Positions 1 to 64,000 of a DNA stretch of 64,000 nucleotides are shown here, in pieces. The translations under genes and the position numbers were made by a program. This DNA comes from Lycium barbarum (Eukaryota; Streptophyta; Magnoliopsida; Solanales; Solanaceae), in the NCBI RefSeq assembly GCF_019175385.1, contig NC_083346.1:84644543-84708542 (forward strand), given 5' to 3'. The notes beneath the pieces are model-generated. The model was not told the DNA's origin and searched no databases. It worked only from the letters and a program-made list of their open reading frames with translations. Position 1 is the stretch's first letter; the number at the start of each line of letters is the position of its first letter.

Positions 1-971
1 TTCAATTCATCCATAATCATGGTGATAGTATACTAGTGCGTTTTCTTTCATATAATACCTATCCCGTGTTCTCAATATCATTTATAACATACTTATAATC
101 ACAAGATATTAATATTCACAATTCATTCCAACCACTATTCAAAATCTCATTATTCTCTTGTTTATGACCCATTTCCTATATCCTTCTACAATCCAAGTGT
201 TTCAACTTTCAAATACCTTAAACAACATGTAAATACCATAAAACATACCTTGGATGGTGTGGGAATGAACCTTGAATGCAAACACTTCACTTGAGAAAAA
301 CCCTAGTTTCACCTTCACTTGGATTCCTTGATGAACTTTAATGAATTTCTTACACTTGATTTCCTTGGTTTGATTTAATTGATCACAAATACCCCTTGAA
401 TTCTTGTTGGAGAAGTGTAGAGAGATGTTTTAGAGAGAAGGGGTGTGAAGGAAAATGAAATGAAATGAAATGAACTTGGATCCCTTTTTTAATACACAAA
501 ATCTGTCCCGTCCCATTTATACGGACACACATACGGTCCGTATATTTGACCGTATAATGGTTCCAGTGGATTATCTTCTCTGGACAAGTTATACGACCAG
601 ATCTACGGTCCGTATAATGGACCGTATAATTCACAGTTTTCCGAAAATCATTTTCGTCGACTCGTTTGATCTCCAATCCTTATGGAACCTTCTTGACACT
701 TGTCTATCACTTCATTAACAATCTAGGGGTCGTTATCACTCTTCTCCAAAGCATCAATAATTCATCGTTAACTCGTTACTCGTAAATCCTTTCTGATACA
801 TCTCGTATGTCTTGCCTCCTCTTGGCAACTTTCTTCTCTTACTTCGAATGTCTTTAAAATCTCATTTAGAATCACCGAATGTTATTTCTTACTCATCAAG
901 CCATCGCATATGTCGTACCCTTCGTCAGTCTATTCACTGTGCATGAACGGACAATTTTCCGAGGTGTAACA
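1..971 (-). repeat. Partial 3' LTR of E1
   Basis: On the minus strand it begins TGTTACACCTC at 971. Only its U3 and early leader are in view. ACGGTCCGT palindromes lie at 533-541 and 605-613, with an AT-rich TATA-like stretch and a purine-rich leader to their left. Near-identical to 6521-7508. Confidence 0.85.
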
Positions 972-1006
972 TTCTTCCCCCCTTGGGAACATTCGTCCTT
1001 GAATGT
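972..1006 (-). other. Polypurine tract and pre-PPT hairpin of E1
   Basis: On the minus strand AAGGGGGGAAGAA (984-972) directly precedes the 3' LTR, as expected for the plus-strand primer. Just upstream, ACATTC (989-994 on plus) pairs with GAATGT (1001-1006) around a 6-nt loop. The same hairpin precedes the tracts of H, B and C. Confidence 0.8.
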
Positions 1007-4000
1007 TAAGCTATCCGGGAGTCTACGAAAGTTTCGCCATATGTTTTCCTTCAACTGACCCGGAGTACCATGACCACATTATTCTTTCTTACCTCTTACT
1101 CCTCTTTTTGATTACCCACTTGGTTTCATTGGCGACGCATAAACATTTGTAAGTCGGTATAATCGTTCTTGCGTGATTCGAGTACATACACATCTATATA
1201 TATACATGTATTCATATCCGTATCCGTATCCATAATCGTACTCATTTACATATCGTATCCATAGTCTTATTCATATGCATATCATTTACATAGCATGCCC
1301 GACCACATAGGTTCGGTGTTTCGCGTGCCCGACCATGGATAGGGTCGGTGATCATATATACCTAAACTCTCTTGTCTATCTGTAGTAACTTATCTCGTCA
1401 TGCTCTCTTTCTTCCTTTATTTTTTCCTTGATTATCTTATCTTATGTTCTACTATAGAAACTTTAAGTCTCTTTCTTCATTGTCACTTATAAATAGCAAT
1501 ATCATTAATAACGACTCTACCGTTAGTGCCTTTACCTCCATTCTAGTATCACATCGCCACCCTTGGAAATACCACTTGAGTTATTTGCTCTGAATGTCAC
1601 GTGGTTCAAGGTCTTCATGAATGATTTCCCGTACAGTCTCAGGTGTTTGCTCAATTCGTGTTCGTTTATTTACTAGTCATTAGACTCATTTCTGCATAAC
1701 TCTCACTCTTTCTTCTAGAGTCACGTCTGTCACATCTTAGAGTCCATCATTTCAATCTCCATACTCGTATGCCTCACCTTCAAATCTTGAATTCATATAT
1801 CCCTTACTATAATACATCTCACTTATGTTGTTTCCCATAATTTATAACTACAATAATTCATGTGTGAAGTCTTAACATACTCACCTTGCAGTCCGGTAAC
1901 CAAATAATACAACCGATATAGCAATCCGAACAAGGATGTATTTTACTTAGCTCATCTGGTCAATGCCTAAATCCGCTCCAATTAACAACTTTTGTTCCAT
2001 AGGGATGCTCACAATAGTAGTAGGTCTAGTTATCCATACCATCCATATATGTCACTTGCCCTCTTCTTCGGGGCTCAAAGTTTACTTGTAACGTCACCTT
2101 TGTTTTTCAGGACCCAAGCCTCATGCGCAACTAATATTCCTTATGCCTCATACTCTTTTACTCTTGTTTTGCACTCAACATTGGTTTCAAATCCAATCAT
2201 AATCATATTGCGTTTGTCGTTGGTGATAGCTTTATTCTATCGTATTATCGTCGTACGGTAAACTCATAATTCATGATCACCCTTTTTCTTTGCAACTTGT
2301 TACTTCATATACTTTACCCGTTCTAACTTGGTATGAGATATTCGGGGGAGATGCATCTTCCTTTAATCATAACACAACTACTTCTTGACCGCGCGTACTT
2401 CGTATATTTCCTTTTCTCTCTATTCTCATTCTTATTCCTTTACATTCCTTCCTCCTCAATTTATCTTGTTTTCTCCCATTTTATAATCAATCCTTTATTC
2501 TTCGCGCGAGGAACCTTACTCTCAACTTAGTACCGCTTTGTCCTTTAGAATATACTACATTTGTACAATCCATCCTTTGCTTCCAAAACTTATTCTGTTC
2601 ATTCTGATCATCCCCCTCTCATCCGTATTGTGTTGATCCTTTTCCTAACAATCGTCCTATTTCGTTATTCATCTTTCTGTAGTCTTGGTCTTTTACATCC
2701 ACCTAAAGATACCACTTATACCCTTGATCATACAAATCACAAACTACTACTACTTTACCATATCACATTTCTCTAATTTATTTTTCAAGTTCACTTCCCT
2801 TTTTGTCATTGCTTGCTATCATTTCTGTCATTGAGGAACCTCTATGCTGGACTTTCCTTTAACAAGGTCTTATAAGCTTTCTCATCTACTGCCCCATGGC
2901 TCGCTTGTTGGTTTCATACTTGCGTTCACTCTTTATTCATATAGAACATGTCACTTCTTTAGTCGTTTCCTTGCTATACTTTATATCACAGTTCTTGCCA
3001 CGCTCTCATCATACCTTAATCATAATCAATGCTATAGAGTGATACTTATTTACCTCATTCGCAAGCTTGCTCATAAAATAAAATAAACCTTACGAAGTAC
3101 GTATACTCAACCCGTTACTCCTTCTAATCGGCCCTCTTACACTTTACCATATAAGTTGTTTTACCAATGGATTCACATTCGTCGTACCCCTTCCTTAGTC
3201 AAGTTGTTACTTCATTTTGCTAATAGACTTGTCGTATCTTACTTGTACTTATCCGTCCAAGCAATACTTCAGTATCACACTCTATTGGAGTTACACTTTC
3301 TCTTCTATGTCATGTTTTAGTGCTACCAATCTCCTTAATTTACTCTAGCATTTCTCTTTACCGTATCAATGTCGATCTCATAACTATTGTCACTATCAAT
3401 TCAATAGTATTTAGCTTATCTCTTGTAGTTGGTAACGATATTCTTAACTTAATCTCGTCTTTCCATTACTTTTTCGCACAACATCGTTTCCTGTTAGGAC
3501 ATATTACAAGCTTATATCTTATCTCCTTTAGATTCTAGGATAATTTCGGCAGAGTTTCCTCCATATTTCTTACTATCTCAAAACCTGCACGCAGCAAATA
3601 CCAATAATGCCTCACAGGGCCAATATATATATATATATATATACACACACACGACATATCTCAGCCACAAAGGGCTCCCACTTTCAAGTAAAAACACAAA
3701 GATGTCGAAACTTACCTCATATCTCGTACTTCGAGATGTACCTGATCCAGTAGCGATCTGCCCTATTACCTCTTCCTATTTACTTTCTCTTTCATCCTTC
3801 ACCTTTACATTTCAATCATATCTCAATATTCTTACTTTATTCGACACATATCTTTCGTACCGTCGCTTACCTTTATTCTGATTCATTCAATTTGCTGTGT
3901 TCTCAACTTATAGCTGGACTTGTCATCAAGAGGCACATTTAATCAATTTCTCTATCATATGAACACTGACTTACTTTCATGACAATCAATTCATCATCAT

Positions 4001-4205
4001 AGTATTACATATTTCGATAACGTAACCTCAACGAAGGGGCTTACCTCCGTAGCTTTCAATGTCATCTATCACTTTCTTCTATCATTAACATTCTTCTGCT
4101 GCAATTAGGGGTTAGTATAAGAATCTCACTTCCGATGGCTTAGCTCTATCGCACGATCTTAGAGATGAAAGAAGAGTAACCCTCCTAAATGCCCTGTAGC
4201 CTCCT
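1007..4205 (-). other. E1 internal region, no recognisable gene
   Basis: AT-rich sequence with many short open frames but no gag, protease, RT, RNase H or integrase motif. Bases 3541-3620 match 56150-56230 in element C and more weakly 60282-60360, the 3' untranslated region of element B. The shared block contains GGAAACTCTGCCGAAATT (minus strand), a relative of the LTR box described in the findings. Bases 3626-3652 are an (AT)n(AC)n microsatellite. Bases 1300-1350 hold two short hairpins of CCGACC...GGTCGG type. The region may be filler that keeps genomic RNA long enough to package; this is inference. Confidence 0.6.
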
Positions 4206-4238
4206 GTTTATAGATGTGACGCGCAACACACTATAAAC
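4206..4238 (-). promoter_or_regulatory. Leader hairpin between primer site and internal region, E1
   Basis: GTTTATAG pairs with CTATAAAC, then TGTG with CACA across a one-base bulge, closing an 8-nt loop (minus strand). Equivalent hairpins sit in the same place in H (25203-25236), C (57293-57326) and A (38501-38531). The position matches that of retroviral packaging signals; function is inferred. Confidence 0.6.
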
Positions 4239-4284
4239 AAGACTCTACTAGACATGGCTCATAGACACTTCCTAGGACTGAACT

Positions 4285-4296
4285 GCTCTGATACCA
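4285..4296 (-). other. Primer-binding site of E1
   Basis: Minus strand TGGTATCAGAGC, complementary to the 3' end of plant initiator tRNA-Met. It starts four bases inside the 5' LTR end. Confidence 0.9.
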
Positions 4297-4300
4297 CTTT

Positions 4301-7300
4301 TGTCACGACCCGACTGGGGGCCATGATGGGTACCCGGGGCTATCCACCGAGCACTGGTCATTCTGCTACTTATCATACTCGTTAAACGTTCATTCATCAA
4401 ATTCATACTCAAATCATAGGAAAATCATTTTTCATTTGAAACATAATTACCTTTATATACGTAAGCCCTTTGGCTATCCAATAACACACACATACATATA
4501 TACATATATGCGCTTATCAAAATCGTGAGACCATACTACCCACACATACGCATCAATAAGCCTCTACTAGAGTACTAGACGTATGGACGGGACAGGACCC
4601 CGCCGTGCCCCAAACATATATGTACATAAAACAGTAAATCACTAGCACCTCCGGAATAATGGAGTGCTTTCAAAACTCTGCTTATCGGCTTCTACAAATC
4701 TGGATCGCCTCCCTGTCTACCTGTGGGCATGAACACAGTTTCCAAAGAAAACGGACATCAGTACGAATATTGTACTGAGTATGTAAGGCATGAATGAAAT
4801 AAACATAATAGAGAATCATAAGACATAACCTGCGTAACTTTTAAGGGAGGATACCTTTCGTTCCTATATCATATATTATCACGGTACATGTATCATCATA
4901 GCTCATACATCGTCGTATTATACATATATATATCATAACACCGCATCTGTTCATACATATTAAACGTTATCCATATACGGCCACGTAATGGCTTGACAAT
5001 ATCACATACATATCCTCCGGGCTTTTCCTACATATATCATAGTCATGCGTATATCCTGTACATATTCATATCATATACGTATTCATATCATATATCATAT
5101 ACATCATATACATATTCACATCATATACATACCTGGCCAACCATAGCTTTAGGGTTACACATACTTGGCCAACCAAGGCTTCAGGGTTATACATACCTGG
5201 CCCTACCAAGGCTTCAGGGTTACATCTACCCAACTGCAGTGGTGCGCGCGCGTTACATAAATATATACAGATTCTACCCGGCCTTATAAGCTCGAGGTTT
5301 CATAATAGCCATACATAGGCACATATATACATATATACATAAAAGCCCATAATTATCTTTAGTGTCATCACTATTATCATCGTCATCATTATCATCATCA
5401 CTATCAACATCGTCATTATTACCATCACATATGTCACATAAACTTTTCATAACCTTTCATGGAGCATACATTTGGATTTAACGACAATCTATGAGAATCG
5501 CATCGTATTCGTAGCATGAACTTCGTAATAATGTTGTATAATAAACTTTATAATCTCTAACTCAGGCTCCTCATTACTATCATCTTATCTATGGCATATC
5601 TCTTTCCTTAATCTCATACGGAACCTCTTATGAACATAGAGTCGTAACTTTTTGGAACATTGGTCATAGGACACGTATTAGAGCTTGTAGACAACCTATA
5701 ACAATGTCGGGGTGACATAAGGTCGAGAGCCCCCAATTCCCTTATGGAGCATTCATAAGCATTATGCCTCACCTTAAAGGAATTAGCACATAAGGTGAGT
5801 GTAGTCAATGAACAACATCAATGGATCTTAATATGGATCATTAGCCTTGTAGAACCATAACATTATAGGCCTTAGAATCCTTAGACTTAGACTCATCATC
5901 ATCTTTACCGTATTCGTAACATACCTCTTATCTTATCCCATATGGCTATTCATAAACATAGGCTCTTAGTTTTCCGGAAGGTAGGAGAGTCATGGAGAAG
6001 TAAGGGAAATACTATCATATGAATCATATAAGGATCATTAGCTTCATAGGAATATCATATCATGAGCTTTATGACTTCTAGACTTAGATTCATCATCGGT
6101 ATCGTCATATTCGTAACGTATCTCTTTTCTTTGTCTCACATGAAGTTCTTTATACTCGTAGATTCATAGTTCCCATTTTGTAGGAAAATCATAGGGAGAT
6201 AGGAGGATTCATACCATATGATTCATGCCTTAGAATTAAAGGACTAGCCTTACATACCTTTTTCGTTTAACAATTTCCATCGCTTGGTTGTTCTTCTTCA
6301 ATGTTCACGTTTCTACCCCTAAGAGAATTCGCATTCACCTTGGCTAATCGATTACATAAACATGCTTACTAAAGCTAGAGAAAATTGGGAAGCATTTCCT
6401 TTGTTTATACAACCTTTCCCATATTGTATATCAACTCCCAAACATTCATAATAATGTTCACATTATCATAACCAACAATCTTCATTCATCTACATTACCC
6501 TCGTTCACAATTCCACTTCAATTCATCCATATTCATGGTCATAGTATACTAGTGTGTTTTCTTGCATATAATACTTATCCCATGTTCTCAATATCATTTA
6601 TAACATACTTATAATCACAACATATTAATATTCACAACTCATTCCAACCACTACTCAAAATCTCATTATTCTCTTGTTTATGACCCATTTCCTATATCCT
6701 TCTACAATCCAAGTGTTTCAACTTTCAAATACCTTAAACAACATGTAAATACCATAAAACCTACCTTAGATAGTGTGGGAATGAACCTTGAGTGCAAACA
6801 CTTCACTTGAGCAAAACCCTAGTTTCACCTTCACTTGGATTCCTTGTCTTGGATGAACTTTAATGAATTTCTTACACTTGATTTCCTTGGTTTGATGTAA
6901 TTGATCACAAATACCCCTTGAATTCTTGTTGGAGAAGTGTATAGAGATGTTTTAGAGAGAAGGTGTGTGAAGGGAAATGAAATGAAATGAACTTGGATCC
7001 CTTTATTAATACACAAAATCTGTCCCGTCCCATTTATACGGACACACATATGGCCCGTACAATTTATACGGTCCGTATGTATGACCGTATAATGGTTCCA
7101 GTGGAGTCTCTTCTCTGGACAAGTTACACGGCCAGATCTACGGTCCGCATAATGGACCGTACAATTCACAGTTTTTCAAAAATCATTTTCGTCGACTCGT
7201 TTGATCTCCAATCCTTATGGAACCTTCTTGACACTTGTCTATCACTTCATTAACAATCTAGGGGTTGTTATAACTCTTCTCCAAAGCATCATTAAGTCAT

Positions 7301-7508
7301 CGTTAACTCGTTACTCGTAAATCCTTTCTGATACATCTCGTATATCTTGCCTACTCTTGGCAACTTTCTTCTCTTACTTCGAATGTCTTTGAAATCTCAT
7401 TTAGAATCATCGAATGTTATTTCTTATTCATCAAAACATCGCATACGTCGTACCCTTCGTCAGTCTAATCACTATGCATGAACGAAAAAATTTTCAAGGT
7501 GTAACACT
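4301..7508 (-). repeat. 5' LTR of E1 (3208 bp)
   Basis: Ends are TGTTACACC... (7508) and ...GGGTCGTGACA (4301), minus strand. Landmarks in LTR order: ACGGTCCGT-type palindromes at 7140-7148 and 7068-7076; TATA-like TATTAATAAA near 7000-7010; a GGTAGG donor-like site near 6765; the GCTGCC box at 6379-6402; donor AAG/GTATGTAAGGC with the intron starting at 6257; a CTCACCTT/AAGGTGAG hairpin near 5765-5800; a roughly 33-bp repeat with 'ggccaaccaaggcttcagggtt' units, degenerate, at 5130-5220; and the triple-hairpin cassette at 4731-4777. Open frames inside it are not conserved as proteins and are ignored. Confidence 0.85.
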
Positions 7509-9935
7509 ACCGAGCACCACTCATTCTACTAGTCATCATATTTATCCTGCATGTATTTACTACTCTCGCACTTCTAGTCATAGAGGAAAACCATTTTCAC
7601 TTTCAAGCATAGCCACATTCATATAGATAAGCCCTTCGGCTATCAAAATAATATATATGTACATATACAATGAGAAAATCATGAGACCATACTACCCACA
7701 CATACGTATCTATGAGCCTCTACTAGAGTACTAGACATAAGGACGGGAGAGGACCCCGTCGTGCCCAAATATGTACACAAAGCAATATATCCAAAATAGC
7801 ACCTCTGGAAATAATGGTGTGCCCCTGTAAGTCCGATGATCAGCTCCTATGAATCTGGGTCACCTCCCAGTCTATCGGTGGGCATGAACACAGCGTCCAG
7901 AAAGAAAAGGACGTTAGTACGAACATTGTACTGAGTATGTAAAGCATGAACAATAATAATATATCAATGAAGCAAAGACACATCAAGTGAGGAACAACCT
8001 GTAATTGACTGTCACTTAAGATTGAAATAATGCATGCTAACTTACTTCATAAACATCATCATATCATGTATGCATATATATAAGCTGCCCGACCATATAG
8101 GTAGGTGTTATCATCATTAGCCCGCGGCCAGGCCTCCCGCGTCCGGGGTAAACGCCCCATGCTGCCTACTAGTGGTGTCTGCCTATGCCATCTGGACATG
8201 GTGTATACACTGCCCGCCTTAGCGGTGTCCGCCCGGCCATATAGGTGCGGCGTACTATCATCATCATGTACTCATCATAATGCATGCATAAGAACATAAG
8301 GACAATTATACTTCATCGGGGTGACATAAGGTCGAGAACCTCATATTTCCATTATGGCATAGTCATGAGCATTCTGCCTCACCTTGAAGGAACTAACATG
8401 GTAAGGTGAGTGTGACAACAATAAACCACATTAAAGGGGCACATCAGGATCATTAGCTTTATAGAAATATTATATCATGAACTTTAGGATCTTTAAACTT
8501 AGGCTCATCATCATCATTATCGTACTAATATCATATCTCTTATCTTTATCTTATGAGAAGCTCTTTATGAATATAGACTCATAATTTCCGGGATGCAAGA
8601 AGGTTATGGAGGATAAAGATAGTCATGTCATAAAATTCATGCCTTAGAAAAGAAGGGACTAGCCTTACATACCTTTTCGTTTAGCTACTCTATCACTTGA
8701 ACGTTCCCCTCCAATATTCACGTTTCTACCTTCAAGAGAGTTTGTACTAATATTAGATAATCGACAACATGAGCATGCTTAAACTAAAGCTAGAGAAAAT
8801 TGGGCAGCATCTCCTTTGTTTATACAACTTTCTTCATATCATATATCAACTCCCAATCATCAATAATAATATTCATAATATCATAATCAATAACTTTGTC
8901 AAGTTCGTCATTATCCAATTCCCATAATTTCCTCTCAAGGTCATCCATAAACATGATCATAATACAACATTGCATTCATTCTCCTATAATGTCTCTCCCA
9001 TGTTCTTAATATCATTTATAACATTATTATACTTATAACATCTCAAGAATTATGATTCATGTCAACCACTATTCAAGAATACCATAATTTCACACTTGAG
9101 CTCCGTGTTCCACTTTCTTCCATAATCTAGGTCTTTCAACCATTCAACATGCTAAATAACATGTAATGGCCATGAAACTCAGCTTTGATTGTGTAGGAGC
9201 AAGTTTTGCATGAAAATGCCTCACTTGAAGGAAAACCCTAGCTTCTCTTCCAAAGAATTTCTTGACTTCTAGCAACCTCTAAGAGCTTCCTTCCACTTGA
9301 TTCACTCAAATTTATGATATTGATAATTGATCTCTCTTGGATTCTTGAAAATGAAATGTGTGGAATGTTCTAGAATCTTGGAGAGAAGTGGAGAAGTGTG
9401 GAAAATGAAAATAATAAAGTGGGAACATCATTTTATACTTGAAATTAATTCAGCCCGTCGGGACTTCTACGGACACTTATATGCTCTGTATAACATTATA
9501 CGGTCCGTATAAGTGACCGTACTTCACCATCAGAGAAACAACATTTCTGTTGGGTGTTATACAGACCCTTATCGGACCGTATAAGCGGTCGTATAACCCC
9601 ACCTTTCTGAAATTATTTCCGTCGTTTGTTTGATCTCCAATCCTTATGGAACCTTCTTAGCACTTGTTTAACACTTCATTAACAATCTAAGGGGCGTTAT
9701 AACTCTTCTCTAAGACATCATTAAGTCAACATTAATTCGGTACTTGTAAATCCTTTCCGAAACACCACGTATCCTTTGCCTTTCCTAACGAACTTTCTTC
9801 TCTTGCCTTAATCATCTTTGGAATCTTAATGGGAACCGTTAAGTACTACTCCTTACTTGTGGAAACATCCTATACTTCTTTTCCAGTGTTAATCCATTCA
9901 CTGTGCAATGACATGAGTTTTTCGAAGATGTAACA
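7509..9935 (-). repeat. Related LTR, split by E1 (left about 40 bp outside the window)
   Basis: It resembles the E1 LTR throughout but starts at 'ctaccgagcacc', which corresponds to about base 45 of the E1 LTR's terminal sequence. It ends ...GATGTAACA at 9935. E1 evidently inserted here, leaving the missing end to the left. Landmarks: ACGGTCCGT sites at 9500-9508 and 9572-9580, GCTGCC box 8791-8817, GTATGT donor with intron start at 8672, triple hairpins 7876-7933. Whether it is a solo LTR or one end of a full element cannot be decided here. Confidence 0.75.
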
Positions 9936-10919
9936 ACCACAAATGGAGAAACCAAATACTTTGACTTGGTCCTTATCATCCTTGCCGATATGTACCGAGC
10001 GCTAGGCTAATGCCGAAACCATCATAGATACTTCCAAGGGTGCAACCTAATGTTACAATGGTAGATCATTAAGCATCTGAACAAATCTGAGGGTCCCCAA
10101 TACTTAAGCAATCATAAAAGAAAAGACGACCTCCAAGCTCACTGTCTAAATTTTGGGAACCAAACCAAACAAGGCTGGGCCTTCATATTTTTAAGACTTA
10201 GAGAAGACAACATACAATGGATGTTCCCTGACTTCATATCCGAGCGAGTCAAGATTAGAGGTAGAAAGTGCCCGTTCCTACCACTTATGGGAATTTGAGG
10301 GATCCACCCTTATGCACCTGCTAGGGTCTATAGGAAATTTGGTAGAACCTAATTGATACCCTAAGTAGGGAATATGGGGGAATACGTGATTGATTACGAG
10401 AAGGATAGGATCCGAAATACTAGGTATATTATCCGAGAGTGGAACGGTCGCATAACTTGGAGTCCCGAGACTTTGGCTCATGATAGGTTTCACCCTGGGT
10501 ATGATGAAGACTATAAGGATTGGTTGAGGGTACATTAGCAAGACACCCTCACTCTCAGACCCAACATTTATCACTGTGTCCAAGACAAGTCTTTTGAAGA
10601 CAAGATTAAAGCATTCCTGACTCAAAGGCGAGCTCATGATAGGAATGCCAAATATTTGGAGAAGATTGAACATGATCAAGCCATCATAGCTAGCTTGACA
10701 CATGAGTTAGAGTTCACAAATAAGTGCTTGGAGGATCTCGATGATCGCATAAAGAAAGTGATGGATGAGACTACACCTGTGACATTCATAGAGAGAGGTT
10801 TCATGATGGAGTCATTGTTGACATCGACTCATCTCCAGATTCAGACCGCCCTTCAAAGGGCCAAGATTGCTCGGATTGACAGAGCCTCGTCATCTGCCAA
10901 TGGAGGCCATTTCTGTTGA
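9936..10919 (+). pseudogene. Remnant of a DUF7745-like retrotransposon-associated ORF
   Basis: Plus-strand translation gives DLVLIILADMYRAL near the start, then IHPYAPARVYRKFGRT at about 10303-10350, then DYEKDRIRNTRYIIREWNG and a C-terminal coiled-coil-like segment starting near 10656 and stopping at 10919. The 'PYAPxRVxRxFGR' signature and the charged C-terminal helix resemble plant DUF7745 proteins that ride in Ty3 elements. Several in-frame stops are TAA or TAG where glutamine is expected (after FGRT, after WLRVH), fitting C-to-T decay. A frame change lies near 10370. Function of the family is unknown. Family assignment is from memory and moderately sure. Confidence 0.55.
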
Positions 10920-12021
10920 TTTTACTTTATTATTTATAGCCCCTTATCGGCTTTATCATATTTTGTAACCCCTTCTGGGAAATATTATTATTAATAAAAC
11001 TATTATTTTTGGGGGCAATGGTTCAATTTGACAAATGGCACAATTATGTTTCAAAACGATTAGGAGGCCTTGGTTAAAAAGGGTCTTAAGAACCCACGTA
11101 GCATAATTTATTGCAATTATATGACTATGTGATTATATGACTACGTGCTTATGTGCTTTCATGGGTAGAAGGTGATAGAACTCTGTTCGTGATCCCAGCC
11201 GTGGAATCACTTAAGACTCGTACAAGCAGAGTGAAGTTCTAGATAAATATAAGATAATAAGCATGAAGCTTGCTTTTCAAATCGACGTCGCGCCAAGCCT
11301 ACATGTGAAGAGTCATCGGGCTATTGGCAGAGTAAAGGAAGGCGTCTTGTCTTGGCCTAGCATAATTTATTGCAATTATATGACTATGTGATTATATGAT
11401 TACATGCTTATGTGCTTTCATGTTTTCCATCTAAAATGATTGATGGATTCTACATTCCGGCCACTACCCCAAAGAAAAACACAAAAGAATACCCAAGTTT
11501 CCAAAGAGGCTTCACCTCCTAAATATGCCAAAGGATTAACTATTTGTAGCTCTAAAAAAGGTTGACTTGCTACCATGGACTCCTGATACAAGCTATGCAT
11601 CCACCAAACACAATATGAAGAGACCTGGTCGAGTACCAGTTCCCTTATGCAGTGCAGTAAGTAAAAAAGGCATGATTTTACCGTGGAAAACGCCTTGCTC
11701 AGGGGATTAAAAATCATGACCTACACCAGTAGGATTTCAATTCCACTACACGAGCAACTTCAAGTTACAACTCTATCGTAAGCTTGGAATCAACTCTCAT
11801 AATTCATCACCCTTACAATAACGCTTATGCAACCTAGGAATTAACTCCCATAGTCCCTCAATCTTTGCAATACTCCGATTGCAAGCACCTTCACTTGACT
11901 AACTCTAGCCAAGGAAACTAATACACTTAAACTCACTCTAGCCCAGTGCAGCACTCAAAGGCACCCTTTGAGATTTTACCGTGACTAACTATAGCCACAC
12001 ACTAATACAACTAAGCTAACT
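10920..12021. other. No gene; 3' flank of the DUF7745-like ORF and a 64-bp direct repeat
   Basis: Bases 10920-11010 are AT-rich with AATAAAAC-like polyadenylation signals, as after a transcribed ORF. Bases 11423-12021 are probably the 3' flank of the antisense ORF at 12022-14211. An open frame at 11418-11717 (minus) has no recognisable domain. Confidence 0.4.
11100..11422. repeat. Pair of 64-bp direct repeats flanking 195 bp
   Basis: The segment 'agcataatttattgcaatta...' at 11100-11163 recurs at 11359-11422 with two differences (ctacgtg versus ttacatg). It spans the gap between the sense DUF7745-like ORF and the antisense ORF. Too short for LTRs of a full element; it may be a local duplication. 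Confidence 0.7.
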
Positions 12022-14211
12022 CTAGCCTAGTGTACCACTCAAGAGCTTGTGGAAGAAACCTTGAGCTTGAAGAGCAGCATTCTCAGGTTTGACCCTTTCT
12101 AGTTTAGCAGTGGCAATTTCTTGTGCCGCAAGAAGATTGGAGATTGTGGAAGTACTTCCACCTTTCTTAGGTAAGCATTCACAATCTTCTAAAGTGACCA
12201 AGGAGAACATTTGATTTTTAGATCCTTTGATAGCCTTGCCAGTCTTGATCTTGAAATGATCAAATACTTTGGTTAGAAAGAACCTACAAGGAAGCCCATA
12301 TTTCCCATGTGGTGTATCCACTACCTTGATTATGTGCTTGATCATGGCCGTAGGAAGATTTATGGGTTGGTAGTTGATCAGGGCATCCATGAGCACTAGA
12401 TCTGCAATAGAGGAAACAGTACAACCCTCAGCCCTTGGAAGCAGCACTTTGTTGACCAATTCAAAAGTGAGTTGGTATTCTTGTTTGTGCTCATTCTTGT
12501 TAAGTCTTTCCCTTGTACCCGCATCTTTTACCCCCCTTTTTAGCTATCATGGCTTTGGAGTCAGTTGAAGTTTCTATTTTTCCATCAACTGTTCTTATTC
12601 CTTCAGTGGGAACTCCCAAGATGTTTCCCAATGTCTCTTCAGTTAGCATAAACTCAGTCTTGCCAACTGATTCAATGAGGGTGCTTAGATCATCATTGTA
12701 GTCGAGGTTTGCAAATAACTCAGACACTTGCTACTCATAGGAACTTGGCACCGGTGGAGCCAATATATGACTCCAACTCTGAAGTCTAATTATTTCAATC
12801 AGTTCTTTCATCCCAAATTTTTCAGCAATTTCAGGATCAAGAACCCTTCCCAGCAACACCTTTTGTCTCCTTAGATTTTCTCTTCTCTCATTTTCACTTA
12901 GAGCAACTGCTTTGCTCACCCTTGGCTACTTCAAGGGAATTGACTCTTCATTAGTTTTGCTCTTTCTTTTCTTTTAGTTTTTCTTCACAATTAGGGCATC
13001 TTTCATTCCTTCCCTTTCCACTACCTCGTCATCATTGACAGCTGCAGTCTCCACATCGACTAGCTTAATTTCATCAGTTAAGTGGCAATTTACCTGAGAA
13101 CTTTTGGTCCTTTTTCTACCCTTTGCTTTGTTGGCCTGGAGAGCTGATTCATGAGCTACCTTTGCAGCCTTTTTTACTTTGTCCTGTTCGAGGTGCCGGT
13201 CGACCAAAAGCGATTTTCTCAGTAACTCCAGATCGTGTGGTTCCTTTATCTCCTGACTTTTTCTTCATTTTAAGGGCTAGAGGTATCTCGTCTTCATCAG
13301 ATACATCAACACAACCATTTTGACCACGACTCTTTTTTGATGAAAGCTCAGCAAGAGGTACGACATCATGAGGAGCGAGTTCAGATCTTAGAATCAGATC
13401 TAAGTTCATTCCGGCCGACCCTCGTGTCTTTTCCCACACAGGAGATGTCCTGGATTCAGTTTCAATTGTTCTTAGTACTGAGCGATTAGGTCTCTCCTTC
13501 ATTTTCTCTGAGTTCCTTTGACTCCCGAGATTACCTATTGTGCTCATAGTTTGTGCAATTTCTTCCATTTGGGCTACATGACTTTCCATTCTACCAAATT
13601 GTCCTTGAGCAACCCCAGAGATAGGTCCATCCACTTTTATGAGAGACTCGTCTGCTGACTCTTTTCTTCCTTTATCGAGATTAGAGAGAAGAGAGTTACC
13701 TTTTTGTACATTGCTTGATTCTGAAGTCTATTTCTCTTCATCACATATAACTTTTTCTTCATGCATATCTGGGGAGACCAGATTTTTTTTGGCTTGATTT
13801 AACTCGCCTGTATTCTCAATAGATTGGCTAGTAACTTCTGCACCACTGTCTTGTTCTTCCATTTTGTCTGTGTTTTGAAAATATCTGGACACAAATACGA
13901 TATGACCACTACTTACAGAGTCAGGTTTTTTTAATTGGACAGGTATGGCTGAAGAAAGTACAGTTCTACTGGGAAATTTGCTAGAGGCAGAGGATTTTGA
14001 GGAAGTGATGACACATTTTAGATCGATGGGAGGATGGGGTTTTGGAGAGGATGTGAGTTGGCTTGATTTAGGTAGAATTTGGGCCTTGGAAGGTGAGAAA
14101 GCGGGGTCGGTTTCAACAGGGATTGGAGAAATAGGTCCTTCACTAGACGTAATGAAGTTTGATTCTAGAAGGAAACAAAGAGAGAGGATAGAGACTGAGA
14201 GCGAGAAATAG
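12022..14211 (-). pseudogene. Antisense ORF remnant resembling PF20167 (putative plant transposon protein)
   Basis: Fragments in different frames line up in order on the minus strand: a low-complexity N-terminal part (14211 to about 13150), a basic segment (13207-12974), 'RRQKVLLGRVLDPEIAEKFGM' (about 12870-12800), 'TEETLGNILGVPTEGI' (about 12640), and a C-terminal part from MVNKVLLPRAEG (12459) through PINLPTAMIKHI, HGKYGLPCRFFLTKVFDHF and LEDCECLPKKGG to a helical tail ending at 12022. This order is typical of the PF20167-type proteins found in Solanaceae Ty3 elements. Stops and frameshifts separate the parts, so it is broken. It runs opposite to gag and pol, as antisense ORFs in Tat elements do. 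Function unknown. Confidence 0.6.
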
Positions 14212-15439
14212 ATAAGGTTTGTATGTGGGAAAGAAGAGGTAAAGAGGTATGTTGGATTTTTGATTTCAAATGAAAAGAGGGAAAGGTAATCAAGGGTATG
14301 TCAAGGAGTCAAGTGACGAGTGGGTCGTGTCACCTTAAAGAGTGTGTAAAGTCTGGAGGAGAATTTTCAAAAGGTTTTGGTGACTTGGCACTTAAATGAC
14401 AATTTCACTTTTATACATGTACTGAAAAGACTACTAACCTGACTTGTAGAGACCAGGTTCCTTTGCTGATTTTCTTTGAAAAAGAAAACTCGTCCGAGCA
14501 ACAACTCTGAAATGTGCCAGGTCACCTTTGCTTACATTGTTCTGAGACATCCATGTGTGTATACGTGTAACAGTATAGAAGTAAGTTAGATGTCACTAAA
14601 AAAATACTTTTTGCCTGATTTTAACTCTTCCTTTACCATAACCATAGAGGAGGGAGAAAGCTTCTTCTAAAAAGTGCTTCTTGCATAGTGTCAGCAACCC
14701 GGTTCTTCAAGCAATTAGTCACTAAACTCGGATTCGTGATCACGAGAAAGATAGGATAGATCAGGTTTCCTCAAGTTGGTTTATTCTGCACATCTTGGGG
14801 TTGCGACTCCACTCTTCTCCTGTTAAAAACCTTGCTGCATCCTAATTGTCTGAAACATGAAAGGATCTCTTGCTTATGCTTTTCTTTTCATGCACCCATC
14901 CTCTGCTTGGAAGCTCTTGAGTGAAAGGTAGTTTTCATTTTCCTCCTGATCCCCCTTTTTTTCACTCAAGTCTTCCAACATGATCACTGACCTTGTTTGG
15001 GACCCCACACCAGATTGAGTCCCTTGGAGTAATGAACAGGGTGAGTTGGATTTCCCTTTTTTTGTTCAGATAAGTTCACTCCTTCCTACTGCAGATTAAA
15101 TTTTTTCTCTCCTGACTTCTGTTTCGCATTGTCCTCATTGTGGAGACAGTTGTTGATGCTAGTCTTCTGAACTCCATAAGTTCTTCTATTTTTTTTAATT
15201 CAACATCTCAATGGCTGTGGTTGAGGAACAGATTTCTTGCAGGGACTTCTCCAGTATGATGTTCACCTTAGTCATGTTCTTCTGAGATTCGTTATCCTTT
15301 TCATGCTCGGCATCGTGATTCATCATGGCCTGCTCAGATGTAGTTTCGCTCATCATTTCCTTCCCTGACTTTTTAACAACAGGTTTTCACTGATAGTTTC
15401 CTCAGCTTGCTCCCGAACAACCTACAAGTGCCACCCGAA
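14212..15439. other. No gene; spacer between antisense ORF and gag
   Basis: No coding signal on either strand. Its left part should hold the promoter and 5' leader of the antisense ORF. Pyrimidine-rich stretches at 14930-15070 and 15100-15190 are the only visible features. Confidence 0.4.
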
Positions 15440-17473
15440 AGGCAACTGGTTTAAGCTATGACGACCTTTGCATGCACCCCGACTTGGATGTACCTGAGGG
15501 CTTCAAAGTGCCTAAATTTGAGATGTTCAATGGAACGTGAAATCCCAAGGCTCACTTGCAATCCTATTGTGACCAATTGGTTGGCGTAAAGAGAAACCAA
15601 GCACTAATCATGAGGCTATTTAGCCGAAGCCTGACCGGAGAAGCCACTGAATGGTTTACAGCGCAAGACATGCGCCAATAGACCACATGGGAAGATATGG
15701 CAGAATCATTTATGGAAAGGTTTTGATTCAATATGGAAACTGGGCTTGACCAATACTATCTGGAGAAGGTCAAAGAAAAATCCATTGAAAAGTATCATGA
15801 ATACGTAAGTAGATGGAGGGCCGAAGCCACCCATGGGCAACGGCCCATGAGCGAGGAAGAGCTGGTCTCTGTCTTTATGTGACAGAATGCTGTCTATGGC
15901 CGGAAGGCAATGAATTAGTTAAAATGGGAGAGGTTATAGAGGATGGCCTCAAATCTGGAAGGATCATCAGTGTAGCCAACAAAGCTACCCATCAAAGTAC
16001 AGTGGAGCCCGCTAAGAAAAAGAAGGAGGACGTGATAAATGTTTTCCTTACACCTAGCCCAAAACACAAAAGACGAGAGGAGTCACATTCTCCACTCGAG
16101 ATATATGAATCACCACCTCCTAGTAGTTACCTGCTAACACTATACAGTTCTGTGCTTGTCTTTTACGCGCAACCAAACTTTCAAACACCCGGACCTACCG
16201 ACCAAGCTCCACAAACAAACTTCCATACACCTTCCTCTACTTACCAAGCTCCACATCCAAATTACCAAGTACCCGTACCTGTTTACCAAGCTCTGAAAAT
16301 AACCAACCGTCAAACTACCAAAACCAACTACCTCCGAACACATATAATCTGCCACGTCCTAGCTGCAAAAAGAAGTCTCCTCGTGTGTTCACTCATTAAT
16401 TGAAACACGAACTCAATTATTCGAGAGGCTAAGCACTGTTGGTCTGATTCAGACTATCCCCCCAAAACCTACCAAACCTGAAAATCGTTTTTTCTGAGCT
16501 AACCAAACATGTGCCTATCATTCTGGCGAAAATGGACACAATACTGAAGATTGTATGAACTTAAAACACAACGTAAAAGATTTGATTGACAAGAGAGAGA
16601 TCACTCTAAAATAGCTGCACCAAATTTGAATACCAATCCTCTGCCCAATCATGGAAATACTACCATTCACATGATAGAAAGATAGTATGATTGGGCTAGA
16701 TGCAAACTATTGGTCCAAGAACCTGTTGAAGCACTTGAGCAAACAGTGTCCTCGCTCACCATTCAAGGTATTGATCCATGCGCCGGTCATAGCACAGGCG
16801 TCCCAAGAGACAGTGCTTACCCCGAGAAAAGAGTTTGTCGTCCAAGTGGCAGTTGCCCATGGCATGACCCGTTCTGGGAGATGCTATGCTCCCAAAGAAT
16901 TGGCACAAGTGGCGTCATGGAAAGAAGGAAATAAAAAGAGGCCCGTCACTGAAGGCGAGGATGAAGACTTCTGGCTAAGAATGCAACCCAAGGAATACTC
17001 CATTATTTAACACTTGAAGAAGACGCCTACTCAAACATCAGTGTTGGCATTGCTGATAAGTTCTCCATGATATCGCCAAGCTCTAATGAGGGTGTTGGAC
17101 GAAGCGCATGTCCCCGCGGGCACAAGTAAAAAAAATTGGCCGATATAGTGTCCCATGTCATATGAGAGCATCAAATATCCTTCACCAAGGAAGAATTACC
17201 CAAATAGGGAATGTCATACAACAAAGCATTATACATAACTGTCATGTGCCAAGAAAAGATCGTGGCACGAGTACTGGTTGACAACGGGGCTGGCTTCAAC
17301 TCCTGTCTCGAGTCTACCATCAGTTAGTTGGGCTATGATGTCAAAAGGATCTGCCAAAGCCTCGCAAATGCAAAGGCATTCGACAGAGCCAAACGTGATC
17401 CTATTGGAGAAGTCGATCTCTGTATCCAAATGGGACCTACCGAATTCATTGCTGAATTCCAAGTCATGGAAAT
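15440..17473 (+). pseudogene. gag-pro: Tat-type gag and start of protease (broken)
   Basis: Translation near the start reads SYDDLCMHPDLDVPEGFKVPKF, then a retrotransposon gag core around 15560-15720 (LMRLFSRSLTGEATEWFTAQD; then ESFMERF). A Cys-His segment CAYHSGENGHNTEDC lies at about 16510-16555. A spacer follows (to about 17230), then the protease active-site loop VLVDNGAG near 17270-17295 and EVDLCIQMGPTEF near 17410. Stops include TGA, TAG and TAA, many where Trp, Gln or Arg is expected, and there are frame changes, so it is dead. The frame is cut at 17473 by LTR G and resumes at 19710. Confidence 0.75.
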
Positions 17474-19709
17474 TTTGACGACCCAAACCCATGGACCTTG
17501 ACGAGTGCCCGATCACTGCTGACCAAGCACCCTTAAACGTGTACTTGCCATATGTTGAATAACTTGGTGGCCCATTTCTAACTCATATATGAGCGATAGC
17601 ATCTGCTACAAAATTTATGCAATAAACTCTGTCTCGACAAACTCATAATTTATACACGTGGATATGTATATATAGGCATACGTGCAACGGATGACAACAC
17701 AGTCCGACAAGGTCACTACATGCGCTGTACGGAAAATAGGATACCACAAAGCTACATGATATTTCCACTATATACAACTGTCTACAAACCTCTATGGAGT
17801 CTAGCTGTAGAAAGACAGGACAAGGCCCTGTCATACCCACATCTGTACACCTCATAAATAGCATACCAAAAGTTGTAGCTCCGGATCAAGTGGAGCGCAC
17901 TGACTGCGGCTGAGGAGATCCTACTGGTCTAGCTCATCCGAATGACTACCTGAACTTGCGGGCATGAACGCAGCGTCCACAAAAAGGGACGTCAATACGA
18001 ACAGTGTACTGAGTACGTAAGGCATGAATAGTAACATAGTAACAGATACCAAATATGGAAAATAACATAATGAAAAATATAGAGCATAACATGAGATAAT
18101 GGAATAATCTGTACATCTGATTGCCTCTTAAGGCGGATACCATGCATGCTCATCTTTCTTTGAAAAACATTTCTCGTACATGTATACATAAAATAGAATT
18201 GCTGCGGAACGTGCAGCACCATCCAAAAGCATATTGTTTTGCCGCGGAACGACCGGCCCAATCCATATATATATATATAGTATAAGCAACATGCATGAGA
18301 TCCCAAAGAAAGCTATAACCCTATCAGAGTGACGTAAGGTTGGTAACCTCCGATTATATTATGGAATAATCATCATCGCTCTATCTCACCTTGAAGGAAC
18401 AATTATTATAAGGCGAGATCAACAACAATGAATAAAATCGAGAAAATCATGAAATAAGCTCAATAATCTCATAATAGTATTAAAATCATAAGCTTTGGAA
18501 TTTCTAGAATTAGAATCATCATCACCATGTTCGTCATAGAAAACATCTCATCTTTAGCATCATAAGAAGCTTTAAGAATCATGAACTTCTAGATTTTGAA
18601 AACAAGGAGGTTATGGAAACATTTATGGAATCATAACATAAGAATCATGCCTTTGAAAGAAAGGGACGAGCCTTAACATACCTTTTTAGTCGCCTTAACT
18701 TTAACTACTCAACGCTTGTCCTTCCAGGTTTCATAAATCTATATTCAAGAAATCTTAATACTATTGTTAAAGTCACCTTTATACTCTTATCTTAATCCTT
18801 CAAATAATTCTTTCTAGAATCTGCCGAAATTTCAGCAGCACCTTCTCTATTTGTATCCCTAGCCCGAAATCGCAATTACCAGCAACCAACAACACAACAA
18901 AAATACCACCATCAACAACATCATCACTAATATCAACATAATCTATAAGACATCTCAAGTGACTTTTATCCGATTTCTCCACCGACAAATTAACTATACG
19001 CTCATTTAATCACTCTGTCTTCGTGAATAACCCAAAAATAATGTGAATAAGAAGAGATTCATACCTTATTCTTGTTCAAACAAAAACATCTTCAACGTCC
19101 ACCTTAAATCCAAGCCAAAATCCTCCACAAAACAATATTAGAATCACGACTATACGCTACCCGAGCCTCGATTAACCAAAATCACTTCAAACCGTCAACT
19201 TTTTATGACATAATTGCCCTTTGTGTGTGCTGAGCATTTTTTTTTTCTGATTTTTGGTGAAACAATGGGGTATTGATCCTTTTATAAGGTTCTAAAATTG
19301 GGTCGGGTCACTGGAGCACGCGTTTCTGCTTTGTCAGCCTAACTTGTAACGTCCATAATTTTCTACTCCGATGTCGTATCGACGAGTGATTTTTTGCGTT
19401 GGAGACTAGACTCGAAGAACTTAATTTTAGGCTTATGAAACACCTTAAAACTCCTAATATACTAGGAGATATACCCCTCTAAAGTTGACGAAAAAAAATC
19501 TGTCCAAAATCCTGCCAACTTTTTCCAAATTTTCTTCAAACTTATTTTCTTCGATTTGCTTGATCCCGGATTCTTCTGAAACTCTCCATACATGATATTT
19601 ATCATTAATAATACTTCATTCCTCACAATCCAAAGTTTTTTACCTAGCAATAGCTCGACATACTTACATTCAAATTTAACAGTGCTTCTCCAAGGTATGG
19701 GGTGTAACA
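17474..19709 (-). repeat. Solo LTR G, target duplication GAAAT
   Basis: GAAAT at 17469-17473 and 19710-19714 flanks a single LTR whose ends read TGTTACACC (19709, minus strand) and ...GGGTCGTCAAA (17474; two changes from the usual ...TCGTGACA). Removing LTR and one duplicate restores the protease frame (MEI joined to TANYNLLLG). Contains the GCTGCC box (18817-18848, with CTGCCGAAATTTCAG), a GTATGTTAAGG donor (intron start 18681) and the triple hairpins at 17956-18011. Confidence 0.88.
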
Positions 19710-20371
19710 GAAATCACTGCCAACTATAATCTGTTGTTAGGATGACCATGGATCCATATGACTAGAGCCATGCCATCATCTCTCCATCAATCTATGAAAT
19801 TTGTATGGGGAGGCCACGAGGTCGTGATCCATGGAGAGGGTAGCATCCACAACTACCCAAACAATTCTCTGCCAGCAATCGAAGAAGTTCTGAAAGGTAC
19901 AGATTACCATGTAGTGGAACTAGTGGGGGATCCTCAGAAAGAAAACTCTTCACAAGCTTCCATGCTAGCGGTTTACAAGAAGATCGCATCCCCTATGCTC
20001 CAAAATTGGTTTGAACTAGGACGAGGTTTGGGAAGGGATTTACATGGCATAGTGGAGCCAATCCCGATCACTCATGACAACTATCGCTTTGGTCTAGGGT
20101 ATGTTACCAATGCTGATGAGGCCTTTGAAGCCAACAGAAAAATAAGGAGTCCTCCAAGCTTGCGTAAGCCAATTCTGAACTTGTACCAGTTATTTCCAAT
20201 CCGAATGCCAATGCCTGATGATGGAGACGCTGAGGAAATGTTAGGGATGTTGTTCCAAGAGGAAGATTGTCTGCTGATACTGAAAGAATGCAATGAAGCG
20301 CCCACAATCCTAGATGCTGGTCCGAGCGAGCAATTATCCAACTGGACCTCTACCTCGCTCTTGGCTCTTAG
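19710..20371 (+). pseudogene. pro: Tat protease C-terminus and linker, exon 1 end
   Basis: Reads EITANYNLLLG-stop-PWIHMTRAMPSSLHQSMKF, the usual end of a Tat protease followed by the 'WGGHEVVIHGEG' linker, and stays open for about 200 residues to LALR at 20375. One TGA stop replaces Arg in 'LLGRPWIH'. The frame then runs into a GT splice donor at 20372. Confidence 0.75.
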
Positions 20372-20933
20372 GTAGAGATGATGAATTTAAGATTTTATGA
20401 AATCGGTGGGACTCGATCGAGGCCTGATTGCTCACAATTTGCCCCTTTTTTAAAGGCAATTCCACTAGGCTGTTGAGGGCCTAGGGCTAAAAACACATAG
20501 TCTTTACAACTGTAGCCAAAATGGCTAAAAATGCAAAAAGTAAACTAATGATCAACCTAGGGCAAATATGTCCCAAATTGATATTACCTAATGCCAAAAC
20601 AAGAGCTAAAACTGCACTTAAAACTGTAAGTAAATAACTAGAGGTAAGTTTGCTTGAATATAATCCATGCATCCTTGCATATTCCATGCACGATGTAGGA
20701 TGACTTTACATTGCATCTTGTGAATTCTTCCTTGAAAAATAGCAGCACCATTTCCACTTTAAATACCTCGTGATGTTTTAAAAAATAGAAATGACTCGAT
20801 GTTGATCCGAGTCAAGACCACAATTTGTACTTCTTTTATTAAATTAATGAAGCCTCGATTTATGCAAAAAACAACTCTTTCTTTTACATATGCATAAGTT
20901 TTATTCTAACCATGATTTGTCTTGTTTTTTCAG
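20372..20933 (+). other. Candidate Ogre/Tat intron between protease and RT (562 bp)
   Basis: Begins GTAGAG after CTTAG (20371) and ends TCTTGTTTTTTCAG (20933), a strong plant acceptor. Coding sequence stops at the donor and resumes right after the acceptor. Joining the exons keeps phase (AG + TAAT gives Ser-Asn). An intron at this place is known for Ogre elements. Splicing is inferred from sequence only. Confidence 0.65.
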
Positions 20934-21016
20934 TAATAATAATGATTAAACAACCCTAAATGTCATGAAATGTCGGAAAATGAGTGAGTCGGGTGACAAA
21001 GACGAAGAAGGGTACG
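20934..21016 (+). pseudogene. Start of Tat pol exon 2, cut by LTR F
   Basis: Reads NNND-stop-TTLNVMKCRKMSESGDKDEEGY and continues at 32655 as EKIMLPEGLIEEVEWF once LTR F and one GTACG copy are removed. The stop is TAA, probably from CAA. Confidence 0.65.
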
Positions 21017-21333
21017 TGTTATACCCCGTATATTTATACGTCGAACTGTTCGCAAGCAAGTCGAGTCAAGTTAAAGGTAGAATTACTTTCGGGCAAAAAG
21101 TAGAAACCTTTAATTTTCAAATTTGAATTAAATCATAAATTGTTTATAAATTCTATTTAGTGAAAAATTATTATTGGAGATTAGGGATTAATTAACTATG
21201 GCTAGATTATTAAGTAGGAATTAGTGATTGATTAAATTATTTAATTTAATTTTTAAATTGTGGGCCCCACACGTTTTAATTATTAAAAAAAAACACAAAT
21301 CAGCAAAATAATGTTGGATGAGTCATTAGAGGA

Positions 21334-21468
21334 GGGTACACGTGTCCATTAGAGGACAACCATATATAAGATATGGTTTGTGAACAAAGTGGGCAAATTA
21401 ATTCATTTCCAAAAATATTTCTCAAAAACAAAGGGAGCATTTCCATGGCTGGTCTCGGCCAGCCATGG
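21334..21468 (+). promoter_or_regulatory. LTR F promoter: G-box, TATA box and leader stem-loop
   Basis: ACACGTGT (21338-21345) contains a CACGTG G-box, GATGAGTCAT lies just upstream, and TATATAAG is at 21363-21370. About 75 bp downstream, CCATGGCTGG (21443-21452) pairs perfectly with CCAGCCATGG (21459-21468) around a 6-nt loop, in what should be the 5' leader. Confidence 0.6.
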
Positions 21469-22252
21469 TTGAAGGGTAAAAATTATTTTTGTTGCTTAAT
21501 CAATCAAGTTCTAAGTGAAATACAAATTCAAGGAGGTGATAGCAACATTGGATATTGAATCGGGAAAGAAGAAATTGCGAAATTGGAGCAATTAAGAGTA
21601 GAAATTCCTCCGAGCAAATTAAGGTAAGATTTTCTTATTTTGTGGTGAAATTGTTTTAATAATGGTGTAATGGAATTATTAAAATTGGATTGGACGAAAT
21701 TGGAAGTAAGAGAATGCATAAAATTGATGTTATAGGAAATTGTAGGTTGAAATGGATTTAGAGAAGTTGTGGGGTTGTTGGAATTGTTATGGGATGAATT
21801 GTGAGAATTTTATATGTATATCTCTATGGTTGGTATTTCTGTGTTAACAGGAGAATAATTGGAAATTCGGGTTAGGCGAATATATAGGGGAAATGCTGCC
21901 CGATTTTCGTTAAGTCCTTAATAATTAAAAACCCTTAACGAGAAAGTATAAGTTAAAGAATAAGTTCTATAAAGTGATTGTTACATCCGACATTTTTGTT
22001 CATTCGGAAAATTCAGGATAAATGGGCTTGTGATGAATAAGGCCATAATTGGACATTCCTTGGTATGCACGTGTAGGTTATGAATTTGATGGTGTGGAAT
22101 TACGAAAGGTGGCCAAGGGCAAAAATTGGAATTTTGGGAAGTTGTTCCATAAATTACAAATTCTAGCCTATTGGACAAAAAAAAAAATAAGAAAAACAAG
22201 GCCCATTAGGGAGGCCCAACCAGCCATGGTTGGCCCAAGACCATTAAAATTG

Positions 22253-22297
22253 GTCATGTGACTAGTCACATGACTAATTAGCATAAAGGATATATAC
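22253..22297 (+). promoter_or_regulatory. H LTR core promoter: perfect 22-bp palindrome plus TATA box
   Basis: Bases 22253-22274 are their own reverse complement (core GTGACTAGTCAC, flanked by CATG repeats). ATATATA follows at 22290-22296, and an A/G-rich leader starts within about 30 bp. The same pair recurs in the 3' LTR at 28231-28252. A dimeric transcription factor site is plausible. Confidence 0.6.
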
Positions 22298-23308
22298 ATG
22301 AATCAATGTTCATCCCTTAGAACATTCAAGAAAAAAATATAGAGAGAAAGGGGGAGGTTTCGGGTGAAAGAAAAAGAAAGGAAGAAAAGAAAAAAAAATT
22401 GGAGCCCATTCCTTGGTTCTAAAATTCATCTCTTGTGAGATTTGTACTAAGCACAAGGTGCTCTTCAAGTTGATATAAAGATTGTGGCAAGAAAACAACT
22501 TCAACCCCAAGTGAAGAACTTGAAGAAAGGTAAGGATTTCATGCTTTTGTTGTGTTAAAAATGATGTATGTATGTTGTAGTATGTGTGAATGAAGGAAAA
22601 ACATGGAAATTTTGTGTGTTGAACAACTTGGGTGGTGGCCGAATGCATATGTATGTATTGCATGCTTTTAATGGCTTGAATTCTTGTGTAAGTTAGTTGT
22701 AGGATGGTGGAGATTGTATTAGAAATGAAAGTTGAATGAATTAAGGAAAATTGAGAATTTTGGGGTGTGGCCGTGTGTGTGTGTTGGTGTTGGAAGGTGA
22801 GTTAAATCTTGTTAGCATGTTAATTGTGTTGTTATGGCCTTATGAAGTAGACGGAAGGATAATGGTTAAGCTAAAACGAAGAAAGTGTTGATTAAGTTGT
22901 CGTCGGAAAGTATGTCGCGTTATCGTGATTTCTTGAAAATATGATTAAGGATAATGAATTTGGAATGTAAAAACGTGTTGATGAACTTGTATGTGGAAGG
23001 TTGGAAAAATTGGATAAGTAGTGGCTTTAATGGAAAGTTTGTATGTTTGTATATCGTGTGGATATTGTGTGGAAATGGTATGATATGCCTCCGACGTATG
23101 CTATAATGATCTTGATGGATAATAGATGCGAAAATAATAAGTTTGGTTTGGAAATGTAAGTTTGAAACGAAAAATGTTTCGTTATGTTGGAAGATGGCTA
23201 ATGATGCCTTAATGTATGTCTTGATGTTTGTTGTTGTTTTGATATCATTCTCTGGGTTGTTGTGTTGGTTGTTGGCTGTGTTTTAACTTTTGGGGATGTC
23301 GTATATAC

Positions 23309-23334
23309 AGAGGAAATGCTGCCGAAATTTCGGT
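23309..23334 (+). promoter_or_regulatory. GCTGCC box in H 5' LTR
   Basis: AGAGGAAATGCTGCCGAAAT followed by TTCGG. It contains the 12-bp palindrome CCGAAATTTCGG and follows TATATACAG. The same box recurs in nearly all LTRs of this window (see findings) and at 29287-29312 in the 3' LTR. Confidence 0.6.
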
Positions 23335-24663
23335 AGGCAAGTATGTGTAAGCTTGGGGTATTGAAAGAATGAGACTAACCAAATGGTAAACTTGACCATT
23401 TCCAGATTTTGGACGAAATTTGGATTGACGCCGAGCGAGCATAAGGCGCCATCGAGGTATGTGAAGCACTTCTATACGCTCCTAGGCATGTTCTGGATGT
23501 GGTAGGCTCGGCCGCAAGCCCTAGGTCCGACTCCGTTCCCCGGAATTCGAGACGGAAAACCGCTCCAATTCCTTCAATTCAATTGAACCTATTTTCTTAC
23601 AAATTGCCCTTAAAGTGAGATTTTGTACAAAATTTCCCCAAACGGAGTCGGAACACTTCCGAATGAGTATGGGTTACCTCATAAGGTCAATTAGCAATAA
23701 TTTACGTATATAGCCTCGGGTTGGTCCGAGGTGGGCCCATAAGGCCCGATACTTCCGGTACGATTTTAAATACTTCTGTTTCGGGTCCGATTTTCTCTAA
23801 AAACTTCTGAATTATTATTTTGTGTATATTATGGCTATTTTTGTGTAATCTATATAACATGCTTTCTGAACATCTGAGCATCACATTCTGATAATCTGTC
23901 GTGCCTTCCCAACTAGGTTATAGGCGCGTACTATGCATACTATCTGGACATTCTGATTTTGGCTCGCCGTTTGGCACCCTTCAGTTTGATTGAGTCTGTA
24001 TGTTGAGTCTGTAGGTAGGTGGTTTCTCATTTATCGATTCGTGTCTGTCTCAATGCATTCTTTCACTGCGACCCGGGCCAGGTTCTGTTATCGTGCACAT
24101 TTCTATGCATTGTTCACCGCGTCCCTCGGCGTACGGGCCGGGATCTGTATGTCTGTATGATCTGTGTATGGGGATGGCGGCCAGGATGGCATATGATCTG
24201 ATTTGATTCTGTCTGTCCACCGCGTCCCGTACTAAGAGGGCCGGGTTCTGTTACCGCGCCCCCAGACAGGGCCGGGATCTGTATGAATATATGCGTGTGC
24301 CATCTGTATTTATAAAGCACACGCCTTTGTATGATTTTGTATGACTCTGTGCTACTCTGCATGCATAATTCTGTCCGTCATACTACTGTCTGTCTGTCCG
24401 TCTATGTTACGACTATTTCTGTTTGTCCGTATGGCTTCTGCTTCTGTATGTCCGTATGGATTCAGATTCTGCTCGTCTGTCCGTATTATGATTTCGTCTG
24501 TCTGTCCGAACTATAATCCTGTCCATTTGTGTGTAACACGATTCTGTATGTCTGTCTGGATCATAACTCTGTCCGTCAGTTTGACTTATGATTTTGCCCG
24601 TTATATTTCTGTGACTCTAGTTCGGACTATGTTTATATCTGTTACGTTTCTGCTTTACATACT

Positions 24664-24719
24664 CGGTACATTTTTCGTACTGACCCCCGTTCTTCGGGGG
24701 CTGCGCTACATGCCCGCAG
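24664..24719 (+). promoter_or_regulatory. Triple-hairpin cassette in H 5' LTR
   Basis: Three adjacent hairpins: CGGTAC/GTACTG (24664-24669, 24677-24682), CCCCCG/CGGGGG with TTCTT loop (24684-24700), CTGCG/CGCAG (24701-24705, 24715-24719). Conserved in 13 LTR copies here with pairing-preserving changes; copy at 30642-30697 in the 3' LTR. Confidence 0.65.
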
Positions 24720-25146
24720 GTACAGACGCACCAGGTGATACGCCGCCCGCGTAGGTTTCCGATTCTGCTACTTGAAGAGCTCCTTTGACTCGGAGCATAT
24801 ATCTTTGGTATATACCTTCTGTCTTTGTGTGCTCTGTATGTCTGTATATTCTGGGTACGGCGGGGCCCTGTCCCGTCATATGATTCTGTATGTCTGTAGA
24901 GGCCTGTAGATAGATGTGTGGGTTACGGGTTTCGTCTGTATGGTAGCCTTATCGGCTTATCTGTAAATGTCTGCATGTTCAGGTATATATATATGTTTGC
25001 GCGCGTGCCGTATCTGTATCGGCCTACTTCTGTAATATCCGTTTGAAAACAAAAATCTGTACGATACGAAATTCGGTCAGGTAGGTATGTACGGGTACCC
25101 AGCTAGGGTGCCAGTCGCGGCCCACGGGGTTGGGTCGTGACAGAAG

Positions 25147-25158
25147 TGGTATCAGAGC
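25147..25158 (+). other. Primer-binding site of H
   Basis: TGGTATCAGAGC, complementary to the 3' end of initiator tRNA-Met, four bases after the 5' LTR. Confidence 0.93.
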
Positions 25159-25202
25159 GGTTAGTCCTCGGAATGTCTACAGGCCGTGTCTAGTAGAGTC
25201 TT

Positions 25203-25236
25203 GTTTATCGATGTGTTGTGCACCACATCTATAAAC
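25203..25236 (+). promoter_or_regulatory. Leader hairpin of H between primer site and gag
   Basis: GTTTAT and GATGTG (25203-25215) pair with CACATC and ATAAAC (25224-25236), one C/T mismatch, 8-nt loop. It lies inside the predicted leader intron, so only unspliced genomic RNA would carry it. Confidence 0.6.
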
Positions 25237-25345
25237 GGGAAGCTACAGGGCATTTAGGATGTTACCCTTCTTTGGATCTTTAGATCGTGCGATAGAACTG
25301 TATTAGTAGGATGAACCTCTCCTAACGATCTGCTATGTTTCAGTG

Positions 25346-26776
25346 ATGCCTCCGAAGAAGGCAACAGCTGCCCAGAAGGGCAAGGCCAGGATTGAGGCAG
25401 GAGAGACCAGCCAGGCCCCGAGGGTTACCAGGGCCAGTGTGCACCCTGCACTTGAGGATGTGCCCCCGTCTTCTGGATCTGTTACACCCCCCTTGCCGGA
25501 GGATATCAGAGCAGCAGGAGCTGCTAATCGGGAGACGGCTCCACCGCAAGCCCCTGAGGTTCCAGTGCCCGAGCCTCCAGCTCCACAGGCAGGGGCGGAG
25601 GGTAGGGCCATGCGAGATGCGGTTCAATTATTGACCACACTAATGGCGGAGCAGGTTCGTAGGCATGGATTTGGGGGTGGTCGTGCGGACAGGTATGAGA
25701 GCTCCAGGGCTCGCGAGTTTTTGACATGTAGTCCTCCAGAATTCTCCGGGACAAAATCTGAGGAGGACCCCCAGGAGTTCATCAGAAAGATGGAGAGCAC
25801 ACTGCGATTGATTAAGGCTTCGCCGACTGAGTCTGTGGAGTTGGCTTCGTATCGATTGTATGAGGTGGCAGCAAATTGGTATGAGTCTTGGCAGCTCTCC
25901 AGGGGTGCCGATGCGCCCGCAGCGGTATGGGCCGAATTTACTAAGGCCTTTCTTGACCATTTTCTACCACCAGAGCTACGAAGAGCTAGGGTTGATCGGT
26001 TCTTGAATTTGAGGCAGAATGGTAGAAGTGTTCGCGAGTACAGCCTAGAGTTCGATTCACTGGCTAGGTATGCACCCACCATAGTAGCTGAGATGGCCGA
26101 CAGGGTGCACAGGTATGTGATGGGACTGGACTCTTATCTGATTGATGGTTGTTTGGCTGTGGCTGCTCAGCCAGGGATGCATGTAGCCCGGGTACAGGCA
26201 CACGCCCAGGGCATGGAGGATCGACGTAGGGAACGTCGGCCTGATAGGAGTTACGACAGGGGCTGGCCTAAGAGGGCCAGATCGGCTGGGTATTCAGAGG
26301 GGTTCCAGGGCGAGCCTTCCCAGCGGCAGGGTAACAGGTACTCGTCCCAGCCAGCCTACAGTACGCCCCCACAGTTCGCAGGACAGAGCTCTAGAGGTCC
26401 CGGTCAGTCGAGGCCACCCATACCCCCGTGTTCTTACTGTGGGAGACCCCACCCGGGGGAGTGTTATCACGCTACGGGCGCTTGTTATTTTTGTGGGAGC
26501 CCAGACCATCGAGTCAGAGAGTGCCCACTTAAGGGCAGTTCGGGCTCAGCCCGGCCTGCTGGGTCCGTTGCAGGCTCATCTTCTCCTTCAGCAGCCATGC
26601 GCCCTGCGGGGCGAGGAGCACCAGCACCAGCACCAGCGCCAGCGGGTCGTGGCAGAGGACGTGGTGCAGCTTCTGGTTACAGCGGTCCTTCGAACCGCGT
26701 GTTTGCTTTAACCGGCCGGCAGGACCCAGGAGCGTCTTCGAGTGCACACCCAGGTACGCCAGCCAATCCTTTTTGA
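25346..26776 (+). CDS. gag: Gag polyprotein of element H, intact, no pol
   Basis: The 476-residue protein starts MPPKKATAAQ. The ATG at 25346 is chosen because a splice acceptor (TTTCAG) ends two bases before it and the leader of element A shows the same arrangement. Residues 1-85 are low-complexity and rich in Pro and Ala. A retrotransposon gag domain spans about 120-280 (REFLTCSPPEFSG, NWYESWQL, FLPPELRRARVDRFLNLRQ, VREYSLEFDSLARYAP). Residues 380-393 form a canonical CX2CX4HX4C zinc knuckle (C380, C383, H388, C393), with a shorter variant CX2CX3HX3C at 362-373. A Pro/Ala and RGRGRG tail ends in RVFALTGRQDPG...ANPF. Gag forms the virus-like particle and binds RNA. The C-terminus aligns with the end of B's gag (RVYALAERQDLE), so the ORF ends just where protease would start. 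The open frame is full length and looks functional. Confidence 0.93.
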   Translation: MPPKKATAAQKGKARIEAGETSQAPRVTRASVHPALEDVPPSSGSVTPPLPEDIRAAGAANRETAPPQAPEVPVPEPPAPQAGAEGRAMRDAVQLLTTLMAEQVRRHGFGGGRADRYESSRAREFLTCSPPEFSGTKSEEDPQEFIRKMESTLRLIKASPTESVELASYRLYEVAANWYESWQLSRGADAPAAVWAEFTKAFLDHFLPPELRRARVDRFLNLRQNGRSVREYSLEFDSLARYAPTIVAEMADRVHRYVMGLDSYLIDGCLAVAAQPGMHVARVQAHAQGMEDRRRERRPDRSYDRGWPKRARSAGYSEGFQGEPSQRQGNRYSSQPAYSTPPQFAGQSSRGPGQSRPPIPPCSYCGRPHPGECYHATGACYFCGSPDHRVRECPLKGSSGSARPAGSVAGSSSPSAAMRPAGRGAPAPAPAPAGRGRGRGAASGYSGPSNRVFALTGRQDPGASSSAHPGTPANPF

Positions 26777-27053
26777 GAAATGTATGTATGGATAAGTTTG
26801 TATTTTGCTGAATTACGTGATCTCGTACTTCTGGGTATTAGAAATAGTAAGATAAATGTTAATTTGTTAGATACCGAGATTCAGAAAGGCAATATGGTAA
26901 TGGTATGACTTAGCCGGGGGTGGGACCCGCTACCAAAAATTTTTCCGAAAATCTGCGAAGACCCCGAGTTACTCTAAAATTTCGTGACAAAGGTCGTGAG
27001 GGGCAATCGACGAAATTATATTAGCCCTAACGCGTCGAAATGCATGAAAGTTT
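26777..27053 (+). other. H internal region after gag, no gene
   Basis: No protease or RT sequence. Bases 26900-27000 contain CCGAAAATCTGCG and CGTGACAAAGGTCGTGA segments of unknown role. Confidence 0.4.
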
Positions 27054-27110
27054 CGGAGTTAAGCGTGCTCAGGCCAGAGCAATCCTGGGATGGGTGACCC
27101 CCTGGGAAGT
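27054..27110 (+). pseudogene. 5S rRNA-like segment (3' half, internal promoter region) in H
   Basis: CGGAGTTAAGCGTGCT (27054-27069) and GGATGGGTGACCCCCTGGGA (27088-27107) match the box A and box C region of plant 5S rRNA. The intervening bases fit with scattered changes, about eleven over 58 by eye. The 5' third and the 3' end of 5S rRNA are missing. It could recruit TFIIIA and Pol III, or may be a relic of a chance insertion. It is not in the LTR, unlike Cassandra elements. Confidence 0.75.
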
Positions 27111-27920
27111 AATGCAAAATTTTGCACAAGTGTAAGTATGATAGATATAAATGAAAATTTGGGGTAATCTAAAGGAAAAGAGAATGTATGGAGTAATTAG
27201 CGCCTTTATAAAAACCACACAGTCCGACGCGGATTAAGTGGGCAAAAAGGAAAGGTGCGATACCACTCGGAAAATTTAGCGAATCTGGATAACAGTCAGC
27301 GACGACCCGAATGTTGTCAGGGGGTAGAAAACGCCCAAGTACATCATAAGTTAGTCTGGTATGACGATAGTTGTAAAAGGAAAAAGAGTATGGATAGTAG
27401 GGAAAGAGAGAGATAAGAAGGGCGAGTAAGCAGAATCTTTGAAAAAGTCGATAAGCGACACCCAAGACGATTTGTATGATTGATTCTGAATACGTTCCTG
27501 TCTGACATATTTCCGTATCTCTTCTTTTGATTATGAATCCATCCGCCAGAGTTTAGCTTGTCCGCTTCCGGTTACGAACCCGTCCGATATGCTTCGACGC
27601 GTCCGGTTCCAGTCCTGAATCTGTTGGTAAGAAGTGTCTGGTATGAAGTGGGATTACGAAATTGCGGTAGGAATCTCAGGAGTATAACAAGAAACGAGAT
27701 GGACTATGATGTCTGGAAAGCGTTCGTCCGTCACGAGAAAATAGTTTATGGTCCGATGATTATGTGGGGTATGAGAAGATATAATATAATGGTATTTGAA
27801 TCAGGGATGAAAAAAAATTTACCCCATAAGGTTGGTAAAGAAGCCATGTCGGAAAGTCGGTAAAGGACGACTATAAAGAGAACCCTCCCGAAGTAGTAAG
27901 ATGCCCATGAGGTCAATTTA
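27111..27920 (+). other. H internal 3' region, no recognised gene
   Basis: Short open frames on both strands (27169-27465 minus, 27558-27863 plus) lack any domain I recognise. Some TCCGxT-rich repeats lie at 27500-27610. Confidence 0.4.
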
Positions 27921-27956
27921 ACATTCGAGGACGAATGTTCCTAAAGAGGGGGAGGA
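27921..27956 (+). other. Pre-PPT hairpin and polypurine tract of H
   Basis: ACATTCG (27921-27927) pairs with CGAATGT (27932-27938) around AGGA. AAAGAGGGGGAGGA (27943-27956) then abuts the 3' LTR as plus-strand primer. Confidence 0.85.
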
Positions 27957-30900
27957 TGTTACATCCGACATTTTTGTTCATTCGGAAAATTCAGGATAAA
28001 TGGGCTTGTGATGAATAAGGCCATAATTGGACATTCCTTGGTATGCACGTGTAGGTTATGAATTTGATGGTGTGGAATTACGAAAGGTGGCCAAGGGCAA
28101 AAATTGGAATTTTGGGAAGTTGTTCCATAAATTACAAATTCTAGCCTATTGGACAAAAAAAAAAATAAGAAAAACAAGGCCCATTAGGGAGGCCCAACCG
28201 GCCATGGTTGGCCCAAGACCATTAAAATTGGTCATGTGACTAGTCACATGACTAATTAGCATAAAGGATATATACATGAATCAATGTTCATCCCTTAGAA
28301 CATTCAAGAAAAAAATATAAAGAGAAAGGGGGAGGTTTCGGGTGAAAGAAAAAGAAAGGAAGAAAAGAAAAAAAAATTGGAGCCCATTCCTTGGTTCTAA
28401 AATTCATCTCTTGTGAGATTTGTACTAAGCACAAGGTGCTCTTCAAGTTGATATAAAGATTGTGGCAAGAAAACAACTTCAACCCCAAGTGAAGAACTTG
28501 AAGAAAGGTAAGGATTTCATGCTTTTGTTGTGTTAAAAATGATGTATGTATGTTGTAGTATGTGTGAATGAAGGAAAAACATGGAAATTTTGTGTGTTGA
28601 ACAACTTGGGTGGTGGCCGAATGCATATGTATGTATTGCATGCTTTTAATGGCTTGAATTCTTGTGTAAGTTAGTTGTAGGATGGTGGAGATTGTATTAG
28701 AAATGAAAGTTGAATGAATTAAGGAAAATTGAGAATTTTGGGGTGTGGCCGTGTGTGTGTGTTGGTGTTGGAAGGTGAGTTAAATCTTGTTAGCATGTTA
28801 ATTGTGTTGTTATGGCCTTATGAAGTAGACGGAAGGATAATGGTTAAGCTAAAACGAAGAAAGTGTTGATTAAGTTGTCGTCGGAAAGTATGTCGCGTTA
28901 TCGTGATTTCTTGAAAATATGATTAAGGATAATGAATTTGGAATGTAAAAACGTGTTGATGAACTTGTATGTGGAAGGTTGGAAAAATTGGATAAGTAGT
29001 GGCTTTAATGGAAAGTTTGTATGTTTGTATATCGTGTGGATATTGTGTGGAAATGGTATGATATGCCTCCGACGTATGCTATAATGATCTTGATGGATAA
29101 TAGATGCGAAAATAATAAGTTTGGTTTGGAAATGTAAGTTTGAAACGAAAAATGTTTCGTTATGTTGGAAGATGGCTAATGATGCCTTAATGTATGTCTT
29201 GATGTTTGTTGTTGTTTTGATATCATTCTCTGGGTTGTTGTGTTGGTTGTTGGCTGTGTTTTAACTTTTGGGGATGTCGTATATACAGAGGAAATGCTGC
29301 CGAAATTTCGGTAGGCAAGTATGTGTAAGCTTGGGGTATTGAAAGAATGAGACTAACCAAATGGTAAACTTGACCATTTCCAGATTTTGGACGAAATTTG
29401 GATTGACGCCGAGCGAGCATAAGGCGCCATCGAGGTATGTGAAGCACTTCTATACGCTCCTAGGCATGTTCTGGATGTGGTAGGCTCGGCCGCAAGCCCT
29501 AGGTCCGACTCCGTTCCCCGGAATTCGAGACGGAAAACCGCTCCAATTCCTTCAATTCAATTGAACCTATTTTCTTACAAATTGCCCTTAAAGTGAGATT
29601 TTGTACAAAATTTCCCCAAACGGAGTCGGAACACTTCCGAATGAGTATGGGTTACCTCATAAGGTCAATTAGCAATAATTTACGTATATAGCCTCGGGTT
29701 GGTCCGAGGTGGGCCCATAAGGCCCGATACTTCCGGTACGATTTTAAATACTTCTGTTTCGGGTCCGATTTTCTCTAAAAACTTCTGAATTATTATTTTG
29801 TGTATATTATGGCTATTTTTGTGTAATCTATATAACATGCTTTCTGAACATCTGAGCATCCCATTCTGATAATCTGTCGTGCCTTCCCAACTAGGTTATA
29901 GGCGCGTACTATGCATACTATCTGGACATTCTGATTTTGGCTCGCCGTTTGGCACCCTTCAGTTTGATTGAGTCTGTATGTTGAGTCTGTAGGTAGGTGG
30001 TTTCTCATTTATCGATTCGTGTCTGTCTCAATGCATTCTTTCACTGCGACCCGGGCCAGGTTCTGTTATCGTGCACATTTCTCTGCATTGTTCACCGCGT
30101 CCCTCGGCGTACGGGCCGGGATCTGTATGTCTGTATGATCTGTGTATGGGGATGGCGGCCAGGATGGCATATGATCTGATTTGATTCTGTCTGTCCACCG
30201 CGTCCCGTACTAAGAGGGCCGGGTTCTGTTACCGCGCCCCCAGACAGGGCCGGGATCTGTATGAATATATGCGTGTGCCATCTGTATTTATAAAGCACAC
30301 GCCTTTGTATGATTTTGTATGACTCTGTGCTACTCTGCATGCATAATTCTGTCTGTCATACTACTGTCTGTCTGTCCGTCTATGTTACGACTATTTCTGT
30401 TTGTCCGTATGGCTTCTGCTTCTGTATGTCCGTATGGATTCAGATTCTGCTCGTCTGTCCGTATTATGATTTCGTCTGTCTGTCCGAACTATAATCCTGT
30501 CCATTTGTGTGTAACACGATTCTGTATGTCTGTCTGGATCATAACTCTGTCCGTCAGTTTGACTTATGATTTTGCCCGTTATATTTCTGCGACTCTAGTT
30601 CGGACTATGTTTATATCTGTTACGTTTCTGCTTTACATACTCGGTACATTTTTCGTACTGACCCCCGTTCTTCGGGGGCTGCGCTACATGCCCGCAGGTA
30701 CAGACGCACCAGGTGATACGCCGCCCGCGTAGGTTTCCGATTCTGCTACTTGAAGAGCTCCTTTGACTCGGAGCATATATCTTTGGTATATACCTTCTGT
30801 CTTTGTGTGCTCTGTATGTCTGTATATTCTGGGTACGGCGGGGCCCTGTCCCGTCATATGATTCTGTATGTCTGTAGAGGCCTGTAGATAGATGTGTGGG

Positions 30901-31120
30901 TTACGGGTTTCGTCTGTATGGTAGCCTTATCGGCTTATCTGTAAATGTCTGCATGTTCAGGTATATATATATGTTTGCGCGCGTGCCGTATCTGTATCGG
31001 CCTACTTCTGTAATATCCGTTTGAAAAAAAAAATCTGTACGATACGAAATTCGGTCAGGTAGGTATGTACGGGTACCCAGCTAGGGTGCCAGTCGCGGCC
31101 CACGGGGTTGGGTCGTGACA
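27957..31120 (+). repeat. 3' LTR of H (3164 bp)
   Basis: Same length as the 5' LTR. Differences noticed: CCAGCC/CCGGCC, ATAGAG/ATAAAG, TCACAT/TCCCAT, CTATGC/CTCTGC, GTCCGTC/GTCTGTC, CTGTGAC/CTGCGAC, AACAAAA/AAAAAAA. Carries all landmarks of the 5' copy at +5978. Confidence 0.93.
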
Positions 31121-31599
31121 GTGATGGGCTACGGTTTACGAACTAGAAAGTATGATTACTGACGATAACGTTACCTTTATGTTAAATAGGCTAAAAGAGC
31201 GACAAAGCGAACGGTTTTGCGATTAGTCGTCAACAGGTATGTAAAGCTGTCCCTTCTTTCTTTTGGCATGTCTTAGATTTAAGTGATGAACGATATGAAC
31301 TTTGGGGTAATTCTATTCGTAAGTCTTGAGTGTGATTCATGATTCTTATTCACTTCTTGACGTTAGAACTCTTAAAATGATTGAACTTCCCTCTCAAATT
31401 TTCTATGCGTTGGATAGTAATCGATATATATAAACTCTATTCTTAGAGAGTGTAGAGATATTTGTATCGTTGGCCTCCTATGTTTTATGTCCATAACTCC
31501 CAGAGACTTTTCATATTAGCTTCTTATGTCACCAGAGGGGTTCAGAGTATCTTTTTCCGAGTTTTACATGCATTTGCATATATTATATTATATTATATT

Positions 31600-31920
31600 T
31601 ATGGATCGGGCCGTACGTTCCTCGGCACTAAAATATTATATTATATATATGGATCGAGTCGTACGTTCCTCGGCACTAATATATTATATTATATATAGGG
31701 ATTGGGTCGTACGTTCCTCGGCACTAACATATTATATTATATATGGATCGGGCCGTACGTTCCTCGGCACTAACATATTATATTATATATAGATCGGGCC
31801 GTACGTTCCTCGGCACTAACATATTATATTATATATGGATCGGGCCGTACGTTCCTCGGCACTAACATATTATATTATATTTGGATCGGGCTGTACGTTC
31901 CATAGCACTATCAGTTATAT
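31600..31920 (+). repeat. 46-48 bp minisatellite, seven units, in LTR F
   Basis: GTACGTTCCTCGGCACTAA recurs at 31613, 31661, 31709, 31755, 31801, 31847 and 31893, joined by AT-rich ATATTATATTATAT and GGATCGGGCC. The first units are 48 bp, the later ones 46 bp. It expands and contracts within the LTR; the related LTRs of element C carry a different 18-bp repeat at the matching place. Confidence 0.9.
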
Positions 31921-32654
31921 TGTAATCTATGCCTATCATACGCCGTAGAGTCAGTTTCTGTCCTATAGAGTTATGCAGATATTCTCAGATGTTAGCCACA
32001 GATGCGTTCTATTATTGAGGTTGGTTTTCATGATTCATCTGTACTTGATGTTCTTATGCTTTATATACTCAGTACATATTCCGTACTGACCCCCTTTCTT
32101 CGGGGGGCTGCGTTTCATGCCCGCAGGTACAGATAGTCGGTTTGGTGACCCTTCAGCATAGGACTTCTACTCAGCTGTCTTGGAGAGCTCCATTGTTCCG
32201 GAGTCTAGAATTTTGGTTCGAATCTTATGATGTACATGTATATGTTTATCCAGGGGTACGGCGGGGCCCTGTCCCGTCATATTTCGCTATCGATACTCTT
32301 AGAGGTCTGCAGACATATGTGTGGGTTGTGTATGGGTTTTGTTCAGCTGTATCTATACGATGTGTTGTGGTATGATGTTCGTCTATAGTGGCAGCCTTGT
32401 CGGCTTGCATATGATATTGATATGTGATGGCAGCCTTGTCGGCTTGCGTATCATTTCATGATATGATCAGTTGTGACTCCTCAGGAGACAGTGTATCTGA
32501 ATATACATATATGATGACGCTATGAACCTTCAGAGTTCTTTTGTAAAGTTCCATATTGTTCGTAGTTTCAGTTTGACTATATCTGATAGGTATGTATGCG
32601 GGTGTCCAGGTCGGGCACCAGTTACGGTCAAAGGGATTGGGTCGTGATAGTACG

Positions 32655-35600
32655 ATGAGAAAATAATGTTACCTGAAGGTCTCATTGAAGAGGTAGAATG
32701 GTTCGAGAATGAACAAAAATCCAACCTAGATGAAATCGAAGCGATTAATCTATAAGATGAGGAAACAATTAAAGAAACCAGGATAAGCACCCATTTAGAA
32801 GAGCCCTAAAAAGAAGACCTAATAGAACTACTACGATAGTATGTAGACATCTTCGCCTAGTCATATGCTGACATGCCTGGGCTAAGCACTGACATAGTGG
32901 CCCATAAACCCAGGTTTTACTCCGGTTAAACAGAAAACTAGACAATTTAAACCAGATCTGAGCATCTGGATCAAGGACAAAGTGGAAAAACAGATCAAAT
33001 TCAGCGTAGTGGAAGTAACTTCATACCTGACATGGTTATCCATCATCGTGCCAGTACCGAAGAAGGACGTAAAGATCCGAATTTGTGTGGACTACCGTGA
33101 TCTCAACAGAGCTAGTCCCAAGGATAATTTCCCACTCCCGAATATCCATATACTCATTGACAATTGCGTGAAGCATGAGTTGCAATCATTCATGGATTAC
33201 TTCACCGGATACCATCAGATCTTGATGAGTGAGAAGGATGCAGAGAAACAGCATTCATCACTCCACAGGGAGTGTACCACTACTGTGTAATGACATTCAG
33301 ACTTAAAATGCCGGCACCACTTACATGTGGGCTACGACTACTATCTTCCATGATATGATCCATAAGGAAATGGAAGTATACATGGCCAACATCATTATAA
33401 AGTCAAGCGAAAGCTCAGAGAATACCATGTACTTACGAAAGTTGCTTACCAGACTCCAGAAGTTCAATTTGAAACTAAACCCGGCCAAGTATGCGTTTGG
33501 AGTGCCTGCCGAAAAACCGCTTGGGTTCCTAGTCAGCCGAAGAGGTATAGAGATAGACCCATCCAAAATCAAAGCCATACAAGAACTGACTCCTCCAAAG
33601 ACCAAGAAAGAGGTCATGATTTTTCTGGGAAGATTAAATTATATTGGTCGATTCATAGCTCAGTCCACGGTAATCGTTGAGCCCATACTCAAACTGCTGA
33701 AGAAGGACGCACTAACGGAATAGACTGAGGAGTGTAAGAAAGCATTCGACACCATCAAGAAGTAATGTTCTAACCCACCAGTCTTGGTTCCTCCTAGACC
33801 AGGAAGCCTGTTACTGCTATGCTTGTCGGTATCAGACAACACTTTTGGATGCGTGTTAGGACAACACGACGAAATAGGCAAAAACGAGCATACAATTTCC
33901 TATCTGAGTAAGAAGTTTACCGCTTGTGAGGTGAGGTACACTCTGGTAGAGAAGACATGTTGTGCTTTGACATGGGTAGCCCAAAAGCTGAGGCACTACT
34001 TGTCTTCATACACCACTCATCTCATATCCAAGATGAATCCATTAAAATACATCTTTCGCCAACCCATGCCTATAGGGAAATTAGCCAAGTGGCAAATGCT
34101 ACTGAGCGAGTTTGACATTACATACATGGTACAAAAGGATGCCAAAGGACAAGCACTAGCCGACCTACTAGCAGAAAGCCCAGTTTACAAGGATTGCGAA
34201 CAACTTTGAACTTACTTCCCAGATGAAGAAGTGTTAATAGTGGACGAAGACATCGTTGAGCGCTATTCAGGCTGGAGATTTTTTTTCATGGTACGATGAA
34301 TTATAAGGGTTCAAGAACCGGCGCAGTCTTGATATCAAAAATCGGACAATGTTATCCGATGGCCGTACAACTCAAGTTCCGATGCACCAACAATATAGTG
34401 GAATATAAGGCATGTATCTTAGGCCTCAAAATGGCCCTGGACATGGACATACATGAGTTGTTGGTAATAAGCAATTCAGATCATCTAATTCACCAAGTAT
34501 AAGGAGAATGGGCCACTAAGAACGCCAAAATCTTGCTATATGTAAACCTCGCGCAAAGGTTGTGTAGAAAGTTCAAGAAGATAGAATTCAAGCATACGCC
34601 AAGGGCCGATTCTCTTACTACTATAGCATCCATGATACAACACCTCGAAAGCAGCCACATTGACCCGCTTGAGATAAGCCTGAGAGAGGAACACTCTTAC
34701 TGTTCTTATGTGGAGGCAGAACCCGATAGAAAGCTATGGTACGCCAACATAAAAACATATTTGGAAAAGGGAGAGTATCCCAAAAATACCACGAGCAATC
34801 AAAAGAAAACAATCCAAAGAATGGCTAACAGATTCTTCTTGAAAAAGAAGATACTCTACAAGAGAACGCCAGATCTCGGATTACTCAAATGCGTGGATGC
34901 CACCAAGGCCACGAAATTGATAGAACAAGTGCACACTAGGAACTGTGGACCTCACATGAATGGGTTTGTCTTGGCTAAAAAGATCTTGCGAGTAGGTTAC
35001 TACTCGATGACAATGGAAACTGACTGCTGCAAGTTTGTGCAAAGATGTCATCAATGCCAAATCCACGGATACCTAATTAGACTCTCACCAAGTGAACTCA
35101 ATGTCATGAGCTCACCTTGGACATTCATCGCATGAGGCATGGATGTCATTGGACCCATTAAACTAGCCGCGTCTAATGGACACCGATTCATTCTGGTCGC
35201 CATAGATTAATTCACAAAGTTGGTGGAAGCCACATCACACAAATCAGTGACAAAGAAAGGGGTAGCTGGTTTCTTCCAAAACAACATCATATGCCGATTC
35301 GGCATACTAGAGTCTATCATAATGGACAATGCAGCAAATCTGAACAATCATTTGATGAAGGACCTCTGTGAGAAATTCTGAACAACCCATCGGAATTCCA
35401 CCGCCTAGCAGCCACAAATGAATGGAGCTATAAAAGCCGCCAACAAAAATATCAAGAGGGAAAATAGCGGACAATTACAAGTGTTGGCACGAACAGTTGC
35501 CCTATGCATTGCTAGGATACTGAACGATAGTTCGGATTTCAACGGGGGCAACTCTGTATTTACTTTTCTATGGTGCCGAGGCAGCCATACCCCTCGAATT

Positions 35601-35975
35601 GGAAATACCATTGCTCAGAATCATTCAAGAAGCAGAATTGGACAATGCAGAATGGGTCCAAAACTGATACGAGCAACTGGCTTTGATCGACGAGAAAAGA
35701 ATGATAGCCATATGCCACGGTTAGTTATGCCAATAGAGGATAGCTCGTGCCTTCAACAAATGAGTCAGAGCTCAACTTTTTCAAATAGGACAAATGGTAC
35801 TCAAGCGAGTGTTCCCACACCAAGACAAGTATAAAGTAAAGGTCACACCCAACTAGCAAGGCCCATATGTGGTCCGCAAGGTACTCTCCAGAGGAGCAAT
35901 GACTTAGCGGAGATGGACGACCAAGAATGTCCCAAGGCAATCAATTCAGATGCAATCAAGAAATACTACGCGTGA
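32655..35975 (+). pseudogene. pol: Tat-type pol: RT, RNase H, second RNase H, integrase (dead)
   Basis: RT begins near 32985. Motif VCVDYRDLNRASPK is at about 33085-33126 and motif A FMDYFTGYHQ near 33190-33220. A frameshift lies near 33247. The catalytic YxDD is YMANII (33379-33396), so both Asp are gone. RNase H follows (33784-34209, DNTFGCVLGQ, ALADLLAE). A second RNase H-like part runs 34280-34620 (GTMNYKGSRTGAVLIS, NNIVEYKACILGLKMA), as in Tat elements with two RNase H domains; its first Asp is His. Integrase spans about 34830-35975: zinc finger (H...H, CHQC near 35050), GMDVIGP (35138), IIMDNAANL (about 35320) and NGAIKAANKN (about 35418) where the catalytic Glu is Lys. It ends KKYYA-stop. 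Stops and frameshifts abound. Confidence 0.85.
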
Positions 35976-36387
35976 AGACACGTTTTTCAATTTGTAATCG
36001 TACCTTTTACTTGTAACCGCTACATTAAGACCCATATCTTATGGCAGAGATACATAGAAATTCCATATCGGATTTTGTCTTCCTTTTGTAATAGACAGAA
36101 AAAACCAAATGATTTCCTTGTAATATGAACTACACAATGACCTGATTTTCCAACGTGGGATACGTAGGCATTCTATATAGGACTTGGTCACATTATTTGA
36201 AAAACAATCAATTACTTTTATTTCGAACTATGTTCGACCTGATTCTTGCTGTGACAGGATACGTAGGCGCTCCTCGAGCTTGGTCGTACCAACAAAAAAA
36301 CCCAGGAAACCCCTAGGAAGCTACAGGGGCAGATTTTTTTAGGGAGACTTAAAAAATTCCTAAATTCAGAGTTGGCACGAGAGTTCG
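35976..36387 (+). other. 3' untranslated region of the Tat element
   Basis: Non-coding. Two GATACGTAGGC repeats (about 36160 and 36258) and GGGGCAGATTTTTTT (36326 on), a possible polypurine-type region, are visible. It is cut by LTR A at 36388. Confidence 0.5.
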
Positions 36388-38431
36388 TGTAACATCTCAT
36401 ACCTAGAAATTAGGCTATGTTCATAATTCAGGACTTAGAAAACCAGCTGGGGAGTGTTAGGATTAAAATTCACTTCAGTTTACCGAACTACATTTTCACG
36501 CCAGGTTTTACGGGCGGTAAAATGTTTTATGGCTCGTGAAACGAACCGTGGAATAACCCCAGGAGACCCAGCTCACTGGAACTATTTCATGATGGGTTTT
36601 ACGGTCCGTATAATTTTCACAGACCGTACTTTGTACCGTGGAAAAAAAAAATTGCGGTCCGTCTTTTTTACTGTAAAAGAGGAGGCGGAAAATCAAGTCA
36701 CTTTAACCGTTTCACAGTCACTTTTCACGGACTGTGCAATTTTTTACTGGCTGTTAAAAGTGACCTTAAAATCAACTGACGACTGAATAGTATTTAAATG
36801 CGTTTTTCAGTTCTTTTCCATATTTTCATTCCCTACAAGTCCTAGAATGAAGTTCTTCTCCTCTGTTCATCCTAATACATCAAGGTAAGTCTACTCTAAG
36901 CATCCCAAGTGAATTCCAACATATGTTCTTGAGTATTAAATAGGAATTCATTGTACTAAACCTAGGGTTTTCAAGAAAACCCACCCAGGGGCTTCAAGAT
37001 TAAGGCTTTTGGATTTCTTCTCCAAGTTCAAATAATTGTTACAAGTTTTATAGCGATTAAGGTATGTAGGGTTTCTATCTACTTGGAAAACATCATCATT
37101 CTTCCCTACACCATGTTCTTCCATGATTGTACGAAAGTTTACCAAACTGGGGTTTTAAATATGTCCATGATAACCCTAAGTATATGTACCATGATTCACT
37201 ATGTTTGTATGATTAATTCATTATTGTGTTCTTAATATTCCATTCTAGTTATTGAGAATCTGTTCGTAATCCATGAAAAATCCATACTTTGCATTCCATG
37301 GGTTCTTGAATGCAAGATATGAAATTTTATGTATATTTCATGAAATTCTACATGCAACCATGTTTTATACAAGTTATACTATGTACTTATATCCATGCTA
37401 TACTATACTCATTAAATCATATTTAAAAGCTATGTTTATGAATGAAGTTTACAAGTCATGATTTCAAGCCATGTTATACAGACCATTTGCCCAGATGCCA
37501 ACCATATCCATGTTCATGTTTTGGGAGTAGCATTGGTTTACCGAGAAGGCTCAGATAGCTTGAAACTACGTATGCCAATGTACGGAAGGGTCGATCCACC
37601 CAGATTAGGACGACACCTTCAGACAGTTGAATTGGATCCATTTTCATGTCATACTTATGTCTTATACCCTGGCAAGGTGTGGGGCTACTCTGCTAGTCAG
37701 GCTAGGTACCAGACTCCACGAACCCACATGATGATTCCATGTTGTCGGTCATACTACGACTCTCCCACCATATATATATATACACACACACATGAAACGT
37801 TTTACTCACGTTATACATTTACTCATGTCAGATGATGCTCATGTTCATTTTCAGCTTACAGTTTCAGTTTCAATCCTATTCTTTCATGTGCCATGTTTAT
37901 TGTTTTAGGTTGCTTTACATACCAGTACAATTCAAGTGTGCAGACGTCCCCTTTATTGGGGCTGCATTTCACGATGCAGATTTACAGGATGACGGATCAG
38001 CTAGTTAGGACTCAGCACGTCTCAGCTTTTGGTGAGCTCCATTTTATTCGAGGTTTTAGCTTTACTTATGTTTATTTCAGTCATGCAATTAAGGTATGTC
38101 GGGGGCCTTGTCCTGGTAAACAGTTTAGTAGTCAGATTCATGTCAGAGGTTTCATATACTAGTCAGTTATGTTATGTAAGATATTCAAAGTCATCTAGCC
38201 ATTTTGGCTCATTATTATCATGTTTATTCAGATTATTCCGCATTATGATATTATGATATTTTCAGACTTATGATTTATGGTCCCACGCTTTACTAAATTT
38301 ATTCATGTTCATAGTTTATGCCGCATTAGTTCATTCCCATGTTGAGTCAGCAAGCCATGTTGTTCGTTCGGTCACATGCAGTCAGGCATCGAGTGTCGTG
38401 TTATGCCCAGGTCGTGGTTTGAGGCGTGACA
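36388..38431 (+). repeat. 5' LTR of element A (2044 bp)
   Basis: TGTAACATCTC...GGCGTGACA, followed by the primer site, so it is a 5' LTR. ACGGTCCGT at 36601-36609 with related half-sites to 36663; TATTTAAAT near 36790; donor CAAG/GTAAGT (intron from 36885), a perfect consensus; AAG/GTATGTAGG (intron from 37062). The hairpin cassette is diverged: SL1 barely pairs, SL2 is CCCC/GGGG (37948-37961), and SL3 is CTGCAT/ATGCAG (37962-37979). No GCTGCC box seen. Confidence 0.85.
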
Positions 38432-38436
38432 AAGCT

Positions 38437-38449
38437 TGGTATCAGAGCC
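38437..38449 (+). other. Primer-binding site of element A
   Basis: TGGTATCAGAGCC, complementary to initiator tRNA-Met, five bases after the LTR. Confidence 0.93.
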
Positions 38450-38500
38450 TAGCTTCAAGTGTCTTAAGGAGTCTATGAAATCGTGTCTAGTAGGGTCACT

Positions 38501-38531
38501 TTTATATGTGTGCGGGCCCCACACATATAAA
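38501..38531 (+). promoter_or_regulatory. Leader hairpin of element A
   Basis: TTTATATGTGTG pairs perfectly with CACACATATAAA around CGGGCCC. Same position as the H, C and E1 hairpins but with different paired bases. Confidence 0.65.
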
Positions 38532-38647
38532 CAGTTGACCACCAAGACATCAAGGATTGTCTAACTTCTTTCATACTCTAGTTCGTGCAATTAGAGTTAT
38601 GCTTTGCAGGAATCCTTCTAACTCGTGCGTATTACGTATTTCAGACA

Positions 38648-39017
38648 ATGCCTGCGAAAAAAATACTCCAAGAGGACGACAACTACCAATCAAAGGGCTA
38701 CTGCTAACGTTACTCCAGAAGTGGAGCCTCAAACTCAGAGGGTTGCATCATATACTGAAACCCTAGCAACAGAGAGGCCTGCGGAGGCCCGTCCCACCGT
38801 TACTCGATAGCCCAATGCTTCAGAAGTGGACATCAAGGGAGTTATCCAGCTGCTCACCAAGATAGTTGCTAATCAAGCCCAACACCAGGAAAGGGCTCCG
38901 AGCCCTAGCGCTAGTGCTAGTGGTGGATCGGACAGTTCAAGGACAAAGGAATTCTTGAACCTAAAGCCTCTAGTGTTCATAGGGTCTATAAAGGAGGAAG
39001 ATCCACAGAAATTCATT
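38648..39017 (+). pseudogene. gag: Gag N-terminus of element A, frameshifted and cut by LTR X
   Basis: Starts MPAKK right after acceptor TATTTCAG/ACA. A seven-A run shifts the frame at codon 5; the shifted frame reads KKYSKRTTTTNQRATANVTPEVEP, then a TAG stop, then IKGVIQLLTKIVANQAQHQERAP and the gag-domain start TKEFLNLKPLVFIGSIKEEDPQKFI. LTR X interrupts it at 39018. Confidence 0.75.
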
Positions 39018-40977
39018 TGTCATGACCCGACCAGGGGGCCATGACGGGCACCCGGAGCTAACTGATCGAGCACCTCTTAACATATCCTCATAATCACATC
39101 TAGGTGAGCCCCATGGCTAACTCATAATTACCATGTGCCAGATAACACAAATCTTTATCAGAAGTAGGTGCCTTTATATAAACATGACTAACAGTGCCCA
39201 TATATACACAAGCCGGCAATGCTATCAAAATGATACACTAAATATGAGCCAACAAGGCTGGGGGGATATCTAGCTATACACATCTGTCAACGAGCCTATA
39301 TGAAGAGTATGTAATATCATAAAGATGGGACAGGACTCGTCCATGCCCATACATGTACACAAAAGAATAATACAACCTACTACAGCTCCGGATCAAATGG
39401 AGCACTGCTATGCGATCTCTGACGAAGCAACCTAGGGGTCGAGCCTATATCCCTGTCTACTTACGGGCATGAACGCATCGTCCACAAATAAAAAGATGTC
39501 AGTACGGATAATGTATTGAGTATGTAAAGCATGAGTAATAACATGATAAAAGTATAAAGGATAACATAAGATAGGAGGGCCATTTATACCTCCTGAGACG
39601 TTCATCATGCTTACTTAACCTTTTTCTATAGAAAAATCTCCATACATATACATATACATATAATGATATCATACTCAACCAACTAGGTTCGGTGTCATCC
39701 GTACCCAGCCATGACAAGGCTCGGGGTTGTCCGTACCCAACTGCAGCGGTGTGCGCGCAATACATATCATACCCGGCCATATAGGCTCGGTGTCACAACA
39801 TAGCTTTATGTATTTATATTTACACATAACAATACATAAGTAAAAACAACGTCATCATCACCATTATCACTATATCTTTCCCTAGAGGATCAACTATCGT
39901 AGGATGAGATCAATGATATCATGAGAATATTAAGAACTATGAGCTTTAGCACCTCTAGGATTGGAGTCATCATGGAAGACATTATGAATTTCATGTATAG
40001 GTTCACAACAATGGAATCATGCCTTAAGAAAGAAGGGTTAGCCTTACATACCTTTATGTCTTCTTAACTACTTATCATTCTTCTCCAAAGTCCGAAAAAT
40101 CTACATTCAAGAGGATTCATATCAAGGTTAGGTCTCAAAGACACTCTTAAGTTCAAGCTAGTATAATTTGTGAGCTAGGGAAAATTGGGCAGCATTTCCC
40201 CTATTTCATCTACTTCTACTAAATTTCCAAACAACTCCCAATCAACAAAAACATTATCAACAATACTATAATTAAGAGACTTCACTCAAGTTATGCTCCA
40301 TTCAATCCCCAAAACCCCTTTTCATAGTCAACCCATAACAATAATTTCAACATACTCCATGTACGCTTGTATACAATGCTTCCTCATCATCATTATAACC
40401 AGTCATAACAAGATTATAATCATGACGTACCAAAAATAATAAGTTAAGAAAATTTATAGCTCAAAATATCTTCAAACTCATATTTGAACTCTCTTTCTAT
40501 TTTCCTTCTTCAATCAAGTTGTATAACAATCAAACAACCTTAACTACATGCAATAGATGTAAAATCTTACCTTAATCACATAACAACAAGCCTTGGATCA
40601 ATTTACTCCACCAGAGTGAAACCTTCAACTTCAACACCAAAAGAATTCATGAGCTCCACAAACACTAATAAGCCTTCTAGCACTTAATCTCTTGATCCTC
40701 TTGGGTTTGGTGTGGATTAGTACATAAACTTAGGGAGAGGGTTTTGGAGAGCTCTAAGGTCTGAAATGGGGAAATAATGAAGCCAAATGGGGAAAAATGA
40801 AATATATAAAGCTTCACTTAAAATCCCGCCGGCAACTTTGACGGCCATTTTGACGGATCGTCAAACACCCTACAGTCCGTCAAATAGACCGTCAAATAGC
40901 CCAACCAAACAGGCCTCTCTATGACCATTTCATGGTGGTGGCTCCATCATTTGACGGGCCGTCAAATATCCTATGGT
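39018..40977 (-). repeat. LTR X, partial, split by element B
   Basis: Minus-strand LTR ending ...GGGTCATGACA at 39018. Triple hairpins 39461-39518, GTATGTAAGGC donor (intron from 40051), GCTGCC box 40177-40202. Near its cut end lie palindromes of ACGGNCCGT type with TCAAA flanks (ACGGATCGT 40852-40860, ACGGGCCGT 40954-40962). The rest of its U3 should lie right of the window. Confidence 0.8.
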
Positions 40978-42971
40978 TGTCACGACCCAGCTAGGGGCCG
41001 CAACGGGTACCCGGGGCTAGCCGCCGAGCACCGCTCGTACTATCACTCATCTCGCTCATTTAATGCTCTCTTACTACATTTATGATCAAGCATGGGAAAA
41101 ATCATATTTTATGGGAAAACATGAATACCTTTACATAAATGTGCCCTTAGGCTATCAAAATAGTTATTATGTATATACATATGAATATACCACAATAGAC
41201 TTGTGAGACCATCTAACCCACACTACGCATCTACGAGCCTCTACTGACATACTATGCATATAGAAGCAACAAGACTCCGTCATGCCCAAAATATACATAT
41301 GTACCAAAAGAATAAACATAAGCACCTCCGAACAATGGAGTGCTCTCAATCAGCTGACCGCAGCTAAGAATCTGGATCGAGCTCACCTCCCTGTCTACCT
41401 GTGGGCATGAACACAACGTCCAAAGAAAACGGACGTCAGTACGAATGTTGTACTGAGTATGAGAGGCATAAACAATAACAATACATCAAGAAATAAGGGA
41501 GATATCAGATATGGATCAAACTGAACTGACTGTGAATCATATGAGAAGTAATGCATGCTGACTTACTTTCATACTTACTCATCATCTCATAAATGCATAA
41601 CATGTATATGTATATATAAACTGCCTGACCAAATAGGTACGGTGTGATAATCAATAACATTAGCCAGCATCCAGGCCTCCCACGTCCGGGGTACTATCTC
41701 ATGCCGCCCACTATTGGTGTCTGCCCATGCCAACTGGCCATGGTGTATAACATAGCTGCCCGCCTTAGCGGTGACTGCCCGGCCAACTAGCCGCGGTGTA
41801 ATATCATCATAACATGCTCATCACAATATTCATATCATAATATGCTTATCATAATGTATGCATAGGAATCAAGGATAACTATACTCTATCGGGGTGACGT
41901 AAGGTCGTGACCCCGATCTCGTTATGGAGCATTCATCGATAGTCTGCCTCACCTTGAAGGGATTAGCATATAAGGTGAGTGTGAGTAGTAAACTACATTC
42001 TTATCATTATGGCATCATCATATCATATCTCATATAGACATTTAGGGATATAGGCTTTTAGCTTTCCGGAATGTATGAACTCATGAAGAGGGGAGGAATT
42101 TATACTATAGGATTCATGCCATTAGAAAGAAAGGAATAGCCTCACATACCTTTGTCGTTTAGATAAGCTATCGTTCACTTGTTCTCCTTCGATATCACGT
42201 CGTTACCTTCACGAGAGAATTTGGACTAACGTTAGTTAATCGACTACAAGAACGCATTGTTATTCCTAGAGAAAATTGGGCAGCACTTCCTTTGTTCCTA
42301 CTACCTTTCCCATATCCTATATCGACTCCCAACATTCACATCAACATCCACAATATAGAGACTAACAATCATCATTTATATACATTGAGCAAAATCCACC
42401 ATTTCTCTCCAATTACTCCACATTCATGGTTATACCTCGTTATCACGTTTCCCCATACATAATACTTATTTCATGGTTTAAACGTCGTTTACAATGGATT
42501 CATAATCATAACGCATCAACATTCATGATTCCATTCCACTATCATTCAATTGTGACACTATTCACTCAGTAATGGCCCATTTTCTATATTCTTCTACATT
42601 TCAAGTATCTAAGCCTTCCAATGACTTGAACAACATGGTATAGTCATGAAACATACCTTAGATATTGGTTGAACAAGCCTTGAATGAGAATACTCCTCTA
42701 GCACTAAAACCCTTCTTCACCTCTTTTGGGATTTCTTGAAGGAGATGACTTCCAATTAGGTTTCATACACTTTGTTTCATAGAATTGGTGTTGATGATCT
42801 TAGTTTTCCTTTTATTTCTCTTGTAGTGGAAGAGTAGAGAGTTTCCTAGATAGTGCTTGAAGTGTGGAGAGTGAATGAAATGAAAGGGTCTCTTATATTA
42901 AAAAAACAAAGCTGGCCGACCATTATTATACGGACCAACATACGGTCCGTACTATTTATACGGACCGTATG

Positions 42972-45470
42972 TGTCACGACCCATCCCCGTGGGCTATGAC
43001 TAGTGCCCGAGCTGGACACCCATATGTACCTGTAAAACATAATCAGATTGATACTATAGGTTTTCAATCGATCACATCGTAATAAGATACGCACGCCGAC
43101 GAGGCTGCCACTGTATATATATCATTATACTACGCAAGCCGACAAGGCTGCTACAACAAAACGACAATATATGCAAGCCGGCAAGGCTGCTACAGCGACA
43201 GGACATCCATAATGATCATATAGACATAACTGATCACATCTGAATACAACCCATATACATGTCTACAGACCTCTAAGAGTTTAAACAGCGAAATATGACG
43301 GGACAGGGCCCCGTCGTACCCCTAGACAACGCATACATATATACATAAAAAAGGATCTGTACCAAAATCTAGGCTCCAGAACAACGGAGCTCTCCAAGAT
43401 AGCAGAACGGGAGTCCTAAGCTGGCGGATCACCAAAGCGAGTGTCTGCACCTGCCGGCATGAAATGCAGCCCCCCGAAGAAAGGGGGTGAGTACGGAATA
43501 TGTACTGAGCATGTAAAGCATGAAATACAGTAAACAGGATCATAACTGAAATAAGAAGTACAGAAAACGAGTACAACAACCAGAATACCAAAATGCTTGC
43601 TTTTGAGACACAAATCATGCATGTCAATATCATATATCATATCCGGCCCATTATGGGACTCGGTGAAAATGGTCGCCACCCCGTCTTTGGCGCCATAACA
43701 CAGCATACTTTAGAACATAGCATAACTCCGTAGCACAGCATAACTCCGTAACACAGCATAACCCCATAACACAACATAACACCATAACACAGCATAACAC
43801 CATAATATATATATACCGTACCCGGCCCTCTAGTGAGGGACTCGGTGAACAATGCAGTGGAATTGTGCACGATAACAGATCCTGGCCCGGGACTCAGTGA
43901 AAGACATATTGAGGCATGCACGAGCAGAGTAGTGAGAAACTATATGCAATTCAAAGAATTTTCAAAGACTCAATGGAATAATCCACGCGAGCTATCATTT
44001 AAAAATCAGGACAATAGTCATATTAAATACCTTTCGAATGTCACTCGGAACATATCAAATAACTCTCGAATGTCTTCATAAAGTATATCAAAAGGGCTTA
44101 GAAATCATAGTCATATGTCAATAAAGTATGAACATCTTATAGAAGTCCGAGCATTAGTTATCATAGAATTCCTAAGAATAGGAGCGGGTATATATCGACC
44201 ATTATTCAACGTACAGAAAACTGAAAGGGGAGGCTCACTCACTTGAAAATGGTAATATCAAGAAGTGAATAAAAATCATAAATGTCACTCAAAACTTATG
44301 AATGGAATTAACCCAAAGTTCATATCATTCATCACTTACATCTAAGACATGACAAAAGAAGGAAGGGACAGCTTTACATACCTGTTCGCGGCTATTCGTA
44401 ACCCGTTCGTCTCGTCGTTCTTTTAGCCTATTTAATATAAGAGTAACGTTATCGTTAGTAACTATATTTTCTAGTTTACAAGTCTATATCCCACTTCTCA
44501 TAGAACCTGTATTTCAGCTTATATATCCTCGTTTCGGGTTTTCTATTATCTAAAGACTTAGCGAAAATCCGGCAGTACTTCCCCTATATATTCGCCTATC
44601 CTAAATTTCCAATTGCCCTCCTGTTAATACAGAAATACCAACAACAACACATGGGTATAATCATATCTTCAATTCTTTCAATTCCATAAGGATAACAACA
44701 TGTTCATATCAATACAACCTCAACCTTAACTTTCTAATTCTTTCATTCCTTCGCCATAATATCCACGACAACAACAACTATAATGCAACTTAAAATTAAT
44801 TTACCATGTCTAATTAAAGCAGCCCTCTACACGGCTCAATTTACATTTCAACATCAACATCTACAACTTCTCACATTCATCACAATTTACAAATTTATAC
44901 AAGTTTAATCACCTCCAAAACGTGCTAAAAAAGATTAAATCATACCTTAACAAACCTTGCTCCTTAACCTTGCTAATCACTTGGATGTTACAACAATTTT
45001 ACACCTCCAATTATTGTTTTTCCTCCACCTCTCCCTCGGCTAAAAAACCTTCCATGGCCGAGCCTTGCTCTTTTTTTTTTTGGTGTTCTTGATTTTTCCA
45101 AATGAAAACAATGACTTATGAGTCATATTAGCAATATGTATATGACTTGCCTAAGCCTTACACGTGCCCCCTCTTATGTGTCAATAGTTGATGATTTTAT
45201 ATTTGTTTTTATTTATCTCGGGTGGGGCCCACTTGTATAAATTAACTTTAATTAATTTAATTAATCACTAATTCCCACTTAATAATCTAATCACAATTAA
45301 TAAATTCCTAATATCCAATAATAATAGTTTTATACTAAATAAAACTTATTAACCATTGGTTCTAATTTAGAAATTAAAAATTTAGGGTTTCTATTCCGTG
45401 TCCGGGAGGTCTTTAACTCGCGTCGATTCTCTTACGAATAACTCGACGTATAAAAATACGAGGTATAACA
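42972..45470 (-). repeat. 3' LTR of C (2499 bp)
   Basis: TGTTATACCTC (45470) to ...GGGTCGTGACA (42972). Five 18-bp 'agcataac.ccataacac' units at about 43722-43806; triple hairpins 43451-43507; GTATGTAAAGC donor (intron from 44381); GCTGCC box 44561-44585 (GCCGGATTTTCGC variant); TGACTCATAAGTCA and ACACGTG in the U3 near 45115-45165. Contains about 101 bp (44134-44234) missing from the 5' copy. Confidence 0.9.
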
Positions 45471-45513
45471 TCCTCCCCCCCCCCCCCCCCTTAGAACATT
45501 GGTCCTCAAATGT
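45471..45513 (-). other. Polypurine tract (16 G) and hairpin of C
   Basis: On plus, 16 consecutive C at 45475-45490; the other elements have five to six. The hairpin ACATTTG...CCAATGT (minus) has one mismatch and lies at 45496-45513. Confidence 0.8.
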
Positions 45514-45599
45514 TGAATTGGTCCCGTAAGGTTCAATAAGATTTTTTTTGGAAAGGTTTCCCTTATCGTCATAACATATAGTTTTACCAGGCAATCAAT

Positions 45600-46542
45600 A
45601 TACCCAAGTGAGGAGTTCGAGTTACCTGTAGGCGTAGGTAACAAGTAAGGGTACTTGTTCTTCATCTCCTGCTCGACTTCCCAGGTCATCTCTTCCCTAT
45701 TGTTGTTTCACCATAACACTTTTACGGAAGCCACGTCCTTAGTTCGCAACCTCCTAATCTGTCGATCAAGTATGGCTATAGGCTGCTCCTCGTAGGATAA
45801 CTCCTCTGTCACCTGGATATCATCTACGGGAAATACACTGGAAGGATCGCCTATACATTTGCGAAGCATTGACACGTGGAAGATTGGATGCACTGCTTCC
45901 AAATCAGATGGTAGGTCCAACTCATAGGCAACCTGGCCTACTCTACGGATAATCTGATACGGCCCAATGTATCTCGAGCTTAGCTTCCCTTTCTTGCCGA
46001 ATCTCATAACACCCTTCATGTGTGACACCTTCAAGAACACCCAATCACCAACCTGAAATTCTAGGTGCCGACGTCGATTATCAGTATATGATTTCTGGCG
46101 ACTCTGGGTTGCCAGTAACCTCTCCTGAATAAGCTTCACTTTATCAACAGCCTGCTGAACCATATTTGGGTCTATCAACTTAGTCTCACCAACATCAAAC
46201 CAACCAATCGGTGACCTGCACTTCCTCCCATACAAGGCCTCATACGGTGCCATCTGAATACTAGAATGATAGCTGTTATTATAGGCAAACTCAATAAGTG
46301 GAAAATGATCATCCCAGCTACCCCTAAAATCAATAATATAGGCCCGTAACATATCTTGTAGTGTCTGGATGGTACACTCGGCCTGTCCGTCAGTCTGAGG
46401 GTGAAATGCTGTGCTGAGACTCACTTGTGTCCCCAATCCCTCCTAGAAGGATCTCCAGAAGTTAGCTGTAAACTGGGCTCCACTACCGGAGATAATAGCT
46501 GTGAGGATCCCGTGAAGTCCCACTATCTTGCTGAGGTATAAC
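45600..46542 (-). pseudogene. pol: Integrase C-terminus and chromodomain of C
   Basis: From 46542 the minus strand reads ARLYLSKIVGLHGI, IISGSGAQFT (the second catalytic Asp of the DDE triad is Gly), then after a stop GLGTQVSLSTAFHPQTDGQAE, EFAYNNSYHSSIQMAPYEALYGRKCRSPI, the GPY/F-type module YIGPYQIIRRVGQVAYELDLP, HPIFHVSMLRKCIGDP, and a chromodomain-like end (AILDRQIRRLRTKDVASVKVLW-stop-NNNREEMTWEVEQEMKNKYPYL). The chromodomain marks a Tekay-like chromovirus. The frame continues beyond LTR D at 50061 (QDRISTEDY). Confidence 0.85.
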
Positions 46543-46547
46543 CTAGC

Positions 46548-48782
46548 TGTTATATCCCGCGTTTTATGCAATCGGATAATTCAAGACAATCGCGGGAAGA
46601 CAACAAGCAAGGCCACATTTTATTTTGTTTGGCACATGAGTTGTATATGAAAAATCTAGAAGTAAAGATAATGAGAAAGGTCAAGAGCATAAAGGGAGGT
46701 TGCAATATGACTCTTGGGAATATGGAAGAAGACGAAGGGTAAATTTGGAATTCGGAAAAAAATTATTTTCATGAATTACAAGAACTAGCCCAAAAAGATA
46801 AGTGGGCTTGAATTTTTTTAAGAAAAACCAAGGCCCAACCGGCCATGGTATGGGTTAGGCCCATGTGGGGGCTATTTTTAAAAAATAAAAGATGACTTAG
46901 TAGTCATCTTATCCATTGAACTCTCTAGAGTTTTCAAGAAAAGAAGAACAAAAGAAAGAAGGAGAAAAACCCCAAGGCCATTCGGCCATAGAGGAATTCC
47001 CAAGAAAAAAATTGCAAAAATTCTTTCAAAAATCATTTCCTACCAAGTAGAGGGTGCTTAACAAGGTGGAGTTGCTGTTGGAGCAAGAAAGACTCATAAT
47101 CATACAAGTTGCCAAGTTGTAGTCAAGTGAGAAGTTGAGGAAGAAAGGTGAGTTTTAATCTTGTTTCATGTGTTATAAATGGTTTATATGTGTTGTAGTA
47201 TGCTAAAATGGATGAAATTCATGAAGGGAAGAAATACGGTATGTGGCCGTGTATGTGTACATATGTGTAGGAGTCATGTTTCAATTATTTTGTCTAGTGT
47301 TTGGTTGTTATGGTTGTGAATGATATGTGGTAAATGGAAGTTGGATGAAATTGGAGAGAATGTAGTTGTGCATGCATGTTGTGGCCGTCAGTTTGGGGTG
47401 TATATGTGGTCGTGTATACATGATGTATAGTCGTGTATATTGGTGAGTTGTGAAAGAATAATGAGCCACTTGTAATTAATATTTTAGTTGTTGTGTTGTA
47501 GATTTCATATTGCAAATAAAGGCTTGATAAGTTTGGTGAAGTATTGGTAATTGGGAGATTGTGTATATTGAAAAATAATGTTCTTGCATGGATAGCATGT
47601 AGTGGTATTAGTATGATGTTGTTGGAATATATATTATAAGGTTGCTATTGTATTCATTGGAGTCCGAAGGTTTTGAAGAAAGTGGTAAATTGATATCATG
47701 TATCTTGAATTGAATATGTGAACTGCTAGTGTGGTTGTTGAGCTTATATTGATAGTTTGGTCGGGTTTGAATTCCCGAATTGTGATTGATGAGAATTTGA
47801 CTAAGCTGAATGTGGAGGATGGTATATTTACAGAGGAAGTGCTGTCGAAATTTCGGTAGCCAAGTATTATCTTAAGATTTCAATTCTAAATACCCTAATG
47901 AAAGTTTTGGTAAATATGACCAATTTGCAGATTTTGATGAAATTGCAACGTGAATTTGGAATAGAAAAAGGAGCGGAAAGAGGTATGTAAGGCTTCACCC
48001 TTCTTTATATGGCATGTCTTAGATATAATAAGTTGGGTACGAGCCTCGGGGACAACTCTGTTCCCCGGAATCCACATCTAGAGTTTTCCTCTTTTTGTTC
48101 AATAGAATTGAATTAGAAAGTGTGCAAAATGATGGAAAGATCTCCTAAGCCCTAGAACTTGCATAAATGGGACCCCATTACCCTAAAACCCTCACGAGTA
48201 ACGCCACGACATGTAACATATGCAAATCGCATACGCGACCTCATTCGGCCCGAGGTGAGCCCGTTGCTCTCGGATGTTACTTGTAATCTTGTTTAACTTA
48301 CTTAAAGTTGAATCCAACGGGGACCTTTGATCCCGATCTCGCCACCAAGTGATAAGTACTATAACCACTCTAACGAGGGTACTTCCACGATGATAATGAT
48401 AACATTGATGTTAGACAAGAGGATCTGCCTATGAAAGTACTACCGGAACGATTATATGACTAAGATTACTAAGCTAAGTATTCTATGTGAATATGAAGGT
48501 GATAAACAAATCCTTGAATCTTATTTATATTCCTTAGCTATGACGTTAATTTCTAAGGATTCCAAAGCCTATGAGTTGACGTCCATGATGCCCGTGATTT
48601 CATTCTATGTTTACCTCTAATGCAATTCTCCGTTGGTAGTCTCGCCTTAAAATACTTGTTCCTTCAAGGCAAGACAAAGCGACCACGATTGTTCCATAAT
48701 GTAATCGGAGGTCACCGACCTTACGTCACTCCGATAGATACATGATTTCTTTTTTCTTTTGGGTCCCTTGCGTGCTTATATG

Positions 48783-48813
<31 letters not shown>

Positions 48814-50055
48814 CCATGTATATGTATGTAAGATATGTATACGTATATAAAATATGTATATGTATATAAGAGATGTAAATGTATATAAGACATGTATATG
48901 TATACAAGCTATGTATATGAATATAAAAATATGTATACGTATATAAGATATGTACATGCATATAAGATATGTACATGAACCTGGGATGGGGGGAAGGGAT
49001 ATATGGGGGAATGGGAAGGGAAACATGTTTCATTTCCACCTGATCAGCTAGCTTATCATCCCGGACGCGGGGTGCCCGGATGCGGGATATATGGGTGAGC
49101 CGGTGTATATCGGCGCTATGTGGGCGAGCTGACATTGTTTGACGCTATGATATGACCTACCATGTCATGACCAGACATGCTATGATAAGATATGATATGA
49201 TAAGCTATGCTATGATATGACAAGTTGCTATGACGCGATACACTATGACACGCTATGCTATGACATTGACATGATATTACGCGATACAATATGCCATGAT
49301 AAGATACGATAGGACACGACCTGACACGCCACGATACGATAGGGTAGTGCACGATAGGATATGATACGATAAGATACGACATAATATAAGTTCTATTTTC
49401 TACGTTCATGGAGGGGAAACGTTTTTAAAAGGGGAAAACAAGCCATACATAATTGCCGCCCGAAAAGGGGCCTTCCTATGTACAGGTTACTTTCTCGCCT
49501 CATTATATGTCCTATGACTCCATGATATTATTAATTGTACTCTATGTTACTGCTTGTATTATCTCCCATGCCTTACATACTCGGTACACTATTCGTACTG
49601 ACGTCCCTTCTTGTGGACGCTGCGTTTCATGCCGCGCAGGTCAGCAGACAGGCGGATTTGATTCTTAGGAGCTGTACCAGCAGCATTTGACAGTGCTCCA
49701 GTTGTTCCGGAGCCTCACTTCCTTGGTACTATTTTGTGTATATGTATATTCGGGCACGGCAGTACTCAGCCCTTCCTATGTATATGTGTACTATGTCTAG
49801 AGGCTCGTAGACAGATATGTACAGTTAGATGTCTTGTATTTGGAGTTGTTCGTGTCTCTGTATAATGCGGTAGTAACGCTTACTAGTCTATGTTTATGAT
49901 GACGCGGCTAATGTTAATGCTCAGCAACGAAAAAATAAAAAAAAATGTATAGTACAGTTCCTACGGCTCGCTGAGAAGTAAAGGTAAAATGATAGATAAG
50001 GGGTGCTCGGTACAAGTATCGGGTACTCGTCACGGCCCCTAGTTGGGTCGTGACA
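46548..50055 (+). repeat. Solo LTR D (3508 bp), target duplication CTAGC
   Basis: CTAGC at 46543-46547 and 50056-50060. TGTTATATCCC...GGGTCGTGACA. GATGACT/AGTCATC inverted repeat near 46892-46910; leader donor AAAG/GTGAG near 47150; GCTGCC box 47831-47857; GAG/GTATGTAAGGC donor (intron from 47983); CTCGCCTT/AAGGCAAG hairpin near 48630-48675; (AT)n at 48783-48808; TATGTATATAAGA repeats to 48980; degenerate TATGATA-type repeats 49140-49390; triple hairpins 49582-49639. Removing it joins the integrase frame. Confidence 0.92.
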
Positions 50056-50060
50056 CTAGC

Positions 50061-52216
50061 ATAGTCCTCAGTACTAATTCTGTCCTGGTAATTTGGTTCG
50101 AACCATTTTTCACCTTTCGTTGTCGTTACTGAATTCTCACCCTTCTTATCGAGTACACGCTTGGTCTTATTTTTAGTATAGAAATATTCGTAGATTATAT
50201 AACTATTCTTGTACAATTTGTACAAAGTGCATCCGATCTTAGTCATAGTCTTTCCTTCCCCTGGCTTATTCTGCTCTACATGTCTTATTGTACTAACACT
50301 CACTTGCTGTCCATTTTTCCATATTCCTTTCCCTTCCTCTATGTACCATTTGGTCTTCTCATATCCTATTATAGAAGAGATTTCCTATCCTTTCTCCTTT
50401 GTTACTTATAGGTCACAAAATCATTAGCCAATAACCCCGTTGCCAACATCTTAACCTCTAATCCAGTATAGCCTTGCTATCCTTTATAATATCTTTTAAG
50501 TTACTCGTTATCATTTTCTTGTCGTATTATTCCTTTTTATAAACATTCATTTTCTAATATCGTATTTTCCCAAATCTGTACCAATAATTCTCAGCACTGT
50601 CTCAAATACCATCTTGGCTTCTGTCCGCTCATCGTTGGCTTTCAAATCTTACACTTGCATTTCTCTCATCCGCTTCCCCCCTTTTTGGGTGTACCCCCAT
50701 TATTATCTATTTATATTCCGCTCTATGCCTCCATTTCCAATTTTCAAATTCCTATGATTCTTTTACCAATACATTTGGTATACTGCGCCATATCCATGTC
50801 TTTTCTTTATCATCTATAATTTAGATTACCCATGTACGAAACATTAACACAATCACGAGGTGATAAGAACTCTCGATATATAGTACAAAATCTCGTCTGA
50901 TGGTTGGTACTCGAGTAATATAATTAATGTAGCAATTTGTCCGAAGCCACATTCCATTCATTCCAATCAGTAATTAGCTAGTGCTTATAGTCATTTCAAA
51001 TTCTCCATTCGGTACCACTTATGTTCTAATGATAAGTGTCCCAAGCTTTCCCATAACACCGTTTTTATCCCAACGGATATCATCTGTTTCTTCTAGTAAC
51101 TTCACAATACATCAGTTGTTTCGCAAATCCGCAATCCTTGTCTTTTAAGGCTTTCACCATTTCCGAGGTGAAATCACATACACGTAGTACTCCTTTATGC
51201 CTCATGCTCTTTCATCGTCGTTATATACCAAACGCTAACTTCTAACTTACTCAAAATCATATCAAATTCGTTTTAATAGTGGTCTTGTCTCATCATTTTT
51301 TTCGTCGTACTGCACCTTAAGTTTGTAGCTATATATTTCCTTTTTATCCTATACTCATACTCGATTAATTACATCTGTCTTTAGTGCTTCCTTTAATATT
51401 CTTTGCATCTCTCCAATCTGTGTCCATCTTATATTCTGCGTGCGAGGAATTTCATGCTACTCCTGCATTCTCCAGAAAACACTATTTCTGCGTAACCGCT
51501 TTTCTCATTCTTAAAACATTTTCTGTTCATCCCTATTTGTTCTTATCATCCCAGTCATTTCTGGCACTCATTCTGCCCCGTTGCTTATCTTTCTTTAAGT
51601 TGGTCTTTCACAATTCTGTCGCTTATATTACCCGTTTTCTTAGCCATACACGTTATAACACATCGCTACACTGTAACCCCACTCGCTTTCTTCTTATCTT
51701 GTTTCTTCTATTAACTCCTTCTCTTCCTGTGCTCGCTTTTACTTTCGTTACCACTTGATCTCTATTCTGAACTTTTTCTATAGGACTTGTAGGTCTTTCT
51801 TATTGGTTCTATTGCCTTTCCATTTCACATTCGCCTTTATACCTTAGCCGCATATATCACGCCGTATCTTTTAGTCACTTCCTCATCGGGTTTTACTCAT
51901 TCTCATAACAATCCTCTAAACCATCATAAGAAAGGGAATTAGACTCCGACTAGCATCACGGGGCTCCTAATGCTTGATTTACATAGTTTACCTCCAGGTC
52001 TGTTTTCGGGTCATGAGCGAACCATTTAGTTCACAAATTACTTACTGCATGCTTCATACTTTTCGAATAAAAGTGAAACTTAACTTCCAGACGTTTTTGC
52101 TTTTCAACACGAGCTTTTTCTGAGGTAAAATGCGTCTGGAAAGTATCTGGTCCGTTCAAATGAATTCTGAACTTGCTACTCATATTTGCTTTTTCGAAAT
52201 CAATTTTTTCCAAATA
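50061..52216 (-). other. C internal: integrase scrap then AT-rich filler
   Basis: Bases 50061-50120 (minus) encode the integrase segment next to 46542. From about 50125 to 52216 no protein domain is readable. Codon-like structure is absent and stops are dense. The filler shares scattered similarity with 2490-2640 in E1 (for example 'ttctgttcatcc' contexts), hinting at a common non-autonomous ancestor; this similarity is weak. Confidence 0.5.
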
Positions 52217-52221
52217 GGGAT

Positions 52222-55200
52222 TGTTATAGCCCGTATTTTGTACGTTTGGATAATTCAGAGTCGTCGTGGGAAGTTAAGGGCGAAACCAATTTCAAAATTA
52301 TATTAATGCACAAGTTGTTATAAATATTATTTATGACTGTTATTAGTATGGAAATATTGTGAGAGGCTAAGGACAAGAAGAGAAATTCGCAAAAATGGCC
52401 CATGGAAATATTGGAAAAGGGCTAGGGGCAAAATGGTCATTTCACAAGTATTGGAAATTTGAAGAAAAATCTAGAAAATAAAAAGAAGAAGAAAAGAAAA
52501 GAAAATTCTAGAAATGGAAAAAGGAAGAGAAAGATCTAGAGAGGGGCATGTGCCCCTCACATGCCACTATATATATATATGATTAAGTCTTGAAAGGAAG
52601 ACAAAATTTTCATTTTCATTCTAGACAATTCAAGAAAAAATGAAAAAAAAAAAAAGGAGGGGGCGGCAATAGGGGCTGGCCGAACCAGCCCCATGAGTTG
52701 ATCATGGAAAAATTATTTTTCTTCTAGTTTTCCACTAATTGGAAGGCTCTCTATGACGTGGAATAGTTGTTGGAGCAAATCAATCGTTTGTTGTGGTCTT
52801 GAATAACTCTAGCCGTGGGAACACATGGATGGAAGAAGGTAAGGTTCAATTCTTACTTTTATATGTTATACTTGGTTTGTGTATGTTATGGTATGTGTGG
52901 AAATGAATGGAACTCGTAAAATATTGGAGTTGATGTTTGGCCGTGTATGTGTGTGATTAACAATGTGTATGTAGAGTTGTGTTGGGGTGATGAATTAGTT
53001 AGTATTCAACATGCTTGTGTGTTGTATTAACGTGTGGAAAATGGGTGAAAAATCATGGAATTTGTGTGTTGAAGGGGCTGGCCGAAAATGGACTGTTTTG
53101 CATGTCCAAGAATGAACTAATTTTATTTAGTATGTTTGGGTTATTGTGTTATGGATTATGTGATGTAAATGAGAGTTTAATGGCCCAAGTTGGTCTCATA
53201 ATTGTTGCGGGCTGTTTTGGAAGCCAATTTGAATCAAATGTAGTTTCTTGTAATTATGATAATAATGTTGTTAAGGTGTGGTTTGTGAATCTTAAAGAAA
53301 GAAATGTGTTGTGATGGTTTCTATGGAAGTTGGAAGATTTCGGGTTCCATGGTGCATTGTTAGGATTGTCTGAATATTTTGTGATTTGCCCGAGGCGTTC
53401 TTGAATCTTGTTTAAATGGTTTAGATTAGTACTTGAACGTATGGATATGGGTGTTGGTTCGATCGTATGCGGTTGATTTGAATGAAAACGGAATATTGTC
53501 GAATTGTATATAAAAGAGCTACTAATGTTAGAATGTGTTTTGAACCTCTTATTGATGTTGTTGGTATTGTTGTTGGTTTGGCCGGGTTGAATTCCCGGAT
53601 TGTTGTTGACAAAATTGACCGAGTTAGAATCTCGGGGGTGGTATATTTACAGGGGAGGTGCTGCCGAAATTTCGGCAGAATATAAATGAATGTATTGAAA
53701 GGGTGAGGCAAGTACTTGACGAAGGAACTAATGAATGGATGAACTCTCTTGCATGTAGGCAAACAAGTTGGATGCACAAGCGTAACTAGTTGGTCGCGGC
53801 ACAGGTATGTGAGGCTTACCCTTTCATTCTCTGGCATGTCCTAGAGCCAAGTAAGGTATGATGTGATATGCTGCCTTGGGGTAACTCTGTTCTGTGATTC
53901 TGAGACTGGTTATGATTCTAAGTCACTTCTTGATCTGAGTTTATGATTCTGGCTCATCCTCGGATATAAGTAATTGGATATAAGTATTTGATATAAGTAT
54001 CCTGATATTCGTGTTTTGATTTAAATATTCTGACGTGAGTATTTTGATATAAATATTTTGATATAAGTATTTTGATGTCAGTCCTTGATATAAGTATTTC
54101 GATACGAGTATTTTGATATAAGTATTCCGATGTAAGTTTGCTGATATAAGCATTCTGATATGAGTATCCTGATATGAGAATTCCGAAATCAGTATTCTGA
54201 TATGAGCGTTCTGATATGTTTATTCTGGTTCGAGAACTTCTGTAAGATTTAACGTCCCTAACTTCCGTGTACGATCTCGGATTGCTCTGAAATGTTCGAA
54301 GAGGTTTCTGTATCAAGACGTCCATAATTTTCTTATACGTAAGTGTGGTTCCAAAATCTCTATTTGATCTGATTCGTAAGGACATCCGAAGGTGCCTGAT
54401 ATGACTATGACTCTGATTCCCCGAAAAAGGCTTCTGAAACGCTTATAAAGCGTTCTGTACTTCGAACGCACGTAACTTTCTCATACTACGTCGGATTGAC
54501 CTGAAATCTGTTCCGAGCCCCCAAGTATCGGTAAGTATACTGGTCTGTCGAGTCTTGATTCCTATGCATGTGGTTTCTCATGACTCGGCTCGTGCATGAC
54601 TCAATGTATCCTTCACTGCGTCCCGGGCCAGGTTCTGTTATGTCCTCGTGTGTCCGCTACGATATGATTCACTGCGTCCCGGGCCAGGTTCTGTTATTGT
54701 GCGCATTCCTCTGCATTGTTCACCGCGTCCCTCATAGGCGGGCCGGGCTCTTTTATATGGTTTGATGATATGATGATATAGGGTGGTGGCCAGGATGGCA
54801 TATGATCTGTCTGTTCACCGCGTCCCGTACTAGAGGGCCGGCTCTGTTACCGCACCCCTCACTAGAGGGTCGGGTTCTGATATATGCATATATGATACAT
54901 GAATTTGATATATGATGATTCTGTTTAACGCGTCCCTTATCACAGGGCCGGGTTCTGTTATACGCATATGTGACATACGATTCTGAGTATTCTGTATGTT
55001 CTGACATCATCTGAGTAATCTGTACGTTCTGTATTCCGTCCGATATATGACATTATCTGAGTAATATGTACGTTCTGTATTCCGTCCGATATATGACATC
55101 ATCTGAGTATTCAGTACGTTTTGTACTTCGTCTGACGTATGACCTTATCTGTGCGTTCTGTACGTGCCACACTCCTTCTGACATCTGGTATCGGTATGTG

Positions 55201-55915
55201 CGATCTGTGTCTGGAAAGTAAGTATGTCGGCATTTTGTATGCTCTGTGTGATTTTGTTATGCTTTGTATGATTTGTACGGTCCGTAGGATCTGTATTGGT
55301 CGGTATGGTCTGTGTCGGTCTGTATGGTCGGTATTGGTCTGTATGAACTGTGTCTGAGAAGCAAGTAATTTGGTAATCTGGATAACATGCGTACTCTTGG
55401 TACTGTTTGTTTCGATTATAGTTCTGCTTTCTGTATTTTATGCCTTACATACTGAGTACATATTCCGTACTGACCCCTGTTCCTTGGGGGCTGCGTTTCA
55501 TGCCGCGCAGGTACTCCCAGACGAGATAAGGACCCTATAAAAGATATTTCAGCAGTGGTGGCGAACTCCATTTGCTCCTGGAGGACTGCCAAGTCAGGGT
55601 ATGGTATATGTGTTATGGTTTCTTTATGGTATTAGAGACTTTGCAGACAACGTCGTGGGTATAGTATGTCAGTCTGTAAGCGGCTCTGTCAGCCGATATG
55701 TCGGTCTGTGTTATGTATTGAATTTTGTATGACTATAGATTTGTTCGCTTGGAAGCTTCGAGAAAGAACATTTCAAAAAACAAATTACTATGTATTTTAT
55801 CTGATTTGATTTAAAAGTTTGACGTAACTTTATGTGCAGCAAGAGTCTGAGGGTTCGCTCGGCCTTAAGTAAGGGTCGGGTGCCCATCACACCCTAGTAA
55901 GGTCGGGGTGTGACA
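52222..55915 (+). repeat. Solo LTR E (3694 bp), target duplication GGGAT
   Basis: GGGAT at 52217-52221 and 55916-55920. TGTTATAGCCC...GGGGTGTGACA. TATATATATATATGA near 52568; leader stem GGGGCTGG/CCAGCCCC (52672-52692); donor GAAG/GTAAGG near 52839; GCTGCC box 53651-53678; CAG/GTATGTGAGGC donor (intron from 53805); about 15-bp TTTGATATAAGTA repeats 53960-54190; CCGCGTCCC...GGGCCGG array 54610-54960; triple hairpins 55454-55510. Open frames inside are not conserved. Confidence 0.92.
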
Positions 55916-55920
55916 GGGAT

Positions 55921-56832
55921 GATACCCCTTACGGTTGACATGAAGGGTATCTCTTAAAGCCTTACTCCAACATGATAAATTTACCATATCCATGTCGACC
56001 TCATATTTACTATTATTACCAATTCAACGGTTAATCTTTATGTCTCGAAGTCAGACGTACTTGCGACTTAGTCAAATCTTATCGTTACTGTTGACACGAC
56101 CCTTCAGAATATTACGAGCTTATGTGTCATTTTCTTGTTGTTTCTAAGAAAATTTTGGCAGAGTTTCCTCTGTATTTCTTACTATCTCAAAACCTGCACG
56201 CAGGAAATACCAAAAATGTCTCACAGGGCCAACATACACATATATATTATTTCCTATCACAACCGCACAGGGCTCCCCATATCAGTCACAGGATGAAAAT
56301 GGCGAACTTACCTCGCGTATCCAACTCAAACTGTACCTGTCACACTTTTCTGTTTATTTTCCCTTTCAATCTTTAACTGCAGGTTTCAATCATACCTGTT
56401 GATTCCTTTAACTTCCTCTCTGTATACTTTATAACTGGGCTTATCTATAATATATATACATTCAACCCATTTCCTTGCTATGCTTGCCATAACTCACCAT
56501 AATGATGGCCAGTTTGCCATTCCGTATGTACAAATTCTCACTATGCAACTTTGATATCCGACTTCCACCTGTATGTACAACTATTTTCCATCCTAGTTTT
56601 CAAAATTCCCACGGTGGTGGGAACACCTTGGTCACTGTTACTCGTAAATACTTGGTTGCCAACCCTTTTAATTTCCGCTCGCCGCTATTAGGTAACAACC
56701 TATAACAAATGCACGTACATAGGAAACTTCGATAAAGTCTCATATACCTGTAGTCGATCAGTCTCTAGTCTGATTTGGTGACCTAGAAGGTGAAGTGTGC
56801 TCCTTGTCATCGTCTGCCCGCCATCTACTCGT
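55921..56832 (-). other. C internal, non-coding
   Basis: Follows the 111-codon ORF. Bases 56150-56230 match E1 3541-3620, including GAGGAAACTCTGCCAAAATT (minus), a relative of the LTR box. No domain seen. Confidence 0.5.
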
Positions 56833-57168
56833 CTAATCTTCATCGTCTTCTTCATCTGAGTCCAGGGAATGTAGATAACCGCGCAACTCCTGGTTTATCG
56901 ATGACCAGGACAGGGGGCTGGAATAATCTGTAACACTTACCAGGGTAGCCGGTCTGACGTGGTGCCCTGCCATAGGAGCAACTGGTGTGGCTTCAGGGAC
57001 CGCCTCCCTGGATATCAAAAACTCTGGAGGAATTGTCGCTGGGTCCTCCGAGGGGTCAGTCTCGATAGAATAACTGAGGCTCCTCCTACTCGGTCCTGGA
57101 GCCTGGGATCCCGAATTTATCCTAGGGGCCTTCTTAGCACCCCCACTGTTTGAAGCTGGCCTCTTCAT
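56833..57168 (-). CDS. Short gag-leader-like ORF of C, 111 residues
   Basis: MKRPASNSGGAKKAPRINSG at the start, Ser/Pro-rich middle, acidic end DSDEEDDED. It begins right after the primer site, leader hairpin and acceptor AGGTGCAG (ends about 57180), which is where gag starts in other elements. No gag core or zinc knuckle follows. The basic Lys-rich start resembles gag N-termini, so it may be a truncated gag or a separate small protein. Function unknown. Confidence 0.5.
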   Translation of the reverse strand: MKRPASNSGGAKKAPRINSGSQAPGPSRRSLSYSIETDPSEDPATIPPEFLISREAVPEATPVAPMAGHHVRPATLVSVTDYSSPLSWSSINQELRGYLHSLDSDEEDDED

Positions 57169-57292
57169 CTCTCACAAATCTGCACCTACCTACAGGAAAA
57201 GAGGTCAGAGACAGTCTTTCCTAGGCTCAGGCTCTATCGCACGATCTAAGACAGAAAGGAAAGATAATATCCTAAATGTCCTGTAGCTTCCT

Positions 57293-57326
57293 GTTTATAG
57301 ATGTGGTGCACAACACATCGATAAAC
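57293..57326 (-). promoter_or_regulatory. Leader hairpin of C
   Basis: GTTTAT, GATGTG pair with CACATC, ATAAAC (minus), one C/T mismatch, 8-nt loop; nearly the same as in H. Confidence 0.6.
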
Positions 57327-57371
57327 AAGATCCTACTAGACACGGTCTGTAGACACCCCAAGGATGAACTG

Positions 57372-57383
57372 CTCTCATACCAC
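57372..57383 (-). other. Primer-binding site of C
   Basis: Minus strand TGGTATGAGAGC, one base off the initiator tRNA-Met site, four bases from the LTR. Confidence 0.88.
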
Positions 57384-57387
57384 TTTT

Positions 57388-59775
57388 GTCACGACCCAGC
57401 CCCGTGGGCCATGACAAGTGCCCGAGCTGGACACTCATATGTACCTGTCAAACATGATCAGATTGATACTCTAGGTTTTCAATCGATCACATCGTAATAA
57501 CATACGCACGCCGACGAGGGTGCCACTGTATATATATCATTATACTACGCAAGCCGACAAGGCTACTACAACAAAACGACAATATATGCAAGCCGGCAAG
57601 GCTGCTACAGCGACAGGACATCCATAATGATCATATAGACATAACTGATCACATCTGAATACAACCCACATACATGTCTACAGACCTCTAAGAGTTTTAA
57701 CAGCGAAATATGACGGGACAGGGCCCAGTCGTACCCCTAGACAACATATACATATATACATCAAAAAGGATCTGTACCAAAATCTAGGCTCCGGAACAAC
57801 GGAGCTCTCCAAGATAGTAGAAGGGGAGTCCTAAGCTGGCGGATCACCAAAGCGAGTGTCTGCACCTGCGGGCATGAAACGCAGCCACCCGAAGAAAGGG
57901 GGTTAGTACGGAATATGTATTGAGCATGTAAAGCATGAAATACAGTAAACAGGATCATAACTGAAATAAGAAGTACAGAAAACGAGTACAACAACCAGAA
58001 TACCAAAATGCTTGCTTTTGAGACACAAATCATGCATGTCAATATCATATATCATATCCGTCCCATTATGGGACTCGGTGAAGATGGTCGCCACCCCGTC
58101 TTTGGCGCCATAACACAGCATACTTTAGAACATAGCATAACTCCGTAACACAGCATAACCCCATAACACAACATAACACCATAACACAGCATAACACCAT
58201 AATATATATATACCGTACCCGGCCCTCTAGGGAGGGACTCGGTGAACAATGCAGTGGAAGTGTGCACGATAACAGATCCTGGCCCGAGACTCAGTGAAAG
58301 ACATATTGAGGCATGCACGAGCAAGGTAGTGAGAAACTATATGCAATTCAAAGAATTTTCAAAGACTCAATGGAATAATCCACACGAGCTATCATTTAAA
58401 AATCAGGACAATAGTCATATTAAATACCTTTCGAATGTCACTCAGAACATATCAAATAACTCTCGAATATCTTCATCAAGTATATCAAAAGGGCTTAGAA
58501 ATCATAGTCATATGTCAATAAAGTATGAACTCACTCACTTGAAAATGGTAATATCAAGAAGTGAATAAGTATCATAAATGTCACTCAAAACTTATGAATG
58601 GAATTACCCCAAAGTTCATATCATTCATCACTTACATCTAAGACATGCCAAAAGAAGGAAGGGACAGCTTTACATACCTGTTCGCGACTATTCGTAACCC
58701 GTTCATCTGGCCGTTCTTTTAGCCTATTTAATATAAGAGTAACGTTATCGTTAGTAACTATATTTTCTAGTTTACAAGTCTATAGCCCACTTCTCATAGA
58801 ACCTATATTTCAGCTTATATATCCTCGTTTAGGGTTTTCTATTATCTAAAGACTTAGCGAAAATCCGGCAGCACTTCCCCTATATATTCGCCTATCCCAA
58901 ATTTCCAATTGCCCTCCTGTTAATACAGAAATACCAACAACAACATATGGGTATAATCATATCTTCAATTCTTTCAATTCCATAAGGATAACAACATGTT
59001 CATATCAATACAACCTCAACCTTAACTTTCTAATTCTTTCATTCCTTCACCATATAATCCACGACAACAACAACTATAATGCAACTTAAAATTAATTTAC
59101 CATGTCTAATTAAAGCAGCCCTCTACACGGCTCAATTTACATTTCAATATCTACATCTACAACTTCTCACATTCATCACAATTTACAAATTTATACAAGT
59201 TTAATCACCTCCAAAACGTGCTAAAAAAGATTAAATCATACCTTAACAAACTTGGATCCTTAACCTTGCTAATCACTTGGATGTTACAACAATTTTACAC
59301 CTCCAATTCGTTTTTTTCCTCCACCTCTCCCTCGGCTAAAAAACCTTCCATGGTCGAGCCTTGCTCTTTTTTTTTTTTTTTTTGTTCTTGATTTTTCCAA
59401 ATGAAAACAATGACTTATGAGTCATATTAGCAATATGTATATGACTTGCCTAAGCCTTACACATGCCCCCTCTTATGTGACAATAGTTGATGATTTTATA
59501 TATTTTTTTTATTTATCTCGGGTGGGGCCCACTTGTATAATTAACTTTAATTAATTTAATTAATCACTAATTCCCACTTAATAATCTAATCACAATTAAT
59601 AAATTCCTAATCTCCAATAATAATATTTTATACTAAATAAAATTTATAAACCATTGGTTCTAATTTAGAAATTAAAAATTAAAGGTTTCTATTCCGTGTC
59701 CGGGAAGGGTTCCGTCTTTAACTCGCGTCGATTCTCTTGCGAATAACTCGACGTATAAAAATATGGGGTATAACA
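57388..59775 (-). repeat. 5' LTR of C (2388 bp)
   Basis: Same family as 42972-45470 and as LTR F. It lacks about 101 bp after 58530 and one 18-bp repeat unit. Triple hairpins 57865-57922, donor intron start 58677, GCTGCC box 58853-58880. Confidence 0.9.
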
Positions 59776-60225
59776 GTATGTGTGGCCGTATATTTGGTCC
59801 AGTGGTTGGTCCTCTCTTTGGCCATTTATACGGTCCCATATACGGCTGGTATAATTTATACGGTCCGTAGATTGGACCGTATAATGCCCAGTGGTTCCGT
59901 TTTCATTCTCGTCGACTCGTTTGATCTCCGATCCTTATGGAACCTTCTTAACACTTGTTTAACACCTTAATACCAACCTAAGGGATGTTATTACTTATCT
60001 CTAATACATCATAACGCCATCACAGAATCGTTGCTCGTTATTCTTATCTGATACACCACATATGGTTTGATTTTCTTAGCAACTATCTTTCCTTACCTCA
60101 CATGCTTTTGAATTCACGTTTAGGGTCGTCAAATACTATTTCTTATTCATCAAAACACCGTATACGCCATGAACTTCACTGTCCTATTCACAGTACATGT
60201 ACGGGGAATTTTTCGAGGTGTAGCA

Positions 60226-60261
60226 TTCTTCCCCCCTTTGGGAACATTCTTCCTCGAATGT
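60226..60261 (-). other. Polypurine tract and hairpin of B
   Basis: AAAGGGGGGAAGAA on minus (60239-60226), preceded by ACATTCG/AGAATGT (60244-60261, one mismatch). Confidence 0.8.
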
Positions 60262-60428
60262 TAAACACTCAGGATTCAACGAAAATTTCGCCAGAGTTTC
60301 TCCTGTAATTGGGCACTACCAAACTGTCACAACAACCCATAATATCATCGCCTCACAGGGCTACATCATAATATCCACATATCTATGGCCACACACGACC
60401 AAAAGCATAAAAATAAAGCATACATACC
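60262..60428 (-). other. 3' untranslated region of B
   Basis: Non-coding; holds a GAGAAACTCTGGCGAAATTT box relative at 60282-60306 and a CCCTGTGAGGC block shared with E1 and C. Confidence 0.6.
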
Positions 60429-63400
60429 TTATCTCGTCGACGTCGCATCTTGAATCTCCTCTGGGGGTTGGAATAAATGCGGATATTTGGTTTTCATATT
60501 CTCCTCGGCTTCCCAAGTCATTTCTTCCCGATTGCTATTCAGCCACAAAACTTTAACTGAAGCTACCTCTTTGTTTCGGAGCCTTCGCACTTGCTTGTCT
60601 AGAATAGCAATAGGCACTTCTTCATAGGTTAGCTTTTCTGTCACTTGCACATCATCTACCGGGACTATTCTTGTTGGGTCTCCGATACACTGGCGGAGCA
60701 TCGATACATGAAAAACTGGATGTACGGACTCAAGCTCGGAAGGAAAGTCCAGTTTGTATGCTACACGACCCACCTTATGGATAATTCTATAAGGTCCAAT
60801 ATATCTCGGGCTCAACTTCCCCTTTTTGCCAAACCTCATTACCCCTTTCATTGGCGATACTTTCAAGAATACCTAATCATTGGCTTGGAATTCTAAGTCT
60901 CGTCAGCGGTTGTCCGCATAAGACTTCTGGCGACTTTGGGCTGTCAATAATCGATCTCGTATCACCTTGACTTTTTTGACTGCTTGTTGAATCAAGTCGG
61001 GTCCTATTAATTGTGCTTCTCCTGTTTCAAACCATCCAATTGGTGACCTACACTTCCTCCCATATAAGGCTTCATATGGGGCCATTTGAATACCGGAATG
61101 GTAGCTATTGTTGTATGCGAATTCTATAAGGGGTAAATGCTCATCCCAACTACCGCCAAAATCCAACATACAAGCTCATAGCATATCCTCCAAGGTCTGA
61201 ATAGTACGTTCGGCTTGTCCATCAGTCTGTGGATGAAACGCCGTACTGAGCTTGACTTAGGTACCCAGACCTTCTTGAAAAGACTTCGAAAACTTGGCTG
61301 TAAACTGTGCCCCTCTGTCTGTAATAATGGCTAATGGAATTCCGTGAAGTCACACAATTTCTTTCAAGTACAACCTAGCATAATCTTTCGCTAAATACGT
61401 GGTTCTGACTGGAAGAAAGTAAGTTGCTTTGGTTAATCTATCCACGATCACCCATATAGAATCGTATTTGCCTCGGGAGTGAGGTAATCCTACAATGAAA
61501 TCCATATTAATATCTTCCCATTTCCATGTAGGAATCTCCATTTCCTGTAATAAACCCCCTAGCTGCTGATGTTCGGCCTTTACTTGTTGACAATTTGGAC
61601 ATTAAGCTACAAATTCCACTATGTCCCGTTTCATGCCATCCCACCAATACAGTGATTTGAGGTCATGATACATCTTGGTCGCACCTGGATGAATAGAATA
61701 CTGAGAATAGTGTGCTTCCTCTAAAATTCGTTGGCGCAAATTTGCCACATCCGGTACGCATAGCCTGCCCTGATATCTAAGGACCCCATCTATGGAAACT
61801 TCAAATGGAGACTTCTCTTTTTCACGAGATAGGTCTCGGTAATGGCTTAACTGAGAATCTTCATATTGTCGTTCCTTCACTTCTATACTCCAAGATGACA
61901 CTGTGGGGTCATTGATGCTAATACTTGTGCTACCCAAATAAATTGCACGTACTCCGAGATTTGCTAGTCGATGGAGCTCACGAACCATTTCTTGCTTTTC
62001 TGAAGGAACTTCACACAAACTACCCATTGATCGACGGCTAAGCGCATCGGCTACCACATTCGCTTTTCCGGGATGATATAGAATATTCACATCATAATCC
62101 TTCAGTAATTCTAACCATTGCCTCTGCCGCAGATTTAACTCCTTCTGTTTGAAAATATGCTGGACACTCTTATGATCTGTGTAGATATCGACGTGCACAC
62201 CATACAAATAATGTCTCCATATCTTCAAGGCATGAATAACCGCAGCCAATTCGAGATCATGAGTTGGATAATTCTTTTCATGTTTCCGCAACTGTCTCGA
62301 GGCATATGCAATAAATTTCCCATGTTGCATCAATACACATCCTAGTCCTACACCGGAAGCATCACAATACACAGTATAGCCATCTGGCCCTTCGGGAAGG
62401 GTTAACACTGGAGCTGAAGTCAATCTATCTTTCAACTCTTGAAAACTACACTCTCAAGCGTCATTCCACTGAAATTTCGCCGACTTCTGGGTTAGCTTTG
62501 TTAATGGAGCCGAGATAGACGAGAATCCCTCTACAAATCTTCTATAATATCCCGCCAAACCCAGGAAACTACGAACTTCCGTAGGCGTTGTAGGCCTTGG
62601 CCAAGTCTTCACAACTTCTATTTTCTGGGTGTCGACTCGGATGCCATCATCTGAAATAACATGACCTAGAAATGCCACAGTATTTAGCCAGAACTCGCAC
62701 TTTGAAAATTTTGTATATAATTCCCGAGCCCGAAGAACGCCAAGAACAATTCTTAGATGATCTGCATGTTCTGATTCTGTGCGAGAATACACCAGAATAT
62801 CATCGATAAATACTATCACGAAGAAATCCAAGAATGGCCTGAACACATTATTCATTAAATTCATGAACACCGCCGGGGCATTTGTCAACCCAAACGACAT
62901 CACTCGGAACCCATAGTGGCTATACCTCGTTCTGAAGGCTGTTTTGGGAATATCTCCTTCTCTAATTCTCACTTGATGATAACCAGATCTCAAATATATC
63001 TTGGAGAACCACTTAGCGCCCTGTAATTGATCAAACAAATCGTCAATTCTGGGGAGGGGATACTTGTTCTTTATTGTTACCTTGTTTAGCTGTCTGTAAT
63101 CGATGCACATCCGTAGAGATCCTTCCTTATTTCTCACAAACAAGACCGGGGCTCCCCACGACGATGAACTGGGCCTTATAAAACCCTTTTCAAGCAAGTC
63201 CTTTAACTGCGCCTTCAGCTCTTTCAATTCTGCCGGAGCCATTCGATAAGGAGGAATAAAAATAGGCTCAGTGTCAGGTATCACATCAATAGCAAAGTCA
63301 ATTTCTCTTTCCGGAGGAAGACCTGGAAGTTCGTCTGGAAATACATCTGGGAATTCATTCACTACCGGAACAGACTGGAAAGTTGACACCCTTGCCTCTG

Positions 63401-64000
63401 TGTCATGAACCCGAACTAGATGATAAATATAACCTTTAGCTATCAGTTTTCTCGCCTTAACGTAGGAAATAAACTACCCTTTGGAGACGTTGGATTACCC
63501 TTCCATTCAAGCACGGGCTCTCCTGGAAATTTAAATCCAACCATCTTCGTCCGGCAGTCAACATTGGAATAGCACGAGGCCAACCAATCCATACCCATAA
63601 TTATATCGAAATCTATCATTTCCAGCTCGATCAAATCGGCTTTGGTCTGGCGGTCACATATCACAATGACACAATTTTTGTACACTTTCCTCGCAATTAC
63701 CAGATCACCAACCGTAGTGAATACCTCAAAAGGTTTGATTGGCTCAGATTGCACCCCAATACAATCAGCAACATACGGATTGACATAAGAGAAAGTAGAG
63801 CCTGGATCGATCAAAGCATATACATCACGGCAAAATATAGTCAATGTACCTGTGACAACATCTGGGGAAGACTCAAGATCTTGTCGCTCAGCTAAAGCAT
63901 ATACGCGGGGCTGAACAGCACCTGAAGTAGATGCTCCCCCTCTACCTCTGCCTCTACCTGCTGTAGTCTGAGAAGTTTGTGATGTCGGGCGTACTGAAGA
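60429..64000 (-). pseudogene. pol: Tekay-like chromovirus gag end and pol (dead), runs off the window
   Basis: Minus strand from 64000: gag tail GRGRGRGGAS and RVYALAERQDLE, then retropepsin LIDPGSTFSYV (about 63815-63780) and MGMDWL. A one-base deletion near 63470 shifts the frame before [18 protein letters not shown], motif [13 protein letters not shown] where catalytic Asp is Tyr (codon 62994-62996), and FIDDILVYS intact near 62800. A TGA at 62454 separates RNase H ([25 protein letters not shown]). Integrase: H-C motif with CPNC near 61600, WEDINMDFIVGLP, ITDRGAQFT, HPQTDGQAE, YNNSYHSGIQMAPYEALYGR, then a GPY/F-type module and chromodomain (ASVKVLWLNSNREEMTWEAEENM), stop at 60429. At least six in-frame stops lie in the integrase half. 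Much better preserved than the Tat pol, so more recent. Confidence 0.92.

Follow-up and report, generated by a model that had tools for sequence, protein, structure and literature searches.

Three small hairpins, SL1, SL2 and SL3, stand in tandem in LTRs of a 64-kb stretch of Lycium barbarum DNA (the whole stretch analysed, hereafter the window), and the question raised by this cassette is what it does and on which nucleic acid it acts. All 13 copies listed in the initial annotation are present in the window on the claimed strands and in the order SL1-SL2-SL3. This includes the copy listed at 4731-4777 on the minus strand, but there the listed end is 12 nt short, as SL3 reaches 4719. The copies are located as follows, with the three hairpins given separately for the 5' LTR of the element that we call H.

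4719..4777, minus strand: cassette in a PBS-bearing LTR
7876..7933, minus strand: cassette
17956..18011, minus strand: cassette
24664..24682, plus strand: SL1 of the element H 5' LTR, CGGTAC paired with GTACTG around a 7-nt loop, without covariation
24684..24700, plus strand: SL2 of element H, CCCCC paired with GGGGG (CGTCC with GGACG in other families)
24701..24719, plus strand: SL3 of element H, CTGCG paired with CGCAG
30642..30697, plus strand: cassette in the element H 3' LTR, identical to the copy at 24664
32070..32126, plus strand: cassette
37923..37979, plus strand: cassette of family A, the most divergent, without GT after SL3
39461..39518, minus strand: cassette, a decayed copy
41399..41455, minus strand: cassette
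43451..43507, minus strand: cassette in the 3' LTR of a second element
49582..49639, plus strand: cassette
55454..55510, plus strand: cassette
57865..57922, minus strand: cassette in the 5' LTR of the second element, with three broken pairs

The stems read as quoted in the annotation, i.e. CCCCCG with CGGGGG (H), CGTCC with GGACG (D and G), ACGTCC with GGACGT (B) and CCCC with GGGG (A) for SL2, as well as CTGCG with CGCAG (H and D), CTGTG with CACAG (E1), TTGTG with CACAG (B) and CTGCAT with ATGCAG (A) for SL3, whose loop CATGCC is retained in 12 of the 13 window copies. A covariance model built from seven copies recovers all six held-out ones. Among these, 30642 is identical in sequence to 24664, and 57865 (E 1e-22) belongs to the same insertion as one of the model copies; 55454, 7876 and 39461 were found with E values of 2e-20 to 6e-18, and even the most divergent copy, 37923, scored E 4e-4. 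The best match of this model outside the cassettes of the window lies at 31920 (E 0.13). Rfam gave 0 matches at gathering score in the window.

The hosts of the cassette are Ty3/gypsy elements of Lycium barbarum, probably chromoviruses, for which Tekay/Del is presumably a candidate lineage. The window is densely filled with nested LTR elements, and its Pfam matches to Gag, reverse transcriptase, RNase H, integrase and SH3 domains stem from different elements. A Chromo match at 60429-60872 on the minus strand (2.3e-5, 24.6 bits with a cut-off of 25.1) is not tied to a cassette, and a domain search with the window piece 45432-45707 (minus strand) returned 0 families. Two insertions are delimited by the following features.

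21979..25142, plus strand: 5' LTR of element H; the element is flanked by the 5-bp target duplication GTGAT
25147..25158, plus strand: PBS of element H, TGGTATCAGAGC
27957..31120, plus strand: 3' LTR of element H, sharing 99.8% identity with its 5' counterpart
42972..45470, minus strand: 3' LTR of the second element, carrying the cassette at 43451
57387..59775, minus strand: 5' LTR of the second element, carrying the cassette at 57865

Element H (21979-31120) is young and has 3.16-kb LTRs with TG..CA ends, the target duplication, a purine tract and a PBS, TGGTATCAGAGC, which we take to be of the initiator-Met tRNA type. Its interior of 2.8 kb contains a gag frame only and leaves no room for pol; hence, the element is probably non-autonomous. 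The two nearest protein matches of its Gag are 95% and 86% identical, and the named matches come from Lycium, Solanum and Nicotiana. More generally, 15 of 49 copies are followed by a PBS with at most two mismatches, which lies 337-467 nt beyond the 96-nt model window.

The cassette is far better conserved than the sequence upstream of it. In a profile of 11 elements, from which 30642 and 43451 were omitted as second LTRs of two insertions, its mean pairwise identity is 72%, compared with 21-23% in four 75-nt blocks between -375 and -75. Random blocks of the window reach 20% on average, the highest of 15 draws being 23%. The block from -75 to 0 stands at 43%, and in successive blocks from +75 identity declines through 43, 40, 33 and 27 to 21%. 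The annotated view that the flanks are mostly unalignable thus applies to the far upstream side, which is at random level, but is only partly right downstream. Across the 1.67-Gb Lycium barbarum genome, the SL1 pattern ACTCAGTAC..GTACTGA has 35,882 + 36,150 = 72,032 matches, while the reversed pattern, used as a control, has 37 + 36 = 73. Sampling by coordinate, with 10 kb taken at 10 Mb and at 30 Mb of each of contigs 1-10 (twenty stretches in all), yielded 13 cassettes with E values of at most 0.01 in 200 kb, or about 65 per Mb, and the window, with 13 cassettes in 64 kb, is denser than this sample. Similar LTR blocks may well occur in other dicots. Two further patterns run for relatives elsewhere had no match, and the protein queries found no relative in the viral contigs. 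One viral contig (L001) with a pattern match, which scored 19.8 bits (E 0.0095) with the covariance model, was taken as a chance hit, as no plant LTR was seen by eye in 1.7 kb of it; further pattern matches in six stretches of genome contigs (L002-L007) reached E 2.6 at best with this model.

Conservation of this kind could reflect a selected RNA structure, as proposed in the initial annotation, and the pairing data support this for SL2 and SL3. Standard pairs make up 92.1% of the pair cells in the 12 distinct copies of the window, compared with 28-48% for slid partners. Cells changed on both sides of a pair number 13, as against 5.6 in shuffles, and pairs with such changes number 5, as against 3.0 (38 of 500 shuffles), which is less striking; pair types are no more numerous than in shuffles (12 vs 12.7). 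The compensatory changes in the window stem from these five pairs and represent few independent events. Because the copies are related, a tree-aware null was simulated, in which the tree comes from the downstream flank and each column is given its own number of changes. For the 13 window copies, 14 paired cells changed on both sides were observed vs 2.3 expected (0 of 5000 simulations), with 5 vs 1.7 pairs affected (P 0.016); by stem, SL2 gave 0 of 3000 and SL3 P 0.011. In a larger alignment, with 45 leaves taken from the genome, the corresponding cells are 56 vs 9.1 (0 of 1000), with SL2 at 0 of 1000 and SL3 at P 0.003. As in the window, the count of pairs affected exceeds the null only mildly (7 vs 3.8, P 0.033; P 0.16 for SL2 and 0.10 for SL3 as single stems), since a few columns carry most of these changes. 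SL1 displays no covariation in either set (P 1.0 in the 13 window copies and 0.65 in the 45 leaves) and is conserved in sequence; it could equally be a sequence motif.

Copies from the genome at large follow the same pattern, in alignments that were fitted to the covariance model and hence lean towards structure. The 13 copies sampled by coordinate are 92.7% paired, with 16 cells changed on both sides vs 5.4 in shuffles. In a set of 49 copies (47 distinct) that combines these and the 13 window copies with 23 loci fetched for SL1, and which is therefore biased for SL1, 95.0% of the cells pair, compared with 24-60% for slid partners. All 17 pairs are standard in only 22 of the 47 distinct rows. 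The two LTRs of the second element provide a small natural gauge of decay after insertion: both have lost one and the same pair, through different letters, while three others are broken privately, in a single LTR. Of the three pairs broken in 57865, two are intact in 43451 and the third is the one broken in both. At least the privately broken pairs must hence have been lost after insertion.

Could common ancestry, combined with CpG decay on both arms of a stem, mimic such covariation in a sequence without any function? Transitions of the CpG type arise easily in methylated DNA, and some of the paired changes are of this type, e.g. C-G to U-A in SL3; the small number of independent events in the window fits this explanation as well. 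It does not account for a cassette that is conserved while its upstream flanks are at random level, and the tree-aware null is rejected. Moreover, the SL2 switch involves two pairs, and in one of them (from C-G to G-C) both sides changed by transversions, which are not CpG-type. The absence of any function is thus already disfavoured and would be very surprising.

A second alternative places the function in DNA, as a palindromic protein-binding site or a promoter cruciform, with SL1 in particular serving as a binding site instead of a hairpin. The near-constant sequence of SL1 with practically no paired changes is in line with this idea, as are the equal folding of both strands and the motif YCGTAC, which is retained in 11 of the 13 window copies; a GTAC core is the target of plant SPL factors. 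For the cassette as a whole such a role is improbable, since SL2 and SL3 switch sequence and still pair, the SL3 loop CATGCC is conserved and G-U cells outnumber A-C cells. The latter excess amounts to 40 vs 23 in the 47 rows, 27 vs 18 in the 25 rows not selected by SL1 and 9 vs 6 in the window, and leans weakly towards the sense RNA. A dip in fold energy coincides with the cassette, and fold energies do not separate the strands, the antisense strand folding as well and, in several copies, better. These energies would also suit a structure that acts in an antisense LTR transcript, for which the chances appear very slim given the G-U excess and the location of the PBS and the splice-like signals on the sense strand. 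All in all, the cassette probably has an RNA-level role of some kind.

What this role might be was left open in the initial annotation. Between the cassette and the LTR 3' end, a chain of further recurring hairpins (24776-25142 on the plus strand and equivalents) was observed.

24776..24801, plus strand: hairpin SL4 (CTCC with GGAG), which recurs in other copies
24854..24876, plus strand: hairpin-like block SL5, found in 9 of the 13 copies
25119..25142, plus strand: hairpin at the LTR 3' end (GGCCCA with TGGGTC, then GTGACA), absent from 7876 and 55454

The SL4 pattern matched elsewhere in 43451 and 57865. The motif UGUA, known from the upstream element of plant poly(A) sites, occurs 15, 11 and 18 times per bin 150-300 nt past the cassette start vs 3.5, and is also raised upstream of the cassette (13 in one bin, at -150). 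The UGUA-rich stretch 3' of the cassette looks similar to the upstream region of a plant poly(A) site. No TATA box was found at a fixed distance from the cassette, so that the transcription start was not placed. From this arrangement, the cassette probably lies in the transcribed part of the LTR, i.e. in R or in R adjoining U5.

An R-region RNA element could serve 3' end formation, strand transfer in reverse transcription, nuclear export or the packaging of genomic RNA with no part in splicing. The covariation of SL2 and SL3, the presence of the cassette in both LTRs and its retention in an element that lacks room for pol would suit such functions, as would the UGUA-rich stretch 3' of the cassette and the additional hairpins towards the LTR end. 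We regard this explanation as possible, if on the unlikely side, as it leaves two features unaccounted for, namely a near-fixed GT just outside the SL3 stem and a leader end that resembles a 3' splice site.

24717..24722, plus strand: candidate 5' splice site CAG/GTA at the 3' edge of SL3, a moderate match to U1
25322..25343, plus strand: candidate branch point and 3' splice site, CTAAC ... TTTCAG, with the gag ATG at 25346

GT directly follows SL3 in 42 of the 47 distinct rows, despite its position outside the stem, and the T is invariant in the 13 window copies. Within the cassette and the following 400 nt, the AG/GT at the SL3 edge occurs in 37 of 47 rows (two of the 49 copies were dropped for short sequence), is the only one common to most copies and is followed by a next-best column with 15. 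The AG is needed in the SL3 stem as well. Position +5 of the candidate donor is A in 11 of the 13 window copies, and the match to U1 is moderate; some copies have better single donors in U5. One such stronger donor-like sequence, CAG/GTAGGT, was noted near the U5 end of element H (25078-25086, plus strand), and similar ones lie near the LTR ends of 32070, 43451 and 57865, in some families only.

On the putative acceptor side, all four window leaders have CTAAC or CTGAC and, no more than 14 nt from the first gag-like ATG, a YAG. This pattern, which was picked after looking and for which the ATGs of 57382 and 4296 were assumed to be those of gag, appears in 1-3% of shuffles of each leader and 12 times in the window with its 3074 ATGs. 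In a survey of 15 stretches, TTTCAG precedes ATGCC by 2-3 nt in seven of the eight leaders whose ATGCC starts at 159-165; in L055 an ATGCC comes further on and without TTTCAG, the window stretch at 59796 is not a leader, and the rest lack ATGCC. The combination is additionally present in L024 and L046 and absent in L030, and the looser background is 59 of 543 ATGCC. The places with TTTCAG directly ahead of the gag ATG are 25322-25346 and 38600-38650 on the plus strand, where a CTAAC resembling a branch point accompanies it, and stretches L031, L041, L045, L050 and L051. Family A (37923) has the 3' splice-site-like sequence, yet no GT after SL3. Three of eight related Gag proteins start with MFSAMPP, which reads like an unspliced TTTTCAG before the ATG. 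A search for retro-copied SL3-gag splice junctions with one narrow pattern, run with no positive control, gave 0 matches.

Since the AG/GT at the SL3 edge is common to most copies and the leaders end like 3' splice sites, a splice-donor role is now the best-supported candidate for the function of the cassette. Against it speak the moderate U1 match, the stronger donors in U5 of some copies, the need for the AG in the SL3 stem, the missing GT of family A and the empty outcome of the narrow junction search, as well as the lack of covariation in SL1, the mild excess of pairs changed on both sides, the equally good antisense folds, the variable TATA distance and the raised UGUA count in one upstream bin. 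Judged from sequence, the chance that the cassette acts as a splice donor may be put slightly below even.

The putative intron would contain a further structured feature, a hairpin in the leader.

25199..25240, plus strand: leader hairpin 3' of the PBS, with the self-complementary loop GTGCAC at 25218-25223

Comparable leader hairpins were noted elsewhere in the window (from 38484 on, plus strand; from 57342 and from 4254 down, minus strand) and in the fetched stretches L015, L024, L030, L031, L034, L041, L043, L045, L046, L050-L053 and L055. In a set of 18 leaders from the window and the fetched stretches, chosen by eye from 86 candidates and leaving out the disrupted L016, the loop holds a 6-nt palindrome in 15 cases, with five sequences, GCGCGC (6), GTGCAC (4), GGGCCC (3), GCCGGC (1) and GAGCTC (1); the leaders of L031, L050 and window 4254 have no palindromic loop. 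In random DNA from the same sources, a 6-nt palindrome occurs at those offsets in 6.9%, and a binomial value for this comparison would be too small given that the leaders are related. CpG decay could convert GCGCGC into GTGCAC, and explains the other three palindromes less easily. One of the four window leaders has two inner stem pairs changed on both sides, and the five basal pairs of the hairpin do not form in that register in family A. Because the palindrome is kept while its sequence changes, the hairpin looks like a kissing-loop dimerisation site and is a likely site of dimerisation initiation.

Combining these features, we propose a model in which SL3 would present the 5' splice site CAG/GT half buried in its stem. 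Use of this donor by U1 would join an LTR exon 1 to the gag exon, and the remaining U5, the PBS and the dimerisation hairpin would be removed, which would leave a messenger unfit for reverse transcription. Unspliced RNA, in turn, would retain the PBS and the hairpin and serve as the genome, with the hairpins of the cassette setting the splice ratio. Conceivably, and as known from foamy viruses, U1 bound at the cassette could also restrain 5' LTR polyadenylation. We assign a probability of roughly 0.3 to this complete reading, i.e. that these plant elements have a full retrovirus-like leader logic, in which an RNA-gated LTR donor is joined to an acceptor where gag begins, the PBS is excised together with the kissing-loop hairpin, and splicing itself thereby sorts messenger from genome, across very many copies in a single plant genome.

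Several described systems resemble parts of this arrangement. The HIV-1 leader contains a chain of small hairpins between PBS and gag, i.e. SL1 (DIS), SL2 (splice donor) and SL3, and GCGCGC and GTGCAC are palindromic kissing loops of HIV-1. Both systems thus share a chain of small hairpins, a donor (putative in goji) beside a hairpin and the palindromes GCGCGC and GTGCAC, whereas the goji triplet is part of the LTR, with just the palindromic hairpin lying 3' of the PBS. The closest described case of a donor held by hairpins in R is that of the foamy viruses, whose major splice donor lies within RNA hairpins of the R region upstream of the poly(A) signal; U1 binding at the R donor also blocks polyadenylation in the 5' LTR (PMC3694450). 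As would hold in our case, donor and poly(A) signal are there present in both LTRs (PMC3694450), but the cassette belongs to plant Ty3/gypsy elements, its donor is a prediction, and PBS and leader hairpin would both be lost with the putative intron.

Among plant elements, BARE from barley offers a parallel, as translation and replication of this LTR retrotransposon draw on separate RNA pools, with splicing for Gag; dimerisation and packaging signals are mentioned in the same account (PMC3735527). In contrast to the elements studied here, BARE is a Copia element, its splice junction lies just past the gag end, outside of LTR and leader, and its pools differ also by promoter, cap and poly(A) (PMC3735527). 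The ENE of Evade (Copia93) is likewise a functional RNA structure in a plant LTR retrotransposon, but is located between the ORF and the 3' LTR and has U-rich internal loops that form a triple helix with poly(A) (PMC12501189). No ENE-type U-rich internal loop flanked by stems was found by eye in the cassette alignment. The yeast elements Ty1 and Ty3 have cis-acting sequences for packaging, priming and dimerisation near the RNA ends; their packaging sequences are not precisely defined, their RNA is not split into pools, and the parts of this account at hand contain no such cassette (PMC4974528). Profile models of LTRs tie conservation in long R regions to stem-loops (PMC3601003), and these models as well as machine-learned LTR motifs describe conserved LTR structure with no such cassette in the portions seen (PMC3601003, PMC11656987); hairpins, palindromes and inverted repeats are not mentioned in the main text of the latter (PMC11656987). 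In line with the initial annotation, a literature search across titles and abstract openings found no published description of the cassette among the matches listed, nor were printed cassette strings found in papers among these matches.

Ty3/gypsy elements fill much of the large genomes of plants, and to our knowledge little has been reported on their cis-acting RNA signals. A structured, covarying module present at about 65 copies per Mb is hence a defined target for study, and the palindromic leader hairpin constitutes a testable candidate dimerisation site. How translation and replication divide the RNA of an element is a question raised by the work on BARE (PMC3735527). If the splice reading is true, it would offer an answer to how one element RNA is shared between the two.
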